Positions 1 through 64,000 of a stretch of DNA of 64,000 nt are shown here, piece after piece. The notes below the pieces were generated by a model. It saw nothing but the letters and a program-made list of their open reading frames with translations, was not told the DNA's origin and made no database searches. A program made the position numbers and the translations under genes. The stretch is from Phycisphaera sp. (GTDB taxonomy: Bacteria > Planctomycetota > Phycisphaerae > Phycisphaerales > Phycisphaeraceae). Every line of letters begins with the position of its first letter. Position 1 is the stretch's first letter. The stretch is from NCBI GenBank assembly GCA_016125215.1, contig WGMF01000006.1, positions 124,001 through 188,000 on the forward strand, given 5' to 3'.

Positions 1-938
1 GCCTCGTCCTGCCCGGTGGAACCGAGGTAGGTGCTCCACTGGTGAACGCCCAGCGCGTTGTATTGCACCACAAAGCCGTCCTGGAACCCGTCGTAGACCG
101 AGTCCCACCCACCGCTGACCAGCAACGCCGACGCGGTGCTGCCGACGACCACCACGTTGTCGGACGAGTCGACCGCGACGCCATACGCCAGGTCGACACC
201 GTCGCCGCCGAAGTAGGTGCTCTTGAGGAACCCGCCGTTGGAGTTGAGCTTGAAGACAAAGCCGTCGCGGTTCCCGCCGTAGGTCGTGTCGGCCCCGCCG
301 GAGACCCAGCCGCTCGAATCGGTGTAGCCGACGACATACACGTTGTTAGAGGAATCCAGCGCGAGATCGTACGCCCCGTCGGCCTCGGAGCCCCCGAGGT
401 AGGTGCTCCACATGAGCGAGCCGGACGAGTTGAGTTTGGCTGCGAAGGCGTCGCCGTTGCCGTTGTAGCTCGAGTCGTAGCCGCCCGAGACCCACCCGCT
501 GGACTCGGTGTAGCCCGAGACGTAGACATTGCCCGACGTATCGACCGCCAGACCGGTGACGCTGTTGTCGTAGGTCGTCCCGCCGAGGAAGGTGCTCCAC
601 TGCAGCACGCCGTCGGAACTGAACTTGGCCACGAAGGCGTCTTCGTCGCCGTTGAAGGACGTGTCGCCGCCGCCCGTGACCCATGACTCGGTCGAGCTGG
701 TCCTGCCCGAGACGTAGACGTTGCCGTTGGTGTCGGTCGCAACCGCGCCGCCGCCGTCGTAGGACGTGCCGCCGATGTAGGTGCTCCAGGCAAACTCGGC
801 TGCGCTCAGAAACAGCCGTGGCTCGAGGGGCTCGACGCCCGGATATCCGTTCATGCTCCCGGACGCGGTGTGGATCGTGGTGTCATGCGATCGGCGGGGG
901 CCGGCGGAAAGGCGGCGATACGGGCGTCGCGTGGGCAT
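1..938 (-). CDS. LEPR-XLL / SBBP-repeat exported protein (C-terminus beyond window)
   Basis: About 312 residues are visible and the reading frame is still open at the left edge. The protein starts MPTRRPYRR and has EPLEPRLFLSA near residue 48, the LEPR-XLL motif found near the N-terminus of many planctomycete surface proteins. After it come repeats of about 62 residues, each carrying a WSTYLG-like core and a later NVYV(S/V)G segment, typical of SBBP beta-propeller repeats; the repeat cores lie near 28, 213, 399, 588 and 777. The Asp/Gly-rich composition fits an extracellular protein. Its function is unknown. The ATG at 938 was chosen because it is the first start before the LEPR motif; no strong ribosome-binding site was seen. 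Confidence 0.85.
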   Translation of the reverse strand, partial: MPTRRPYRRLSAGPRRSHDTTIHTASGSMNGYPGVEPLEPRLFLSAAEFAWSTYIGGTSYDGGGAVATDTNGNVYVSGRTSSTESWVTGGGDTSFNGDEDAFVAKFSSDGVLQWSTFLGGTTYDNSVTGLAVDTSGNVYVSGYTESSGWVSGGYDSSYNGNGDAFAAKLNSSGSLMWSTYLGGSEADGAYDLALDSSNNVYVVGYTDSSGWVSGGADTTYGGNRDGFVFKLNSNGGFLKSTYFGGDGVDLAYGVAVDSSDNVVVVGSTASALLVSGGWDSVYDGFQDGFVVQYNALGVHQWSTYLGSTGQDE

Positions 939-1136
939 CGTGTCAATCTCCCATGAGTGGTTGATACCCCCGCACCACAACGCGACGGCCCCAAAAAAAT
1001 ACAACACAAACCCCTTTTAGTAAAGGAAAATTTTCATCCCCGCACAAAACACACACCGTCCGCCTGACTGAGGAAGAAGGGTAAAATCGGGCTTGCTGTT
1101 CGCTCCACCCCGGGCCATCGCAGTAGACTAGCGCGT

Positions 1137-2468
1137 ATGGTGACGATGCTCGGTGGCATGGAGTTTGTCACGGGGACGCCGATGCGACTGACGGCGCCGC
1201 CGGAGACGGTGGAGTCGTCACCGTTGCGTCTGCGTTGCCCGCAGCGGCCGGAGGTCGTGGCCGGTCAGGTGGTCAAACGGGGGGACTACCTCGTGCGACC
1301 GGGGCGGGAGAGCGTCTCGTGTTATGTCAGCCCGATCACGGGGACGGTGCGTCGCGTGGCCGCGGCCGAGGGTCCGGGCGGGTCGAGTGCTGTGAGGGGT
1401 TACGATGTCACGATCGAGCCGGCCCACCCGACGGTGAGCACCGCGCTGGAGACCCCGCCGCCGCGCGGGCGCAAACTCGACGCCTGGTTCACCGCGATGC
1501 GGCACATCGGCCCGTGGAACGACCGCGACGGCAACGTGGGCCTGATCGCGCAGCTCGAAGCGGCGCGCAACACGCAGATCGACACGCTCATCTGTGTCGG
1601 CCTCGACGAGTACCCGCCCTTTGCCGACCGCAGCAGCCTGCTCATGAGTTTCCCCGACGATGCGGTGCTCGGCACGCTCGTGCTTGCCGACCTGTTGGGC
1701 GTCGAGAACGTGAGCATGTTGTGCTCGAAGATCGCACCGGTGCTCGGCAGGCTCAGGCCCTGCTGCAAGAACTACCGCTTGAGATTGACCGCGCAGCACA
1801 ACACCTACCCCAGCGCCGACCCGACGCTCGTCCTTCACAGGCACAGCCGGGGCAAGCGCAGGCTCACGCACGGGTCCAACCCGGTGTCGCAGCGCGCGGT
1901 GATCGTGACACCCTGGACCGCGATCCGCATCGGGCGGTGGTACACGTTACGGAAGTTCGACCTGGTTCGGCCGGTGCTCATTGCCTCGGCGGTCCCCGGT
2001 GCGCCGCTTTTGTTGCGCTACGCCTTCCCGGGTCAACCGCTTGCCACGCTCGACCGTGAACTGGCACGAGTGCTGCGTGAAGCGCCCGGCCGGGTGATTG
2101 TGGGGAACCCGATCACGGGCCGGGGCGTGGTGGTGACACACCGCGACAAAGCCATCGAGGGCGAGGCCCCGTACGCGGCCGAACCGGTCACGCCGGAGGA
2201 CTTACATCTTGTGAGTATCCTGGACCACGTGCCCGCGCCGCACCCGACGGACTGCATCTCGTGCGCGTGGTGCGCGCAGGTCTGCCCGACGGGGCTGCAG
2301 CCGATCCGGCTGGTGGAGTGGGCCACGCAGCGGCGTAACGACGAGAGGCTGCTCGACCACCTGCCGTGGTGCATCGACTGCGGCCTTTGCAGCCACGTGT
2401 GTCCCTCGTCGCTGCCGCTTGCGCAGACGATCCGCGTGACGGTGTCCGAGATGGGGGGCGGGTCGTGA
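1137..2468 (+). CDS. RnfC-like electron-transport subunit with two 4Fe-4S motifs
   Basis: 443 residues. The C-terminal part holds two ferredoxin-type clusters, CISCAWCAQVCP and CIDCGLCSHVCP, each with the CxxCxxC...CP spacing for a 4Fe-4S centre. The N-terminal half has the biotinyl-lipoyl-like sandwich segment (VKRGDYLVRPG...SPITGTV) that opens RnfC and NqrA proteins. RnfC is the peripheral NADH-oxidising subunit of the Rnf ion pump. The stop codon overlaps the start of the RnfD-like gene by one base (TGATG), so the two are co-translated. No rnfG, rnfE, rnfA or rnfB gene follows. The start is uncertain; in-frame ATGs also occur at 1146 and 1158. Confidence 0.75.
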   Translation: MVTMLGGMEFVTGTPMRLTAPPETVESSPLRLRCPQRPEVVAGQVVKRGDYLVRPGRESVSCYVSPITGTVRRVAAAEGPGGSSAVRGYDVTIEPAHPTVSTALETPPPRGRKLDAWFTAMRHIGPWNDRDGNVGLIAQLEAARNTQIDTLICVGLDEYPPFADRSSLLMSFPDDAVLGTLVLADLLGVENVSMLCSKIAPVLGRLRPCCKNYRLRLTAQHNTYPSADPTLVLHRHSRGKRRLTHGSNPVSQRAVIVTPWTAIRIGRWYTLRKFDLVRPVLIASAVPGAPLLLRYAFPGQPLATLDRELARVLREAPGRVIVGNPITGRGVVVTHRDKAIEGEAPYAAEPVTPEDLHLVSILDHVPAPHPTDCISCAWCAQVCPTGLQPIRLVEWATQRRNDERLLDHLPWCIDCGLCSHVCPSSLPLAQTIRVTVSEMGGGS

Positions 2469-3667
2469 TGGCGGGAGACCCTCACAACGTGTTACACGGC
2501 GCGGGGCCGACCGCCTCAAGCCAGGGGTTTGGCCCTCCGTGGTTAGGTGTGGTGCGACACCGTACGGAGCTGGACCTCCACTGGATGCTGACCGCGCTGG
2601 CGATGCTGGTCGCGGCGCTGGTGTTTTTCGGGTGGCGTGCGATGGGGGCCGTGTGCGTGACGGCGGTGCTGAGCGTGGGGGTGTTTGTGCTTGGCCGACT
2701 CGCGGTGACGCTGTTGCGTCCGGGCGGCCCACGCGACACGAGCCTGCACGCGCTGGTCATGGGTATGTTTACGGGGCTGTCGCTTCCGATGCTCGAATCA
2801 CTGACGCCGGCGGTGTTGGCGGGCGTGTTCACGGGGCTGCTGCTGGTGGTGGGCGGTCGATCGCATCGGCTGCGCGTCCACGCCTGCGCAGCGGTCATCG
2901 CGGGGCTGTGGGTCCTGCCCGTCGTGCTGGTTCCGTGGGACACCTCGGCCCTGCACCGCCCGGGGTTTGCCACGGTCGAGGCGGTGCTCAAACCCAACCA
3001 CGCGGTGATCGGCGACGTGCTCGACCACAGCCCGCGCAACAGCGAGAAATCCTGGTTCAACTCGGCGATCGGCCCGACCGCCGCGGTGTCACGACCCGAC
3101 GCCGGCGCACTGTTTCTGCACGACGCCCAGGCCATGCTGCTCAACAGGCAACTGCTGCTCGACCGCTTGAGCGACGGCGAACTGCCCCGGCTGACGCAAC
3201 TGCTCATCGGCGCGACGCCCGGCCCGATCGGCGCGACAAGCCCGCTGCTCTTGATCTTCCTGGGACTGTGCGCGGTCTATCGCAGACAGTCCTGGTGGGG
3301 GCTGACGCTGTGGGCGCTTGTGGCGTCTTTGGCCACGCTCATGGTGATGCCGATGCCCGGCTACTCGGGGTGGACGGTGGTGGCCCCCAAGCTCTGGGCG
3401 CTCGGGCCCGCCGCGGCGATCACGTACCTGGCTTACTTCATCCTCACCACGCCGTGGCTCCTGATCGTGATGATCCTCTCGCCGATGACCGCGCCGATGA
3501 GCGCGTGGGGCAGGCGGGTCTATGCGCTGCTCATCGGTTGTGCGTTCACACTGACGGTGTGGTTCACACTCAGCCCGTCGGCGTCGATGGCGGGCCTGGT
3601 CATCGCTGGGGTCCTGAGCAGGCCGCTGGACCGGTTGCACCGCAGCCCGTTCGTACGCGTGGAGTGA
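2468..3667 (+). CDS. RnfD/NqrB-like integral membrane subunit
   Basis: 399 residues, starting MAGDPHNV at an ATG that overlaps the stop of the RnfC-like gene. It is strongly hydrophobic with about nine or ten predicted membrane segments. The segment LIGATPGPIGATSPLLLIF followed by YRRQ matches the conserved GxxPGxIGETS...YRR region of RnfD and NqrB, the subunits that carry covalently bound FMN on the periplasmic side. With its upstream partner it would form the RnfC/RnfD half of an ion-translocating flavin complex. The gene ends 13 bp before a convergent gene. Family membership is fairly clear; the actual complex and the ion it moves are not. Confidence 0.75.
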   Translation: MAGDPHNVLHGAGPTASSQGFGPPWLGVVRHRTELDLHWMLTALAMLVAALVFFGWRAMGAVCVTAVLSVGVFVLGRLAVTLLRPGGPRDTSLHALVMGMFTGLSLPMLESLTPAVLAGVFTGLLLVVGGRSHRLRVHACAAVIAGLWVLPVVLVPWDTSALHRPGFATVEAVLKPNHAVIGDVLDHSPRNSEKSWFNSAIGPTAAVSRPDAGALFLHDAQAMLLNRQLLLDRLSDGELPRLTQLLIGATPGPIGATSPLLLIFLGLCAVYRRQSWWGLTLWALVASLATLMVMPMPGYSGWTVVAPKLWALGPAAAITYLAYFILTTPWLLIVMILSPMTAPMSAWGRRVYALLIGCAFTLTVWFTLSPSASMAGLVIAGVLSRPLDRLHRSPFVRVE

Positions 3668-3680
3668 AGTGTGATCCCGA

Positions 3681-4751
3681 TCAATCCCGCAGTGGATTGG
3701 CCAGTTCGTTGAGCACGTCGGCGCGGGGGTTGAGGGCGCGGACGGCGTCGAGCATTTTGCGTGCCTGGGTTTTGTTGCCAGCCTTGAGCCAGTAACGCGC
3801 AGCCTCGGCGGGGAGTTCCCACTTGAGCGGCTGCGCGGCAAAAGCCTGCTCGTACATCTTCGCGGCCTCTTCCGGTTTGCCGGCTTGCTGCCAGGACTTC
3901 GCAGCCGACTCAAGCACGTCGAGCCGACCACGGTCCGCGGCGCTCAGGCCCGAGAGCAGGAGCAGCGCCTGGTCGGGCTGGTGTTCGATGCGGAGCAATT
4001 CAGCCTTGATGAGCGTGTAGTTCCGCCGGGCTGTGAGGTCCGCGGGCGTGGTGCTGTCAACGAGCAGTGTGATCGCCTTGTCGATCTGTTCCATGGCGAG
4101 CGTTGTCTGTCCCTGTTTTTTGTAGAGGTCGCAGAGCATCGCGTGGGCGGCGTGGCGGGAAGAGTCCGCGGCGAGTGATCGTTCGAGGATAGCCCGGGCT
4201 TCGTCGTACTGCCCGACCTGGATCAACGCGCCGGCCAGGTGCAAGGCGTAGCGCGGGTTGTCGGGTTCGAGTGAAAGCGCTGTGCGGTAGTGCGCCACGG
4301 CAGCGTCATAACGACCAAGCTCAAACGCGGCTGTCCCGGTGAGCAGGCACAGCTCGGGCTGATGGGGATCGATCTCGAGGCTCTTGGTCCACTCATCGTA
4401 AGCGCGCTCCCGCCGACCCAGCGACGCCATCCACTGCCCCATCAACCGGTGGGGCTGGGGGAACTTCGGATGATTGACGATGGCGTCTTCGACTTCCTTG
4501 ACCAGCGGCGGCCCGACCGTGCCTACGAGCATGGCCTGCTCGAACCGCTGTTCGAGGGATTGCACCTCGGCCAGCGCCGCATCGTGCCGCGTGGTGTCAC
4601 GGTCCGCCGCCTCGCGGGCTTTCACGACGGCGTGGCCCTGGTAGGTCCACCACGTCACGCTGACCGCGGCGGCGGTGGCACCAAAGAGCACCATCACCAG
4701 GACAACGGTGATACCTCTCCACGTCTTCGACGGACGGTCTACAACATCCAT
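3681..4751 (-). CDS. Membrane-anchored TPR protein
   Basis: 356 residues from MDVVDRPSK. Residues about 10-35 form one transmembrane segment (GITVVLVMVLFGATAAAVSV). A charged linker follows, then tetratricopeptide repeats across most of the protein: repeated A-x-x-x-G-x-x-x-x-A helix pairs such as AAFELGRYDAAVAHYRTAL, ALIQVGQYDEARAILERSL and AAKSWQQAGKPEEAAKMYE. This topology suggests a single-pass protein with a periplasmic or cytoplasmic TPR scaffold. No enzymatic motif is seen. An ATG at 4952 would add an Arg/Pro-rich extension before the membrane anchor and was rejected as the start. It converges with the RnfD-like gene. Confidence 0.75.
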   Translation of the reverse strand: MDVVDRPSKTWRGITVVLVMVLFGATAAAVSVTWWTYQGHAVVKAREAADRDTTRHDAALAEVQSLEQRFEQAMLVGTVGPPLVKEVEDAIVNHPKFPQPHRLMGQWMASLGRRERAYDEWTKSLEIDPHQPELCLLTGTAAFELGRYDAAVAHYRTALSLEPDNPRYALHLAGALIQVGQYDEARAILERSLAADSSRHAAHAMLCDLYKKQGQTTLAMEQIDKAITLLVDSTTPADLTARRNYTLIKAELLRIEHQPDQALLLLSGLSAADRGRLDVLESAAKSWQQAGKPEEAAKMYEQAFAAQPLKWELPAEAARYWLKAGNKTQARKMLDAVRALNPRADVLNELANPLRD

Positions 4752-4839
4752 GCAAAAAGCGTAGCGTCTTGGCCCCTCGCGGGGAAGTCGCGCATCGACC
4801 ATGTTGACGGTGGGTTGGCGCGGACAGTGGAATCGGGCC

Positions 4840-5103
4840 TCAGCCCTGCGAATCGGACCGGGGCCTGTGTGGTTGACGCACCGTGTCGATGGGGGTCGGC
4901 GAATGTAACAACGACTCCCGGCAAGGGTGATCGTCGCGCGTGAGCAGGTCATCCAGAACGGGCTGGACCTGGGCAGGCCTGAGCGAACGGACCTCGCCGG
5001 GTTCCTTGAAATTGGCTGAGGCGTCGGGCCAGAACGAACCGAGCGTCCCCGCCATCAGCAGGCCCACATACACCGCCACGCCATACCGCACCCAACTGGG
5101 CAT
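4840..5103 (-). CDS. Small single-pass membrane protein, unknown function
   Basis: 87 residues beginning MPSWVRYGVAVYVGLLMAG, so one N-terminal membrane segment followed by a polar tail. A GAGAGG sequence about seven bases before the ATG at 5103 is a good ribosome-binding site and decides the start. No family is recognised. It lies upstream of the TPR membrane protein on the same strand and may share its transcript. Confidence 0.45.
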   Translation of the reverse strand: MPSWVRYGVAVYVGLLMAGTLGSFWPDASANFKEPGEVRSLRPAQVQPVLDDLLTRDDHPCRESLLHSPTPIDTVRQPHRPRSDSQG

Positions 5104-5296
5104 GTTCAGCCTCTCTTTCAATTCGGCGCACCACGCGCCGCAACAAATCAACAATTCAGCCCCCCGCCGGGCCACCCCCGGAAGGGGGAAGAACGGGCGT
5201 GGTCGGTTGGGTTCTCGTTACAGACCGCAAAGGCCGTCTAATCGGGGGTAAGTGATATACGACCAACACGGTGACGAGGCGCTATAATCCACGCCC

Positions 5297-6130
5297 ATGG
5301 TCGAGCTGAGCCGAACCGTCCGATTCTGTCTGAACGACGCCTGCGAGGGGGAGAATTCCTTTCAGACGCCGCGCGACAACACGTTCTCAGCCTGGCCGGC
5401 GATGCGGGGGCTTGGACGATACTACGAATTGCACGTCGAGTGCCGCGGCGAAGCGGACCCCGTCACCGGTTACTTCATGAACATCACGCAGATCGACGCG
5501 GCGGTGCGCGATCACGCCCTGCCGATGTTGGAAAAAGCAGTCCGTGACCCCAGCCGGGGACCAACGGACATGGGCACGCTGATGCGATCGCTGCTCCACA
5601 CCCTCCGCAAGCCGCTCGACGGCCACGTCCACCGCGTCACACTCAACCTCACGCCCAGCCTGAGCCTGACTATCGGGAACGATCCCATGCCCAACAGCGC
5701 AACACCCTCGAACGCGACCGTCATCATCAAGCAGGCCTTCGAGTTCGCCGCCGCCCACCGCCTGCACGTCGACAGACTCAGCGACGACGAGAACCGCAAG
5801 GTCTTCGGCAAGTGCAACAACCCCGCCGGCCACGGGCACAACTACCGCCTCGAAGTCGCGGTGCGTCTGCCCATCTCACCCGACGGGGGCGTCCTCCAAC
5901 CCGAGCAGCTCGACGCGTGGGTCAACCGAAACGTGATCGAAGTCTTCGACCACAAACACCTCAACACCGACCTGCCCGCGTTCAAAGACCGCAACCCCTC
6001 GGTCGAAAACATCGCCGACGTGATCCACAAGACGCTCAGCGAACACACCTCTGAACTCGGTGAAAGCGTCGCGCTCGACTCGGTCAGCGTCTGGGAGACG
6101 AGCAAGACCGTCTGCACCGTGCGCGGGTGA
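5297..6130 (+). CDS. Two-domain 6-pyruvoyl-tetrahydropterin synthase / QueD family protein
   Basis: 277 residues, about twice the usual QueD length. The second domain (about 143-277) has the full active-site set: FEFAAAHRL with zinc ligand His154, catalytic Cys173 in FGKCNNP, zinc ligands His179 and His181 in GHGHNY, and the DHKHLN motif near 218-223. The first domain (about 5-130) has the same fold pattern (GRYYELHVECRG...GYFMNITQID), but its metal-binding histidines are replaced by GLGRYY, so it looks catalytically dead. QueD makes 6-carboxy-tetrahydropterin for queuosine/7-deazaguanine synthesis; PTPS acts in tetrahydropterin synthesis. No other que or fol gene is nearby, so the product is undecided. 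Confidence 0.8.
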   Translation: MVELSRTVRFCLNDACEGENSFQTPRDNTFSAWPAMRGLGRYYELHVECRGEADPVTGYFMNITQIDAAVRDHALPMLEKAVRDPSRGPTDMGTLMRSLLHTLRKPLDGHVHRVTLNLTPSLSLTIGNDPMPNSATPSNATVIIKQAFEFAAAHRLHVDRLSDDENRKVFGKCNNPAGHGHNYRLEVAVRLPISPDGGVLQPEQLDAWVNRNVIEVFDHKHLNTDLPAFKDRNPSVENIADVIHKTLSEHTSELGESVALDSVSVWETSKTVCTVRG

Positions 6131-6167
6131 ATAGGCATCCGATCCCGATAGGCCACCGGCGAGGATT

Positions 6168-6482
6168 TCAACCCCGATGCCGATCACGGTCGGCCTCGTC
6201 ATTGACGTTGTCGATCCACGCGCTGAAGCGTGCCCAGGTCCATCGGCTCAGCCTCACGCCGACGAGGGTCAGGACCAACGCGAGGACCAGGCCGATTGCC
6301 AGGCTCCACGTGTCACCCACCAGCCACGGGCCGATGAAGACACACCAGACCGTGAGCGGCAGAAAGACGAAGACGAGGTTGAACGAGATCGCCCCCGTCA
6401 TCTCGCCGTGGCGGTCTTCTTTCCCCGGGGCCGCGGCGTATTGGGGTTCTCGGCGTGGCGGTGTTTGAGGGCTGCTGGGCAT
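6168..6482 (-). CDS. Small two-helix membrane protein
   Basis: 104 residues from MPSSPQTPPRR. A Pro-rich cytoplasmic start is followed by two hydrophobic segments (FNLVFVFLPLTVWCVFIG and LAIGLVLALVLTLVGV) and a charged C-terminus ending in a His/Arg/Asp-rich tail. The residues after the second helix (SRWTWARFSAWIDNVNDEADR) look amphipathic. It resembles generic small planctomycete membrane proteins and no function can be assigned. It is convergent with the pterin synthase gene. Confidence 0.5.
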   Translation of the reverse strand: MPSSPQTPPRREPQYAAAPGKEDRHGEMTGAISFNLVFVFLPLTVWCVFIGPWLVGDTWSLAIGLVLALVLTLVGVRLSRWTWARFSAWIDNVNDEADRDRHRG

Positions 6483-6634
6483 GGTCGTTATCAAAAATCC
6501 AGCGCCACGCGTCGAAGCCACGGTGCCGGCGGGAAAGAGGGCAATGGAAAGCGATTGCATTTAGAGTCTAACCCGGTCGGTCGGATGCGCCAACAGAAAA
6601 TCCCCACTCTCGGACGACCAATCGTTGCCCGGTG

Positions 6635-7468
6635 TCACCCCGATATCCCGGTTGGCTTACCCGAGGCGCGGACCTGTGACGGGCTTTGGCCGACTATCCT
6701 GCGGATGAGCTTGTTGAAGTGTTGCGGGTCGGGGACGCCGACGCGCGAGCCGATCTCCTTGATGGGCAGGTCGCTCGTGGTCAGGAGCTTGACCGCCAGC
6801 TCGACGCGGCGCGACAGCGCGTAACCGGGCAGCGTCTGGCCGTATTGTTTTTTGAAACAGCGGGCAAGGTAGTTCTGACTCAGCCCGACCCTTTGCGCCA
6901 AGCGCGGGATGGGGATGGGCGTGTGCAGGTTCTCTTCGATGTGGCGTGCCGCCTGCGTGACAGCCCGTCGGCTGTGCAGTTCTCCGCGCGGCGTCGTGGC
7001 CGGGTCCGTGCGTCGGCCAAGCCACAGCAACAACTCAACCAGCACCGCCGACGCCGAGAGCGCATAGGTGGGGTGCGTGTGCCTGGCGCCGTGGTGTCGG
7101 GCGACGCGCCAGATCATCTCAGCCGCCTCGTGCGACTCTCGGCCAAGGTGAGCGTGCAAAGGAATCGCCAGGCCCTGCCCTCCGCCTGCGACCGGTGCCT
7201 TGAAATGGATGCACAGGTGGTGGCCTCGCTGCGGGAGGTCGTACCACGAGGGGACCCCTGCGGGCGTGACCGTGGCATCGCCGGGGGACAGTTCGAGCGT
7301 GCGTCGGCCAAGCCTCATCAGCGCGCGGTAGTCGTGCAGGTGCAGCGCGTGGGTGACGCTGTGGTACCGTGTCGAATAGTGACTGTCCGCCAGCGCGAAC
7401 CGGCCGGCCACGTCCACAACCGGGAGGGGTTCAACAACCACACGAACGGTCAGGCGGGTCGATTTCAT
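6635..7468 (-). CDS. AraC-family transcriptional regulator
   Basis: 277 residues from MKSTRLTVRVV. The N-terminal half has a cupin-like sensor pattern (LHLHDYRALMRLGRRTLELSPGDATVTPAG), typical of AraC regulators that bind a small ligand. The C-terminal 100 residues carry the two helix-turn-helix motifs (ARHIEENLHTPIPIPRLAQRVGLSQNYLARCFKKQYG, then IKEIGSRVGVPDPQHFNKLIRRIVGQSPSQVR). It is divergent from the PhyH dioxygenase gene, with a 145 bp intergenic region, so it probably controls that gene and the UroD-like gene downstream. In-frame codons upstream of 7468 extend into low-likelihood sequence and were not used. Confidence 0.88.
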   Translation of the reverse strand: MKSTRLTVRVVVEPLPVVDVAGRFALADSHYSTRYHSVTHALHLHDYRALMRLGRRTLELSPGDATVTPAGVPSWYDLPQRGHHLCIHFKAPVAGGGQGLAIPLHAHLGRESHEAAEMIWRVARHHGARHTHPTYALSASAVLVELLLWLGRRTDPATTPRGELHSRRAVTQAARHIEENLHTPIPIPRLAQRVGLSQNYLARCFKKQYGQTLPGYALSRRVELAVKLLTTSDLPIKEIGSRVGVPDPQHFNKLIRRIVGQSPSQVRASGKPTGISG

Positions 7469-7613
7469 AGTTGTTTTTATACCACTTGTTGTTGAGCCGA
7501 TCCAATGGATTTTGGCAAGTAAGCACGTAAAATTGACGCATCTTCCAGGAACACCCTGCAATCGCATTCAAATGCATTCTAGTTTTATCACCACACCCCG
7601 CGAGGACGACTTC
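7469..7613. promoter_or_regulatory. Divergent intergenic region between AraC regulator and PhyH gene
   Basis: 145 bp of lower GC than its flanks between two divergent genes. It contains the short dyad GCATTCAAATGC near 7563-7574 and an A/T-rich stretch near 7470-7540. This is the likely promoter/operator region for both genes; individual promoter boxes cannot be assigned with confidence. A GAGGA sequence lies eight bases before the ATG at 7614. Confidence 0.4.
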
Positions 7614-8480
7614 ATGCTCTCACCACAGGACATCGCCTTCTATCACGAGCACGGCTACCTGCACATCCCCGGCGTCTTCACGCCCGAAGAGGTCAAGGCC
7701 ATGCACAACGACCTCGACTGGATGATCGAGACCTGGGCTGACAAGGAGGCCGGTTGGAGCGGGCCGTGGCGGAAGAAATACATGGACGCCGAGACGGAGA
7801 AAAAGTCCAAGCTCATTGCGATGCACGACCTCTACTTCTATGCGCAGTCGTGGATGCGCGCGGTCACCAAGCCCAATCTCTGCGAGGCGATGGGCGATCT
7901 GATCGCCGGCCCGGTGGAGGTCCACCACTCCACCATGCACGTCAAGCCCCCCGAGACCGGCCACCCCTTCCCCATGCATCAGGACAACGCCTTCTACGAA
8001 CACACCGACAACCGCTACGTCGACGTGCTCGTCCACCTCGACGACACCTGCCACGAGAACGGAGAGATCCGCTTCCTGGCCGGCTCGCACAAGAACGGCT
8101 ACCTCCCCCACGTGACCAAGAATGAAGACGGCACCGGTTGCACGCCCCACCTGCCCACGGACGAGTATCGGCTCGCCGACACGGTCGCTGTCCCCGCCAA
8201 GGCGGGCGACGTGGTCTGCTTCAACATCTTCACGGTCCACGGCTCACACATCAACACGACCCATGAACACCGTCGGATCGTGCGCGTGGGCTACCGACAC
8301 CCGGAAAACAAACAGATCGGCGGGCAATCGAAGGGTCGGCCGGGCCTGATGGTCATCGGACGACGCGACCGCACGGAGGGCGCACAACTCTTCAGCAACG
8401 ACGGCCCACCGTCGCAGGCGATGCTCAAGGAGCTTCGCGAGCTGCGGCAGATGAAGCGCAGCATGGAGGTGAAGGTCTAA
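7614..8480 (+). CDS. Phytanoyl-CoA dioxygenase (PhyH) family protein
   Basis: 288 residues from MLSPQDIAFYHEHGYLHIPGVFT, the standard opening of PhyH enzymes. The Fe(II) facial triad is visible: HQD in FPMHQDNAFYEH and the distal His in VHGSHINTTHEHRR, whose following Arg would bind 2-oxoglutarate. These are mononuclear iron, 2-oxoglutarate-dependent oxygenases that hydroxylate varied small molecules. The ATG at 7614 is preceded by a GAGGA ribosome-binding site. It faces an AraC regulator and is followed, after one opposite-strand gene, by a UroD-like gene. The substrate is unknown. Confidence 0.88.
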   Translation: MLSPQDIAFYHEHGYLHIPGVFTPEEVKAMHNDLDWMIETWADKEAGWSGPWRKKYMDAETEKKSKLIAMHDLYFYAQSWMRAVTKPNLCEAMGDLIAGPVEVHHSTMHVKPPETGHPFPMHQDNAFYEHTDNRYVDVLVHLDDTCHENGEIRFLAGSHKNGYLPHVTKNEDGTGCTPHLPTDEYRLADTVAVPAKAGDVVCFNIFTVHGSHINTTHEHRRIVRVGYRHPENKQIGGQSKGRPGLMVIGRRDRTEGAQLFSNDGPPSQAMLKELRELRQMKRSMEVKV

Positions 8481-8487
8481 TCTTGTG

Positions 8488-8940
8488 TTATACCGTTGGC
8501 CGACGTGCGCCGGGGACCCTCAAGACCGGCTTCTTTTGCCCCTGTGTCATCGGGTCGGCGGGCGGGTGGAGCCGATTGGCGATCTGGTCGACAAGCGACG
8601 CGACGCTGGAGCAAAGGGCGATGGCCCGGTCGTCCATCAGGAGCTCGACCGATCCGTCGGGGTGTTCAACGAAAACAGCCGGCAACCGCACACGCGCCTG
8701 CCCCTCGTGCTCGATGCGGAACTCGTCACGGTAGAGCGTCCGGACCCTGACTTTCAAGCCGACCGCCAACTCCCGCCACCGTGTGGACAGCCCCAGCGGC
8801 GCTCGGATCAAACGCGATAAGGGGCAACCGATCCGCCCCGGCCACCAGCGGCAACGAAGCATAAACACCAAACGGCTGAGCAACCCCGCGTCGTCATCGA
8901 AGACCAGCAACACCGCAGAAGCATGAAGATCGACCATCAT
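8488..8940 (-). CDS. Hypothetical protein, about 150 residues
   Basis: Reads MMVDLHASAVLLVFDDDAGL..., with a central basic region (RCRWWPGRIGCPLSRLIRAP), then an alternating hydrophobic pattern (LAVGLKVRVRTLYRDEFRIEHEGQARVRLPAVFVEHPDGSVELLMDD) typical of beta strands, and an amphipathic helix near the end. This regular pattern looks like a real protein, unlike the Arg-rich frames around it. No family is recognised. It lies antisense between the PhyH and UroD-like genes. The same frame stays open upstream to 9609, but that part only mirrors the UroD-like gene. Confidence 0.45.
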   Translation of the reverse strand: MMVDLHASAVLLVFDDDAGLLSRLVFMLRCRWWPGRIGCPLSRLIRAPLGLSTRWRELAVGLKVRVRTLYRDEFRIEHEGQARVRLPAVFVEHPDGSVELLMDDRAIALCSSVASLVDQIANRLHPPADPMTQGQKKPVLRVPGARRPTV

Positions 8941-9012
8941 CCGATTCACCCCGATCAGCCGACTGTTGGCTCGACGATCACCCCAACACTCTAACAACCC
9001 CAGGCCCCTCGC

Positions 9013-9999
9013 GTGACCGACCCCACACCCCGACAACGTTTCATCGCCGCACTCGAACGCAGGCCCCTGACCGGGCGCGTGCCCCACTTTGAGCTGGTCT
9101 TCTTCCTCACCATGGAAGTGCTCGGCAAGGTCCACCCCAGCCACCGCAACTACCACCAGTGGCTGCAGATGACCGAACACGAACGCGAACTCCACCGCAC
9201 CGACGCCGCCAGAATCTACATCGACATCGCCCAGCGCTACGACCACAGCGCCCTGTTCCTCCACCCCAACCCCGGGGATACCGCCGAGACGATCCGCCTG
9301 ATCGAAAAAGTCAGGGAACTCTCGGGCGACAGGTATTTTCTCATGATCCACGGCGACGCGACCTACTCGATCCCCAACGGCAAGCGGATGGAAGAGATGT
9401 CGCTGCAGATGGCCGAGGAACCCGACGCCGTCGAAGCGCAGGCGGCCAAGTGGGTAGACCAGTCGATCCAGCGCGCCGAGCAGTTGCGCGAACACTTCGG
9501 CAATACCCCCGGGCTGGACGGCATGGCGCTGTGCAGCGACTACTGTTTCAACTCCGGCCCGTTCCTGCCGATGAGCTGGTTCGACCGATTCGTGACGCCC
9601 TACCTCCACCGGCTGACCCGGGCTTACAAAGAGTTAGGGTTCTATGTCATCAAGCACACCGACGGCAACATCATGCCCATCCTCGACAGGCTCGTGCCCG
9701 AGGACGAAGCGATCCGGCCGCACGCGCTGCACTCGCTCGACCCGCAGGGCGGCGTGGACATGGCCGACGTGGTCGACCGGATCGCCGACAAGGTCGCGCT
9801 GTGCGGCAACGTGAACTGCGGCCTGCTCCAGACCGGGACCGAAGAACAATCCATCGGGTCGGCCAGGTATTCGATCAAGCACGGCCTGCGTGCCCCGGGG
9901 TATGTCTTCTGCACAAGCAACTGCGTCTACACCGGCATGCCCCTGGACCGCTACGAACTGATCCAACGGGTCTGGCACAACGAAGCGATCCGCCCCTGA
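9013..9999 (+). CDS. Uroporphyrinogen-decarboxylase (UroD/MtaA/CmuA) family protein
   Basis: 328 residues from a GTG start (MTDPTPRQRFIAALERRPLTGRVPHFE). It has the TIM-barrel UroD-superfamily layout: an N-terminal RF..AL....DRVP-like motif, a central DYCFNSGPFLPMSWFDRFVTPYLHRL segment, HTDGNIMPILD, then LHSLDPQGGVDMADV and LCGNVNCGLLQTGTEEQS. These central motifs match the methyltransferase-like UroD proteins common in Planctomycetes and Lentisphaerae rather than true HemE. Such proteins often bind zinc and corrinoid methyl groups. Together with the AraC regulator and PhyH dioxygenase it probably forms a small catabolic unit whose substrate is not known. Confidence 0.8.
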   Translation: MTDPTPRQRFIAALERRPLTGRVPHFELVFFLTMEVLGKVHPSHRNYHQWLQMTEHERELHRTDAARIYIDIAQRYDHSALFLHPNPGDTAETIRLIEKVRELSGDRYFLMIHGDATYSIPNGKRMEEMSLQMAEEPDAVEAQAAKWVDQSIQRAEQLREHFGNTPGLDGMALCSDYCFNSGPFLPMSWFDRFVTPYLHRLTRAYKELGFYVIKHTDGNIMPILDRLVPEDEAIRPHALHSLDPQGGVDMADVVDRIADKVALCGNVNCGLLQTGTEEQSIGSARYSIKHGLRAPGYVFCTSNCVYTGMPLDRYELIQRVWHNEAIRP

Positions 10000-10048
10000 C
10001 CCGGCGATCGGGTAGCGAGGGGTGCCGCTTCATACCACAGCGTGAGAA

Positions 10049-10573
10049 TCACGGTGACTCCGCGGCGGCGAGCGCAGCCTGGGCCGAGAGCCGTGTACCC
10101 GTCGCGGGCTCGAATGTCACCACGAGTGTCGCCCCTGTCTGCGCGGTGGAACGGTCTTCGAGCTTGAGCCTGAAGAGGTACGAACGCGTGATCGGGTCGT
10201 AGTAGAGCTTCTGCGAGACCAGGTCCTTGACGGGGACATCCCATCCATACAGCTTGCGTCCGTCGCCGGCTTGCGAGGCGCGCTCGGGGGTATACAACTC
10301 GAACCGGTAGACCCCCACGCCCTTGACCGAGTCGCCCATCTGGTCGAGCAGTTCGATCCGGGCACGCAGCACGGTGTCGCCGCCCTCGTTCATGAACTTG
10401 GACGAGGGGTAGACCCGCATCGCCACCGGCTCGATCATGAACTGACCTTCCGGATAAACATGCACAGACCCCCGAGATGAAAACGGCCCCTTGCCCCCCT
10501 TCCACTCGCAACCCGCGAACGCAATGAGCCACATCGCAAGAGCCACGGCCAGGTGAGAGCGCGTCAGTCTCAT
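10049..10573 (-). CDS. Putative lipoprotein, unknown function
   Basis: 174 residues from MRLTRSHLAVALAMWLIAFAGCEWKG, a lipoprotein signal with lipobox (FAGC). The mature part has beta-rich segments (VHVYPEGQFMIEPVAMRVYPSSKF; VLRARIELLDQMGDSVKGVGVYRFELY; TGATLVVTFEP), suggesting a sandwich domain in the periplasm. A TTG at 10608 could add 12 residues, but the ATG at 10573 places the signal correctly. It precedes the phage structural block on the same strand, but nothing links it to the phage. Confidence 0.6.
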   Translation of the reverse strand: MRLTRSHLAVALAMWLIAFAGCEWKGGKGPFSSRGSVHVYPEGQFMIEPVAMRVYPSSKFMNEGGDTVLRARIELLDQMGDSVKGVGVYRFELYTPERASQAGDGRKLYGWDVPVKDLVSQKLYYDPITRSYLFRLKLEDRSTAQTGATLVVTFEPATGTRLSAQAALAAAESP

Positions 10574-10618
10574 GCCATCAGCATAGAACCGGACCGTGTG
10601 TCCAGGCAAGCGTTTGTT

Positions 10619-10885
10619 TCACAGGCCCAGCGCCACAGCGACGGCACGCTCAATTGTCGCCAGCACCCGTGAAATGGCTCCGAGTTGGGCTTCGTCGAGG
10701 TCGGCCTCGCGCATCGCCTTGATGTACTCGGGGTTGCGTCGGAGGTTGTCGATGGTTGTGTCGATGAGGTTCACCCGGTCGATCGCCCGGGCAAGGTTCG
10801 GGTGCTCGCGGGAGAAAGAATCCCACTGGAGGTTCAAACGCTGGGCCACGAGGTCACGCAGGGGTTGGGGAGGGGTTGGGGTCAT
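10619..10885 (-). CDS. Small phage-block protein, hypothetical
   Basis: 88 residues from MTPTPPQPLRDLVAQRLNLQWDSFSREHPNLARAIDRVNLI, mostly helical and charged, with no membrane segment. Its ATG overlaps the stop of the preceding lipoprotein gene by 4 bp (10882-10885), so it is the last gene of the phage structural operon. No family is recognised. Its place beside holin-like and lipoprotein genes suggests a lysis or virion-accessory role, which is inference from position only. Confidence 0.5.
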   Translation of the reverse strand: MTPTPPQPLRDLVAQRLNLQWDSFSREHPNLARAIDRVNLIDTTIDNLRRNPEYIKAMREADLDEAQLGAISRVLATIERAVAVALGL

Positions 10886-11406
10886 GGGTTGTTTCCTTGT
10901 GATAGGGTGGGTTGAATCGTTGGCGTGGGCGTGGGCGCAAGCAGCATCCGTCCGAGCGACCAGCCCTCGGTGCCCAGGACGCTGATGAGTAATTGGTCCT
11001 GCTGGTCGAGCAGTCCGATCGCGTGTTGCTGGGCCTCGACTGAGGCCAGCAGGTTTTCGATTCGCTGCGTGCGTGACGCGGTGAGCCTGGCGTCTTGAAG
11101 CACGACCTGCTCCCGCGCAGCGGTGTAGGCGCGCGTCGCGTCGAGCACCCACTGCGGATCGAGGGACCCCCGCTCACGCAGGTCTTTTTCAAAAGCCGAC
11201 TCGAGTGTGTCCAGCACGAGCGCGGTGTGCTGTGATTGGAGCTGTGTGTCGTGTTCGAGATAGCCCGCTTCCTGTTCGAGGGATTGCTGGACCATCCTCA
11301 TCAGCGGCGTGACCGATGGCGGGGCTGCGCAGCCGGTGCAAACCACCGACAAGATCAGGGCTGACATGGCGAGCAGTGGATTACGGGTTGTGCTTGACGA
11401 TTTCAT
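10882..11406 (-). CDS. Phage-block lipoprotein, possible spanin-like
   Basis: 174 residues from MKSSSTTRNPLLAMSALILSVVCTGCAAPP, with a clear lipobox (CTGC). The mature protein is a long helical rod (QSLEQEAGYLEHDTQLQSQHTALVLDTLESAFEKDL...VLQDARLTASRTQRIENLLASVEAQQ). A lipoprotein with an extended helical periplasmic part next to a holin-like gene recalls the spanins that fuse inner and outer membranes in phage lysis of Gram-negative hosts; this is inference. The ATG at 11406 overlaps the end of the holin-like gene by 26 bp. Confidence 0.5.
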   Translation of the reverse strand: MKSSSTTRNPLLAMSALILSVVCTGCAAPPSVTPLMRMVQQSLEQEAGYLEHDTQLQSQHTALVLDTLESAFEKDLRERGSLDPQWVLDATRAYTAAREQVVLQDARLTASRTQRIENLLASVEAQQHAIGLLDQQDQLLISVLGTEGWSLGRMLLAPTPTPTIQPTLSQGNNP

Positions 11407-11653
11407 CGCGCATCTTCTCCAGGAGGTTGATGGCGGAGGTCAGCGCCTGGTCGAAACGCTGGACCGCCTGGGTGTTTCTTTCCACGAGTTGGACCAGCAC
11501 GCTCAGGCCCTCACGGTCTTTGAGGATGCGTTCGTGCGCCTCGGTGAGCTGGGTCTCGCGCTTGGCGCTGGTCCGCCGTTCCCAGATCCAAAGCACGCAC
11601 ATCAGTCCCGCCAGGCCGAATTGGGCAAGAGGTTCGAGGTTTTCCACGGGCAT
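11381..11653 (-). CDS. Holin-like small membrane protein of the phage block
   Basis: 90 residues from MPVENLEPLAQFGLAGLMCVLWIWERRTSAKRE. It has one N-terminal membrane segment, then a long charged coiled-coil (ETQLTEAHERILKDREGLSVLVQLVERNTQAVQRF), the layout of XhlA/BhlA-type holin accessories. AAGGAGA six bases before the ATG at 11653 is a strong ribosome-binding site. It follows the tail genes and precedes the lipoprotein, the usual place for lysis genes. No endolysin gene is present in the block. Confidence 0.55.
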   Translation of the reverse strand: MPVENLEPLAQFGLAGLMCVLWIWERRTSAKRETQLTEAHERILKDREGLSVLVQLVERNTQAVQRFDQALTSAINLLEKMRDEIVKHNP

Positions 11654-11684
11654 CGGTTCTCCTTGATCTTGAAGTGGTGAGGTT

Positions 11685-13484
11685 TCATCGCGGGTCTTCG
11701 ACCGTGGCCTCCACCACGGTGATCGGCCCGGCAAACGAGCGTGACCCCGGCTTGAGCCAATCCGTGCGCACCGAAGCGACCACGGCGTTGTGCGGGTTGA
11801 TCGCCTGCGGCCCGGTGTTCGCATCAAGACCGGGGCCGGCCGCGTGATGGATCACGTCCCCCGGTAAGAGTGTGGGCCAGGCGTCGCTGAGCGTGAGTCG
11901 CAGTGTGCGCGACTGCCCCACGGACGCATCCCGGTTCACCCGCTTGGTCAGCCAGGAGGTCATCGGCGGTGTGTCGTCACGTTCGAGCGAACCCAGCGCA
12001 CCCGAAGTGACCGCCGACCGGTGGATGCTCGTAGGATCGATGCGCTCAAACACGAACGCGGACCCCAGCTCGATCACGTTGACGGGCTGCACATCGATGA
12101 ACGGGTTGCCGACCCATCGGCTCACCTCAACGGGCAGAGGGCTCCGGAGGCTTGCGGTGACACGGACCCGCGCATCACCCGCTTGCGCCGCGGCAAGAAA
12201 CGCCGCGGGCAACGTGGCGCTGTCGAGATAAACACCCGCTCGATCGCCAAGCGCCTGGTCGCTGCCGTCGTAGCTCGCCCAAGTGGAGCCCGCGTCGGTG
12301 CTGACTTCGACGCTGAAGGGTTTACGCCGACCGGTTGTGTCGAGTGTGACGCAGGGCAACAACCGCAGCGGGTCACTGGGCACACTCAAGCCGACCCCGA
12401 TGGAACCGAAGAATGCCTGGATGTCGAACGCGGGTTGATCGAACGGCTCACCAGAAAATGCCCCGTCTTCGTTGAGCACCCAGAGGCGGTAGACATCGCG
12501 GTAGGTCTCGAAGTCGCTGTTGCCTGATCGGCTGTAGGTCGCGTCGCTCTGGCCCTCGAGCGAGGGGTCCCAGCCGTGCGCAAGGTTGAACGTTCCTTCG
12601 ACGCGCCATCCCTGCGCCCGGGCGACCCACTGGCGCGAACCGGCCCCTTGGCCTGACCTTTCAATCTTCATCACGGGATGTTGGGTGCCGGGCTTTTGAA
12701 GCCCCGGCAGGACGGTTTTGTTTCGCGATGGGTCACCTGTGACGGTGCGGGTCTCGTGGAATCGGCCGTTGACAAACTCGATCATCCTGCGGATGGATAA
12801 GCCGTAGCGATGAATGATCCGCATAAGCGCATCGCGCACGGACAGGCCCAGGGCGACGGGCGATACGAGGGGTTCATCCAATGTTGAAGTCGCCAACGGG
12901 TCCAACACCAGGTCCAGGCCACTCACAGCCGACCAATACGAGAGCGCTTGCCCAACGGTCCAGGTCTGGCCCTGATCGATGGGGACGTAAACCTCGCGGC
13001 CGGCAATCTCGTGGGTTTGTTCGGATCGATTGGCGTTGGAACCGACGCCGAGTGTGACGCTTTCGGGCAAGACCGCGGTGAGCGTGGCCTCGGTTAGGAT
13101 AAACGCCCGTTCGAGCGAGGAGTTTAACTGTTGGGTCCACTGTTCTTCGATCGCAAAGGCCCGCGAGTCGATACCGATAGACGTGTCTTGCGCGGGGACG
13201 GAGAGTTTGCCGACGCCATGCACGATCCATTTGACCGTGTCGTCCACAAGACGCATCGGTGAAGCGATCGCGCACCTGGCCCGGAGCCAGCGGTCGATCA
13301 GAGAGCCGTCGATCAAACGAGAGTCGCAGGTCATGGTCGCGGTGCGCTCATCCAACGGACCCATGACACGGAGGGTTTGCACGTTCAGCCGACTCTCCGG
13401 GCAACCGTCGATAAACACGACCGGCCCACGGGCAAACCTTGTGGAAGACCCGGTGTGTGGAGCCAACGTGGCACAGGCTTTCAT
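11685..13484 (-). CDS. Phage tail/baseplate-like structural protein
   Basis: 599 residues from MKACATLAPHTGSST. The ATG overlaps the stop of the upstream fibre gene by 4 bp, and GGAGG lies upstream, which decides the start. The sequence is beta-rich with aromatic/Gly turns and resembles tail-hub or host-interaction proteins that follow fibre genes in tailed phages; segments such as VYVPIDQGQTWTVGQALSYW and LGLSVRDALMRIIHRYGLSIRR may belong to a tail-hub fold. I do not recognise a specific family. The structural role is inferred from position between the fibre gene and lysis-like genes. Confidence 0.55.
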   Translation of the reverse strand: MKACATLAPHTGSSTRFARGPVVFIDGCPESRLNVQTLRVMGPLDERTATMTCDSRLIDGSLIDRWLRARCAIASPMRLVDDTVKWIVHGVGKLSVPAQDTSIGIDSRAFAIEEQWTQQLNSSLERAFILTEATLTAVLPESVTLGVGSNANRSEQTHEIAGREVYVPIDQGQTWTVGQALSYWSAVSGLDLVLDPLATSTLDEPLVSPVALGLSVRDALMRIIHRYGLSIRRMIEFVNGRFHETRTVTGDPSRNKTVLPGLQKPGTQHPVMKIERSGQGAGSRQWVARAQGWRVEGTFNLAHGWDPSLEGQSDATYSRSGNSDFETYRDVYRLWVLNEDGAFSGEPFDQPAFDIQAFFGSIGVGLSVPSDPLRLLPCVTLDTTGRRKPFSVEVSTDAGSTWASYDGSDQALGDRAGVYLDSATLPAAFLAAAQAGDARVRVTASLRSPLPVEVSRWVGNPFIDVQPVNVIELGSAFVFERIDPTSIHRSAVTSGALGSLERDDTPPMTSWLTKRVNRDASVGQSRTLRLTLSDAWPTLLPGDVIHHAAGPGLDANTGPQAINPHNAVVASVRTDWLKPGSRSFAGPITVVEATVEDPR

Positions 13485-16400
13485 GGTTTGGCCTCCAGGA
13501 GTTTGAGAGTGGTGGTCGTCACCGACACCGGCTCGACGGATTCCGACCACGGCGTTTGTTTCGCGTAGCCGTCGGCGGAGGTGTAACGCCAGGCGTATTG
13601 CGTGGGCAGCGTCGGGTGGGCGATGCCGGCGATGATTTCGTGTTGAAGTGGCGCGCGTTTGACGGTGAGCACGACATGGGTGGCCAACGGTTCGCCCGAA
13701 CGCGCGAGCAGCTCCACGATGGCCACCCGACTCGATTCAAGCGAACGTTCCCACGTCACGGTCAGTTTCAACGCGCCGTCCTCGCGATCAACCCGCCACA
13801 ACGGATGCGTCGGCCAGACAGGATCGCAAGGGACCGCGGCCACAACACTGTAAGAATTGGCCACACGCACGTGTGTGACGCCCGCTTCCGAGCGACCCGC
13901 GTCGTCGAGCCTGCGGACGACGTAGATCGCTTGCTCACCCTCGGCCGGCTGATTGCCCGTGGACAACGGCAACGCCAACTCATCCGACCGCATCGCCAAC
14001 ATCGGGGTGTCGGGGTCGAGTTCTTCCAGCGTCGCCATCGGCCCGAACACGTCCCACCCCGATCGCGGCAAAGGCACACGCATGAGCGGATCGCCCACGA
14101 GAAACAACCCGTCCCGCAGGATCGGCAGCGCACTGAACCACGCCTCGCCGAGCGTCCAACCCAACCGCAGCGCCTCGAAGAACCGCTTCACACTCGGGAT
14201 CACACTGACGGAAAACGCCCGCGGTGAGCCGGCGGCACTTGCGTAACCCGACGCCAGCGCCACGCCTACCCAGTCCGTCGGTGATCCGCTGCGCAACGTA
14301 GGCCCGGTCGCACCGATGTTGGACCACTGCCCCGCAAACACCCGGCTGCCCGAGGGCGATGCGAAAAACCCCGTCGGCGGTAAAGCCTCCGACCAGCCCC
14401 AGAAAAATCCGTCGTGCGCGATCGAATCAAAACCCACCTCCGCGCCCGGATCGCTCTGCGCACTAAGCTCAATCGGCAACCTCGTCCGCATCCGATCAAG
14501 GCTGCCCGACCAGGCCACCATCTCCTCGATCACCGCGTCCACCGTGCCGCCCGGTGTGGTGTAGGGATCAAGAAAGATCGTGCTCTGTTTCCCATCACCG
14601 ATACTGCCCTGCGAGACCGCGTCTACGCAGTCGAGTTGTGCCAGCGCGGTCGCAAGGTCCGGCGCATCCAGCCTCGCGGTCAAACGCCTCCCCAATAGAT
14701 TCCCCGCCGTCGGCCTCGCCATCGGCCAACACGAATTGAGCGGGTTGGTCGACGCCCCGCGCACGGCCGAGTCGTTGTGCAACAGGTCGGGCACCGCTTC
14801 GAGCAGCAGCCCCGTTCCCTCGAAGTCGACATACCCCGGCACACCGAAGCCCGTGAGCACACCGATACATTGCCCCCACAGCCCGTTGTCGGTGAGATAA
14901 CCCTTGATCGCAGCCACCATGTCGGCAAACTGTGCGGCGCTGAGGGTTTCACTTGTGGGCAGATTCAAGCCGATCAGGTTGGCATACGGCACACCACGCG
15001 ATGCGCGATACGCATCCGCCCATGTGATCGAATCGCTGTCATCGGCGTTGTAGACCACGCCCCAGCGCGCGGGGTCGTCCGCAAACTCGCTCGACGGTTC
15101 AACCCCAACAGGCCCGATGTATGCCGTGTCAATCGCAAACTCATCCAGGTCGAACGTACCTGTCGCGGCGCTGTCTTTGAGCGGGACACCAAAGTGGATG
15201 CCTCGCGCCGCCAGTCCCGCGAAACTCGCGCTTGCCGAGTCGGCCTCGATGCCGTTGACCCACAGCCTCGCGGTGCCCGTGTCGGTGTCGAGCGCCGCTT
15301 CGACGCAGTGCCAAGACAGGCCTTGCGTGAACGATGCGCTAAGCTGCGTGCCCCCTGCCACGTCCATCACCACCGTGCCCGTGACAGGTTCGACCGTCAC
15401 GCGCCAGGCCTGGCTCAAGGCGTTGTCCAAAACCCGCACCACGGTGGCCGACCCGCCCGACACCGCGACGTGGCCGACCACGAAACGCACGTGTAAAACG
15501 GGGATCGCCTGCGTGTAAACCTGCTCAAAGTACGACCCGTCCGTCCCGTTTGTCAGCGTGGCACGCACACCCAGTCCGTTTGTGCCGGACCTGCGTCGGT
15601 CGGGAAACGCGGCTGACTCGGATTGAGCCAATGCCACGTCTTCACCCTGCACGGGAGCGCTCGCCCACTCGCCCCACTGGGGGACTTCAAAGTCGAATCG
15701 TCGAGATCGGAACGCCACCGGCGGTGACGACGGAGTCGTGACCACCGAGGGCACGGTGAACACCGCGCGGTGGGTCAGGACACGGTAGTGCTCGAACGGG
15801 TTGCGGAAGAACTCGACCCGCTCTTCGCTGCTGACGGCACGTGCGAGCAGGATAACCTCGGCGATCTGCCCGGTGAAGTGCCAGGTGCGGTTGCTGCCGT
15901 TGCCACGACAACCGATCGCCACCGCCGCCGCGGTGATGTTGTGGGTCGGCGTCGTGGCCTGACCGCCCACCCCGTCGTTGAGGTAGACAGCCAGGTCTGT
16001 CGTGCTTTTGGCCACGATGCAGCCGAGGTTCCAATCGTTGACCGTGCATGAAGTAGCCGAGTCAGCCGAATAGGTCGATGGGTTGACCGCGTAGAAGCGC
16101 AGCTTGCCGCTGACCGTGCGGGCCGCGTAGTAGTGATCGCTGTCGGCGGTGGCGAACAGACTCAATGGACTGTCATTGTTAGTGGTCGTGGGGTAATACC
16201 AGAACAACGCTGTGAACGGTGGCACCAGCACGGGGGACGGGCCGGCGTCCGCGTATTGCAACGAGGCGGAGTTGAATGACATTGCTCGACCGAAACGGCG
16301 TGCCCCGTTGATCGTCGGCGAGCCGTAGACCGCCATGTCGGTCGCGCCCCGCTCCGAGCGGTCGAAGACCTTGAGGTTGGTCGATTGCAACCACAGAGGC

Positions 16401-16510
16401 CACATGCCCGCCAAGGCTGCAAGGCGCGGGTGCTGAAGCTCGACGGGCTGCGCGGAGTCCACGTCGGCCGGTCGCGGCCAGACCGTGTGAATGGTTCGAT
16501 GGGGATTCAC
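13481..16510 (-). CDS. Giant phage-block fibre: two LamG-like domains plus a TIGR03790-like domain
   Basis: 1009 residues from a GTG start directly after the stop of the previous gene. Residues about 45-235 form a LamG/concanavalin-like domain (ARRFGRAMSFNSASLQYADAG; FTGQIAEVILLARAVSSEE). Residues about 270-480 form a second one (LHVRFVVGHVAVSGG; GTARLWVNGIEAD; GTFDLDEFAID). Residues about 485-815 match the TIGR03790 pattern: GVVYNADDSDSITWADAYR, RGVPYANLIGLNLP, and VGDPLMRVPLP. The C-terminal 180 residues are fibronectin-like. A virion role is likely from context, perhaps glycan binding by the LamG domains. The activity of TIGR03790 proteins is not established. Confidence 0.7.
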   Translation of the reverse strand: MNPHRTIHTVWPRPADVDSAQPVELQHPRLAALAGMWPLWLQSTNLKVFDRSERGATDMAVYGSPTINGARRFGRAMSFNSASLQYADAGPSPVLVPPFTALFWYYPTTTNNDSPLSLFATADSDHYYAARTVSGKLRFYAVNPSTYSADSATSCTVNDWNLGCIVAKSTTDLAVYLNDGVGGQATTPTHNITAAAVAIGCRGNGSNRTWHFTGQIAEVILLARAVSSEERVEFFRNPFEHYRVLTHRAVFTVPSVVTTPSSPPVAFRSRRFDFEVPQWGEWASAPVQGEDVALAQSESAAFPDRRRSGTNGLGVRATLTNGTDGSYFEQVYTQAIPVLHVRFVVGHVAVSGGSATVVRVLDNALSQAWRVTVEPVTGTVVMDVAGGTQLSASFTQGLSWHCVEAALDTDTGTARLWVNGIEADSASASFAGLAARGIHFGVPLKDSAATGTFDLDEFAIDTAYIGPVGVEPSSEFADDPARWGVVYNADDSDSITWADAYRASRGVPYANLIGLNLPTSETLSAAQFADMVAAIKGYLTDNGLWGQCIGVLTGFGVPGYVDFEGTGLLLEAVPDLLHNDSAVRGASTNPLNSCWPMARPTAGNLLGRRLTARLDAPDLATALAQLDCVDAVSQGSIGDGKQSTIFLDPYTTPGGTVDAVIEEMVAWSGSLDRMRTRLPIELSAQSDPGAEVGFDSIAHDGFFWGWSEALPPTGFFASPSGSRVFAGQWSNIGATGPTLRSGSPTDWVGVALASGYASAAGSPRAFSVSVIPSVKRFFEALRLGWTLGEAWFSALPILRDGLFLVGDPLMRVPLPRSGWDVFGPMATLEELDPDTPMLAMRSDELALPLSTGNQPAEGEQAIYVVRRLDDAGRSEAGVTHVRVANSYSVVAAVPCDPVWPTHPLWRVDREDGALKLTVTWERSLESSRVAIVELLARSGEPLATHVVLTVKRAPLQHEIIAGIAHPTLPTQYAWRYTSADGYAKQTPWSESVEPVSVTTTTLKLLEAKP

Positions 16511-16957
16511 TTATTGAACCTCGTTGTTGCTGGTGTAGAGCCTGACCGTCGAACCGGACGCGGGGAAGGCCTGACCGCTCTTGTTGAGCAGGATGAACTT
16601 CACCTTCGCGGGGGGCAGCAGGAACAGGCCGCTCGTCAGGCGCTGCGCCGAGGTCGTGGCGCGAACGGGGATTTCAAGCAGGCGTTTGTGGTTGCCGGGG
16701 TCGACGCTGGACGAGCCGTCGTCGTAGTTGGACCCGTCGGGGGCCTGGAGCAAATAGAGTTGCACGTACCCCCCGGAAGCCGGGCTTGAAGCAAAAGTGA
16801 CGTTGAGTTCGATCAGGGCAAACTGGTCGAGGTTCGCGCTGTTATCGACCTCGGCACCGGCGTTGGTGCGGGCGTCGTTGGCCAGCGTGTTGAGCTCGGT
16901 GGTGAGTACGTCGCCCCGGCTGACCCAGGCTTGTTGCCATTGAATAGAGTTGGGCAT
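16511..16957 (-). CDS. Phage structural protein, small beta-rich
   Basis: 148 residues from MPNSIQWQQAWVSRGDVLTTELNTLANDARTNAG. A short helical N-terminus is followed by a beta-sandwich-like region (FALIELNVTFASSPASGGYVQLYLLQ; LTSGLFLLPPAKVKFILLNKSGQ; STVRLYTSNNEVQ). It resembles decoration or tail-fibre-associated proteins in phages of environmental bacteria. Its stop is adjacent to the GTG start of the giant fibre gene. Function is inferred from order and strand-rich composition. Confidence 0.55.
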   Translation of the reverse strand: MPNSIQWQQAWVSRGDVLTTELNTLANDARTNAGAEVDNSANLDQFALIELNVTFASSPASGGYVQLYLLQAPDGSNYDDGSSSVDPGNHKRLLEIPVRATTSAQRLTSGLFLLPPAKVKFILLNKSGQAFPASGSTVRLYTSNNEVQ

Positions 16958-16987
16958 GGTGGTGTCCTTACAAGGTGTGAGTAGGAA

Positions 16988-17572
16988 TCATGCAGACATC
17001 AGCCCCGCAGATCGCAGTGCCGAGAGGATCGCGTCGACCTTGTCACTGATCGCCTGCACCTCTGACTGTGTGGGCGGGTTGGAAACGGTGAGCGACAGGT
17101 CCGCGATGGCGGTCGCTTTTTGATGGGACAAGAGCGACTCGAACCGCAGGTCGGTGATCTGGGTGATGACGCCGGTTTGCAACGTGACCGACGCAAGGCG
17201 GATATGCGGGGAGTCGGGGAAACCATTCGTCAAGGCGTCGATGCCCAGCGATGGGGACCCCGCGCCGTCTTCGATCCACAGGATGGCGGTGTCGTTGTTG
17301 TAAGACGAGAGGTCCTGCGTAGCGCCGGGGTAATCCAGCGCGACACCGTTGAGCGTACACCGGCCCGGTGCGATGCGGACGGTCGTGTCGTTGGCGTCGT
17401 CGCGCTCCACGCGCAGGACCCCTGCCGATGACTGAGCCAGGCGGTTGAGCGATCTCACGAGCCACGGGTAATACGGGACCAGGCCCTGGGGCGGGTATTC
17501 GATGCCGGTGGCCGCGTCACGGCTGCCGACGAGCGATTCGATTTCCGAAGGTGTGAGGTCGATATGGGCCAT
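16988..17572 (-). CDS. Phage structural protein, fibre/tail-associated
   Basis: 194 residues from MAHIDLTPSEIESLVGSRDAATGIEYPPQG. It has a beta-rich centre (TVRIAPGRCTLNGVALDYPGATQDLSSYNNDTAILWIEDGAG; IRLASVTLQTGVITQITDLRFE) like the receptor-binding or fibre-base segments of tail proteins, then a C-terminal helical stretch (TQSEVQAISDKVDAILSALRSAGL). It lies between the capsid remnant and other structural genes. No named family is recognised. Confidence 0.55.
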   Translation of the reverse strand: MAHIDLTPSEIESLVGSRDAATGIEYPPQGLVPYYPWLVRSLNRLAQSSAGVLRVERDDANDTTVRIAPGRCTLNGVALDYPGATQDLSSYNNDTAILWIEDGAGSPSLGIDALTNGFPDSPHIRLASVTLQTGVITQITDLRFESLLSHQKATAIADLSLTVSNPPTQSEVQAISDKVDAILSALRSAGLMSA

Positions 17573-17590
17573 TGGGAAACTCCCGGGGGG

Positions 17591-18120
17591 TTACATCGGT
17601 TGCGTGGCACGGATCACGACCATCACGACGACGTTGTGGGCTTCGGTGGAGACCGTGCCCGCCGCGGTGCGTGTGAGGTCGACGGTGAGCAGTGAGCCGC
17701 GTGTGACGTTCTGTGTGCCGTCGGTCCTGATGACCGAAGCGGTCCCGTGGCCCTGCGCGGTGCAGCGGAAGCCCGAGCCGGCTGATGAGGTGATGGCCGG
17801 GTGCGTGGTGGTGAGTGTCGAGCCGTTGACGGACGCGGTGGCGGTGACGCCGTCGGTCCCCGTCGATGAGACGATGTTGGTCCCGACGCTGAGGACGATC
17901 GACTCGACGACACCGGTGACGGGGACCACGCCGATGAGTTTGCCGGTCTGGGATGCGGTGAGGTCGCCCTCGTGCCGGTAGCTTGGGTGTGTGGCGGCGA
18001 CCATGTGGTAGCTCTGCGCCCCGACGCGCTGCACGAGGAACCCGTTTGCCAGGTCGCGCAGGAGCACGAGGTCGTCGAGCAACACGTTGGGGTTACTCAG
18101 CACCAGCGCCGCGTTGGGGG
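17591..18120 (-). pseudogene. 3' fragment of a head-decoration or related virion gene, start lost
   Basis: About 175 in-frame codons (TPNAALVLSNPNVLLDDLVLLRDLANGFLV...NVVVMVVIRATQPM). The C-terminal part is beta-rich with Thr/Ser/Gly/Val repeats, typical of a virion surface protein. No plausible start with a ribosome-binding site is visible: the open frame continues upstream to 18460, but there it only mirrors the capsid start and intergenic repeats. The first codons coincide with the point where the capsid frame stops making sense, so the start was probably lost in the same deletion that removed most of the capsid gene. A GTG near 18103 could restart translation. Confidence 0.55.
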
Positions 18121-18245
18121 TCGCCGAGGTGGTCGAGCAGCGGGGTCTCGTAGGCGCTGACGATGCCGATGATGTCGGAAACGTCTTCCGCGATCTCGGG
18201 CAGCGAGGCGCCGGCGGCGTAGGTGGATTTACCGGTGAATGACAT
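18093..18245 (-). pseudogene. Truncated major capsid gene (N-terminal 50 codons, DUF5309/SU10-like)
   Basis: Starting at ATG 18245, with AAGGA about eight bases upstream, the frame reads MSFTGKSTYAAGASLPEIAE, then DVSDIIGIVS and AYETPLLDHLGDP, and hits TAA after 50 codons. The SDII...ETPLLDHLGDP pattern is the conserved N-terminus of DUF5309/SU10-like major capsid proteins, which are usually around 300 residues. It sits directly after the portal and scaffold genes, exactly where a capsid gene belongs. The rest of the gene is missing from this window, and the sequence continues in another frame into a different virion gene. This is a deletion or an assembly join; family assignment rests on the short N-terminus. 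Confidence 0.6.
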
Positions 18246-18278
18246 AGGGGGTTCCTTGTGGTGAGGGGTGAGTGATTA

Positions 18279-18324
18279 GTGACTGGTGACTGGTGACTGG
18301 TGACTGATGACTGGTGACTGGTGA
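18279..18324. repeat. 7-bp tandem repeat (GTGACTG)n
   Basis: Six to seven consecutive copies of GTGACTG, one of them with A for the first G, in the gap between the scaffold gene and the capsid remnant. This low-complexity run has no coding function. Confidence 0.9.
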
Positions 18325-18348
18325 AAACGCACGATGTTTTGAGGGACG

Positions 18349-18390
18349 GAGCCGGGCTGTCTACGGAGCCGGGCTGTCTCAGCCCGGTTG
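18349..18390. repeat. REP-like palindrome (CCGGGCTG...CAGCCCGG)
   Basis: Two copies of GAGCCGGGCTGTCT, the second running into a perfect hairpin, CCGGGCTG-TCT-CAGCCCGG at 18369-18387. The same core is found on both sides of the RAYT transposase at 42.5 and 43.1 kb, so it belongs to the same dispersed repeat family. It may also act as a terminator between the scaffold gene and the capsid remnant. Confidence 0.75.
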
Positions 18391-18413
18391 ATCTCAAACA
18401 ATCCGCGACTTGT

Positions 18414-18968
18414 TTACGCCCCCGGCTTTCGTCGCAGACGCAGGTAGCGCAGCAGGTCACGGCGGTTGCCGGTGTTCACCGCATCGTCCGCCGCCTGGCG
18501 GAGTGTGTGGTGCGTGTGCTCCGCATCGCTTCGTGCGGGCATGGCCAGCGCGTGGCCGTTGGATCGCTTGCGGAAGAGATAGGGCTTGTGGCGCTTGAGT
18601 TCGTCCACAGCGAGTTGGATGTCGGGGTCGTCCATCTGCTCGACCGCGATCTCGGTCAGCAGCCGTGCCGCCTGGGCGTCGATGGTGTCGGAGTCGGAGA
18701 GCAGTTCGTCGATCTTCCGCCTGCGTTCGAGCTGGTCGATGGTCTGGCGGGCGTCGTCGAGTTGCGACGTGAGGGCGTCGAACTTCTGCCGCAGGTCCTG
18801 CAGCGATTGCTCGGCGTTCTGCGCACGTCGGCGGTAACGGATCGCCTCGGAGACGGGGACGAGCTTGTCCGGCGCTTCGGGTTCGCGTGTGACGACGGTG
18901 GAGTCGTGGTCGGCCTGGGCTTCGGCGGGCGAGGTGTCGTGCGGGGTTGGGTCGGTGGTTTCGGGCAT
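18414..18968 (-). CDS. Phage capsid scaffolding protein-like
   Basis: 184 residues from MPETTDPTPHDTSPAEAQAD. An acidic, disordered N-terminus (about 1-45) is followed by a coiled coil (RRRAQNAEQSLQDLRQKFDALTSQLDDARQTIDQLERRRKIDELL, about 50-95) and a basic C-terminus. This acidic/coiled-coil/basic design, with a position between portal and capsid, is characteristic of scaffold (GPO/DUF4355-like) proteins that guide capsid assembly. Another ATG at 18986 lies six codons upstream. Assignment is by layout and context rather than by a specific motif. Confidence 0.6.
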   Translation of the reverse strand: MPETTDPTPHDTSPAEAQADHDSTVVTREPEAPDKLVPVSEAIRYRRRAQNAEQSLQDLRQKFDALTSQLDDARQTIDQLERRRKIDELLSDSDTIDAQAARLLTEIAVEQMDDPDIQLAVDELKRHKPYLFRKRSNGHALAMPARSDAEHTHHTLRQAADDAVNTGNRRDLLRYLRLRRKPGA

Positions 18969-19022
18969 GAGGGTGTTCCTAATCAAGTGTGAGTATGTGG
19001 GCGGATACAGCGGCTTGTCGGG

Positions 19023-20498
19023 TTACGCAATGGGGAGGTCTTTGAGGCAGTCGGCGTAACCCAGTTCGGTGAGCACGCGCTCTCTGGGCACACCGAGTTC
19101 GAGTTTGATCTGGGCGTCCTTGAGTTTTTGCGAGGGGTCGTCGGGGATGCTCGGGGGCCAGTCGAGACGGACACGGCGTTCGTCGGGCGTGTTGGGGAAG
19201 AGACCGGTCACGTCGGCGGCGTGGAGGACCAGTTCGCAGATGCGTTCGATGCCCGCCCCGTAGGTGACGCGCTTCTTGGCGGTACGTGCGAGCAGGCCCA
19301 TGAGCACGATGCGAAGGGCGTTTTCACTGGTGAGGTTGCCGACCTTGTCACGGATCACACCGGCCGCGACGGGGCTGACACCGCTGGTCTTGTCCAGGGC
19401 CTCTCTGATCTCGGCAATGTGGGCGTCTTCGGAGGGGCTGGCGGCGTCTCCGCCGAACTCCTCAATGGTCGCGTCGGGGTTATCGCTGGCCCACATCTGA
19501 CCGGGGCCGACGGGGTGGTCGGTGAATTTCTCGATGCCCTTGCCCAGGTACATCTTGAAGCTCTGGAACGTGACACGGTTGGCACGGTCGGAGAGGCGGA
19601 TGTTCAATTCATCCTGCAAAGGCAAGAGCGGCTCGACCTCGCTCAGGCCCTCGTAGTGGAAGGGTTGCGGGAGGTTCTGGATATGGACGACGGGGATGCG
19701 ACCGAGGCGGTTGACCTCTTGCGTGTCGGGCAGCCGATGGTGGACCGGGCCGATGGTGGACTCAAAACTTCCGGGGGTCCAGATGAGGGTGCGTTCGATC
19801 ACACGGCGACGGGTGTTTATCGATCCGCCCCAGACACTATTTCGCAGGCGTGACGCAAAACTCTGGGTCTGGACCTCGTTGAGTTGTTGCGGGTAGTGGA
19901 CGATGAAGGCCACAACTTTGCGGTAATCACCGGGATCGAGCACGGGTACTGCACGGGGCGCTTCGATGAGTTCGAGTCGGATGTGTTCGCCTGCTTGTGA
20001 AGGGTCGAGCGGGCGGGAGAAGCTGCGCTCGGGTTCGCGCACCACCACGTCGGCGTAGCCATACACCGCGCCGAGCAGGGCCAGGTCCTGGTAGAACGAC
20101 ACCCCGCCGGCGGCGTTGATGACACTTTGTAAGAGTCCCTCGATCTGTCGGGCGCGGTCGGCATCGGGTGCGCAACTCTGCACCTTGACCGGTTCGCTGA
20201 ACATGAAGTCGACCAGGGCGTGTATCCGCCAGCCGATGTCGTTTTCGATGACAACTTCACGGGACGAACGGGCGCTGTCGGTGCCGAGTGCGGTAAACCG
20301 TGCGGGCAGGCCGCGCTCCTGGGCGAGGCGTGTGCGGGGGGATCGGGGACTTTCGCGATCGTTCTGAGGCGGGTTCCGAAAGTAGTCCCAGAGCTTCCTC
20401 AGTCTTGGCACGCGATCGGATAGGTGCTCTTCGAGGAGCAGGTCGACAAGGTCATCCGAGAGGGCGGGGGTCGAGACTGTGTCGTGGGTCTGGGGCAT
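19023..20498 (-). CDS. Phage portal protein (SPP1 gp6-like)
   Basis: 491 residues from MPQTHDTVSTPALSDDLVD, the usual portal length. It shows a portal core: LRKLWDYFRNPP at the start, DIGWRIHALVDFMFSEPVKV, a central GLSEVEPLLPLQDELNIRLSDR helix, ASPSEDAHIAEIREALDKTSGVSP, and LTSENALRIVLMGLLARTAKKR near the C-terminus, matching the wing, stem and crown layout of SPP1 gp6-like portals. The portal forms the dodecameric DNA entry ring at the capsid vertex and binds terminase. Its partner terminase is not upstream as expected but 22.7 kb away at 43.2-44.7 kb on the same strand. Confidence 0.85.
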   Translation of the reverse strand: MPQTHDTVSTPALSDDLVDLLLEEHLSDRVPRLRKLWDYFRNPPQNDRESPRSPRTRLAQERGLPARFTALGTDSARSSREVVIENDIGWRIHALVDFMFSEPVKVQSCAPDADRARQIEGLLQSVINAAGGVSFYQDLALLGAVYGYADVVVREPERSFSRPLDPSQAGEHIRLELIEAPRAVPVLDPGDYRKVVAFIVHYPQQLNEVQTQSFASRLRNSVWGGSINTRRRVIERTLIWTPGSFESTIGPVHHRLPDTQEVNRLGRIPVVHIQNLPQPFHYEGLSEVEPLLPLQDELNIRLSDRANRVTFQSFKMYLGKGIEKFTDHPVGPGQMWASDNPDATIEEFGGDAASPSEDAHIAEIREALDKTSGVSPVAAGVIRDKVGNLTSENALRIVLMGLLARTAKKRVTYGAGIERICELVLHAADVTGLFPNTPDERRVRLDWPPSIPDDPSQKLKDAQIKLELGVPRERVLTELGYADCLKDLPIA

Positions 20499-20729
20499 CG
20501 TGCTTCGGCTCCGGTTGGCGGATGTGGGCCACCAACCTCGGTCGAAGTGACGTTTTTGTGCGCTGCGGGGTGGCTGGGATGTGCTGGATGGCCGTATAAA
20601 GGCACGAAGTTCAATAGTTTTTGAATTTCAATGGCTGCGCAACACTCTCGAATCCGCCATGACAGAGCGTGCGGTGGGAGTATTGAAGGTCTTGCCAAGC
20701 CGACAAATTGGTGATTAAATAGTCACTCA

Positions 20730-22340
<1,611 letters not shown>

Positions 22341-22386
22341 GCGGGCAGTCACAAGTCACGAGGTAAGCCAACCGCTCGGTCCCTGC

Positions 22387-22597
22387 GTAGGGTGGGCCAA
22401 GTCTGCGCGGCCCACCACTCACACACAAGCGTCACACGTAGTCTCGCATATCTCAAGGCCCGCGCGGTATTGTGTTTGATAAATATCCGGTTTGAAATAT
22501 ACATACGTAAACCACCAGGCCGGAGGGTCGTGTGTTTGCAAACCGAACGGACTGACGTACGCTCAATGGTGGGCCGCGCAGACTTGGCCCACCCTAC
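22387..22597. mobile_element. MITE-like element with 31-bp perfect terminal inverted repeats
   Basis: The terminal repeats start GTAGGGTGGGCCAAGTCTGC at 22387-22417 and return in perfect inverse at 22567-22597. The 149 bp between them is relatively AT-rich and has no coding capacity. The size and structure fit a non-autonomous transposable element. No short target-site duplication directly flanks it; instead the 66-bp gene-end duplication lies outside. Confidence 0.7.
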
Positions 22598-22706
22598 CCC
22601 GGTCACCCCGGCCCGTGCTGCTTGCTGGGCATCAACCGCAACACGCTGAACAAAAAAGTCAAAGACCTGGGCATCGACACGGCGGATTGATTTGAGTCTG
22701 AAAGAT

Positions 22707-23321
22707 TTACACCTCTTCTTCGCGCTGCTTGCGAAGGTGGGCGCGGTGGCGTTCGCGGTAGCGACGTTTCAATTCACGGTAGCGCAGCACGCCCCACTTG
22801 ACGATGAAGTAGGACGGGATCGCGGTGAGGACGCCGATGAGCACGCCGCCGATGACCATCGGCATGATCATCTCTTTGCCGAGCTTGAGGACCTCCTCGA
22901 ACTGGCCTTGCAGTTCGTAGAAGTTGTGGCGGGCCACGTTGTGCATCACTTCTTCAAGCACCTGCCTTGCGTGGCTCATCGGGCGGGTCGGTGTCGGCCA
23001 GAAAAAGCAACCGACGTAGTACGTGAAGGCAAAGATCGGCGGGATGGTCAGCGGGTTGGTGATGAAGATCGGCAGCACCGCGGCCGGTCGGGAGAGGTTG
23101 AAGAGTGTGGCCAACAGCGCCGCGAGGACCAGTTGCAACCCGATCGTCGGCGTGAAGGAGATGAAGACCCCCAGTGCAAAGCCCAGCGCGATCTGCCACG
23201 GTTCGCCGTGCAGCGAGACCACGGAGTGCCACGCGCGGCTCCACCAGGATTTTTTGCGCGATGCGTCCTGCGCGGGCCTGATGCCGTCGTCGGGTTGGGG
23301 GTCGGGTGGGGCTTTATCCAC
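22707..23321 (-). CDS. DUF2062 family membrane protein
   Basis: 204 residues from a GTG start (MDKAPPDPQPDD). The family core is clear: GEPWQIALGFALGVFISFTP, TIGLQLVLAALLATLFNLSR, then FITNPLTIPPIFAFTYYVG, and a third pair of membrane helices near 150-180. DUF2062 proteins are inner-membrane proteins of unproven function, often near glycosyltransferase or envelope genes. Its start overlaps the stop of the aminopeptidase gene by 8 bp, so the two are translationally coupled. Confidence 0.8.
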   Translation of the reverse strand: MDKAPPDPQPDDGIRPAQDASRKKSWWSRAWHSVVSLHGEPWQIALGFALGVFISFTPTIGLQLVLAALLATLFNLSRPAAVLPIFITNPLTIPPIFAFTYYVGCFFWPTPTRPMSHARQVLEEVMHNVARHNFYELQGQFEEVLKLGKEMIMPMVIGGVLIGVLTAIPSYFIVKWGVLRYRELKRRYRERHRAHLRKQREEEV

Positions 23322-24861
23322 GCCAGTGCTCGATCATGCGGACCAGCAGGCGGACACCGAAGCCCGTCGGCCCTTTGGGGTAGGGCGGTGAATCCGACTT
23401 GGCATCCGCGACGCCGGCGATGTCCAGGTGTGCCCACGGCTGCTCGTTCCAGCGTGTGTGGTCGCTGTCTTTGGAGATGAAGTAGGAAAGGAACGCGGCG
23501 CCCTGGATCGGGTGGGCCTCGCGGCCGGCGGAGTTGACGAGGTCGCCGTGGACGCCTTTCATCTGTTGGCGGTGCTCGTCCCAGAGCGGCAGGTGCCACA
23601 GGCGATCCCCGGTCATCTCGCCTGCGTCGAAGAGTTGGCTGCGGAGAAGGGTGTCGTGACAGAAGCAGCCGGCACAGTAGGAACCCAGCGCGGTGACGAC
23701 GCCGCCGGTGAGTGTGGCCAGGTCGACGATGGCGCTGGGCTTGTAGGTCTTGCAACCATACGACAGTGCATCGGCGAGGATCAGGCGTCCCTCTGCGTCG
23801 GTGTTGGTGACTTCGACGGTCACGCCGTTGTGGAGTGTGATGATGTCGCCGGGGCGGTAGGCTTTTTCGCTGACCATGTTCTCCGCGGTGGGGACGAGGC
23901 CGACGACGTGGATGGGGAGTTTGAGCTGGGCAATGGCTTGCATCGCGCCGATCACGGCCATGCCGCCACACTTGTCGTACTTCATCCCGTCCATCGATGC
24001 GGCGGGTTTGAGCGAGTAACCTCCGGTGTCGAAGGTGACGGCCTTGCCCACGAGCAGGACCGGGCCGGCGGTTTTTTTTGCGTTGCGTGGCTTGTGTTCC
24101 ATGACGATGATCGCGGGCGGTGTCGAGCCTGCGCTGCCCACCGCGAGCAGGCCGCCCATCTTGAGTTGCTTGGCACGGGCTTCATCGATCACAGAAAACT
24201 TCAGGCCAACCTTTTTGGACATAGCGCGGCAGTGGTTCACAAGGTAGCGCGGGTTGGCGACGTTTGGCGGCGTGGCGGCGAGGCTGCGCGCGGTGTTGAC
24301 GCCCAAGCCGACGGTCAGGCTGCGCGACGCGGCGGTACGGACCGAGCCTTCCAATAAGACGGTCAGGTCACGCGCCGGGCTTGAGGTTGAATCGGTTTTG
24401 GATTTGGATTTGGAAAGGTCGCTCTTGAAGGCATCGAACGTGAGTTGGCCGATGGACAGCCCCTCGCCCAGCGCGGACCCCGCGTCGGCGTGGGTGAGTT
24501 TGAGTTTGGGGATGGTGTCCAGGGCCGGGGTGAGGTGGATGGCCAGGCTCTTGACACCTGCGCTGTCGCACGCACGGACCAGGGCGGATGCGGCGTTGCG
24601 GATAGCGTCGAGCGGGCGCTTGTCGGGTTGGCCAAGACCAAGAAGATAAAGGCGCTGGGTTGCGCCGTGGATCGGCGTCACCACCCCGGCTGCACGAGAG
24701 ACCTCGGACCGCGCCAAGGCACGGTCCAGCGCCTGGACCGTTGAAGCCTCCAGGGTGGCCAGGTCTTTGGGCTTTTTCCCGGCTGTGTCGAATACCGCCA
24801 CTGCCACGGCATCGACCGCGTAGCGTGATCCAAGGTTGCTGGTCTTGATGTTTTTATACAT
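23314..24861 (-). CDS. pepA: Leucyl aminopeptidase (M17, PepA)
   Basis: 515 residues from MYKNIKTSNLGSR. The C-terminal catalytic domain carries the family signatures: VGKAVTFDTGGYSLKP (metal ligands Lys and Asp), MKYDKCGGMAVIGAM and the hallmark NTDAEGRLILADALSYG. The N-terminal macro-like domain precedes it. M17 enzymes are hexameric, two-metal, cytoplasmic aminopeptidases that release N-terminal residues from peptides. An in-frame start further upstream would add residues that do not resemble the family. It is followed immediately by the DUF2062 gene. Confidence 0.93.
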   Translation of the reverse strand: MYKNIKTSNLGSRYAVDAVAVAVFDTAGKKPKDLATLEASTVQALDRALARSEVSRAAGVVTPIHGATQRLYLLGLGQPDKRPLDAIRNAASALVRACDSAGVKSLAIHLTPALDTIPKLKLTHADAGSALGEGLSIGQLTFDAFKSDLSKSKSKTDSTSSPARDLTVLLEGSVRTAASRSLTVGLGVNTARSLAATPPNVANPRYLVNHCRAMSKKVGLKFSVIDEARAKQLKMGGLLAVGSAGSTPPAIIVMEHKPRNAKKTAGPVLLVGKAVTFDTGGYSLKPAASMDGMKYDKCGGMAVIGAMQAIAQLKLPIHVVGLVPTAENMVSEKAYRPGDIITLHNGVTVEVTNTDAEGRLILADALSYGCKTYKPSAIVDLATLTGGVVTALGSYCAGCFCHDTLLRSQLFDAGEMTGDRLWHLPLWDEHRQQMKGVHGDLVNSAGREAHPIQGAAFLSYFISKDSDHTRWNEQPWAHLDIAGVADAKSDSPPYPKGPTGFGVRLLVRMIEHWRG

Positions 24862-25207
24862 AAGGTTTCTCTGCCAGGATGCTCTTGAATCCGGGGTCAG
24901 CCTGCCCATCGTATGCGAAGGGCGGTCGGTCATGATCGCAGCGCAAAGATCGGTCCGCAAATGATGGATTGATTCACAAAGTCTTCGAGCAAATAGGTTT
25001 GACATGCCCGGATGGGGGTGGTAACGTCACCGATTGCTTACGGTTCACAAAACGGCGGTGAGTCAGGTGGGTAGACCCGGTTGCGACCTCAAAACGCGAT
25101 CGGAAGTGTGTCGGCAAGTGCCGCGACACCGCATTCGGGTATCCCACGCGGGAATGTCTCTCGTCCCACAAGCTGTCAGGACAATTCAGAGTCACGGAGT
25201 GAGTCGG

Positions 25208-26350
25208 ATGTCAACCCCCTCCCGCCCCTGCACCTTGGCCAACTCCACGACCCAAACACGACCCACGATGAGCCGATCGATCTTCCGCGTTGCGATGTGT
25301 CTGATCATCGCCGGGCTTGTGAGCGTATCGGCGGCGCGTGCCCAGGGTCTTGCGAGTGAGATCGTCGAGTCGGCTGCGCAGCTCGACAGCGCCCAACGCT
25401 CGCAGGTCGATGGCTTTGTCCAGTCGCTCGTGACAACACTGACAACCAGTGACGACGATCAGGCCATCGCCGGTGCCAGGCGGAGCCTGATCGCGGAATT
25501 CAGCAAGAACCCGAAGGAGCCTTTCCTCCGGGCATACTCGAACGCCATCGTGAACCAGGTGGTGGCGCAGCGCGGTTTGGAGAGCGACCGCAACCCGGTG
25601 AATCGGCTCAATACTCTCATTGTGCTCAACGAGGTCTATTCCCCGATGGCGGCCGGGCCGATTGCGACGGTGCTGTCGAGCAACTCCCCCGCCGACCGTT
25701 ACTGGGCCGGCCGCGCGGCAAACAACCTTGCCACCCGCAAGATCGCGGGCAACCCGGTCCTGGCCAAAGAGGAATCCACGACACTGGACCAGGCGCTGGC
25801 GCAAGCCATTGCCCATGAATCGCAGCACGCGGTCCGGGCGCAGATGCTCAAGGCCCTGGCCTCATTGACAAACGCCGGCAACGCCAAGCTCTTCATGGAC
25901 GCCATCAGCACCACCGTGCCCCGCCACCTTGAAGACCCTGCATTACCCATGCAGACCGAGATGGACACGTTCCTCAAGGTCATCCAGGAATTGATCCGAA
26001 ACGCGCAGGGCACGAACAAACCCCAGATCGACGTGCTCCGCTCCGTGGCCAGGACCAGTTGGCGTTTCTACGAACTCACCGCCACGCTGCTCCGCGACCA
26101 CAGCCAGACGCTGCCCCCAAACACCGCAACAGACCTGACCAAGATGCTCCGCAACTGCGACACCACCCTCCGCTGGAGTGTGAAGGAAATCGAACCCAAA
26201 CTTGAAAAAGACTTCCCCGCCGTCATCGACAACGAAGCCGCCTCGGGCCAGTGGGCCCTGGTGCTCGTCCGCAGCGCCAACTGGCTGGACATGCTCACCA
26301 AGCCCCCGCTCAACTTCGCAAGCGATAACCTCGACATCAAAAAGCCCTGA
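25208..26350 (+). CDS. Exported helical-repeat protein, unknown function
   Basis: 380 residues from ATG 25208, which has GGAGTGAG upstream. A second in-frame ATG at 25268 gives a cleaner signal peptide, MSRSIFRVAMCLIIAGLVSV, then SAARA-Q, but no ribosome-binding site is visible there. The mature protein is all-helical with HEAT-like units (GARRSLIAEFSKNP; AAGPIATVLSSNSPADRYWAGRAANNL; VRAQMLKALASLTNAGNAKLFMDAI). It is likely a periplasmic scaffold protein. No enzymatic residues are apparent and no family name can be given. Confidence 0.65.
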   Translation: MSTPSRPCTLANSTTQTRPTMSRSIFRVAMCLIIAGLVSVSAARAQGLASEIVESAAQLDSAQRSQVDGFVQSLVTTLTTSDDDQAIAGARRSLIAEFSKNPKEPFLRAYSNAIVNQVVAQRGLESDRNPVNRLNTLIVLNEVYSPMAAGPIATVLSSNSPADRYWAGRAANNLATRKIAGNPVLAKEESTTLDQALAQAIAHESQHAVRAQMLKALASLTNAGNAKLFMDAISTTVPRHLEDPALPMQTEMDTFLKVIQELIRNAQGTNKPQIDVLRSVARTSWRFYELTATLLRDHSQTLPPNTATDLTKMLRNCDTTLRWSVKEIEPKLEKDFPAVIDNEAASGQWALVLVRSANWLDMLTKPPLNFASDNLDIKKP

Positions 26351-26375
26351 TGCCCTCGGTCGGCATCGAGCCGTC

Positions 26376-26747
26376 TCAACGCCCGGGCTGGCCGCCGCCG
26401 GCGGACGGCGCGCTCACCGCCTGACCCTCGATCGCCTCGTCCACGCTCCGCATCAGGTCGAGGTAATCCATCTGTGCCACCTGAAAGTCCCGCAGCACCT
26501 TGCTGGCCATCATCGCCTTCTGCAGCCGCTCCAGCTCACGCTTGTCCGCGACCTCGATAGGCTTGCCCGTCGCTTCCTTCTCACCGATCTTGCCGATCTG
26601 CCTTTCGTAATCCGTCATCACCCGCTGAGCCTCGATGTCGCCCTGCAACGCCTTGGCGGCGGCTTCGAGTTTCTGCACCGTACTGTCCTTGGCGATCAAG
26701 TCCCCCAGCGACCGCGCCGCCTTGAGTATTTCATCCCTGCTGGCCAT
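26376..26747 (-). CDS. YlbF/YmcA (DUF964) family protein
   Basis: 123 residues from MASRDEILKAARSLGDLIAK. The pattern A...LG.LIA....V..L..A...L..D.EA...M.DY is the YlbF/YmcA helical fold; the last 25 residues are a Gly/Pro/Ala tail. In Bacillus the homologues YlbF, YmcA and YaaT form a complex affecting RNase Y and sporulation/competence; the role outside Firmicutes is not established. It is convergent with the exported helical-repeat gene and divergent from the RNase R gene. Confidence 0.75.
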   Translation of the reverse strand: MASRDEILKAARSLGDLIAKDSTVQKLEAAAKALQGDIEAQRVMTDYERQIGKIGEKEATGKPIEVADKRELERLQKAMMASKVLRDFQVAQMDYLDLMRSVDEAIEGQAVSAPSAGGGQPGR

Positions 26748-26896
26748 AGTGTGTCCTTGAAAAGTCTAAAGAGTGCGATTCCCTGTTGGGGTAGCATAGT
26801 CTCTGTCTGACCGGACACAATCCCCCCCCGGAAGTTTCCTCGAAAGAGAAGACCCTCCGGTCAAGTAACAACACGACATATCAACCGAAAACCCAT

Positions 26897-29287
26897 ATGC
26901 CCAACGACAACCCCGACCGACTGACCCAACGCATCCTCCACCACATCGCCGACAAGCGCTACCAACCCAGGCAAGCCGACGAGCTTGCCCGTGAACTGAA
27001 CATCGAGAGCGACGCCTACGACGACTTCAAACGCTCCGTCCAACACCTCATCGACAGCGGGCAGGTCATCCACAGCGCGACCCAGACCCTCACGCTCCCC
27101 CCGCCCGGCCGAATCATGGTCGGCGTATTCCGGCTCAACCCGCGCGGCTTCGGGTTCATCCAACCCGCCTCACCCACCGAGCACGGCGACCTCTTCGTCC
27201 CCGAAGGCTCCACCGCAGGCGCTCTCACAGGCGACCACGTCCGCGCACGGGTCATCCATCAGCCCCGCCGCGCCGGGTCCGGCGACCGATCGCCCTTCGT
27301 CGGCAAAATCATCGAGATCATCCAACGCGCGGACAACCGCTACGTCGGCAACCTCACCAAGCGCGGCTCGCAGTGGATCGTCGTCGTCGACGGAAAGACC
27401 CTCGCGCAGCCCGTCGTCATCCGCGACCCGCACGCCAAAGACGCCAAGGCAGGCGACAAGGTCGTCATCGAACTCATCGAATACCCCAGCGACAACGAAC
27501 TGGCTGAGGGCGTCATCACCGAGGTGCTCGGCGAACAGGGCGAGCCCGAGGTCGAGACCCTCGCCGTCATGCGAGCCTTCGGCCTACCCGACAAGTTCGA
27601 CCAGAAAGTCATCGATGAAGCCCGCCGGGTCTCCTCTCACGACTTCGGCTTCGACCCGCACAACGTCCCCCCCAACCGCGAAGACCTGACCACCCAATAC
27701 ATCTGCACCATCGACCCGCCCGACGCACGCGACTACGACGACGCCATCAGCATCGAACGCAACGATCAGGGTTTCGAGCTGGGCGTCCACATCGCGGACG
27801 TTTCCTTCTTCGTCACGCCCGGTTCGCCACTGGATGTCGAGGCCAAAGAGCGCGGCAACAGTTGTTACCTGCCGCGCAAGGTTATTCCTATGCTGCCCGA
27901 GGTGCTCTCCAACGGCGTGTGCTCGCTGCAGGAGGGCGTCAACCGTTACACCAAGTCGTGCTTCATCCGCTACGACCGCGGGGCCAAGGTCCTCGGTGCC
28001 CGTTTTGCCAAGACCGTGATCCGCTCCGCCAAACGGCTGACCTACCTCGAAGCGCAGGCGCTGATCGACCGCGACATCCGTGAGGCCCGCAAACACAGCA
28101 AGAGCGAATCGAAATACAACGACACGCTCTTCGAGAAGCTCGCGCTGATGGACGAACTGGCCAAACTCATCCGCACACGCAGGCAAAAACAAGGCATGAT
28201 CGAGCTGGCGCTGCCGGAGGTGGACCTGGTCTTCGACGACTCTGGCCGTGTGGTCGATGCCCAACCCGAGGACGACGCCTTCACGCACAAGCTCATCGAG
28301 ATGTTCATGGTCGAGGCCAACGAGGCCGCGGCCAGGGTGTTCAACAACCTCAACATCCCCATGATCCGACGAACGCACCCCGACCCGCCGTCGCACGACC
28401 TGTCCGACCTGCGGCGCTTTGCGCGGGTGGCGGGCTTCAACGTGCCCTCCCACCCCTCACGCCACGAGTTGCAGGCCCTGCTCGAATCGGTGCGCGGCAA
28501 GCCGGCTGAATACGCGGTGCATCTTGCGGTGCTCCAGACCCTGAGCAAGGCCGAGTATTCCCCCGACCTCGTCGGCCACTTCGCACTGGCCAGCGAACAC
28601 TACACCCACTTCACCAGCCCGATCCGCCGATACCCCGACCTGATCGTCCACCGCGGCCTCGACGCCTACATCGAAGCCTCCAAGCAACACGACTCCAAAC
28701 AGGCCGTCGCCCGTGCAATGGCCGACGACCCGCGCATCCCCAGCGAAGACGAACTTCATCAACTCGGTTCGCAGTGTTCCTCCACCGAACGCAACGCCGA
28801 GGCCGCCGAGCGGAACCTGCGCTACTACTTCGTCCTCGACCTGTTGAGCAGCAAGCTCGGCGAAGACTTCGACGCCACCGTCACCGGGATCACAGGGTCG
28901 GGCATCTTCCTCCAGATCGACCGCTTCCTCGTGGACGGCTTCATCCGCATCTCCGAGTTGCCCTCCTCCGAGCGCGACGTGTGGAGGCTCAACCGCACCA
29001 CCGGCGCCCTCGTCGCTCAGCGCTCGGGCAAGACCATCTCCATCGGCGACCGCTTCGTCGTCCGCATCGCCAAGGTCCGACCCGAGGGCCGACTGCTCGA
29101 ACTGGTCATCATCAGCGCTAAACGCACCGGCACCCCGCCCCCGGAAGTTCAGAACAAGCCGCGTGAACAACGGGGCGTTAAAAAACCCCACCGCCAACCC
29201 AAAGGGGCCGCCAAGGCCCACGAGAAAACCAAAAACTTCAAGCAACAAAGCAGCAAACGCAACAAACGGAACAAACGCAAGCGATGA
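26897..29287 (+). CDS. rnr: Ribonuclease R
   Basis: 796 residues. The order is that of RNase R: an N-terminal winged helix (RLTQRILHHIADKRYQPRQADELAREL), cold-shock OB domains at about 70-230, an RNB catalytic domain (about 255-590) with TIDPPDARDYDDAISIE supplying the catalytic aspartates, SPIRRYPDLIVHRGL near its end, an S1 domain (DATVTGITGSGIFLQID) and a Lys/Asn-rich basic tail. It degrades structured RNA 3' to 5' in the cytoplasm. The stop overlaps the lgt start by 4 bp, so the two are co-translated. Confidence 0.95.
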   Translation: MPNDNPDRLTQRILHHIADKRYQPRQADELARELNIESDAYDDFKRSVQHLIDSGQVIHSATQTLTLPPPGRIMVGVFRLNPRGFGFIQPASPTEHGDLFVPEGSTAGALTGDHVRARVIHQPRRAGSGDRSPFVGKIIEIIQRADNRYVGNLTKRGSQWIVVVDGKTLAQPVVIRDPHAKDAKAGDKVVIELIEYPSDNELAEGVITEVLGEQGEPEVETLAVMRAFGLPDKFDQKVIDEARRVSSHDFGFDPHNVPPNREDLTTQYICTIDPPDARDYDDAISIERNDQGFELGVHIADVSFFVTPGSPLDVEAKERGNSCYLPRKVIPMLPEVLSNGVCSLQEGVNRYTKSCFIRYDRGAKVLGARFAKTVIRSAKRLTYLEAQALIDRDIREARKHSKSESKYNDTLFEKLALMDELAKLIRTRRQKQGMIELALPEVDLVFDDSGRVVDAQPEDDAFTHKLIEMFMVEANEAAARVFNNLNIPMIRRTHPDPPSHDLSDLRRFARVAGFNVPSHPSRHELQALLESVRGKPAEYAVHLAVLQTLSKAEYSPDLVGHFALASEHYTHFTSPIRRYPDLIVHRGLDAYIEASKQHDSKQAVARAMADDPRIPSEDELHQLGSQCSSTERNAEAAERNLRYYFVLDLLSSKLGEDFDATVTGITGSGIFLQIDRFLVDGFIRISELPSSERDVWRLNRTTGALVAQRSGKTISIGDRFVVRIAKVRPEGRLLELVIISAKRTGTPPPEVQNKPREQRGVKKPHRQPKGAAKAHEKTKNFKQQSSKRNKRNKRKR

Positions 29288-30315
29288 TTGCCACGCTCGC
29301 CGTCTACATCCACGACATCGACCCCTTCGTCTTCCGCTTCCCGGATGTGGGCTTTCTGCCCGAGGGCATCCGTTGGTACGGGCTGTCCTACCTCGTGGGC
29401 TTCATCCTGGCTTACCTGCTCATCCGCAGGGTCACACGCGTCGGGCGTTCGTCGCTGGCCCCCGAAAAAGTCGCGGACTTCGTCGTCACCATCGCCATCG
29501 GCACCGTCATCGGCGGACGGTTGGGTTACGTCCTGTTCTACGAGCCGTCGCTGGCTTACACCTGGTTAGACGGACCGCCTTACTGGGGCGTGCTCGCGAT
29601 CAACCACGGCGGGATGGCCAGCCACGGCGGGATCATCGGCATGGTCCTGGGCGCCCTCTTCTTCGCAAGGCGCTACAAGCACCCTTGGGGACACCTGCTC
29701 GACCTGATCGCCTTTGCCGCCGGGCCGGGCATCTTCTGCGGCCGCATTGCCAACTTCATCAACGGCGAACTCGTCGGCCGCGCGCTGCCCGCCGGCTCGC
29801 GCCCGTGGTGGGGCATCTTCTACCCGCAGGAACTCTACGAGTTGCCCGAAAAATCCCAACTCGACATCGTCAGCGCATTGCCCGGTCGGCTCATCAAACC
29901 CGTCACCGAGAGCGACGTGCTGGTCGACACCGTCTACGCGGCTCGGCACCACGACGGCGAGGTGCTCCGCATCCTTGAGCAATACATCCCCGTGCGTTAC
30001 CCCTCGCAACTCATCGCCGCGGGCGTCGAGGGGCTGCTCTTGTTCATCGTGCTCGCCTGGCTGTGGCGAAAGCCGCGCAAACCCTTCCTCATCACCGGGG
30101 CCGGCGTCATCACCTACGCGATCGCCCGCATCAGCGACGAGTTCTTCCGTCGCCCCGATGTCCAGATCGCCAACCAGGAGTTTGCCCACTTCGGCGTCAC
30201 ACGCGGGCAACTGCTCAGCGCCGTGATGCTCCTCGTCGGCGCCGCCGTGATCCTCTTCGCCCGGCACCGCAAGGCCGACCCCATGGGCGGGTGGCTCAAT
30301 TCCAACAAAGTGTAA
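29284..30315 (+). CDS. lgt: Prolipoprotein diacylglyceryl transferase
   Basis: 343 residues with seven membrane segments. Signature segments include RWYGLSYLVGF at about 36, GTVIGGRLGYVLFYEP, the HGGMASHGGIIG motif around 107 with catalytic/essential residues, and GRIANFINGELVGR near 155. Lgt transfers diacylglycerol from phosphatidylglycerol to the lipobox cysteine of prolipoproteins in the inner membrane. Several lipobox proteins in this window would be substrates. Residues about 185-240 form an insertion compared with typical 260-290 residue Lgt. It overlaps the RNase R gene by 4 bp. Confidence 0.93.
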   Translation: MIATLAVYIHDIDPFVFRFPDVGFLPEGIRWYGLSYLVGFILAYLLIRRVTRVGRSSLAPEKVADFVVTIAIGTVIGGRLGYVLFYEPSLAYTWLDGPPYWGVLAINHGGMASHGGIIGMVLGALFFARRYKHPWGHLLDLIAFAAGPGIFCGRIANFINGELVGRALPAGSRPWWGIFYPQELYELPEKSQLDIVSALPGRLIKPVTESDVLVDTVYAARHHDGEVLRILEQYIPVRYPSQLIAAGVEGLLLFIVLAWLWRKPRKPFLITGAGVITYAIARISDEFFRRPDVQIANQEFAHFGVTRGQLLSAVMLLVGAAVILFARHRKADPMGGWLNSNKV

Positions 30316-30324
30316 GTTTATGCC

Positions 30325-30402
30325 GTGTGCCACTGGCGGCTTGCCCGCCAGTGATCCAAACGAACGGCTTTTTCACTGGCGGGCAAGCCGCCAGTGGCAC
30401 AC
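30325..30402. terminator. Long palindrome between convergent lgt and CoA-transferase genes
   Basis: Arms of about 29 bp, GTGTGCCACTGGCGGCTTGC... at 30325-30353 and its inverse at 30373-30402, enclose a 19-base loop. The stem could form in RNA from either strand and lies between two convergent genes, so it would act as a bidirectional terminator. Its sequence also looks like a dispersed intergenic repeat. Confidence 0.7.
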
Positions 30403-30428
30403 CGTGCTTCAATGAACACATCAACCCG

Positions 30429-31934
30429 TTACCCCGCGCCAACCTCGACACCCGGCAGCATCGTGCCGTGGTCCATCAGGTTCAGGTGCATCTCGAAGCA
30501 CTTGCGCAGGTCGTGGGGGATGTGTCCCTGCGGGGCGGCGGCGAGATAGTGGTGCAGGTAGTCGCGGTAGGCCGGGTGGGCACAGACATTGATGATGCGT
30601 TTGGCGCGTTCGCGCGGACCCAGGCCGCGCAGGTCCGCAAGACCCTGCTCGGTGACGAAGACCTGCGTAGAGTGTTCGTTGTGATCGACGTGCGAGCACA
30701 TCGGGACGATGGCCGAGATCTTGCCGCCCTTGGCGACCGACGGGGCGACGAGGATCGAGAGATAGGCGTTACGGACAAAGTCGCCCGAGCCGCCGACGCC
30801 GTTCATCAGTTGCGAGCCGCAGACGTGCGTCGAGTTGGCACAGCCGAACATGTCGAACTCGAGCACGGTGTTGATGGCGATGACGCCTAGCCTTCGGACG
30901 ACGCCGGGGTTGTTGGAAAGCTCCTGCGGGCGCAGGACGATCCTGCGTGAGAAGAGGTCCATGTGTTCGTAGACGCGCTGGAGCTGCTCTTCGCTGAGCG
31001 TGAGGCTCGTGGCGCTGGCGCCGGTGAGCTTGCCGTCGAACATCAGGTCGACCAGCGAATCCTGGAAGACCTCGGAATACATGGTGAAGGGCGGGATGTC
31101 GGGGTTGAGGCCCAGGCCGGCCATGACCGCGTTGGCGATGTTGCCCACGCCCGACTGCAGCGGGAGGAAGGTCGTGGGCAATCGGCCGGCCCTGATCTCG
31201 TCAAGCAGGAACTTGACGACGTGCTGCGCGATGCGGTTGCTCACCTCGTCGGGCGCATCGAAGGCCGAGACGCCGTCGGGCTCGTCGGTCTCGACGATGC
31301 CCACGACCCTGGACGGATCGACCGAGGCGTAGGGCGTGCCGATCTTGGACAGGGCGTGCTGGATGGCGATCGGGTGTCGGTGCGGGGGCGGGGGGAGGAT
31401 GAGCACGTCGTGCATCTCGGCCAGGCGGCGCGAGTGGTGACGGTTGACCTCGATGATGACCTTGTCGGCGTGACGCAACACGCTGGGCGCGATGCCGGAG
31501 GAGGTGGAGAGGTAGACGCGGCCGTCGTCGGTGATGTCGACGGCTTCGATGACCGCGAAGTCGATGTGCCCGAGGAACCCGAACTCGATCATCTGAGGCA
31601 CGTGCGAGAGGTGCATGTCGAGGAACTCGGTGTCCTGCGAGTTGATGCGTTTACGCAGGTTTTTCGAGGACTGGTAGGGCGCCCGCCAGGAGACGGCGTT
31701 GGCCTCGGCCAGGGCGTCGTCGATGGCCGAGCCTGTCGAGGCCCCGGTGAGGATGCGGACGCGCATCGGCTCACCCTTTTCGTGCATGGCTTTGGCACGT
31801 TTGGCCAAAGCGCGCGGGGTGGCTTTGGCGGCGCCGGCGGGGGTGAAGGCGGAGAAGCCGATCGTCGCGCCGTCGTGGATCATCGCGGCGGCTTCGTCAG
31901 CGGTCAGTCGTGGGTAGCTTTTTCCCGTGCCCAT
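30429..31934 (-). CDS. Acetyl-CoA hydrolase / succinyl-CoA:acyl CoA-transferase family enzyme
   Basis: 501 residues from MGTGKSYPRLTADEAAAMIHDGATIGFSAFTPAGAAK. It has the two-domain acetyl-CoA hydrolase/transferase layout with LQSGVGNIANAVMAGLG, FEMHDV-like strands, GSQLMNGVGGSGDFVRNAYLSI and IVPMCSHVDHNEHSTQVFVTEQGLADLRGL near the C-terminus. In this class CoA moves through a glutamyl-CoA intermediate between succinate, acetate and propionate. As the last gene of the methylmalonyl-CoA cluster it most likely makes succinyl-CoA from propionyl-CoA and succinate. It starts inside the end of the biotin ligase gene, a 31 bp overlap. Confidence 0.9.
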   Translation of the reverse strand: MGTGKSYPRLTADEAAAMIHDGATIGFSAFTPAGAAKATPRALAKRAKAMHEKGEPMRVRILTGASTGSAIDDALAEANAVSWRAPYQSSKNLRKRINSQDTEFLDMHLSHVPQMIEFGFLGHIDFAVIEAVDITDDGRVYLSTSSGIAPSVLRHADKVIIEVNRHHSRRLAEMHDVLILPPPPHRHPIAIQHALSKIGTPYASVDPSRVVGIVETDEPDGVSAFDAPDEVSNRIAQHVVKFLLDEIRAGRLPTTFLPLQSGVGNIANAVMAGLGLNPDIPPFTMYSEVFQDSLVDLMFDGKLTGASATSLTLSEEQLQRVYEHMDLFSRRIVLRPQELSNNPGVVRRLGVIAINTVLEFDMFGCANSTHVCGSQLMNGVGGSGDFVRNAYLSILVAPSVAKGGKISAIVPMCSHVDHNEHSTQVFVTEQGLADLRGLGPRERAKRIINVCAHPAYRDYLHHYLAAAPQGHIPHDLRKCFEMHLNLMDHGTMLPGVEVGAG

Positions 31935-32683
31935 GTGGGGGATTCCTTTTTGAACTCAAGTGATGATGTAGAACAATTCACAACAACCGGGCGGAGCCTG
32001 CGGACCTCTCCGCCCTCGAATTTCAAGGCGCCCTGTTTCGTGTCCAGCACAAGTCGGCCCTGTTGATCGATACCGGCCAGCGTGCCCGTGGAGGTGTGCT
32101 CGCCCCGTTCGACCGAGACGGCCTCACCCCGCCAGGCCAGGGCGCGGGCCAGACCCTCACGCATGTCCTCGGTCAGCCCGTGTTGCAAGAACACGGGCAA
32201 CAGCTTCTCAATACGACCGACGCACATCGAAATCACATCGCTGACGGTCGGCGGGTCGGGCAGGTGTTGTGCGAGGCTGGCCCATTGATCCTGCACAGGA
32301 TTGGTGACGTTGATGCCCACGCCGATGACCACGGCACGTCCGTTGAGGTTTTCACAGAGGACGCCCGCGAGCTTGTGGTCGCCGACTAACACATCGTTAG
32401 GCCACTTGATCGCCGAGGGCACGCCCAGCCCTTCGATCACACCCCGCACAGCCAGACCGACGACGAGCGGCAAGGCGGTGGCCTCGACACCGGCCCGGTC
32501 AAGCGGGCAGACGATGCTGAACCACGCGCCGCCGACCGGGGATTGCCACAACCGTCCGCTGCGTCCCCGGCCGCGCGTCTGCGATGTGGCGGTGACGAGC
32601 AGTTCCTGAAAAGGATTTAATCGGTGCAGGCGTCCGGCTATATCGCTCGTTGACGTGACGGTTCCATAGTCGAAGCGGATCAT
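31904..32683 (-). CDS. birA: Biotin--[carboxyl carrier] ligase (BirA catalytic type)
   Basis: 259 residues from MIRFDYGTVTSTSDIAGRL. It has the ligase core: QTRGRGRSGRLWQSP (the GRGRxGRxW biotinyl-AMP loop), AIKWPNDVLVGDHKLAGVLCEN with KWPND, and a C-terminal SH3-like domain (GTLAGIDQQGRLVLDT). There is no N-terminal winged helix, so it is an enzyme only, not a repressor. It would attach biotin to Lys in the AMKM motif of the carrier protein encoded in the same operon. An upstream in-frame start would add only eight residues. Confidence 0.92.
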   Translation of the reverse strand: MIRFDYGTVTSTSDIAGRLHRLNPFQELLVTATSQTRGRGRSGRLWQSPVGGAWFSIVCPLDRAGVEATALPLVVGLAVRGVIEGLGVPSAIKWPNDVLVGDHKLAGVLCENLNGRAVVIGVGINVTNPVQDQWASLAQHLPDPPTVSDVISMCVGRIEKLLPVFLQHGLTEDMREGLARALAWRGEAVSVERGEHTSTGTLAGIDQQGRLVLDTKQGALKFEGGEVRRLRPVVVNCSTSSLEFKKESPTWAREKATHD

Positions 32684-32714
32684 TGCACACCTGTCAGTCG
32701 GCCACAAGGGCCTG

Positions 32715-34373
32715 TCAACTCACCAACGCCAGTTTGCTCAGCAGCACGCCCGCGGCGACCGCCGAGCCGATCACACCCGCGACGTTCGGGCCCATCGCCT
32801 GTTCGAGCAGGTAATTCTGCGGGTCTTCCTTGTTGGCGACAACCTGCACGACACGCGCCGCCATCGGCACCGCGCTGACACCCGCCGCGCCGATGAGCGG
32901 GTTGATCGGTTCCTCGCTGACCCAGTTCATGATCTTGCCAAACAACACGCCCCCCGCCGTCGCCACCGCGAACGCCGTCGCCCCGAGGACGAAGACACCC
33001 AGCGTCTGCCACGTGAGGAAGTTCGAGGCTGTCGTCGTGGCGCCGACGGTCATGCCCAGGAGGATCGTCACGATGTCGATCATCGCGGTGCGTGCGGTTT
33101 TGGCCAACCGCTCGGTGACCATCGTTTCCTTGAGCAGATTGCCAAAGAAGAGCATGGCCAGGAGTGCGAGTCCACCCGGTGCGATGAATGCGGTGAGCAG
33201 GAACCCGACGAGCGGGAACATGACCTTGACGTTCTTGGAGACCTTCTTGGGCGGGTTCATGCGGATGAGGCGTTCCTGCTTGGTCGTGAGCAGTTTCATG
33301 ACCGGCGGCTGGATGATGGGGACCAGCGCCATGTAGGAATAGGCAGCCAGCGCGATGGCACCGAGCATGTCGGGCGCAAGCCGCGCGGTGACGAAGATGG
33401 CGGTCGGTCCGTCCGCGCCGCCGATGATCCCGATGCTCGCGGCCTGTTCTGGAGTAAATCCCAGGAGCAAAGCGAGGAAGAGCGCCGCGAAGATGCCGAC
33501 CTGCGCCGCAGCGCCGAGCAGGAACAGCTTGGGATTGCCCAACAGACACGAGAAGTCGGTCATCGCGCCGATGCCCAGGAAGATGAGCGCCGGGTAGAAG
33601 CCCCATTTCACCCCGCGATAGAGGAACCAGAAGACACCCGCGTTCCAGGGGTTCATGTCTGCTTTACGGATGATGAGGCTGAAGCTGGGGGAATCCTTTT
33701 TCAGGTGTGCGGCGAGCTGCGCATCATCGGTGACGGCGACCGGGTTGCCGTCATCATCGGTGTAGGAGTAGTTGCGCATGTCCGCGAGGCAGATACGACC
33801 CTGCGGCAGGCGGACGACCACCACGTCGCCCAGATGCAGCGAGTCGCTGCGCATGTCGACCTTTTCCTCGGGCGTGAAGCGGTAGGCGTAGGGCTTCTGC
33901 GCGAAGGTTTTTGTGTCTTTGGGTTGATAGACCGGAAGCGATCGTTTGGCGTTGCCGGGGAACGCGTGGCCGTGGACGGCGTCGGTGAAGGTATAGGGCG
34001 GTGGGAAAGAACCGTCGGGTTGGATTTCGAGTTTGTCGGACGGGAAAAAATCTTTCGCGGGCAAGCGGACGTAATAAGGCTCTCCACCGTCCATGCGGAC
34101 GAGGACGGTTTCGGGCAACCAGACTTTCTGCGTATAAGCCGGGTCGGGCGGCCCGTCGTAGACGCCGATCGACATCTGGCTGGTGAGGTACGGGATGTTG
34201 CCGACGATCATGCCAAAGCCGATCGGCACGAGGAGCAACGGCTCGAAGCCGCGCCGCACCGCGAGGTAGATGAAGAGCAACCCGATACAGATCATCACGA
34301 GGTTGCCCCACTCCCACTGGCCGAAGCCCGAGGTCTGGTAGTAGGTGACGAGTGTGTTGAGGAGGGATTGCAT
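32715..34373 (-). CDS. mmdB: Na+-translocating decarboxylase beta subunit (MmdB/OadB/GcdB)
   Basis: 552 residues. The C-terminal 350 residues match the family: KWGFYPALIFLGIGAMTDFSCLLGNPKL, IGIIGGADGPTAIFVTARLAP (the conserved GGADGPT ion-site motif), GNLLKETMVTERL, MTVGATTTASNFL and NPLIGAAGVSAVPMAAR. This integral membrane subunit couples carboxybiotin decarboxylation to Na+ export. Family members are usually 375-435 residues; here about 160 soluble residues are inserted after the second membrane segment (about 70-230). Gene context indicates methylmalonyl-CoA as substrate. It is separated from the carrier gene by a 208 bp repeat-containing gap. Confidence 0.88.
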   Translation of the reverse strand: MQSLLNTLVTYYQTSGFGQWEWGNLVMICIGLLFIYLAVRRGFEPLLLVPIGFGMIVGNIPYLTSQMSIGVYDGPPDPAYTQKVWLPETVLVRMDGGEPYYVRLPAKDFFPSDKLEIQPDGSFPPPYTFTDAVHGHAFPGNAKRSLPVYQPKDTKTFAQKPYAYRFTPEEKVDMRSDSLHLGDVVVVRLPQGRICLADMRNYSYTDDDGNPVAVTDDAQLAAHLKKDSPSFSLIIRKADMNPWNAGVFWFLYRGVKWGFYPALIFLGIGAMTDFSCLLGNPKLFLLGAAAQVGIFAALFLALLLGFTPEQAASIGIIGGADGPTAIFVTARLAPDMLGAIALAAYSYMALVPIIQPPVMKLLTTKQERLIRMNPPKKVSKNVKVMFPLVGFLLTAFIAPGGLALLAMLFFGNLLKETMVTERLAKTARTAMIDIVTILLGMTVGATTTASNFLTWQTLGVFVLGATAFAVATAGGVLFGKIMNWVSEEPINPLIGAAGVSAVPMAARVVQVVANKEDPQNYLLEQAMGPNVAGVIGSAVAAGVLLSKLALVS

Positions 34374-34441
34374 AGGGATTACTGGCTTAAGCGGTCAACG
34401 GGCACAAACGCGCCTTGTGGCAAACGGGGACACGATACAGG

Positions 34442-34527
34442 AACCGCAGATTTCACAGATTGCTCAGATGAGAGAGTGTGATTCCTTGGGTTGATTCTGA
34501 ATCTGCGTCATCTGCGAATCTGCGGTT
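34442..34527. repeat. Dispersed ATCTGCG inverted repeat, copy 1
   Basis: An AACCGCAGATTTCACAGATT arm is mirrored by AATCTGCGTCATCTGCGAAT followed by CTGCGGTT, giving an imperfect palindrome of about 86 bp between the carrier and beta-subunit genes. The same family recurs at 48.93 and 54.18 kb. Apart from this repeat, nothing else is seen in the 34374-34581 gap. Confidence 0.85.
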
Positions 34528-34581
34528 TCGGATCGAACGTTCGGATATCGATGATGGAATTGAACTCCATCACAATCGGAC

Positions 34582-34977
34582 TCACGCGAACTTCACGAGG
34601 ACCTGGCTGTGCGTGACGGTGTCGCCGACCTTCACGGGGATTTCTTTGACGACGCCGGCCACGGGCGAGGCGATGTTGGATTCCATCTTCATCGCTTCGA
34701 GCACGAGCAGCGTGTCGTTGACCTTGACGGTGTCGCCGGGCTTGACACGGATATCAAAGACGGTGCCGGCGATGGGGCTTTTGACTTCCTTGGCACCCCC
34801 GGGCGTGGGTGCGGAGGACGGTGCGGCGGCGGCGGGTCGGGACGGCGGCGCGGCGGGTGAAGGGGTCGAGGGTGCCGCCGACACCGGGGCCGGCGCGGGC
34901 GCGGGAGCCCCAGCGTCATCGAGCACCTGGACATCGACTTCGTACTGCGATCCTTGCACGGTAATGAGCAGTTTCAT
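34582..34977 (-). CDS. mmdC: Biotin carboxyl carrier subunit of the decarboxylase (MmdC/GcdC)
   Basis: 131 residues. A short N-terminal segment (MKLLITVQGSQYEVDVQVLDD) is followed by a flexible Pro/Ala linker (about 22-62) and a biotinyl domain (about 63-131) with EAMKMES, whose Lys receives biotin. The carrier shuttles CO2 from the carboxyltransferase to the membrane beta subunit. It is transcribed with the alpha, gamma and beta genes. A biotin ligase is in the same operon. Confidence 0.93.
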   Translation of the reverse strand: MKLLITVQGSQYEVDVQVLDDAGAPAPAPAPVSAAPSTPSPAAPPSRPAAAAPSSAPTPGGAKEVKSPIAGTVFDIRVKPGDTVKVNDTLLVLEAMKMESNIASPVAGVVKEIPVKVGDTVTHSQVLVKFA

Positions 34978-35060
34978 GGGGGTGATCCGATCGTCTATGA
35001 GGGGTGGTGGGTCGGGTTAAGGGTCGGGGAAGAAAGTTTCAGAATTCGGGCTGTTGCGTT

Positions 35061-35462
35061 TCATCGTCCGCGTGGCCGGGGTCGGTGCGATGTCATGATG
35101 ACGCTGCGTCCCTCTTGTTTCCAGCTCTCGCCGCGGTCGGAGGGTCCAAGGAAGCGGACCCTGTGGACACGCACGGATTTCTGAAGGACCGTCGAGGCGG
35201 CGGCGGCGAGCACGACGATGAGGTGGTCGTCGATGCGTGGCCCGATCGGGGCGGCCTCGGGCACCGCGGCCTTGTCCTTTGATACGACCGCCTGGGCCGA
35301 CCGAGCGGACATCCACTCGTCCAACCGGCGCAGTCCCGCGATGACCAGTGACGTAACGGACAGGGCAAAGAAGACCACGAGCATGCCGACCAGCGCCAAC
35401 TCGACGCCGTCTTCGATGATGGCCTGCCAGTTGAGATGGATCATTGCCAGTGTTGGGGTCAT
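35061..35462 (-). CDS. Decarboxylase gamma-like membrane subunit (OadG/MmdD family)
   Basis: 133 residues. One membrane helix (LALVGMLVVFFALSVTSLVIAG, about 22-44) is followed by an Ala/Pro linker and a C-terminal helical/basic tail (VVLAAAASTVLQKSVRVHRVRF). The ALVGMLVVFFALS core is the typical OadG-family motif; the subunit stabilises the alpha/beta complex. A second possible start, ATG at 35444, would shorten it by six residues. It lies between the carboxyltransferase and carrier genes as expected for an mmd cluster. Confidence 0.8.
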   Translation of the reverse strand: MTPTLAMIHLNWQAIIEDGVELALVGMLVVFFALSVTSLVIAGLRRLDEWMSARSAQAVVSKDKAAVPEAAPIGPRIDDHLIVVLAAAASTVLQKSVRVHRVRFLGPSDRGESWKQEGRSVIMTSHRPRPRGR

Positions 35463-35549
35463 ACTCGGTATCTCGATTCGAAGCTCGCGATGTTGATGGA
35501 TTGAACAGGTTAGCGAAACACGGGCCGATCAACCAACCCGCGATTCTTT

Positions 35550-37154
35550 TTACAGCGGGATCAGGCCGTGCTTCTTCTCGGGGCGCAACTCGCGCTTGGT
35601 GGTGAGTGATTCGAGGGACAGCGCGAGGTAACGCCTTGTCATGGCCGGCTCGATGATGTCGTCGACCATGCGCCTTGCGCCGGCGACGTAAGGCGTCGAG
35701 AACGTCTCGCGGTAGAGCTTGATGAGTTCAGCCTTTTTGGCCTGCTTGTCCTCGGCGGCTTCGATCTCCTTACGGAAGACGACCTCGGCGGCACCCTCGG
35801 CTCCCATGACGGCGATCTCGGCGGTGGGCCATGCGGCAACGCGGTCGGCCCCGAGGTCCTTGGCGCACATCGCCAGGTACGCCCCGCCGTACGCCTTGCG
35901 GAGGATCACGGTGATCTTGGGCACGGTCGCGGCCGAGTAGGCGAACAGCATCTTCGCGCCGTGGCGGATGATGCCCGAGTACTCCTGCTGCACGCCGGGC
36001 ATGAACCCGGGCACGTCGACGAACGTCACGATCGGGATGTTGAACGCGTTGCAGAAGCGGATGAACCGCGAGGCCTTGTCGGACGAGTCGATGTCCAAAA
36101 CGCCGGCCTTGTGCATGGGGTTGTTGCCGACGATGCCGACCGTCCTGCCCGTGATGCGGCCGAAGCCGATGATGATGTTCTGCGCGAACTGCGGTTGGAC
36201 TTCGAGGAAGTCGCGGTGGTCGACGACGTGGTGGATCACGTCGTGCATGTCGAACGCGGCGCGGGGGTTGTCGGGGATGATCGTGTCGAGCGCGGGGTTG
36301 TCGCTGACGGTGTCCTTGTAAGGCTCCATCGGCGGGTCTTCGAGGTTGTTCGACGGCAGGAACGACAACAACCGTTTGCACAGCAGCATGGCCTCGCGGT
36401 CGTTGTCGGCTACAAAATGGACGACGCCGGAGTAGTGCATCTGCGCCTCGGGGCCGCCGAGTTGTTCGGGCGTGACATCCTCGCCGGTGACCTGCTTGAT
36501 AACGGAAGGCCCGGTGATGAACATCTGGGCGTGGCGGGTCTGGATGATGAAGTCCGTCAGCGCGGGGGAATACGCTGCGCCGCCGGCACACGGGCCGCAG
36601 ATGAGCGAGACCTGCGGGACCACGCCCGAGAGCAGCGTGTTGTGGTAGAAGATCCGCCCGTAAGCCGCGAGGGAGTCGATACCCTCCTGGATGCGTGCGC
36701 CGCCCGAGTCGTTGATGAAGACGAAGGGTGAGCCGGTCTTGAGGCTGTTCTTCATCATCTCGACGATCTTGTCGCCGTGGACCTCGCCTGCCGCGCCACC
36801 GACGACGGTAAAGTCCTGGCTGGCCAGGTGGACGAGCCTGCCGTTGACCGCGCCGCAACCGGTGACGACGCCGTCGGCGGGGAGGTCTTTCTTCTCCATG
36901 CCGAACAACGTGCAGCGGTGGTTGGCAAAGCCGTACATCTCCTGAAACGAGCCCTCATCGAGGAGGGATGCGATGCGTTCACGCGCGGTGAGCTTGCCGG
37001 CCTTGCGTTGCTTGTCGAGGCGTTCCTTGCCGCCGCCGAGCGCGAGTTCGGCTTTCTTCTGACGCAGCTCGGTGATGAGTTCCGACATGGGTCGGCCGGA
37101 GGGGAGTACGGACTTCGCAGGCTTCTTACTGTCGTTGGGTTTGGGGTCAGCCAT
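35550..37154 (-). CDS. mmdA: Methylmalonyl-CoA decarboxylase / propionyl-CoA carboxyltransferase alpha subunit
   Basis: 534 residues from MADPKPNDSKK. It is a carboxyltransferase with paired crotonase folds: KLTARERIASLLDEGSFQE at the start, SGGARIQEGIDSLAAYGRIF and PCAGGAAYSPALTDFIIQTRHAQMFITGP in the N domain, then FVDVPGFMPGVQQEYSGIIRHGAKML and RKAYGGAYLAMCAKDLGAD in the C domain. It transfers the carboxyl group of methylmalonyl-CoA to biotin on the carrier. No biotin carboxylase gene is present, which supports decarboxylation rather than ATP-driven carboxylation. Its ATG lies 5 bp after the epimerase stop. Confidence 0.93.
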   Translation of the reverse strand: MADPKPNDSKKPAKSVLPSGRPMSELITELRQKKAELALGGGKERLDKQRKAGKLTARERIASLLDEGSFQEMYGFANHRCTLFGMEKKDLPADGVVTGCGAVNGRLVHLASQDFTVVGGAAGEVHGDKIVEMMKNSLKTGSPFVFINDSGGARIQEGIDSLAAYGRIFYHNTLLSGVVPQVSLICGPCAGGAAYSPALTDFIIQTRHAQMFITGPSVIKQVTGEDVTPEQLGGPEAQMHYSGVVHFVADNDREAMLLCKRLLSFLPSNNLEDPPMEPYKDTVSDNPALDTIIPDNPRAAFDMHDVIHHVVDHRDFLEVQPQFAQNIIIGFGRITGRTVGIVGNNPMHKAGVLDIDSSDKASRFIRFCNAFNIPIVTFVDVPGFMPGVQQEYSGIIRHGAKMLFAYSAATVPKITVILRKAYGGAYLAMCAKDLGADRVAAWPTAEIAVMGAEGAAEVVFRKEIEAAEDKQAKKAELIKLYRETFSTPYVAGARRMVDDIIEPAMTRRYLALSLESLTTKRELRPEKKHGLIPL

Positions 37155-37159
37155 GATTC

Positions 37160-37588
37160 TTATGCTTTCTTCGGTTGGCACAGCTCGGTGAGGACGCCGT
37201 GCGAGCTCTTGGGGTGGAGGAAGGCGATCTGGGTGTGGTGGGCGCCGGGGCGCGGGGTCTCGTCGATCAGGCGCAGGCCCGAGGCCTTGAGGTCGTCGAG
37301 GCGCTTCTGGATGTCGTCGACGGTGTAGGCGACGTGGTGCAGCCCGCCGTGGGGGTTCTTTTCGAGGTACTTGGCAATGGGCGAGTCGGGCGCGGTGGGT
37401 TCGAGCAGCTCAAGCCGGACCTGTGCGCCCTCTGGCCCAAGAAGAAAGAAGCCGACCTTGACCTTCTGGTCCGCGACGGTTTCGCAGCCCTCGAACTTGG
37501 CGCCGAGGGTCTTCTCATAGAACTCGCGCTGGGCGTCGATGTTGGGCACAGCGATCCCGATGTGGTTGATGGCGCGGGCGTGGATCAT
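37160..37588 (-). CDS. mce: Methylmalonyl-CoA epimerase
   Basis: 142 residues. It has the vicinal oxygen chelate fold with metal ligands: INHIGIAVPNIDAQREFYEKTLG (His), GGLHHVAYTVDDIQKRLDDLK (His) and SSHGVLTELCQ (Glu). It interconverts the R and S forms of methylmalonyl-CoA between the mutase and the decarboxylase. It is flanked by the mutase large-subunit gene upstream and the decarboxylase alpha gene downstream. Confidence 0.95.
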   Translation of the reverse strand: MIHARAINHIGIAVPNIDAQREFYEKTLGAKFEGCETVADQKVKVGFFLLGPEGAQVRLELLEPTAPDSPIAKYLEKNPHGGLHHVAYTVDDIQKRLDDLKASGLRLIDETPRPGAHHTQIAFLHPKSSHGVLTELCQPKKA

Positions 37589-37650
37589 GGGTTGGATTCC
37601 TTAAAGCGGAGGGATGGCCATCCCTCCGCTTTGCCTTTAATAACATCCTG

Positions 37651-39315
37651 TTAGTTAAACGACTCGGTGTATTCCCCGTAAACCTCCTGCAGGGTCTTGC
37701 AGACCTCCCCGATGCTCGCGTAGGCCTTGACCGCTTCGAGGATCACGGGCATGAGGTTGTCCGTGCCCTGCGCAGCCTTCTTCACCGCTGCGAGCGCCTG
37801 CTCGACCTTCCGGGGGTCGCGTTTGTCACGCACGGCTTTCAGGCCATCGACCTGCTTCTTCGTCGTCTCGGGGGGCACGGTGAAGATCTCGCAGTTGGGC
37901 GCTTCATCGGTCTGGAACTTGTTGACACCGACCACCGTGCGCTCGCCCTTCTCGACGGACTGGCCGTAGCGGTAGGCGGATTCTTCGATCTGGCGTTGGA
38001 CGTAGCCGGTCTCGATGGCGTGGACCATGCCGCCCATCTCGTCGATCTTTTTGATGTATTGCATCGCCTGCTCTTCGATCTGGTCGGTGAGTTTTTCGAT
38101 GGCGTAGCTGCCGCCGAGCGGGTCGATGGTGTTGGCCACGCCCGACTCGTAGGCGATGACCTGCTGCGTGCGCAGCGCGACGCGGACGGACTCTTCCGTG
38201 GGCAGGGCAAGGGCTTCGTCCTTGGAGTTGGTGTGCAGCGATTGGGTCCCGCCGAGCACCGCCGAGAGCGCCTGGAGCGTGACACGGATGACGTTGTTGT
38301 CGGGCTGCTGCGCGGTGAGGGTGACGCCGCCGGTCTGCGTGTGGAAGCGGAGCATCCAGCTCTTGGGGTTGCCGGCGTTGAACCGCTCTTTCATGATGCG
38401 GGCGTATAGGCGACGGGCCGCGCGGAACTTGGCAACCTCTTCGAGCACGTCCGTATGGGCGGCAAAGAAGAACGCCAACCGCGGGGCAAAGTCGTCAATG
38501 CTCAACCCCGCTTTGGTCGCCGTCTCGACATAACAGATCGCGTCCGCCAGGGTGAAGGCGACCTCCTGCGCCGCGGTCGAGCCGGCCTCGCGGATGTGGT
38601 AGCCCGAGATCGAGATGGTGTTCCAACTCGGCACGTGCTTCGTGCAGTACGCAAAGATGTCGCTGATGATGCGCAACGACGGTTTGGGCGGGAAGCGGTA
38701 CGTCCCGCGTGCGATGTATTCCTTGAGGATGTCGTTCTGGATGGTGCCCTCGAGCTTCTCCGGGGGCACGCCCTGCTTCTCGCCGACGGCGATATACATC
38801 GCCAGCAGGATCGCGGCGGTCGAGTTGATGGTCATCGAGGTCGAGACCTTGTCGAGCGGGATCGAGTCGAAGAGTTTTTCCATGTCAGCCAGCGTGTCGA
38901 TGGCGACGCCGACTTTGCCGACCTCGCCCGCGGACATCGGGTCGTCCGAGTCGTAACCGATCTGAGTGGGCAAATCGAATGCGACACTCAAGCCCGTCGA
39001 GCCTTGTTCGAGGAGGTAGCGGTAGCGTTTGTTGGATTCCTCGGCCGTCGAGAAACCCGCGTACTGGCGCATGGTCCAGAAGCGCCCGCGGTACATGGTG
39101 GGCTGGACGCCGCGCGTGAAGGGGTACTGGCCGGGGAACCCGAGCTTGTCGAGGTAGCCGTCCTCAACGCCGTCGGGAAGATACAGCCGATCGACCGGCA
39201 CACCGGAGACGGTGGTGAACTCTTTCTCCCGCTCGGGAAAACGGGCGATGGTCTTGTTGACGAGCTTGTCTTCCCACTGCTTGTGGGCGTGGCTAACACT
39301 TTGTGAGTCGGTCAT
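37651..39315 (-). CDS. Methylmalonyl-CoA mutase large (catalytic) subunit
   Basis: 554 residues, the length of the two-subunit mutase type. Signatures are [25 protein letters not shown] (substrate binding), [43 protein letters not shown] and [23 protein letters not shown]. It carries the substrate TIM barrel but no B12 domain, which is encoded separately at 40425-40835. It interconverts succinyl-CoA and (R)-methylmalonyl-CoA. Its start overlaps the MeaB stop by 4 bp. Confidence 0.95.
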
Positions 39316-40409
39316 GTGATAGGCTCCTGTCTGTCGGCGGCTCGGCGGATGAGCTTGGCCGCCACACTTTGTACCGTTTCTCCACCGGCGAGGATGTGCC
39401 TGACGTGTTCGGACACCGTGCCGTTGGTCCCCAGCGTCGTGCTGAGTCGGTCCCGCGCCTCTTCGAGGATGGCGTCACGGATGTCGTCGTGGATGCGTTG
39501 GCGTCTTTGGCTGCGCCACGTCTGACCGAACGTCGCGGCGCGGTACTCCAGGGCGTCGGCCAGCTTTTCGATGCCGTGGCTCTCGAGCGCGCTGACCAGC
39601 AGCACGTCGGGTTGCATCAGGTGATACGCGCTGACCTCGGTCTTCTGCGCACCGGGTTCGTCGTGACCGGGCTCGCCCCCGTGGGCCTGGCACTGATCGA
39701 GAAGCGACACGCCCCCGTGCGGCGTATGGGCCTGCACCGGCCGCAATGACAGCGTTGAAAGGATCTGGTGATAGAGCGCGTCAGCGCCATCGCGGTCGGC
39801 TTTATTCACGACGAAAAGGTCGCCCGCCTCCATCAGGCCGGCTTTAAGAAGTTGCACACTGTCGCCCATGCCCGGGGCAAAAACGATGGCCACCAGGTCC
39901 GCCACGCGCGCAACCTCGACCTCGCTCTGGCCGACGCCAACGGTCTCGATGAGCACCCGCTTGCAACCGATGACGGACATCACCCGCAGCACACCGCGCA
40001 CGCCCAGCGCCAAACCGCCCAGGTGCCCGCGCGAAGCCAGCGACCGGATGAAGACCCCGTCGTCCAATGCGTGGTCCATCATGCGGACCCGATCGCCCAG
40101 CACCGCGCCGCCGGTGAAAGGCGACGACGGATCAACCGCGATGACGCCGATGCGCTCGTCGGGGTAACGCTTGCGGAACTCGGCGACAAGCCGATTGGTC
40201 AATGTGCTCTTGCCCGCGCCCGGCGGACCGGTGATGCCGAGCACCATGTCGGGTTCGGGGGTGTCCGCTTCATCCGGCGCGACGGCCAGCAACTCCGAGA
40301 GTCGCTGCGGCTGGTTGTCGAGCAGGCTCATCAATCTGCCGGCTGCGCGCGTGGCGGTCGGCCCCTCACGGCGTGCGTCCTGCACAAGTTGGCCTATCGT
40401 GCTCGTCAC
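39312..40409 (-). CDS. meaB: Methylmalonyl-CoA mutase GTPase chaperone (MeaB/ArgK)
   Basis: 365 residues. A helical N-terminus is followed by Walker [16 protein letters not shown] near 55-70, the MeaB segment [53 protein letters not shown] and base-specificity NKAD. It protects and reloads the adenosylcobalamin cofactor of the mutase, using GTP. It lies between the two mutase subunit genes. Residues around 225-245 ([21 protein letters not shown]) include a His-rich insertion not usual in the family. Confidence 0.95.
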
Positions 40410-40424
40410 AAAAACCCCTGAACC

Positions 40425-40835
<411 letters not shown>

Positions 40836-41043
40836 GATGAAACCTCCCTGAGTCGCGGTCGGTCGGCGACCGTCCACGGCGACGTTCAGAAGTTTTGCGG
40901 GCACCGCCCCCGATCCCCCGGAAGACCGGACTCCCGGACACCCGGGGCCTGGGAGTTCAGCCGATGCTTCGGCTGATGCATCCCTGACCCGCCATCTAAG
41001 GATGCTAAAATCCCATTATAAAACATCGGCCCGGATTGTCCAA
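40836..41043 (-). promoter_or_regulatory. Sigma70-type promoter and structured leader of the propionate operon
   Basis: On the minus strand, TTGGAC (41043-41038), a 17-bp spacer and TATAAT (41020-41015) form a near-perfect promoter, with AT-rich sequence after it. The roughly 170-nt leader to the ATG at 40835 contains a perfect hairpin, CAGCCGA-AGCA-TCGGCTG near 40961-40978, and an ACTCCC/GGGAGT pair next to it, so it could be regulated at the RNA level. I saw no B12-box (GCCACTG) that would mark a cobalamin riboswitch. Confidence 0.7.
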
Positions 41044-41071
41044 CGCATGAGACCAACAACCGTCTGATAAC

Positions 41072-42016
41072 CTAAGCGATCTCGATGCGCGGGTCGAACC
41101 ACGCATACGATACGTCCACAACCAGATTGAACACCACCAGCAGCGTGGCGTAAACCAACACCACGCCCAGCACGAGGAACTGGTCCTTGTTGAGCACCGC
41201 GTTAACGAAGTGCTCGCCCATGCCGGGGATGTTGAAAACTTTTTCCACCACGAACGAACCCGTGGCCACCAGCGCCGCGGTCGGTCCGAGAAAACTCAGC
41301 ACCGGCAGGAACGCGATCTTGAAGGCGTGATGGAAGAGCGCACCGCTGCGCGAGCGCCCCTTGGCCAAAGCGGTGCGGACGTAGTCGCTGGCCATCACGT
41401 CCGCCAGACCCAGACGGATCAGCCTGGCAATGTACGCCGCGGGTCCCAGGCCCAGCGTGATCGCGGGGAGCACAAAATGTTCCGCCCTGCCCCACCCGCC
41501 GATCGGCATGAGGTGGAGTAACCCACCAAAGATCACCAGCAGCAACGACGCCACCACGAACGACGGCAGACTCACCCCAGCCAGTGCCACCGCAAGACTC
41601 CCCCTGTCCAGCCACGATCCGGGCCAGAGCGCCCCGATCACCCCTGCGCTCAATCCCAACACCAGCGACACAAACATCGCCGCCGCGCCCAGCGCCGCGC
41701 TCACGGGCAAACCATTGAGCAAAATGTCATTGACCGACTGGTCACGGTATTGCAAACTCGGCCCGAAATACGGCGGCGCGTGCCCCGACGCGCCGACGGC
41801 CAGACCGGTGACATAACTTTTCAAAAACGACCACGGGCTATCCATGTGATAGGCCCGCAACATCGCCTCCTGCACCTCGGCCGGCGGCCGCTTGCCCTCG
41901 GGCAACTCGAGCGGGTTGCCGGGCAAGACCCACACCATCGTGAACGTCACAAAAAAAATCACCCCAAGGATGATGGGCAACTGCACCAGACGCGCAAGGA
42001 TCAGGCGGGACATCAA
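41072..42016 (-). CDS. ABC transporter permease, DppB/OppB type (orphan)
   Basis: 314 residues from MMSRLILARLVQLPIILGVIFFVTFTMVWVLPGNPLE, the usual opening of DppB/OppB. Six membrane segments follow, with the EAA-type loop (ARLIRLGLADVMASDYVRTALAKGRSRSGALFHHAFKIAFLPV) that contacts the ATPase. The C-terminus, VVDVSYAWFDPRIEI, is also typical. These permeases import peptides, nickel or oligosaccharides with a second permease (OppC), ATPases and a binding protein. None of those partners is present within this window near it, so the complex is split or reduced. Confidence 0.88.
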   Translation of the reverse strand: MMSRLILARLVQLPIILGVIFFVTFTMVWVLPGNPLELPEGKRPPAEVQEAMLRAYHMDSPWSFLKSYVTGLAVGASGHAPPYFGPSLQYRDQSVNDILLNGLPVSAALGAAAMFVSLVLGLSAGVIGALWPGSWLDRGSLAVALAGVSLPSFVVASLLLVIFGGLLHLMPIGGWGRAEHFVLPAITLGLGPAAYIARLIRLGLADVMASDYVRTALAKGRSRSGALFHHAFKIAFLPVLSFLGPTAALVATGSFVVEKVFNIPGMGEHFVNAVLNKDQFLVLGVVLVYATLLVVFNLVVDVSYAWFDPRIEIA

Positions 42017-42039
42017 GCCCCAGCATAACTCATCTTGGG

Positions 42040-42495
42040 TTACATCTTCCCCAGCGCCTCGGCATTCTCGCGCTTCCGACCGAGAGGGTCGGTGGGTTCG
42101 CCACAGCCGGGGCAGGTGTCGGGCAGAACTCTACCCAAAGGTCGAAAGTCATATCGACACGCTTTGCAAAAATGGGGGTTGCGTCGGCTGACCACGCGGT
42201 AGCTTTGAAGTCGTTGCTCCAAACACCACACGATAAAAGCCAACACACCTGTGGCAATGAGTCGGGGAATCAAACCAAGACTGCCGAAATAGTGTGGAAC
42301 CTCCACGAGAGGAAGAACCGTCAACATGTAGAACCAAGACAGCCAGTGCGGGCAACGATCGAGGATCGATTGGCAATTCGGGCAAGACCACCGCCCGTCC
42401 TTGAGCCGATTCGCCTCGGTGCGCCAGACCAGGATCGACTCACCACACACGGGGCAGTCGCGTCCGACTGACGATATGGCGCTACTGCGAGTCAT
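42040..42495 (-). CDS. Zinc-ribbon membrane protein, unknown function
   Basis: 151 residues. An N-terminal pair CPVCGE...CPNCQS forms one zinc ribbon, then two membrane segments (WFYMLTVLPLVEV; GLIPRLIATGVLAFIVWCLEQ), then a second four-cysteine ribbon (FCKACRYDFRP...DTCPGCGEP). Such proteins are common and uncharacterised in Planctomycetes. It lies just upstream of the ABC permease on the same strand with a 23 bp gap, so they may be co-transcribed. Confidence 0.7.
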   Translation of the reverse strand: MTRSSAISSVGRDCPVCGESILVWRTEANRLKDGRWSCPNCQSILDRCPHWLSWFYMLTVLPLVEVPHYFGSLGLIPRLIATGVLAFIVWCLEQRLQSYRVVSRRNPHFCKACRYDFRPLGRVLPDTCPGCGEPTDPLGRKRENAEALGKM

Positions 42496-42510
42496 GTCAG
42501 CATGCTATCG

Positions 42511-42606
42511 GTAAGACCGGGCTGGGGACAGCCCGGCTCGGTGGGACAGCCCGGCTCGGAAGGACAGCCCGGCAACCGAGCCGGCGTGTCCCCACGCCGG
42601 TCTTCT
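42511..42606. repeat. REP-like palindrome cluster, left of RAYT
   Basis: It contains the hairpin CCGGGCT-GGGGAC-AGCCCGG at 42517-42536, two further AGCCCGG units, and a second hairpin, CCGGCGTG-TCCC-CACGCCGG, at 42581-42600. Nearly the same sequence, in the same orientation, flanks the other side of the transposase gene at 43126-43197. Confidence 0.85.
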
Positions 42607-42618
42607 TCAAACCGGTCT

Positions 42619-43107
42619 TCAAACCCACGGCAGTGCCCGCTGCTTGCGGATGTATTCAAACACGTTCTGGAAATACCCCTCGTCCCACACCCACTTCACA
42701 CTCCCACCCTCCGACCACCACGACTGCTCCGGCGCGAGCGGCCACTTGATGCTCACTGCCTGACCAAGCCATCGCTTGAGCACCTTGCGTGCAGCCTGCG
42801 GGTCGTGTTCGGTTGAGAGAAGTACATGAACGTGATCCGGTTGTGCCGCGGTGATGTGCAGGGACCAGCCGCCACGCTCCGCGATGCCGGGCAAAGCCGT
42901 TTCGATCTCGCTTCGCTGCGGTTGGGTCAAGATCACAGGCTCGAATCGCAGGAGATTTTTTTCAATCGCTTGCCACTTGTCGTCCCGTCCAATGATCGGG
43001 TCACCCGGCTGGTTCATCGAGCGATGCACGGTACCGCGTGTGTCGCCGTGCAGGCGTGTGCCGTAGGTCCCGAATGTGATGTGGTATGCCAGGGGGCGGT
43101 CGGGCAT
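42619..43107 (-). CDS. REP-associated tyrosine transposase (RAYT, IS200/Y1 family)
   Basis: 162 residues from MPDRPLAYHITFGTYGTRLHGD. The Y1 transposase fold is visible: an N-terminal YHITFGTYGTRLHG strand, the HUH-type pair in PDHVHVLLS, and a C-terminal helix VFEYIRKQRALPW; the catalytic Tyr is probably in YFQNVFEYI. Full-length RAYTs are about 150-230 residues. The gene is flanked by matching REP-like palindromes, as is typical of RAYT/REP systems in which the enzyme acts on the REP sequences. A third copy of the palindrome lies at 18.35 kb. Confidence 0.85.
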   Translation of the reverse strand: MPDRPLAYHITFGTYGTRLHGDTRGTVHRSMNQPGDPIIGRDDKWQAIEKNLLRFEPVILTQPQRSEIETALPGIAERGGWSLHITAAQPDHVHVLLSTEHDPQAARKVLKRWLGQAVSIKWPLAPEQSWWSEGGSVKWVWDEGYFQNVFEYIRKQRALPWV

Positions 43108-43125
43108 GTAGGAATGGTAATAGGA

Positions 43126-43197
43126 AGACCGGGCTGGGGACAGCCCGGCTCGGTGGGACAGCCCGGCATCCGAGCCGGCGTGTCCCCACGCCGGTCC
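43126..43197. repeat. REP-like palindrome cluster, right of RAYT
   Basis: Carries the same two hairpins as the copy at 42511-42606 (CCGGGCT...AGCCCGG and CCGGCGTG...CACGCCGG) with one internal unit fewer. It is in direct orientation relative to the left copy. Confidence 0.85.
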
Positions 43198-43225
43198 TGT
43201 CTTCAAATCTGCAAGATCATCCGCA

Positions 43226-44668
43226 TCACATGTAATCCATCCGCTTCACCGGTTGCGTCGCCGATTCGAGATTCACCACGAGGTAACGCAGCGCGTCGCA
43301 CACGTGGTCCGGGCCGTCCTTGATCGGGGCGTCGCGCCAGGGGCGGTCGGGGTCGAAGTGGTACGAAGACAGACCCTCGATCAGGCGCGGGCATTTCGAC
43401 AAGATCAGGAGTGAGCCGTGGTCGAGCCTTCGTCGGACGCGGTCGATGCCCTCGTGCAACGATGAGGCGCGGTAGCGCACGACGTAACCCCGCTTGCGGA
43501 GCACGTCGATATCCGACACTCCCGTGTGGCTGTTGCGTTGTGCCCCGGCGGGGTCCACAGCTAACCACCTGGGCAGAGCGGAATGTTGCGCAGCGATGCG
43601 GTCGAGGTTCGCGTCGAGTGTCAGGTCGGACTGGACATACTCATCGGTGACAATGATCCTGCGCTGCTCGAGGGGTTGACCCTCGTCGATGAGTTTAGCC
43701 CGCAGCATCACGAGTGGGCTACGCACGCCAAAGTCCATACCGGCCACGGTGGGCACGCCATTAAAATCGAAGGCAGACACCTCTTCCACGACGTGTTTCT
43801 CCACGCGGAACGCGGGATACACGCACTGGTCCCTCCGGGGGCGCAGGCACATCATCTCGCTCTCCCACGTCTCGTCGCTGGTACGCCCGCGCTGCGTCAC
43901 CAGGTCGTCGATGGCCACAAAACCCTGAGCCTCTTAAGCCCGGCCCCCGCAATCCTTCCACAGGTTGCACGCCTGACAATCCCGCTCAGACGGGCAACGC
44001 TCAGCCACGTCGATCGCGCACCAGCGGAAGACAGTCACCCCCCTGCCCGGCGAGGTCAGCTCGCTCATCAAGCCGAACGGCTGGTGCATGGTCGAGAGGG
44101 TCTCGATGCTACCCCGGACAAAGACGTTGCCGCACAACCCCGAACGTGTCACGAGCTGCGCCGCCCGCCAGACGGCTCGATCAAAGAGCTCCACTTCGTC
44201 GCACCGCAGCTTGTGGACACGCAGCCCGCGCACCGCACGCTCCGACTGTGCCAGCACCTCGACACTGCTGCCATTGAACAGGGTCACGCGCCGCTGCGTA
44301 GGCTCGTCAAACAGGAACGGTCGGACGACCTTGAGCGAAACCAACCCGAGCAGGTAGCGGTGCATTCGGCTGGATTGTTCGAGGCTGCCGCCGAGCACGC
44401 GCACCTGGATGCCGGGCTTGAACAACATATCCAGCAGCGTTGCCACCGCGCCGAGCATCGTCTTGCCCCCGCCCCGGCTGGCCCAGACCACGCAATCGCC
44501 CCGCTCGAAAAAAGCGTGCGACAGGTAATCCATCGGCGAACGGTTGCCCTCGATGACGGGTCTGTCGGGCACGCGCAGACCCAGCACCCGCTCGACAAAC
44601 GAGGCCAGTTGAGCCGGGCAGCGCGGACGCACCGCGTCGAGGCGTTCGATCAGTGTGGGTTTTTTCAA
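43226..44668 (-). pseudogene. Phage large terminase (TerL) with one in-frame TAA
   Basis: Read through, this is 480 residues from a TTG start, the usual TerL length. The N-terminal ATPase has Walker A ASRGGGKT near 64-71 and an acidic LRCDEVELF Walker B region. A Cys cluster (CPSERDCQACNLWKDC) follows near 225. Codon 245 is TAA at 43936-43934, and the same frame continues EAQGFVAIDDLV to an intact nuclease domain with AGMDFG, AVDPAG and DGPDHVCDAL, which supply acidic metal ligands. No frameshift is needed. The stop could be a recent mutation, a sequencing error or a recoding event; a GTG at 43918 could restart the nuclease half. TerL packages DNA through the portal. Confidence 0.8.
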
Positions 44669-45126
44669 GACCCCTCACCCCCAAACGGGCCATCGGCGTC
44701 GACCGCCCGCTCTCCCGGGGAGATGACGTTTTGACGCCCGAGCAGTTGCCAGAGGTCTTGTCCCGCTTCGTCATCGGATGATCCATCATCAACCGACCGC
44801 AATCCGGGTTTGAGGTCCAGCCGTAATAAATCGACACACGCACGCCGCGCCAGGTCCTTGCTCCGCGTGTCGTCGGCTTCGAGCGTGGCCAGTTTGATCA
44901 GTCGGCCGGCCGCAAGCAGGCGGTATCGGCTGAGCAGCACCTGCGTCTGCAAATACGCCAGCCGACACAGACCCTCCAGTGCGGTCACGCCCTCGTCGTG
45001 CGCCGCCCAGTCCGACAGCGCCTCGAGCGTCACCTTGTGCCGCTGTGCCAGCGCCACCACGTCCTGCCTGGCCGCGACGAGGTCCGTAAGCATCTGTTCA
45101 CGTTTGTCTTTGCCGATCTTCCTCAC
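44665..45126 (-). CDS. Candidate small terminase subunit / DNA-binding packaging protein
   Basis: 153 residues from a GTG start. The N-terminal 50 residues (MLTDLVAARQDVVALAQRHKVTLEALSDWAA) look like a helix-turn-helix (DVVALAQRHKVTLEALSDW); the middle is helical and may oligomerise, and the C-terminus is acidic. A position directly before TerL with 4-bp overlaps on both sides, the HTH and the size fit a small terminase that recognises the packaging site. No specific family motif is recognised, so this call is largely positional. Confidence 0.6.
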   Translation of the reverse strand: MRKIGKDKREQMLTDLVAARQDVVALAQRHKVTLEALSDWAAHDEGVTALEGLCRLAYLQTQVLLSRYRLLAAGRLIKLATLEADDTRSKDLARRACVDLLRLDLKPGLRSVDDGSSDDEAGQDLWQLLGRQNVISPGERAVDADGPFGGEGS

Positions 45127-45722
45127 GCCCCCTCCTTCACGCCGCCCAACACACAGCGAAGCAAGGCTTCTTCACGGTTCGGGCCGACCTCGTGCAGCCT
45201 GCGTTCGAGCCGAGTGCGCTGGTCGAGTCTGAGAAAGAAATGGACCGCTAGGGGCATGTCTTCGAGGTCGAGCGGTTCACGCACCTGCGGCGGGTGGTTG
45301 ATTTCCACGAGCTTTTGCAGGGCGTCCGCGTCCTCGGGAAGGAGTGAAGCCAGCGTGTCGACATCGAAGTGCTGCTGCAATTCTTCGACCAAAGAAGCCC
45401 GCTTCCGGGGGTCGTCGCGGCCCTGCAGACGGTTGAGCGTGGCCAGCAGGACCAGGGCTTCGTCATCGCCCACGTCCCAGACCACGCACCGTGCCTCGGT
45501 TTGGTTGAGCCTCCGCAGCGCCTCGGCACGGTGGTGCCCGTCGAGCACCTGGTACCCCGCGTCGTGTGGTCGAACGATCAACGGCGGGTAGCGGTCCGTT
45601 CGGCCGATGTGTTCCACGAGCTTGGCCACCATCGGCTCGGGCATCACGTTCGAGTTCGACGGGTGCGCGTGGAGTTGATCAAGCGGGATCACCTGAAATG
45701 AAGTGGCGGGTGTGTCGCTCAC
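45123..45722 (-). CDS. ParB/sulfiredoxin-like domain protein of the terminase operon
   Basis: 199 residues from a GTG start. Residues about 8-110 match the ParB N-terminal fold: IPLDQLHAHPSNSNVMPEPMVAKLVEHI, YPPLIVRPHDAGYQVLDGHHRAEALRRL (the DGHHR motif) and the helical follow-on. The rest is helical without the usual ParB HTH. Phage proteins with this fold occur as nucleases, regulators or nucleotide-using enzymes. Its ends overlap the neighbouring genes by 4 bp each, so it is co-translated with TerS and the GNAT-like protein. Confidence 0.75.
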   Translation of the reverse strand: MSDTPATSFQVIPLDQLHAHPSNSNVMPEPMVAKLVEHIGRTDRYPPLIVRPHDAGYQVLDGHHRAEALRRLNQTEARCVVWDVGDDEALVLLATLNRLQGRDDPRKRASLVEELQQHFDVDTLASLLPEDADALQKLVEINHPPQVREPLDLEDMPLAVHFFLRLDQRTRLERRLHEVGPNREEALLRCVLGGVKEGA

Positions 45723-46558
45723 GATGGGCTGGCTCCTGGTGAGGGGTGTGAGGCGTGGTCAAACAGGTAGTAGACCGGCTCGCACAGGAGGCGTTGCCTC
45801 GCCAGTTCGAGCTGGGTGGTGAGTGTGGACTCAATGCGCGAGGTTCGGTGGGTGCGGGCAAACCAGGTGCGGACTTCGCGGACAAACCACCTGCGTGCGT
45901 GCTCGGGCATGTTGTCAATCTTCGTGCCGAGTGGCCCGATGGCGGCCAGTTCGACGGGGTTGATACCCGCGCTGCTGAACGCGTCGCGCAGCCGCTGGTC
46001 GAAGGGGTGCGGCGGGCGGGGGTACGCCCTCATCCCCGCGACCTCGAAGAAGGGGTTGACGTGCCCCATCGCGGCGATGGCCTCGGTGTAGCGCGTGACT
46101 GGATTTTCGAGGGTAGCCCTGACGAGCCGCACCGCCAGCCCCAAACCGCGCCACTGCGGGTGGACGACGACTCGGCTGACCACACGCAGCTCATCACACA
46201 ACAACCGCGCCCGGGCACGCACGTCCGTGATCGAACGGTAACGCTCGTGCAGCGCCCAGTCTCGCATGCGACAGGCCAGACTCGGCAGTGATTCGACAAG
46301 CACGCCCGCCACGGATTGCGAACCCTCACGACCGGCAAACCGCGCAGCGGACGAGAGGTGATCGTGGCGCAGCACCCAGACGCGCGTCGCGGTGCCGGGG
46401 TGTTGTGACCGGTAATGGAACTCGGCCAGCGCGTGGTAATCCCGCATCGAGCCGACCTCAAGCCGCAGCCCATCACCGGCGAGGATTTTTACGTGGGTCT
46501 GACGCATCCGGTCGAACCTCTGCGTGACTGATAGTTTGTTAGAGTCACGGGCGTTCAT
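45719..46558 (-). CDS. GNAT-fold acyltransferase-like protein
   Basis: 279 residues. The GNAT core is seen at about 40-180: LRLEVGSMRDYHALAEFHYRS, then VAGVLVESLPSLACRMRD, the acetyl-CoA binding stretch VSRVVVHPQWRGLGLAVRLVRATLE and the final TEAIAAMGHVNPFFEVAGM. About 100 further helical residues follow. This set, next to an ABC ATPase, matches the two halves of the fused proteins I recall as COG2401 (ABC ATPase joined to a predicted acetyltransferase); here they are separate genes with a 4-bp overlap. Phage Mu Mom, a DNA-modifying enzyme, has the same fold. The substrate is unknown. Confidence 0.7.
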   Translation of the reverse strand: MNARDSNKLSVTQRFDRMRQTHVKILAGDGLRLEVGSMRDYHALAEFHYRSQHPGTATRVWVLRHDHLSSAARFAGREGSQSVAGVLVESLPSLACRMRDWALHERYRSITDVRARARLLCDELRVVSRVVVHPQWRGLGLAVRLVRATLENPVTRYTEAIAAMGHVNPFFEVAGMRAYPRPPHPFDQRLRDAFSSAGINPVELAAIGPLGTKIDNMPEHARRWFVREVRTWFARTHRTSRIESTLTTQLELARQRLLCEPVYYLFDHASHPSPGASPS

Positions 46559-47289
46559 GGCTTGGGGCTGGTTAGGGTTGGGTTGCGTTCAAGGACCTCG
46601 ACGCTCTCGCCCAGGCCTTTTTCGATGAGTGTGTCGGGTTCGAGCGGCTCGAGCAGGTCGTCGTGCGTGGTCGCGGCGACGAAACACACGGGCGTGAGGC
46701 ACCTGCTGACCCACCGACGGATGTTGCGTGCGATGACGGTGGCGGTCAGGCGGTCGAGTGTGGCACCGAACTCGTCAGCCAGCACGACCATGAGTGGGCC
46801 CTGTCCGTTGCTCGCGGGATGACCGGGTTGTTCTTCCGCCATCGCCATGACCTGCGCCAGTCGCAGCCGGTAGCGCTGGCCATCGGAGAGTTCGCTGGGT
46901 CTGCGCAGCATGACGAAGGCGTCGCCCAGCCCCGCGAGGCTCAACACACGCACAGCCCGTTCGAGGGGCAGGTGATCGAACACATCGACGAGCGGTCGTT
47001 CAGCCGGCTCGGGCAGGTGGTGGAACGCCATCACCCGGACGCGGGTGTCGTGCAGCAATTGATTAGAGATCAGCCGAAGGATCGAACTCTTCCCCCCGCC
47101 GCTCGGCCCGGTGATGAAAACGACCTGCCCCGGTCGCAGAGTGAGTTTGATGGGGGGCACGACGCGCACGTCCCGCCCACCCTCGACGCCCAGACCGAAC
47201 ATGGCCGCGACCCGCATGACGCGGGGCGAGGGATCGACATCGGTACGCACGGTCCATTGCAATTGCAGGGGCAGACAGGTTTCACCCAC
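46555..47289 (-). CDS. Soluble ABC-type ATPase of the terminase operon
   Basis: 244 residues from a GTG start. It has Walker A FITGPSGGGKSS near 58-69, a signature-like LSDGQRYRLRLAQ near 134-146, and Walker B LMVVLADEFGATLD near 166-179, followed by a switch His in ATTHDDLL. There are no membrane helices and no transporter partner, so it is not an import/export ATPase. It is the first gene of the four-gene run ending with TerL and overlaps the GNAT-like gene by 4 bp. The likely role is ATP-driven handling of DNA or of the partner acyltransferase (inference). Confidence 0.8.
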   Translation of the reverse strand: MGETCLPLQLQWTVRTDVDPSPRVMRVAAMFGLGVEGGRDVRVVPPIKLTLRPGQVVFITGPSGGGKSSILRLISNQLLHDTRVRVMAFHHLPEPAERPLVDVFDHLPLERAVRVLSLAGLGDAFVMLRRPSELSDGQRYRLRLAQVMAMAEEQPGHPASNGQGPLMVVLADEFGATLDRLTATVIARNIRRWVSRCLTPVCFVAATTHDDLLEPLEPDTLIEKGLGESVEVLERNPTLTSPKP

Positions 47290-47333
47290 GGTTTATTTCC
47301 TTTTGAACTTTGACGATGAAGGGCACAATCGGC

Positions 47334-47750
47334 TCAGGGCATGGCTTGAAGCAGTCGGCGGGCATCGAGGGCGTGTCTGCGGACCTGGTAGATCGACAAT
47401 CGGCAGTGTCGGGCGGCTTGGCGGTAGCTTTGTTTGCGGATGAATAGCGCCTGGGCGACCTTTCGGGTGGGGGTGGGCAAGACGTGGCCGTGCAGGACCA
47501 TCCGGCGGTACAACGGGCTTTTCAAGTGACTGACCAGGCTATGGATGCGCCGTTTCACCCGCACCGGGGCCTGGCCGGTCAGCCTGCCGATGTCCGTGAA
47601 GGTCAGCCCGTTCTTGTAGACCTGCTCCAGCAGGAGGCGTTCAGCGGGGTCAAGATGCTGGGCCAGGGCCAGGATGGTCTCGACCGCGTCGCGCTGCTCG
47701 ACCCGGCGGGCTTGCTGTTCCACGGTGGTTTTTGATGCCATGTCACTCAC
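47334..47750 (-). CDS. Small sigma-region-4/HTH regulator
   Basis: 138 residues from a GTG start with GGGGG about six bases upstream; an ATG at 47741 is an alternative. The protein has two HTH-like parts: LDPAERLLLEQVYKNGLTFTDIGRLTGQAPVRVKRRIHSL, resembling sigma70 region 4, and SYRQAARHCRLSIYQVRRHALDARRLLQ. This looks like a phage-encoded transcription factor, possibly driving late genes downstream, the terminase operon. It lies directly upstream of the ABC ATPase with a 44 bp gap and is divergent from the S24 repressor. Confidence 0.65.
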   Translation of the reverse strand: MSDMASKTTVEQQARRVEQRDAVETILALAQHLDPAERLLLEQVYKNGLTFTDIGRLTGQAPVRVKRRIHSLVSHLKSPLYRRMVLHGHVLPTPTRKVAQALFIRKQSYRQAARHCRLSIYQVRRHALDARRLLQAMP

Positions 47751-47785
47751 GGGGCACCCCCTTGCTTGTAAGGTTTATGTTTGGT

Positions 47786-47832
47786 ATTCTACAAGAGGTT
47801 CAATTGTTATTCAACCCCGTCGGTGCCACAAT
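47786..47832. promoter_or_regulatory. Divergent promoters with shared 20-bp operator dyad
   Basis: For the minus-strand genes, TTGAAT (47814-47809), a 17-bp spacer and TAGAAT (47791-47786) make a good sigma70-type promoter. For the plus-strand repressor, TTGTTA (47804-47809), 17 bp and CACAAT (47827-47832) is a weaker match. An imperfect dyad, GGTTCAATTGTTATTCAACC at 47797-47816, covers the -35 boxes of both, so a bound repressor would block both. Confidence 0.6.
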
Positions 47833-47909
47833 ATCACCGCCTGTCAAAACCGCGGTCGGTCGGGCCGATCGAGCCCCGCGGTTCAAGTGACCGCTAAGGA
47901 AGGTGCCTT

Positions 47910-48761
47910 ATGCTCAAATCCATCGGACAGATCGTGCGCGAACGCCGGGAGGCGCTGGGCCTGACGCTCTCGGCCCTGGCGGAGGAGGTCGGCTCGACCA
48001 AGAGCTACCTCTCGATGATCGAGAACCACCGCGTGGCCAACCCGCCCTCCCGGCCGCTCGTCGCGGCGCTCGAACGGGCGCTGCGGATCAAAGATGGCGA
48101 GCTGTCGCGTGCCGCCGACTGGCACCTCACGCCGGCCAAGGTGAAAAAAGAAATCGCCCGCCTGAGCGACCGAGCCGACGCCGGCCGAAAGCTGGCCCGC
48201 TGGCTCGCCGATTCCGCCAAGCGGCGCGGCGACGGGGCGCGCAGTCTCGACGAACTCTTCAGGACCGGCGAACTCGAAGACCGCATCGTGGCCGCGCTGG
48301 GTTCGGATGATCCCGACACACCCACCCGTCCCCGGAACTCGCTCGACGCCTTTGTGCCCGTGCACATCCACGTCCCCCTGATCAACAACGTGGCTGCGGG
48401 CTACCCCACCGGTTTTACCGACCTCGACTACCCCGCGCAGGTGGCAGATGAATACGTCTCCTGCCCTGACCTGGGCGACCCGACCGCTTTTGCAGCGCGC
48501 GTCGTCGGCGATTCGATGATGCCCGACTACCGCGAGGGCGACGTCGTCATCTTCTCCCCGCAGGCCAAAGTCGCCGACGGGAACGATTGCTTCATCCGCC
48601 TCGAACCCCACCACGAGACGACCTTCAAGCGCGTCTACTTCGAGGGCGGGGGCTTGATCCGCATGCAGCCGCTCAACCCGCGATTTGCCCCGCGCACCGT
48701 CGAACGCACAGACGTGGCCGGCCTCTACCGCGCCGTCTGGCGGATGCAGCAACTCGGTTAG
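47910..48761 (+). CDS. XRE-S24 family repressor (CI/LexA-like)
   Basis: 283 residues from MLKSIGQIVRERREALGLTLSALAEEVG with AAGGAAGG upstream. An N-terminal XRE HTH (about 5-60) is followed by a helical linker and a C-terminal peptidase S24 domain (about 140-280) with the Ser/Lys dyad in GDSMMPDYREGD and TTFKRVY. S24 repressors cleave themselves after DNA damage with RecA help, which releases phage genes. It is divergent from the HTH gene of the terminase operon, so it probably represses that operon. The gene is intact. Confidence 0.88.
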   Translation: MLKSIGQIVRERREALGLTLSALAEEVGSTKSYLSMIENHRVANPPSRPLVAALERALRIKDGELSRAADWHLTPAKVKKEIARLSDRADAGRKLARWLADSAKRRGDGARSLDELFRTGELEDRIVAALGSDDPDTPTRPRNSLDAFVPVHIHVPLINNVAAGYPTGFTDLDYPAQVADEYVSCPDLGDPTAFAARVVGDSMMPDYREGDVVIFSPQAKVADGNDCFIRLEPHHETTFKRVYFEGGGLIRMQPLNPRFAPRTVERTDVAGLYRAVWRMQQLG

Positions 48762-48929
48762 GTCGTGGGGTGATCGCATGTCATCGGCGTCCGGGGGCAG
48801 GGAGTTCCGTGCCTACCCTTGGGCACACCGACGCTTTTGTGCGCGCGGGGGAAAACAGATCGTGCGCAGGTTAAAACCGCTGCCTGTAAGACCTGGCACC
48901 AGATCACAGAAATACGGGAGCGGGGAAGT

Positions 48930-49030
48930 AACCGCAGATTACACAGATTTCACAGATCGATACAGATTAAGGAGCGGAAAAATCTGTCTTGAATCTGCGT
49001 CATCTGCGGAATGTGCGGTTTCTGTATCGG
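48930..49030. repeat. Dispersed ATCTGCG inverted repeat, copy 2
   Basis: The arms ACCGCAGATTACACAGATTT and CATCTGCGGAATGTGCGGTT enclose about 50 bp that includes CAGATCGATACAGATT. It is an imperfect palindrome related to the copies at 34.44 and 54.18 kb. The 48762-49082 gap between the repressor and the debranching-enzyme gene holds this and no other feature. Confidence 0.85.
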
Positions 49031-49082
49031 CTCATCATATGTGCCAGTACCGCACAAGTTCATTTTTGGATGCAGTGCTTAA

Positions 49083-51209
49083 TCAGGAATGGATCAGTGC
49101 CGTCACGCGCAGGACCTCGGCGACGGACCACGCCTGCGCCATGCAGCCGACGGGGCGATGAGGTTCGGCCGCTTCGTGGATCTCGTAGAGCTGGCCCAGC
49201 GCGGGGAATCGGCCACCGCCGAGAATCATCTCGACGAGCGACGCAATGGCTTGGCCGGCTTTCTCTCGTGCAGGCTCGGAGAACTTGCCCACACGCAGGA
49301 CCGCCTCGGCGTAAGGCCCGATGAGCCACGGCCAGACGGTGCCCTGGTGGTAGGCCTCGTCGCGCCCGAAGGCCGGCCCGGTGTAGCGCGGGTGGTAGTG
49401 CGGGTCGTCCGGCGGCAGCGTCCGCAGGCCAAACGGCGTGAGCAGGTTCTTCTCCACCGCGGCAAGCACAAGCTTCTGCTTAGTCAAAGGCAGCGGGGAG
49501 TTCGGCAGCGAACAGACAAAAATCTGGTTGGGGCGGATGGACGTGTCCCGGTGCTCGCGGTTCTGGTCGTCGGTGTAGACGTGGTCGACGAGGTAATCCC
49601 CCGGGTCCCAGAAGACCTTGGCAAAGGAGCGTTTGATGCGGGCTAACAACTTGTTGTAGTGGCCGGCCGCCTGCTTGTCGGAAGACTTGAGCATCTCGGC
49701 CAGCGACGAGAGGGCGCTAAACCACAGCGCGTTGATCTCGACGGCCTTGCCGTGGCGCGGCGTGAAGACGACGCCGTTGCAGGCCGCGTCCATCCACGTG
49801 AGCTGCGTGCCGGGGTTGCCGGCGGTGATCAGTCCGTCGCCCGCCATGCGAATCTCTTCATCGGTCCCACGGATGTAGGCGTCGACAATCGATCGGCAGG
49901 CCTCGCACAGGAAACTGTCCCAGCTCTTCGAGTCGCCCGAGGCCTTGACATACTCGACCGCCGCGTGGACGTACCACAGGCTGGCGTCGACGGTGTTGTA
50001 GTGCGCAGCGTCCTCGCTGTAGTCGTCGAAGCGGTTGGGCACCAGGCCGTTGCGGATCGAGCCGGCAAAGACGCGCAGCACCTCGAGCGCCTCGTCAAAC
50101 CGGCCCGTGGTCAGCAGCAAGCCGGGCAGCGCGATGAAGGTGTCGCGCCCCCAGTCGCTGAACCACGGGTAGCCCGCGAGGATCGTCGAGAGCTTCTGGC
50201 CCTTGAGCGAGCGGTCGACGACGAAATCATCCGCGGCGATGGCCAGCGTCCGCGCCTGTCGGGTGAGGTCGGCTTTAGGCAGCGACTTGTCGAGTTGGCC
50301 GATGATGTGCTGGGCAATGGGCTTGAGGTGCGCGATGCGATCGGCTGTCCACCGGCCGGCGTCGTCCACCACGGCGGGCTCTTCGCCGAGCGCCGCGGTC
50401 AGTGTGACGCTGTGCTCCTGCGAGGGGTCGCCGGTGGGCAGCGTCACCTCGAACCAGCCGGGCACGAAGTGGTCTTCAAGACATTCCTGGCCACGCTCCT
50501 GGTCGAAGGCGTAAAAAATGTTGTGCCACCACTCGTCCGACCTCGCGTAATCCACTTTGCCCCCGGGCGACTGGCAGGAAAACGTGGCGTGCGTGGTGTT
50601 GCGCTCGACGGTGATGCGCCCCTTCTTCCCCGCGACGCTCTGGTTCCACCACCCCGCGTCGACGCGCTTGAGCACGCTGTGGAAGTCACGCAGCGTCAGC
50701 ATCGGCGCCAGGCGGAGCTTGGCCTTGCGCGCGGCCTTGGCGTCCAGGCCTTGCACGGTGTAAGTCAGCGCAGCGGACTGCCCCTTCCACGCCAGCGCGA
50801 GTCTGCGGGTGAACGTCACCTTGCCCCAGCGGTAGGTCCACACCGCGTCGACGCCCTTGTCGAACGACACGAGCATCGATTGCCCCTCGGGCGCGTAGAC
50901 CGTCTGCCCCCGGTCGTCCCGGAAGGCCAGCGAGGCAAACTGGAGCACCTGCGTCGCGTCCGAGTGGTGGAGCACGAGCTGTTCGAGGACGTTGTTGAGC
51001 ACGGCGATGCGGCCCACGGGCGGGTGGCCGGCGGCGACGAGGTAGGCGTGGTACCGGCGCTGGTGTACGCCCGCCGCGGTGCCCATCGCGTAGGTGCCGC
51101 TGCCGTTGCTCAGCACCCACTCGCGCTCACGCAGCGATTGCAAACCGCTGTCCGTATCCACGTGGTGCGTGTGCCAGGAGTCGATCGCGCTGGGGGTCAT
51201 GCGTGTCAT
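49083..51209 (-). CDS. Glycogen-debranching / amylo-alpha-1,6-glucosidase family protein
   Basis: 708 residues from MTRMTPSAIDSWHTHH, with GAGGG six bases before the ATG at 51209. The N-terminal domain (about 20-290, EWVLSNGSGTYAMGTAAGVHQRRYHAYLVA) and the C-terminal (alpha/alpha)6 glucosidase domain with GYPWFSDWGRDTFIALPGLLLTTGRFDEA, DASLWYVHAA, LTWMDAACNG and DEAYHQGTVWPWLIGPYAEA match GH133-type debranching enzymes. It would hydrolyse alpha-1,6 branches in glycogen. No other glycogen gene is within view. Confidence 0.88.
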   Translation of the reverse strand: MTRMTPSAIDSWHTHHVDTDSGLQSLREREWVLSNGSGTYAMGTAAGVHQRRYHAYLVAAGHPPVGRIAVLNNVLEQLVLHHSDATQVLQFASLAFRDDRGQTVYAPEGQSMLVSFDKGVDAVWTYRWGKVTFTRRLALAWKGQSAALTYTVQGLDAKAARKAKLRLAPMLTLRDFHSVLKRVDAGWWNQSVAGKKGRITVERNTTHATFSCQSPGGKVDYARSDEWWHNIFYAFDQERGQECLEDHFVPGWFEVTLPTGDPSQEHSVTLTAALGEEPAVVDDAGRWTADRIAHLKPIAQHIIGQLDKSLPKADLTRQARTLAIAADDFVVDRSLKGQKLSTILAGYPWFSDWGRDTFIALPGLLLTTGRFDEALEVLRVFAGSIRNGLVPNRFDDYSEDAAHYNTVDASLWYVHAAVEYVKASGDSKSWDSFLCEACRSIVDAYIRGTDEEIRMAGDGLITAGNPGTQLTWMDAACNGVVFTPRHGKAVEINALWFSALSSLAEMLKSSDKQAAGHYNKLLARIKRSFAKVFWDPGDYLVDHVYTDDQNREHRDTSIRPNQIFVCSLPNSPLPLTKQKLVLAAVEKNLLTPFGLRTLPPDDPHYHPRYTGPAFGRDEAYHQGTVWPWLIGPYAEAVLRVGKFSEPAREKAGQAIASLVEMILGGGRFPALGQLYEIHEAAEPHRPVGCMAQAWSVAEVLRVTALIHS

Positions 51210-51267
51210 GTTACCCTCTGATGCCAAGGTCGATAGCCGGGTGACAGAATCTCAACACAACACATTT

Positions 51268-51948
51268 TCATCGCTGGGCCTTGAGCGCCTCAAGTTTCTC
51301 GGCCACGCGCTGGGCGTGACCCTTGGGGATGACCTCCGGCCAGTGCCACGCGATCTTGCCCCCGGGGTCGATCAGGAAGGTCGAACGGATGACGCGCTGC
51401 TCGTGGAGGCCCGCGATGGTGGTATCGACAAACGCCCCGTACTGCGACATGACCTTGTGGTCGGTGTCGCTGAGCAGTTCGATCTCCAGGGCGTATTGCT
51501 TGCGGAAGTGGGCGTGGGCGTTGGGCGCGTCGCTGCTGATGCCGACCACGGAAGCGTCGAGGTTGTGGAAGTAATAGAGCAGAGAGGTGAACTCGGTCGC
51601 CTGACAGGTGCAACCGGGCGTGTCGTCGGCGGGATAAAAATAAAGCACCAGCCACCCCCGCCCCCGGAAGTCTCGCAACGAGCGCATCTGGCCGTTGTCG
51701 TCGGGCAGTGTGAAATCGGGCGCCATTCTGCCGATCACCTTCGAGCGTGACGACGCGGCCTCTTCCATCGCGCTGGCGTCGAGCGGCTGGCCCCTTGCAT
51801 CCCGGGCAACCGGCTCTGGCTGGCCAACACAACCGACTAGACAAATCACCGCACCACACATCCACACGACCGCGGCGGTTTTTGCCGCAGAGAGCGCAGA
51901 GGACGCAGAGAAGAGTTTGGACAATTGAATCGGGATGTTTGCGTTCAT
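51268..51948 (-). CDS. Peroxiredoxin (Bcp/AhpC-TSA family) lipoprotein
   Basis: 226 residues from MNANIPIQLSKLFS. A lipoprotein signal ends at LVGC (Cys40). The thioredoxin fold follows (APDFTLPDDNGQMRSLRDFRG), with the peroxidatic cysteine at PADDTPGCTCQATEF (Cys113) and a second Cys at 115. It would reduce peroxides in the periplasm or at the membrane. Part of the signal peptide, residues about 13-24, is encoded by a dispersed CTCTGCG repeat, an unusual origin for this segment. Confidence 0.85.
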   Translation of the reverse strand: MNANIPIQLSKLFSASSALSAAKTAAVVWMCGAVICLVGCVGQPEPVARDARGQPLDASAMEEAASSRSKVIGRMAPDFTLPDDNGQMRSLRDFRGRGWLVLYFYPADDTPGCTCQATEFTSLLYYFHNLDASVVGISSDAPNAHAHFRKQYALEIELLSDTDHKVMSQYGAFVDTTIAGLHEQRVIRSTFLIDPGGKIAWHWPEVIPKGHAQRVAEKLEALKAQR

Positions 51949-51993
51949 ACTTCTATGGCTTTCTCTGCGCACTCTGCGCTCTCTGCGGTGAAT
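51883..51993. repeat. CTCTGCG dispersed inverted repeat overlapping the peroxiredoxin start
   Basis: GCCGCAGAGAGCGCAGAGGA at about 51888 and its inverse CTCTGCGCACTCTGCGCTCT... at about 51964-51992 flank the start region of the peroxiredoxin gene. The left arm is within the coding sequence and encodes SASSALSAA of the signal peptide; the right arm lies upstream of the ATG. Confidence 0.8.
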
Positions 51994-51996
51994 GCC

Positions 51997-53025
51997 TTAA
52001 TCCGTTCTCCACGCGGGGCGGTAGCTCAAACCCAGGCTGACGATGCGTGCCATGAGTTGTTCGTAGTTTATCCCCGCGGCCTCGGCGGCCTCGGCGAAGT
52101 CCTCGCCGTAGGCTAACTGCGGGTTGGGGTTGGCCTCAATGAGGTAGACCTTTTCATCGGCGTCCACGCGCAGGTCCATACGCGCATAGCCCGTGAGGTT
52201 CAGGAGTTTGTAGGCCCGCTTGGAGACGTTGAGGATTTTCTGCCGAAGGGCGTCGGTGATGTCTTTGGCCTCGCCGGTGTGGACGCCGACGCGCTGTTGA
52301 TACTTGTAGTCCCACTTGACCCTGGAGGTGGCAATGGCGGCGGAGTCGTCGGGCAGGTTGTCGAACCCCAGCTCCCACACGGGCAGGGTCATGAGCCTCT
52401 GGTTGCCGATGATCCCGACGTAAAACTCACGGCCCTCGATGTATTGTTCGACCAGCGCGTCGGTGCCGATGCTGTTGTGGATGAAGCGGACGCGTTCGAC
52501 GAGCTTGTCGTCGTCGTAGACGATCGACGCCTGCGAGATGCCGACCGACCCCTCCTCGGTCAGCGACTTGACCAGCAGCGGGTAGGCCAGCTTCGCGGGC
52601 TTGCGGACCTTGCGCCCGACGGGGAAGACGGCAAAATCGGGCACGGGGACGCGGTGGTAGGAGAGGATCGACTTGGAGAGCGCCTTGTCGTGCGCGAGCA
52701 TCAGCCCGCGCGGGTTGCAGCCGGTGTAGGGCTTTTTCATCAGTTCGAGGTAGCTCACGACGCTGTGGTCGTAGACCGCCACGCCGTGGAACTCTTCCAA
52801 CAGGTTGAAAGTGATGTGGGGCTTGAAGTCTTCGATGGCGTCGCGGATGACGCCCAGGTCGTCGTAGACGCCGAGTTTCTTCACGTCGTGCCCGGCGTTG
52901 CACAGGCCGGCCCACACGTCGTACTCCGTCTTCCACGGTTGCATCTGTTCCTCGCTCACGCCGTCGATCGAGTCGGGCGGGACGAGGTCCACGTGCATCA
53001 GGAGTAGGACACGCAGCGGTTTCAT
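51997..53025 (-). CDS. ATP-grasp ligase, D-Ala-D-Ala ligase-like
   Basis: 342 residues from MKPLRVLLLMHVDLVPPDSIDGV. The ATP-grasp domain (about 110-320) shows YTGCNPRGLMLAHDKALSKSIL, YPLLVKSLTEEGSVGISQASIVY (ATP binding), LVEQYIEGREFYVGIIGNQ, and metal-binding YLIEANPNPQLA with Glu and Asn. The fold couples an acyl phosphate to an amine, as in D-Ala-D-Ala ligase, but N-terminal motifs differ, so the product is probably a peptide or amino-acid conjugate. Its start overlaps the stop of the metallopeptidase gene by 4 bp. Confidence 0.85.
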   Translation of the reverse strand: MKPLRVLLLMHVDLVPPDSIDGVSEEQMQPWKTEYDVWAGLCNAGHDVKKLGVYDDLGVIRDAIEDFKPHITFNLLEEFHGVAVYDHSVVSYLELMKKPYTGCNPRGLMLAHDKALSKSILSYHRVPVPDFAVFPVGRKVRKPAKLAYPLLVKSLTEEGSVGISQASIVYDDDKLVERVRFIHNSIGTDALVEQYIEGREFYVGIIGNQRLMTLPVWELGFDNLPDDSAAIATSRVKWDYKYQQRVGVHTGEAKDITDALRQKILNVSKRAYKLLNLTGYARMDLRVDADEKVYLIEANPNPQLAYGEDFAEAAEAAGINYEQLMARIVSLGLSYRPAWRTD

Positions 53026-54050
53026 AGCGCCAGCCTGTGGTGGCCCTCGTGGAGGTAGTTCATGGTCTGCACCGCGACGAGCAGGGCCGCGTCCATGCGT
53101 GCCTGCTCCGGAGAGACGGCCAGGCGGAGTTGTAGTTCCCGGCAGCGGTCGATCATATCGATGAGCACCTGGTCGATGGTGTACTGGTAGGCCCCGGTCC
53201 AGCGAGCGACCATCCTGCGCAGCTCGGGCCTGGCGTGGCCGAGGAACCGCGCGGCGGTGATGCTCTTGCGGTACCGCGGATCGTCGGAGAAAAGTTTGCG
53301 CAGGTCGCGGTCGTAGAAGTCGGGCCACTCCTCGCCGTAGCGCATGCGTTTGACACGGTAGTGCTCGCGCAACGTGGTGCGGAGCCTGCCCGTGGGGTCG
53401 ATGGTGCGGGTATTGTGGACGAGCGGCTTTTTGCCCGCGATCTCGTGCATGAGTTCGTCGACATACTCGAGCTTGCGCATGGCGGGCCAGGTCTTGTATC
53501 GGCTCTTCCACCGCGACCCGGGCGTGAGCCAGACGGCAAACGTCTCGGCAAAGTCCTCCGACGGGTGCGCCTGGGCGTACCACATATCAAGATGTAAGAC
53601 GTAGCTCCGACTGTAAGGCTTGGGCTGGTAGTAGTCGGGATAGGGGTCGGTGAAGCGCCCGAAGTGCGTGCGCCACTTGCGTCGGCGGTGCAGGCGGTAG
53701 GCGTTGTCGATGGCGTGCCCGACCTCGTGGCGGAGGATGCGCATGCACCAGTCCTCCGACCCGCCCTCGACCTCGAGCATCATCTTGCGCTCGAGTTTTT
53801 TCAGCCGCGGGTGGGCCAGGTAGAACGGGATCGCCACACCGGGCACCCCGTCGGGCGTGAACCACTCGTCACTGACCCAGAAGTGCGGATCGAAGGCCAT
53901 GCCCTTGGCTTGAAGTTCGTCCCGCACCCTGCGCACCCGGCGTTTAAGCTCGGGGAACTTTTCGACGCTCAGACCCAGGTCACAAAACCGCAGGTCCAGG
54001 AGCTGATCGTCGGGCAACCGTGCCCACATCCTGTGAGAGGGTCGAGTCAT
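53022..54050 (-). CDS. Putative zinc-binding metallopeptidase
   Basis: 342 residues from MTRPSHRMWARLPDDQLLD. The gluzincin-type motif LRHEVGHAIDNAY gives HEVGH (catalytic Glu between two zinc His) at about 137-141, with a third ligand likely in HPSEDFAETFAVWL. The protein has no signal peptide. It matches the 'putative zinc-binding metallopeptidase' group that I recall as found near ATP-grasp ligases in Planctomycetes and related bacteria. A longer start at 54179 would add Arg/Ser-rich residues and was rejected. The coupled ligase suggests a shared peptide substrate. Confidence 0.8.
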   Translation of the reverse strand: MTRPSHRMWARLPDDQLLDLRFCDLGLSVEKFPELKRRVRRVRDELQAKGMAFDPHFWVSDEWFTPDGVPGVAIPFYLAHPRLKKLERKMMLEVEGGSEDWCMRILRHEVGHAIDNAYRLHRRRKWRTHFGRFTDPYPDYYQPKPYSRSYVLHLDMWYAQAHPSEDFAETFAVWLTPGSRWKSRYKTWPAMRKLEYVDELMHEIAGKKPLVHNTRTIDPTGRLRTTLREHYRVKRMRYGEEWPDFYDRDLRKLFSDDPRYRKSITAARFLGHARPELRRMVARWTGAYQYTIDQVLIDMIDRCRELQLRLAVSPEQARMDAALLVAVQTMNYLHEGHHRLAL

Positions 54051-54177
54051 CGATGAGCGGATTATAAGAGCATCCGTCGAGATGAACCACAGAGACACAG
54101 AGGCGGGGAGAGAAGATATGGGGATTTCATTCCGGGCTGGCGAGGAAGCGTGCAGCGAACATCGGGAACGGGGAGGC

Positions 54178-54280
54178 AACCGCAGATAGCGCAGATTTCA
54201 CAGATCGATACAGATTTTGGATCGGGAGTATCTGTCTTAAATCAGCGTCATCTGCGAAATCTGCGGTTTCTGTATCGGCA
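54178..54280. repeat. Dispersed ATCTGCG inverted repeat, copy 3
   Basis: AACCGCAGATAGCGCAGATT and GCGTCATCTGCGAAATCTGC followed by GGTT enclose CAGATCGATACAGATT, closely matching copy 2 at 48.93 kb. Together with an AACCACAGAGACACAGAG sequence near 54085, it fills the gap between the metallopeptidase and KdsC-like genes. Confidence 0.85.
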
Positions 54281-54306
54281 CTCGATTTCTTCGTAAGCGT
54301 GCCGAT

Positions 54307-54819
54307 CTAAACCCCGTAGCGTTCGAGCAACTCGTCCCATCGGCCCTGTTGTTTGAGGATGTGGTCGACCGCTTCACGCACCGCGCCGCGACCGCCGGGG
54401 GCTTGCGTGACATACTTTGCCACCTCACGCACCTCCTCGACCGCGTCGGCCACCGCCATCGGGTAGCCGCATCGCATGAGCGCCGGCAGGTCGATCAGGT
54501 CGTCGCCGAGATAAGCCGACTGCGACAGGTCCACGCCCGCCCTCTGGCAGAGCGTCTCGAGCGCGATGCGCTTGTCGTGCTGGCCCTGCATGACGAGGCT
54601 GACGCCTAGCTCTTCAAGCCGATGGTTCACGCACCGGCTGCTCCGCCCCGTGATGACGCCGACCTGGATGCCCATCGACATCGCGGCCCGGATCGCAAAC
54701 CCGTCTCGCACGAAAAATCGTTTCGTCTCCTGCCCAAGGTCGTTGACGATGATCGACCCGTCGGTCAGGACGCCGTCGACATCGAGGCAAATGAGTTTGA
54801 CTGCGGTTGCACTCACCAC
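54307..54819 (-). CDS. kdsC: 3-deoxy-D-manno-octulosonate 8-phosphate phosphatase (KdsC)
   Basis: 170 residues from a GTG start directly after the KdsD stop. HAD motif I is LICLDVDGVLTDGSI (Asp13, Asp15), followed by RDGFAIRAAMSMGIQVGVITGRSS (motif II) and YLGDDLIDLPALMRCGYPMAVADAVEE (motif IV). This is the C0-type HAD phosphatase that releases phosphate from KDO 8-phosphate in lipopolysaccharide core synthesis. Its gene follows kdsD, the classical pair. Confidence 0.9.
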   Translation of the reverse strand: MVSATAVKLICLDVDGVLTDGSIIVNDLGQETKRFFVRDGFAIRAAMSMGIQVGVITGRSSRCVNHRLEELGVSLVMQGQHDKRIALETLCQRAGVDLSQSAYLGDDLIDLPALMRCGYPMAVADAVEEVREVAKYVTQAPGGRGAVREAVDHILKQQGRWDELLERYGV

Positions 54820-55884
54820 TCACCCCTCAATCACCTTCAGTGCCATCAAATCCTGCACGTCGATCAGACCCACAACCACGCTCTTGGCGTCCACCACCGG
54901 CAGTTCGTCGATCCTGTGTTCGCGGATGAGTTGCACCGCATCACGGACGAGCGCGGTCGAAGCGAGCCTCCGGGGGTTCTGCGTCATGAAGCCTTCGATC
55001 GGCTTTGTCAGGGCGTCGCGTCCGTGTGTGAAGACGAGCCTGCGGAGGTCGCCGTCGGTGAGGATGCCGGCCAGAGTTCGGTCCTTGTTGACAATGATTA
55101 GAGCGCCCGCCCTGCGGAGGTCCCCCTTCTGCTCGTCCGCGATCTGGTACGCCCGTTCCACGCTGACGCCCACGGGGATCAAAGGCAGGTTGGGCTGATC
55201 GCCCGCCGCCTTGAACCGCATCACGTCGACCACAGGCAAGAGTTGCCTGCCCAGTGCCCCGCCGGGGTGGACCTTGCGGAAATCATCCGCATCGAAGTTC
55301 CGCCGTTGACTGACACACAGCGCCAGCGCATCGCCCAAGGCGAGCATGGCGGTGGTGCTGGCGGTCGGCGCGAGGTTGAGCGGGCAGGCCTCGGTGACGT
55401 CGCCGATGGTCAGAGTCTCAGTGGCCAGGCGCGAAAGTTCACTGCCCGGCCGGCCGACGATCGCGATCACCGGGACGGCGTCTTGCCGGAGTATGGTGGC
55501 CAGCGTGACCACTTCCTCGGTGTTGCCGCCGTAGGAAAGCAGCAGCACCACGTCGTTTTTGCGTACCCGGCCGAGGTCGCCGTGCATCGCCTCGACGGGG
55601 TGGAGAAAATGCGAGTGCGTCCCGGTCGAAGCAAACGTAGCCGAGAGCTTCTGGCCGATGAGTCCGCTCTTGCCCAGACCCGAGACGACGACGCTTCCGC
55701 CGTGCTGATCGGATGACGCGGTGCTGTTGAGGATCAACTCGACCGCGCGGTGGAAACGCTCGTCGATCCCGACGCGGCTGATGGCCTCGGACTCGGTGCG
55801 TAAAACTTGCTCGGCCAGGGCCTGTTGCGAGGCCCGTTGGCTTGGGGAAATCTTCGGTGTGGCAGGGTCGGGGGCTTTATTCAT
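54820..55884 (-). CDS. kdsD: D-arabinose 5-phosphate isomerase (KdsD/KpsF)
   Basis: 354 residues. An N-terminal SIS domain (about 50-190) has VVVSGLGKSGLIGQKLSATFASTGTHSHFLHPVEAMHGDLG and LSYGGNTEEVV, followed by two CBS domains (about 210-345; MRFKAAGDQPNLPLIPV... and FMTQNPRRLASTALVRDAV). It makes arabinose 5-phosphate, the first precursor of KDO. Together with KdsC it implies a lipopolysaccharide-bearing, Gram-negative envelope. Confidence 0.92.
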   Translation of the reverse strand: MNKAPDPATPKISPSQRASQQALAEQVLRTESEAISRVGIDERFHRAVELILNSTASSDQHGGSVVVSGLGKSGLIGQKLSATFASTGTHSHFLHPVEAMHGDLGRVRKNDVVLLLSYGGNTEEVVTLATILRQDAVPVIAIVGRPGSELSRLATETLTIGDVTEACPLNLAPTASTTAMLALGDALALCVSQRRNFDADDFRKVHPGGALGRQLLPVVDVMRFKAAGDQPNLPLIPVGVSVERAYQIADEQKGDLRRAGALIIVNKDRTLAGILTDGDLRRLVFTHGRDALTKPIEGFMTQNPRRLASTALVRDAVQLIREHRIDELPVVDAKSVVVGLIDVQDLMALKVIEG

Positions 55885-55949
55885 GGATGGGGCGTCGTTA
55901 AGCTATGGCATTATCAGACAGCCCGACGCATCCAGCAACCCCCCCCGGA

Positions 55950-55988
55950 AGTGAAGACCGGTAGTGAAGACCGGCAGTGAAGACCGGA
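55950..55988. repeat. 13-bp tandem repeat, three copies
   Basis: Three consecutive AGTGAAGACCGG(T/C/A) units lie just before the scpA gene. The AAGACCGG core resembles that of the REP clusters at 42.5 and 43.1 kb. Function unknown; probably repeat slippage. Confidence 0.8.
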
Positions 55989-56036
55989 AGTCGAACATGA
56001 CGCGTCAGAAAAATACTCCGAGTATTGATTGAAGAC

Positions 56037-57065
56037 ATGACCGCCACACCCCACCGCATCACGCAGGAAGACTACCGCGTCCAACTCGACGCCTACGCGG
56101 GACCGCTGGACCTGTTGCTCTACCTCGTCAAGCGCGACGAGATCGACCTGCACGACATCCCCATCGCTCGCCTGACCGAGCAATACCTCGAACACCTCAA
56201 GCTCATCCAGCAGATCGACATCGACCTGGCAGGCGAGTTCCTCGTCATGGCCGCGACCCTGCTCGAAATCAAGAGCGCGATGCTCGCGCCGCCCCTCCCG
56301 AACGGTGGTGGCGAGGGCGACGAGACACCCTCGGGCACAAACCCCCTCGACCCGCGTTACGAACTCGTCCAGCAACTGCTGGCCTACAAGCGCTTCAAGG
56401 ACGCCGCCTACGACCTCGAAGACCGCTACGACGATTGGCGCGATCGCTTTGCCCATCAGCCCGGCAAGCCCGCATCACCCGACAACGCCGACGGTGAAGA
56501 CGACGATCAGGCGGTCGAGATCGACCTCGAAGACGCGCACGTGCTCGACCTGTGCGAAGCTTTTGCACGCATCCTCGAGACCGTCGGCCAAGGCCCGGGT
56601 CGGCACGAAGTCGTCTACGACGACACGCCGATCTCCCTGCACGCAGAGGACCTGCTCGACCGCCTGCAGCGCGAAACCGCGGAGGGCAAACCGACAATGA
56701 CACTCCAGCAGGTCTTCGTTGGTCGCAAGACGCGCGTGGAGATGATCGGCCTGTTCCTCGCGGTGCTCGAACTGACCCGGCAACGCAAGATCAAAGTCGT
56801 GCAGGACAAGGTCGGTGGAGAGATCCGGCTGGAACTTGTCAACGCCTCAGCCGAACCGGAAACAACCGACAAGCCCGACTGGCGCAACCCGCAGACGGGC
56901 GAGGTGGAATACGATTGGCCAAGCGAAGAAGCCCGCAAACGCGCGGAGCGCCGGGCACAACTGCGTCTTGCCCGCGCGCGGGGTCAACAGGTGGACGACG
57001 ACGAAGATGACGCCGACCCTATCCCATCGGCCGAGAGCGATGCGCCGCCGGCTGCCGCTGAATAA
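56037..57065 (+). CDS. scpA: Segregation and condensation protein A (ScpA)
   Basis: 342 residues from MTATPHRITQEDYRVQLDAYAGPLDLLLYLVKRDEIDLHDIPIARLTEQYLEHL, the clear ScpA kleisin N-terminus. The middle is acidic and variable, the C-terminal winged helix (QQVFVGRKTRVEMIGLFLAVLELTRQRKIKVVQ, about 225-257) binds Smc, and the tail is charged. ScpA bridges Smc heads with ScpB in chromosome condensation. scpB and smc are not in the window. A TTG at 56025 could start four residues earlier. Confidence 0.93.
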   Translation: MTATPHRITQEDYRVQLDAYAGPLDLLLYLVKRDEIDLHDIPIARLTEQYLEHLKLIQQIDIDLAGEFLVMAATLLEIKSAMLAPPLPNGGGEGDETPSGTNPLDPRYELVQQLLAYKRFKDAAYDLEDRYDDWRDRFAHQPGKPASPDNADGEDDDQAVEIDLEDAHVLDLCEAFARILETVGQGPGRHEVVYDDTPISLHAEDLLDRLQRETAEGKPTMTLQQVFVGRKTRVEMIGLFLAVLELTRQRKIKVVQDKVGGEIRLELVNASAEPETTDKPDWRNPQTGEVEYDWPSEEARKRAERRAQLRLARARGQQVDDDEDDADPIPSAESDAPPAAAE

Positions 57066-57147
57066 TTATTCACACAATCCTCATCCCGTGCCGATTGACC
57101 GCGGGTGGTAGAGTAAGCGACTACTCCCCTCATCGACCGAGGCCATC

Positions 57148-59211
57148 ATGGGCGGGCGGAAGGATCACCCACACGAAAAGCCAGCCGGATCGGTTGAAAA
57201 GACACCGGCTGCAAATGCCCACAGCTCAGGCCCGCTGGACCGGGTCAAGCCCCGGCACCTCTATGTCGTTCTGGTTCTGGTCTGTCTCGGGGTCTGGTCG
57301 AGTTCACTCGAAGGCAAGTTCACTTTCGACGACGACCGCACCATCCTCATGCGCGGGGACCACTGGGGGCATGAGTCGTTCTGGTCGAACCTGACCGAGC
57401 ACCGCCCGCTGATCTCCGCGTCGCTCTGGCTGAACTTCAACATCAACCGCGCGCTGGGCCGGGACGGCTTCGATGTCACGGGATATCACGTGTGGAATAT
57501 CACGGCCCACACGCTTTCCGCCGTGCTGCTCATGGCGCTGGTGGTCGGCTCGTTGCGGATTCGGTTGAACGCTTCGCGGGTTGACGAGACACGGTCAACC
57601 CGGACGCAACGCCAATCGCTCTGGATCGGTTTTGTCTGCGCGTTGCTCTGGGCGCTGCACCCGCTGCAGACCCAGGCAGTGACCTACATCATCCAGCGCT
57701 GCGAATCGATGATGGGCCTGTTCCTGCTGCTTGCGATGTTTGGCTTTTACCGAGTGGCAATGTCACAAAACTTCAACAGCAACGCGCCGCAATCGTCAAC
57801 GCCACGCTTTGCAAAATGGGCGTGGGGCACGGTCGTTGTCATTGCGACGCTGGCAAGCCTGGGTTGCAAAGAAGTCGCGGTGGTGATCCCGGCCCTGCTG
57901 CCGCTCTATGACCGCGTCTTTGTGGCAAAGCGTTGGCGCGATGTCGTGGTCAAACGGGGCTTGCTCCACGTCGCGGTGTGGCTGGTCGTTCTGCCGACGG
58001 TGCTGACGAACATGCCCGTCACCGGCCCGTGGATTCAAAGCCTGATGAACAGCCGGACAACGACGGCAACACCCGACCTTACCCCGACCACAACGCCCCA
58101 GTTCCAGGTCTCGGCCGGCTTCTCCGTGCCGGGCATGAGTGCCAGGAGCTACGCGATCTCCCAGCCGGCGGTCATCCTGCACTACCTCAAGCTCTCCTTC
58201 TGGCCGCGCGGCCAGAACATCGATTACATGTGGCTGCAATCCACCGGCCTGGGCCAGTCGTGGCCGTCGGTCGCGTTGATCGTCGTGTTGCTGGGCGTCA
58301 CCGCTGTGGCGCTGTGGCGCTGGCCGCGGGCGGGATTCTGTGCCGCGTCGTTTTTTATCGTGCTGGCACCGACGTCGAGCATCGTGCCCATCGCCGACCT
58401 GGCCATGGAGCACAGAATGTATATCCCGCTCGCGGCGGTGGTCGTGTTGGGCGTGACGGGGGCGGCCCGACTCCTTGCGAACATCCGTGCAAACAAGCCC
58501 CGGCTGATCCTGGCTGCGCTGTTTGTGCTGGCTTTATCGGTCGGTCTGACAGCCACAACCGTGCAACGCAACACGCTCTACCACGACCCGCTCAACCTCT
58601 GGCAGGACTCGGTTGCTCAGAACCCACGCAACGCAAGAGCGAGTTATTACGTCGGTATCGAGCTGGCCAAACGCAACAACATCGAGGGCGCGCTCGACGC
58701 TTTTGCCGCGTCGCTCAACCTCGATCCGACCCGACCCGAGGTCCGCCGGGACTACGCCACCACCGTCGCACGCATGGGTTTCATCGCGGAAGCCACCAGG
58801 CAGTTTCAACTCGCACTCGCGGGCAACCCCAACGACCCGATGACACTCTCGGCTCTGGGTCGGCTGTACCTCGACGAGCGGCGTTTTGCCGAGGCACGTG
58901 ACATGCTTGTGCGTTGCGTGCAACTGCGTCCCGACCATGCGGACGACTTCATGCGACTGGGCTACGCCTGCCTTCAACTGGGCACGCCATCGGACGCCGC
59001 AGCGGCGCTGAAGCGCGCGATCGATCTCGGTGGCGGTGACTCGCAGACGCATAACCTGCTGGGCCTTGCCTTGAGCCGAATGGATCAATATGCACAAGCC
59101 GCGCTGGAATTCCGGGCTGCGCTGCAGCTCGACCCGAACAACGCCGACGCCGCCCGCAACCTCGCCATCGCCCAAGCCGAACTGACCCGCCTGGGAACCC
59201 CCGCCCCATAA
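57148..59211 (+). CDS. TMTC-like membrane protein with C-terminal TPR domain
   Basis: 687 residues, preceded by GAGG seven bases upstream of the ATG. The first 460 residues have about 10-11 membrane segments, with FTFDDDRTILMR after the first helix (the DD motif of the PMT/GT-C glycosyltransferase class), then HPLQTQAVTYIIQRCESMMG. Residues about 475-687 form TPRs (YVGIELAKRNNIEGALDAFAASLNL, ALGRLYLDERRFAEARDMLVRCV). The layout resembles eukaryotic TMTC O-mannosyltransferases and many planctomycete proteins. It is likely a lipid-linked-sugar glycosyltransferase. Confidence 0.8.
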   Translation: MGGRKDHPHEKPAGSVEKTPAANAHSSGPLDRVKPRHLYVVLVLVCLGVWSSSLEGKFTFDDDRTILMRGDHWGHESFWSNLTEHRPLISASLWLNFNINRALGRDGFDVTGYHVWNITAHTLSAVLLMALVVGSLRIRLNASRVDETRSTRTQRQSLWIGFVCALLWALHPLQTQAVTYIIQRCESMMGLFLLLAMFGFYRVAMSQNFNSNAPQSSTPRFAKWAWGTVVVIATLASLGCKEVAVVIPALLPLYDRVFVAKRWRDVVVKRGLLHVAVWLVVLPTVLTNMPVTGPWIQSLMNSRTTTATPDLTPTTTPQFQVSAGFSVPGMSARSYAISQPAVILHYLKLSFWPRGQNIDYMWLQSTGLGQSWPSVALIVVLLGVTAVALWRWPRAGFCAASFFIVLAPTSSIVPIADLAMEHRMYIPLAAVVVLGVTGAARLLANIRANKPRLILAALFVLALSVGLTATTVQRNTLYHDPLNLWQDSVAQNPRNARASYYVGIELAKRNNIEGALDAFAASLNLDPTRPEVRRDYATTVARMGFIAEATRQFQLALAGNPNDPMTLSALGRLYLDERRFAEARDMLVRCVQLRPDHADDFMRLGYACLQLGTPSDAAAALKRAIDLGGGDSQTHNLLGLALSRMDQYAQAALEFRAALQLDPNNADAARNLAIAQAELTRLGTPAP

Positions 59212-59263
59212 ACCCATGCTCCGTTGCACATCCGCGGGAGTGACCTAAAATGCACGCAACCAT

Positions 59264-59335
59264 GCGGGCGTAACTCAATGGTAGAGTGTCAGCCTTCCAA
59301 GCTGAATGTTGAGGGTTCGAGTCCCTTCGCCCGCT
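59264..59335 (+). tRNA. tRNA-Gly (TCC)
   Basis: 72 nt with a perfect acceptor stem, GCGGGCG pairing with CGCCCGC, a D arm around AACTCAATGGTAGAGT, anticodon loop CTTCCAA (anticodon TCC) on a CAGC/GCTG stem, and a T arm, GAGGGTTCGAGTCCCTTC. The 3' CCA is not encoded. Its 3' part lies inside the end of an opposite-strand integrase gene, so it is the attachment site of the adjacent integrative element. Confidence 0.95.
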
Positions 59336-60762
59336 TTCTCGCATCTCTTCGCACCGCGACGCATTATGGCGTGTTTTCCTGCTGATTTTGAAGATTTTTG
59401 ATCACGACCTGTTAGTCGCTCCGGACGGGCTTCATCGCGCGCAGTCGCACCCAATACCCCCTGTTTCGCGCTGCCGTTGCTGCTTTGTGTTGCTAACGCC
59501 TCGCCCGGGTGGTCCCCCTCTTCCGTAGGCTCGGCTCCAACATTCTCTTTCTCACCTGGGAGTGCGACATCGGGAAGCGCCGCGACCGCCTTCCTGGTGT
59601 CCGCGATCTGGAGCGCGGTGTAGTGGGAGAGTGTCGTGCGGTAGTCGCTGTGACGCATGAGCTTCTGGGCGAGCTGCGGGGCGACCCCTTTCCGGGCCAG
59701 TTGCGTGCCGAGGGTCGTACGAAGAGCGTGGAAGTCCACGCAGCGCCCCTCCGCATCACGGGTGTCATATTTGACCCTGACCTTGTAGCCTTGCTCACGA
59801 AGCTCCCCGGCTTGCGTCGGCGTGACCTCCTGGTCCTCGGGCCCGTAGAGCACCCTTCTGGCCAGGCCTGCCCTGTGCAGGTCTTTGAGCACGGTCAGCG
59901 TTGTCACCTGCTTCGGAAAGACAGGCATCTGGCCGATCGTGTCGGGGTGTGGCGATGTCGGCCGGATCGTCCGCAGCGCCTCGATGGCCTGGGGATGAAG
60001 TGGAAGGATATCCTCACGCCGGGCTTTACCGACATGGACACGTATGGTGAGTGTGTCGTTCTCGAGGTCGACATCGGACCACTTGAGCCCACACAGATCG
60101 CCTCGCCGTAGACCCGCAAAATAGGCCACGATGTAGTACGCCCCACGCCCATGTGCGCAGGCAACCTTGAATAGCCTTTCGAGTTCTTCTTCATTCAGAG
60201 CACGGCGGACACGCCGGCGATCGCGTCGCTCGTCCAGCTTGGGCACGATGCTTAAGGGGTTCTGGGCCACCCGGCCGTATTTATTGCACCAGTTCATGAA
60301 GGCCACGGCGGACTGCCTGCAGAAGTTCGCGGTTCGGGCGCTGTGGTCGGTATCGAGAAGACGCTTCATTTCGCCGGAGAGGACCTCCACGGTCAGATCG
60401 CCCAGGTGTTCAATACCCGTGACATCCACGAGCCTCATGAGGTGGCGTTGTTTTTCGTTGATAGCGCGGGGGGCCTGATCGTGAAGACGGCAATCCTCCA
60501 GATACTCACGGATGTGGTCGGCGATGGGGCGCTTGCCCGCGGCGGTGTAGGCGTCGGTATTCGCGTCGACCAGCCCCAGCCTGCGCTGGGCGACTTCGTC
60601 GAGTTTCCTGGCCAGGTACTGCTGGGCAGTGGCCTTGTCCGTGGTCCTGGTGTTTTTCGTTTTCCGCTTGCCGACATGGTCGACCCACGCCACCCACCAG
60701 GGGCCGGTGCCCCGGCGTTTGTAGAGACTCCCCTCACCGTTGGATCGTTTTCTTTTAGCCAT
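59275..60762 (-). CDS. Tyrosine-type integrase of the element at tRNA-Gly
   Basis: 495 residues. The N-terminal arm-binding region (GTGPWWVAWVDHVGKRKTK) and core-binding region are followed by the catalytic domain: AGLRRGDLCGLKWSD (first Arg), FHALRTTLGTQLAR (HxxR), LMRHSDYRTTLSHYT (His and the Tyr). The C-terminus, GEGTRTLNIQLGRLTLYH, is read from the antisense of tRNA-Gly, a hallmark of integrases next to their own attachment site. It integrates an element into the tRNA gene; the rest of the element extends past the right edge. Confidence 0.92.
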   Translation of the reverse strand: MAKRKRSNGEGSLYKRRGTGPWWVAWVDHVGKRKTKNTRTTDKATAQQYLARKLDEVAQRRLGLVDANTDAYTAAGKRPIADHIREYLEDCRLHDQAPRAINEKQRHLMRLVDVTGIEHLGDLTVEVLSGEMKRLLDTDHSARTANFCRQSAVAFMNWCNKYGRVAQNPLSIVPKLDERRDRRRVRRALNEEELERLFKVACAHGRGAYYIVAYFAGLRRGDLCGLKWSDVDLENDTLTIRVHVGKARREDILPLHPQAIEALRTIRPTSPHPDTIGQMPVFPKQVTTLTVLKDLHRAGLARRVLYGPEDQEVTPTQAGELREQGYKVRVKYDTRDAEGRCVDFHALRTTLGTQLARKGVAPQLAQKLMRHSDYRTTLSHYTALQIADTRKAVAALPDVALPGEKENVGAEPTEEGDHPGEALATQSSNGSAKQGVLGATARDEARPERLTGRDQKSSKSAGKHAIMRRGAKRCEKAGEGTRTLNIQLGRLTLYH

Positions 60763-60800
60763 AGATTTATCACTCCAATCGAGCCCGGGGGACCAATTTT

Positions 60801-60941
60801 GTGACTCAGTGAGTCAAGTGACTCAGATTCCCGCCCGTGTATATTTCTCATTCACCAATCTCTATCAATTTTTTTCGCGCGTGGGGTAGGAAACCTGAAT
60901 CACTGAGTCACTGAGTCACCGAGTCACCGAGTCACCGATCC
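60801..60941. other. Candidate replication origin with iteron-like repeats
   Basis: A perfect palindrome, TGACTCAGTGAGTCA (60802-60816), and a further GTGACTCA form one cluster. About 65 bp of AT-rich sequence follow (with a run TTTTTTT), then five direct 8-bp units of GAGTCAC(T/C) type at 60898-60940, oriented opposite to the left cluster. The region lies directly between the primase-helicase and integrase genes of an integrative element. Iterons around an AT-rich stretch beside a replication gene are typical of an origin; this is inference. Confidence 0.5.
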
Positions 60942-60962
60942 GATTTTTCGGGTTCGGGTTTT

Positions 60963-63494
60963 TCAGGCGGCGTCAGCCGCCCTTTGTGGATTGGATGCCA
61001 CTTCTTCTAAACGCCACATCGCGCCGTGACTGTTCCTGGGCGCATCGACCTTGACCAGACGGGCACCTCCGACATTGCGCCCCCGGATTCGTTTGAACAG
61101 AGCCCCGACCTGCCGCGCTGCAGGTGCTATCCCCGGCTTTGTATTGGTCAGAGACTCCAGCGCCGATCGCAAAGCAGACGTTGCGGGCCTGGGATAGGTG
61201 CAGTGCATAGTTCCCGGGTACAGATCCTTGAGTAGGATATTGACCAGGATGCCTTCGTTGTCGGGGTCGTAGGCCTTCAAGGCCTCAAACAAATCGCCGA
61301 TCGCGTCCACGTCACTATCCGTGGCGGCGATCAGGCTACCCGTAGTTTCGCAGGGATCGGGGTAACCCAACCACACCACGGCTTGCCGTACCAGTCCCGA
61401 CCACCCTTCGAAGCTGCCAAACGAAGGCAGAAACTTTCGGGGGTTGCCAGCAGCGCAGTATGCGCGGAGGACGGTCAAAGCACTCACCAAGAGCTCATCA
61501 CGGTGCGCGTGGACATAGTCAATCAGGTCCGGGTGTTTGAAGCCAGATCTCAGCTCGGGCCTTTCCTCCAGCGCGTCGAGACGGATGTGAATGCACCTAC
61601 GCCCCAGGTCGGCCCCGACGGAGACGTTGTTCCCGGTCGCGTACCAGGTCATCCCAAGAGGCACGGTCACTTGGCGGTTCTGCCCAAGCAGGCGGTCACT
61701 CCATTCGTCGGAGGTTAGCGCCCGGTCCAGGGCGTCGTTGCCGAACCTGCCCACCACGTTGTCGAGCAGGACCATGCTGGTGCCGCTCATGGCGAGCGTG
61801 GTGATCTTCTTACGCATCTCTTCGCTTTCATGGGCGTAGCCCGAAACAGGGAGCGACCGTCCGAGGACGATCTGACCAATCACCTGCGCGAGCAGGCTCT
61901 TGCCCGCGCCGCGGACGTTGGCGTCAATCAAGAACAAGGGGACGGGTCCGGAGAAGGCGCAGCGGGACAGCGGAGTCAACAGGGCGGCGAGATAAGCAGC
62001 CTTGTGGGTGTCATTCTCGAAATGAAAATCCCCCACGACATCCAGCAGCTTCGCCGCGGCGGCCTGGGCCTGTGCCTGCGTGGGCTGTACCGGAATTGAC
62101 GGGAAGTCGTTGGCGATCTCCATCATCATCCCCGTTCCGGCGTCATATCCGCGTTGGTCGGCAACGGTGCCGTCGGAACGCAGCAGGGGTGAGGTGGAGA
62201 TTCCGTTGAGCCGACGGATGTTTGGCCATTCCCCACGAGCCATGAGGCCCTTGGTCAGCCAGGTCGGCGGGTGCTTGGGGACGAGCGTATAGGGGTCGTA
62301 GAGGACCGCGTGTCGGGTGAGGTGCTCACTGAGCGTTTCAGGGGCCACGGGTTCTATGACGCCCCTGCCCTGAGACTGGGCGTTGGATGGGCCGGTGCCG
62401 TCGTTGGGGTGAGTGATTCTGACAAGCACCCCACCGCGTTGATAGAGTTCTTCGTCCATCTGTAAGGCGTTGACGGTCTGGTCAATCACCTCGTGCTCTT
62501 CGGTCGTCAACGGGATCGCGGGCCGTGGATCATCCGGAAGACCGCGTGTAACCTTCTTCTCGGCGTCTCTAATTCGTTGGATGATCTCCTGGTCAGACCA
62601 CTTTTTTGGAAATGGCCTCGTCTTCTCATATTCTCGGATGGCTTTGAGAGCGTGCTCGTCATCGAGGTCGTGTTCGACGGTCCTGCAGGCGGCGGCATAC
62701 AAGCGCTTAGACCCGTCGTTGTGGTCCTCGATTCTCATGGCCACCATGGACCGGACGCAGCGTTTTACCTTGTCACATGCATCGTCTGACGAACGTGTGG
62801 CCGGCGTTGTTGTGCTCGTAGCCACCGCCGTAGCGGGGTACGTTTCCCACAGGCTCCGCATCGTATCCGTGGTGTACAGGCGGTCGGCGTGGTGCTCATC
62901 GAGTGTCACCGGCACGGCGGGATCGGTTTTATGGTTCATGGTCCCCGCGAGGCGCAGGATGCGAGCCAGGTCGAAGACGGAGTCGAGTTTGAAACCCCTG
63001 GACTTCGCGCGCTCTTGCACATAGCCCTTCCATCCCTCGGCCAGGCTCTTTGCTGCTTCCAGGTCCGTCACGGGGTCCTGCAGCACCCAGTACGGGTGCA
63101 TGCCGTGACCGCTGCACACGACCATCGTGGGCGGGAGCGGGACAAGCTGTAGAAGTAGGTCCTTGGCTGCGTTAAGGTCGGCGGGCATACCGGGCTTGCC
63201 CACGTCCAGGTCGATGTAGAGTGCGGGCAGCACCGCGGTGTCGTCCGCCTTCCCCCTGCCCGACTCCGGCCTCGTCGCCATGGGTGTCACCCGGATCCAC
63301 ACGTCAAGGTCATGGAGCTCTTCGGCGCGGGCGACAAGCCGGTCCATAGCGTCGAGCGTAAAGAACTCTGACAAAAACCCGCTGCTTTCGCCTTTGAAGT
63401 TCAGAGCGACCAAGAGATTGCGGTCCTGGACCTGCCCCCACAAAAAGTGCAGTTGCTCCAGGGCGGGGCTTGTCGGTTTGGCTTCAACGTTCAT
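60963..63494 (-). CDS. Primase-helicase of the integrative element (PrimPol-like + AAA)
   Basis: 843 residues from MNVEAKPTSPALEQLHF, with GAGGAG seven bases upstream of the ATG at 63494. The N-terminal third carries a RepB-like primase motif: ALYIDLDVG with metal-binding acids, and SGHGMHPYW. The C-terminal half is a helicase-like P-loop domain with Walker A DANVRGAGKSLLAQVI (about 540) and MVLLDNVVG as a Walker B-like strand. Such bifunctional proteins replicate phage satellites and ICEs. Its start overlaps the excisionase-like gene by 11 bp. Confidence 0.82.
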   Translation of the reverse strand: MNVEAKPTSPALEQLHFLWGQVQDRNLLVALNFKGESSGFLSEFFTLDAMDRLVARAEELHDLDVWIRVTPMATRPESGRGKADDTAVLPALYIDLDVGKPGMPADLNAAKDLLLQLVPLPPTMVVCSGHGMHPYWVLQDPVTDLEAAKSLAEGWKGYVQERAKSRGFKLDSVFDLARILRLAGTMNHKTDPAVPVTLDEHHADRLYTTDTMRSLWETYPATAVATSTTTPATRSSDDACDKVKRCVRSMVAMRIEDHNDGSKRLYAAACRTVEHDLDDEHALKAIREYEKTRPFPKKWSDQEIIQRIRDAEKKVTRGLPDDPRPAIPLTTEEHEVIDQTVNALQMDEELYQRGGVLVRITHPNDGTGPSNAQSQGRGVIEPVAPETLSEHLTRHAVLYDPYTLVPKHPPTWLTKGLMARGEWPNIRRLNGISTSPLLRSDGTVADQRGYDAGTGMMMEIANDFPSIPVQPTQAQAQAAAAKLLDVVGDFHFENDTHKAAYLAALLTPLSRCAFSGPVPLFLIDANVRGAGKSLLAQVIGQIVLGRSLPVSGYAHESEEMRKKITTLAMSGTSMVLLDNVVGRFGNDALDRALTSDEWSDRLLGQNRQVTVPLGMTWYATGNNVSVGADLGRRCIHIRLDALEERPELRSGFKHPDLIDYVHAHRDELLVSALTVLRAYCAAGNPRKFLPSFGSFEGWSGLVRQAVVWLGYPDPCETTGSLIAATDSDVDAIGDLFEALKAYDPDNEGILVNILLKDLYPGTMHCTYPRPATSALRSALESLTNTKPGIAPAARQVGALFKRIRGRNVGGARLVKVDAPRNSHGAMWRLEEVASNPQRAADAA

Positions 63495-63735
63495 CGTCGG
63501 CTCCTCTCGCCAGCTCATCAAGCCAGCGTTGGAGGGCAAGTACGGGGTAAACCACGGCTCGTCCGAGCCGGGCGTGAGGGATCTCTCCACTTGCGGTCAA
63601 GCTCCACAAGAGCCGCTCTCCGATGCCCAGGGCCTTGGCCGCCTCGTCAGCACGCAGTGCGAGGCGTGGGGTACCTTGTTCGTGGTCGTGGCCAACGCCG
63701 TGGTTGGTGCTTTCGTTTGTATTCTTGTGGCTCAT
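63484..63735 (-). CDS. Excisionase-like HTH protein
   Basis: 83 residues from MSHKNTNESTNHGVGHDHEQ. The last 55 residues hold a MerR/excisionase-type helix-turn-helix: RADEAAKALGIGERLLWSLTASGEIPHARLGRAVVYPVLALQRWLDE. This protein would direct excision by the integrase at tRNA-Gly, or regulate the element. The N-terminus is His/Asn-rich. It overlaps the primase-helicase start by 11 bp, so they form an operon. Confidence 0.8.
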   Translation of the reverse strand: MSHKNTNESTNHGVGHDHEQGTPRLALRADEAAKALGIGERLLWSLTASGEIPHARLGRAVVYPVLALQRWLDELARGADDER

Positions 63736-63793
63736 GGTGTCATACTTATCTTGCTACGCCAGGATTGGGCAACGGACTGTTGTCACATGCACA

Positions 63794-63994
63794 TCACGCC
63801 TTCTTTGTGAGCCACTTTGAACTGCGTTTACTTTTCCTTCGCTCACGTTCCTCTCGATCGACCTGCCTGTCGTATTTCTGAAGAATATCAATCAGAAGTG
63901 GCTCTGGTGGGCACTTAATGGACGGGTTCCTCTGCCTGAACTTGTCCACCTCGATGGTGATCCAGTAGATGGTTTCGAGGCCGTAGTGCTTCAT
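63794..63994 (-). CDS. Small charged protein of the integrative element, hypothetical
   Basis: 66 residues from MKHYGLETIYWITIEVDKFRQRNPSIKCPPEPLLIDILQKYD, with a strongly basic C-terminus (REERERRKSKRSSKW). No family is recognised. It lies upstream of the excisionase gene on the same strand, with a 58 bp gap, near the window edge. Confidence 0.4.
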   Translation of the reverse strand: MKHYGLETIYWITIEVDKFRQRNPSIKCPPEPLLIDILQKYDRQVDREERERRKSKRSSKWLTKKA

Positions 63995-64000
63995 CCCGCC

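Follow-up and report, generated by a model that had tools for sequence, protein, structure and literature searches.

A chromosomal regulation-and-packaging cassette of a probable gene transfer agent-like particle system in Phycisphaerae, with a lesion-bearing copy in one Phycisphaera genome

We analysed a 64,000-nucleotide stretch of a Phycisphaera sp. genome (the window) that carries a five-gene unit and its regulators. This cassette probably provides the regulation and DNA packaging of a particle system of the planctomycete class Phycisphaerae. The system derives from a phage, appears to pass down vertically and is divided between separate loci, and a gene transfer agent (GTA) is its likeliest identity. 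Judged from sequence comparisons, the locus appears to be a chromosomal, vertically inherited module of a split particle system rather than a phage genome. The cassette and its promoter region contain the following features.

47910–48761, plus strand, divergent from the cassette: XRE-S24 (LexA/CI-like) repressor (Pfam Peptidase_S24, 1e-16; HTH_31; HTH_3)
47797–47816, no strand: operator-like palindrome GGTTGAATAACAATTGAACC in the divergent cassette promoter, seen in the sequence
47768–47785, minus strand: direct repeat ACC-NN-AC-N4-ACC-NN-AC
47334–47750, minus strand: sigma-region-4-like HTH protein, gene 1 of the cassette (Sigma70_r4, 7e-7; TIGR02937, 1.7e-11)
46555–47289, minus strand: soluble ABC ATPase (ABC_tran, 2.5e-10; phrog_293)
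45719–46558, minus strand: GNAT-fold protein (phrog_886, 5e-13; Pfam GNAT matches sub-threshold only)
45123–45722, minus strand: ParB/Srx-like protein with a DGHHR motif (phrog_723, 1.5e-14; ParB_N sub-threshold)
44665–45126, minus strand: small protein, putative TerS
43226–44668, minus strand: TerL frame, broken (phrog_2 for the N part; phrog_10250, 3.8e-14, for the C part)

The five minus-strand frames from the ABC ATPase to TerL, proposed in a sequence-only reading of the window, are real, and their 4-bp overlaps (46555–46558, 45719–45722, 45123–45126 and 44665–44668) were confirmed. The classes given there to the ABC ATPase, the GNAT-fold protein and the ParB-like protein with its DGHHR motif were borne out by profile matches and motifs: Walker A, the LSDGQ signature, DE and the H-loop are all conserved in the ATPase, and the GNAT-fold protein carries the canonical acetyl-CoA motif RxVxRVVxxPxxRGxG. 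For the small protein, named as TerS, family profile searches (Pfam, PHROG and TIGR-type) returned no match, and we read it as TerS because of its position and because 30 of the 40 relatives conserve it 5′ of TerL.

Of 40 relatives, 31 have the S24 repressor gene beside the cassette. Within its family the Ala-Gly site is conserved in 32 of 32 members and the Ser and the Lys in 31 of 32 each, and the repressor is predicted to be autocleavable. From its sequence, the sigma-region-4-like protein is a possible activator of the cassette. A related palindrome, TTCA-N8-TGAA, was found in the cassette promoters of 15 of 32 relatives (one with a 9-bp spacer), against a background of 0.027 per 300 nt; the palindrome in the window is one base off this strict pattern.

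The earlier reading missed the divergent repressor, the sigma-like gene and a portal/scaffold/tail cluster at 10.0–20.5 kb of the window. It is in this cluster, and not beside the cassette, that the structural genes (portal, scaffold and tail-like) are located.

20610–20625, no strand: operator-like palindrome TTCAAAAACTATTGAA upstream of the portal gene, of the form found in cassette promoters
19023–20498, minus strand: portal protein, SPP1 Gp6-like (PF05133, 3.9e-14; phrog_104, 3e-19; phrog_64, 3e-17)
18414–18986, minus strand: scaffold-like coiled-coil protein (c2), whose homologues match head scaffold (phrog_2303, 6e-4; PF06810, 7e-4)
18105–18245, minus strand: major capsid gene remnant that retains only the initial 47 codons, 81% identical to the intact homologue
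16988–17572, minus strand: tail-collar-like protein (c10), weak match
16511–16957, minus strand: ORF without assigned function, inside the structural cluster
13481–16510, minus strand: large virion-structural or fibre-like protein (c6; phrog_8510, 1.3e-7), kept in relatives
11685–13550, minus strand: structural-cluster protein (c11) conserved in relatives; no family match in the profile search
10882–11406, minus strand: small lipoprotein-like protein (c20)
10049–10609, minus strand: final gene of the structural cluster (c8)

The operator-like palindrome was present in only 1 of 21 portal upstream regions. In relatives, the direct repeat of the cassette promoter occurs upstream of the portal gene too; it was initially noticed by eye in those same data. 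The tail-like genes differ from lineage to lineage, and neither a tail tube nor a tape measure could be recognised in the structural clusters.

An in-frame TAA at 43934–43936 interrupts the TerL frame that runs from 44668 to 43226; therefore, the large terminase is not the single intact gene it had been taken for. None of the 40 relatives examined first has an interrupted frame, and at the stop position the relatives compared carry Lys or, less often, an Arg-type residue. The broken frame gave an HMM match of 688 bits with one TAA, and it still encodes Walker A, DE, the nuclease acids D312, D372 and D458, and a four-Cys motif. The capsid remnant ends within a contiguous stretch shared with the portal and downstream genes, and no PF17236 capsid match was detected anywhere in this genome, which is listed as 98% complete. 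Thus, this genome does not hold the intact TerL and capsid frames of a functional packaging motor. Both lesions could be assembly errors in an intact copy, as the assembly is split into 58 contigs. This is very unlikely, since the two lesions are independent and occur in a single genome, the capsid gene stops in the middle of a contiguous stretch, and PF17236 is absent genome-wide at that completeness. From these lesions, the particle system in this genome is read as decaying, dead or dying.

The cassette order, with the repressor divergent from a sigma-like–ABC–GNAT–ParB–TerS–TerL run, was found on the chromosome and essentially in single copy in 60 of 101 related planctomycete genomes. Structural genes did not adjoin the cassette in any of the 40 mapped loci, nor was an integrase seen beside it there. 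ParB and TerS were undetected in many loci of family f2, where ABC, GNAT and TerL remain. Linkage of these genes with terminases recurs in dozens of genomes and in unrelated phages as well, so the shared gene order is more than chance; the proposal that the unit is linked to packaging was upheld in phages and chromosomes alike. A strong TerL match was obtained in about half of the sampled genomes of the class. The TerL profile also gave cyanovirin hits, which may be spurious.

The SPP1-type portal PF05133 was present in 59 and the SU10-type capsid PF17236 in 58 of the 101 related genomes, and within the order both co-occurred with the cassette (Fisher p 1.2e-12 and 5.8e-12, respectively). The portal and capsid families of ordinary prophages, PF04860 and PF05065, were sporadic and showed no association with it (p 1.0 and 0.81). 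In class genomes outside the order, TerL and capsid likewise co-occurred (74/85 versus 8/116; p 2e-33; the total of 201 genomes is an estimate). In 27 of 30 genomes the cassette and the structural cluster shared a contig, separated by 10–82 kb with a median of 38 kb. Some genomes, including the complete ZRK34, have the cassette without portal or capsid, whereas the set looks intact in the cultured relative Poriferisphaera heterotrophicis ZRK32 (CP066225). In several genomes, capsid-encoding serine-integrase elements were inserted in the PF17236-type capsid gene.

We compared the TerL tree with the host phylogeny, represented by the GTDB families and by a single flanking gene. Each of the four host families that had at least two members was recovered in the tree, which needed the minimum of 4 changes. 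TerL distances correlated with those of the portal and of the flanking host gene (r 0.88 each), and with those of the capsid. The dN/dS values of TerL, portal and capsid were mostly 0.1–0.3, indicating purifying selection, and the ATPase and nuclease residues of TerL are conserved in relatives. Purifying selection on these residues, the portal and the capsid points to use in DNA packaging. Co-occurrence, the TerL tree, dN/dS and the conserved residues together fit a vertically inherited, split-locus, GTA-like viriform.

GTAs are defined as particles made from caudoviricete-derived proteins that encapsidate mostly random host DNA; they are fully endogenised, often in several loci, and their own genome cannot be fully packaged; they are inherited vertically, co-diversify with their hosts and deliver the packaged DNA to other cells (PMC9662315). 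Here, caudoviricete-derived proteins are recognised from genes alone (TerL, portal PF05133, scaffold, and capsid PF17236 at 5e-89). Full endogenisation is seen in two chromosomal clusters among host genes, and vertical inheritance in the TerL tree and distance correlations. Given the split loci, the system's own genome is likely beyond full packaging. The induction route, host-DNA packaging, release and delivery of the particles are inferred.

That the system is an inherited defective prophage, domesticated as a head system that lost DNA transfer and now has a different purpose (for example, to form lethal or protein-filled particles or to interfere with infecting phages), is unlikely, though it would suit the genomes with the cassette alone, the unrecognised tail tube and the two lesions described above. 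The selection on TerL catalytic residues, portal and capsid argues against it, and the cassette matched no PADLOC family beyond generic ATPase and HTH similarity; a defence-system role was dropped on the same result. It is scarcely credible that the locus is what is left of an ordinary, recent prophage: every gene is phage-derived, and L242, from another planctomycete class, carries a full prophage of similar gene order, but the cassette is single-copy across order and class, its tree tracks host families, and two separated loci lie among host genes with no integrase adjoining the mapped cassettes.

Chemical marking of DNA by GNAT, ABC and ParB before packaging, a Mom-like modification, had been proposed for this unit. 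The trio is stably linked with terminases in phages and chromosomes, ABC–GNAT fusions exist, and Mu Mom ranked 3 in a BFVD fold search. However, the predicted GNAT model matched RimI/NatA-type protein acetyltransferases at Z 11.6–12.2 and Mom at Z 11.5, which is a tie (11.6–12.6 for protein and small-molecule GNATs together), no sequence similarity to Mom was found, and many f2 loci keep ABC–GNAT–TerL without detected ParB and TerS. Mom and the ordinary protein acetyltransferases thus fit equally well, which neither favours nor discounts marking by GNAT and ABC; a Mom-specific assignment was set aside on the tie, and we consider the DNA-marking proposal quite improbable. The comparison with COG2401 was apt, as ABC and GNAT form a single ORF in 23 of 80 loci and one of the homologues in phages carries the annotation 'MK0520 protein, ABC-type ATPase fused to a predicted acetyltransferase domain'.

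Several known systems resemble the cassette. RcGTA (Rhodogtaviriformidae) and other GTAs likewise have Caudoviricete-derived head and packaging genes, several loci, vertical inheritance and purifying selection (PMC9662315). The planctomycete system differs from RcGTA in its host phylum, its SU10-type capsid and SPP1-type portal, with PF04860/PF05065 unassociated, and its S24 repressor and ABC–GNAT–ParB accessory genes, and it is known from genes alone. The text of PMC9662315 does not mention planctomycetes, and no paper describing a GTA native to planctomycetes was found in the literature searched. In SSU5-, nickie-, Rhizobium- and Stenotrophomonas-type phages, ParB–ABC–GNAT–(TerS)–TerL precedes the portal, as in the linkage seen here; the SSU5-like, nickie-like and Rhizobium X66-like representatives are complete phage genomes of 100–120 kb with the order ParB(–ParB)–ABC–GNAT–small–TerS–TerL–portal. 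Their portal (phrog_145) and the SSU5 head protein (phrog_212) are almost absent from these planctomycetes, and SSU5/nickie-type structural genes were rejected as cognates of the cassette. The L242 prophage has repressor, ABC–GNAT fusion, ParB, TerS, TerL, portal and capsid in one run, but differs in its contiguous structural genes, phrog_38-type TerL, phrog_145 portal and phrog_1357 capsid. COG2401 (MK0520) has ABC followed by or fused to GNAT, as here, in a comparison of architecture and annotation only; no relevant paper on it was found in the literature searched. Phage Mu Mom shares the GNAT fold, no closer than RimI/NatA, and the canonical acetyl-CoA motif is in the cassette GNAT. Phage-ZRK32 (OP650935) was rejected as a product of the locus, as nucleotide and protein similarity were absent. 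Among viral contigs, the GNAT query gave no match and the TerL query only distant or short contigs.

In the GTA system that we favour, the S24 repressor would hold the cassette off through the palindromic operator, and self-cleavage after DNA damage would inactivate it. The sigma-like protein would then turn on the cassette and, through the shared direct repeat, the separate portal–scaffold–capsid–tail cluster. ABC, GNAT and ParB would prepare or handle DNA for packaging, and TerS/TerL would package it through the SPP1-type portal into SU10-type heads. A more tentative extension, which we hold possible but doubtful, is an ancient Phycisphaerae GTA lineage in which ABC–GNAT–ParB condition the DNA, and which serine-integrase capsid elements parasitise by inserting into the capsid gene and supplying their own capsid.

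If the GTA assignment is true, a whole bacterial class would have a built-in DNA-transfer machine that was not found in the literature searched, and GTAs would have one more separate origin, distinguished by its types of capsid and portal. Its recognisable SOS-type switch would make induction directly testable in cultured strains, and the ABC–GNAT–ParB trio would gain a setting in which its packaging role is assayable by gene deletion.

The five overlapping genes described in the sequence-only reading, together with their 4-bp overlaps, were confirmed in the window sequence. In profile searches, the ATPase matched ABC_tran and phrog_293, the GNAT protein matched phrog_886, and the ParB-like protein matched phrog_723, with a ParB_N match below the Pfam cut-off. 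The small protein upstream of the large terminase (TerL) had no match in the family profile search and is designated TerS by its position and conservation in relatives. Terminase profiles matched both halves of TerL. The same reading listed this gene as a large terminase, but an in-frame TAA (43934-43936) breaks its frame (44668 to 43226). Relatives shown in the alignment mostly have Lys there, none of the 40 relatives examined at first had an interrupted gene, and a separate HMM search again reported one TAA in TerL of the window genome. The features around the cassette are as follows (window coordinates).

42619-43206, REP-associated (Y1) transposase-like gene, the sole gene between the downstream end of TerL and host genes
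43946-43994, minus strand, TerL motif C-x5-C-x2-C-x5-C (residues 225-240), invariant in 41 TerL proteins and possibly metal-binding
47334-47750, minus strand, sigma-region-4-like gene upstream of the five-gene cassette
47910-48761, divergent, XRE-S24 repressor gene upstream of the cassette

The transposase-like gene is flanked by repeat-rich stretches that resemble each other (ccggcgtggggacacgccggctcgg), one near 43200-43140 and the other near 42600-42530.

The proposed linkage of the ABC, GNAT, and ParB genes with a terminase recurred in phages and related bacterial genomes in our synteny survey. Phages of Salmonella, Escherichia, Pseudomonas, Rhizobium, and Stenotrophomonas carry the order ParB(-ParB)-ABC-GNAT-small-TerS-TerL-portal, small insertions aside; the SSU5 record is linear with gene order continuing across its ends, and the region covered in Cyrano ends before TerL. 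The GNAT gene was present in 60/101 related bacterial genomes, essentially as a single copy. In 40 loci examined, the layout was a divergent repressor followed by sigma-like-ABC-GNAT-(ParB-TerS)-TerL, the flanks were host genes differing by family, and no structural gene adjoined TerL. The picture was unchanged in 80 further loci from named genomes, nearly all labeled Phycisphaerae or Planctomycetota, 23 of which encode ABC and GNAT as a single ORF. ParB and TerS were undetected in many loci of one family (f2). A run of HTH-ParB-ABC-GNAT-TerL in a different planctomycete family (L250, genome G308) lies near trigger factor and clpP, with no recognised structural genes adjoining it.

The SPP1-type portal (PF05133) was found in 59/101 genomes, including the window (19.0-20.5 kb). 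In relatives, the genes near it include those for a major capsid protein (PF17236, 5e-89), a scaffold, and a holin-like small membrane protein, alongside further structural-cluster genes and others. The portal was present in 52/60 genomes with the cassette vs 7/41 without it (p 1.2e-12), and the capsid in 51/60 vs 7/41 (p 5.8e-12); portal and capsid also co-occurred (p 8e-20). ZRK34 (G071) and a few other genomes carry the cassette without portal or capsid and are exceptions to strict coupling. Ordinary prophage portal and capsid families were sporadic and showed no association with the cassette. Strong matches to TerL and to the capsid also co-occurred in genomes of the class that fall outside the order (74/85 vs 8/116, p 2e-33; the overall number of genomes, 201, is an estimate). 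Cassette and structural cluster usually share one contig, separated by 10-82 kb in 27/30 cases. In and beside the structural cluster of the window lie the following.

17591-18104, ORF of ~170 codons downstream of the capsid remnant, without clear counterpart in relatives
18245-18105, capsid gene remnant (codons 1-47), with unrelated sequence thereafter
20730-22340, divergent from the portal, sigma-54-type AAA+ regulator whose N terminus is GAF-like; many genomes of family f1 keep it at this position, and it might control the structural cluster

Cluster genes c3, c9, and c15, which follow the capsid gene in relatives, are absent from this structural cluster, and PF17236 had no match anywhere in the window's genome. 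With two lesions, the TerL stop and the capsid truncation, the window copy of the system is probably non-functional.

In the TerL tree, each host family represented by two or more members could be separated from the rest by a single branch, and the family labels changed as few times as possible. TerL distances correlated with those of the portal and of a host regulator gene in the flank (r 0.88 each), and with those of the capsid (r 0.73). Close pairs mostly gave dN/dS values of 0.1-0.3 for the TerL, portal, and capsid genes, and higher values for GNAT. Walker A, Walker B, the three nuclease acids, and the four-cysteine motif of TerL were invariant or nearly so.

The predicted S24 repressor keeps the Ala-Gly site, Ser, and Lys of self-cleaving S24 proteins. 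A TTCA-N8-TGAA palindrome occurs in 15/32 cassette promoters (background 0.027 per 300 nt), with the spacer 9 bp long in one of them. Of the portal upstream regions, only that of the window contains it. A direct repeat, first spotted by eye, occurs in 14/32 cassette promoters and 6/21 portal upstream regions. Portal upstream regions scored above random stretches with a matrix built solely from cassette promoters (combined p ~1e-11, with compared windows and motif choice not blind). We infer the route by which the cassette and structural cluster would be induced.

The GNAT structure model (mean pLDDT 88.7) resembled many GNATs (Z 11-12.6), Mom as well as protein acetyltransferases, and this result counts neither for nor against DNA modification. 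The stable position of the ABC-GNAT-ParB trio ahead of the terminase suggests that it acts on DNA or on packaging proteins.

Mobile elements encoding a serine integrase lie within the capsid gene at six loci, near codon 55-60 in L294 (genome G007), L295 (G077), L284 (G380), L285 (G063), and L289 (G022), and near codon 325 in L292 (G543). Those of G007, G077, and G543 additionally carry genes for a fused protease-capsid protein (phrog_4523) and for a primase/helicase-like protein, and are possible satellites of the system.

The cultured strain ZRK32 (G034; L063, L270) has cassette, portal, and capsid. It is reported to release hexagonal particles of ~30 nm when supplied with nitrate or ammonium (PMC10945688). 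No similarity to the locus was seen in the phage sequence deposited from ZRK32, and thus a link to these particles is only a possibility. We compared the system with the published six-feature definition of gene transfer agents (GTAs) (PMC9662315). All three features assessed were found in the sequences, namely caudoviricete-derived proteins, endogenisation at several loci, and vertical inheritance; the remainder are host-DNA packaging, incomplete self-packaging, and delivery. Because the comparison covers these three of six features, we regard the system, known here from its genes, as GTA-like and not as a proven GTA, best explained as a split-locus, vertically inherited system of Phycisphaerae.
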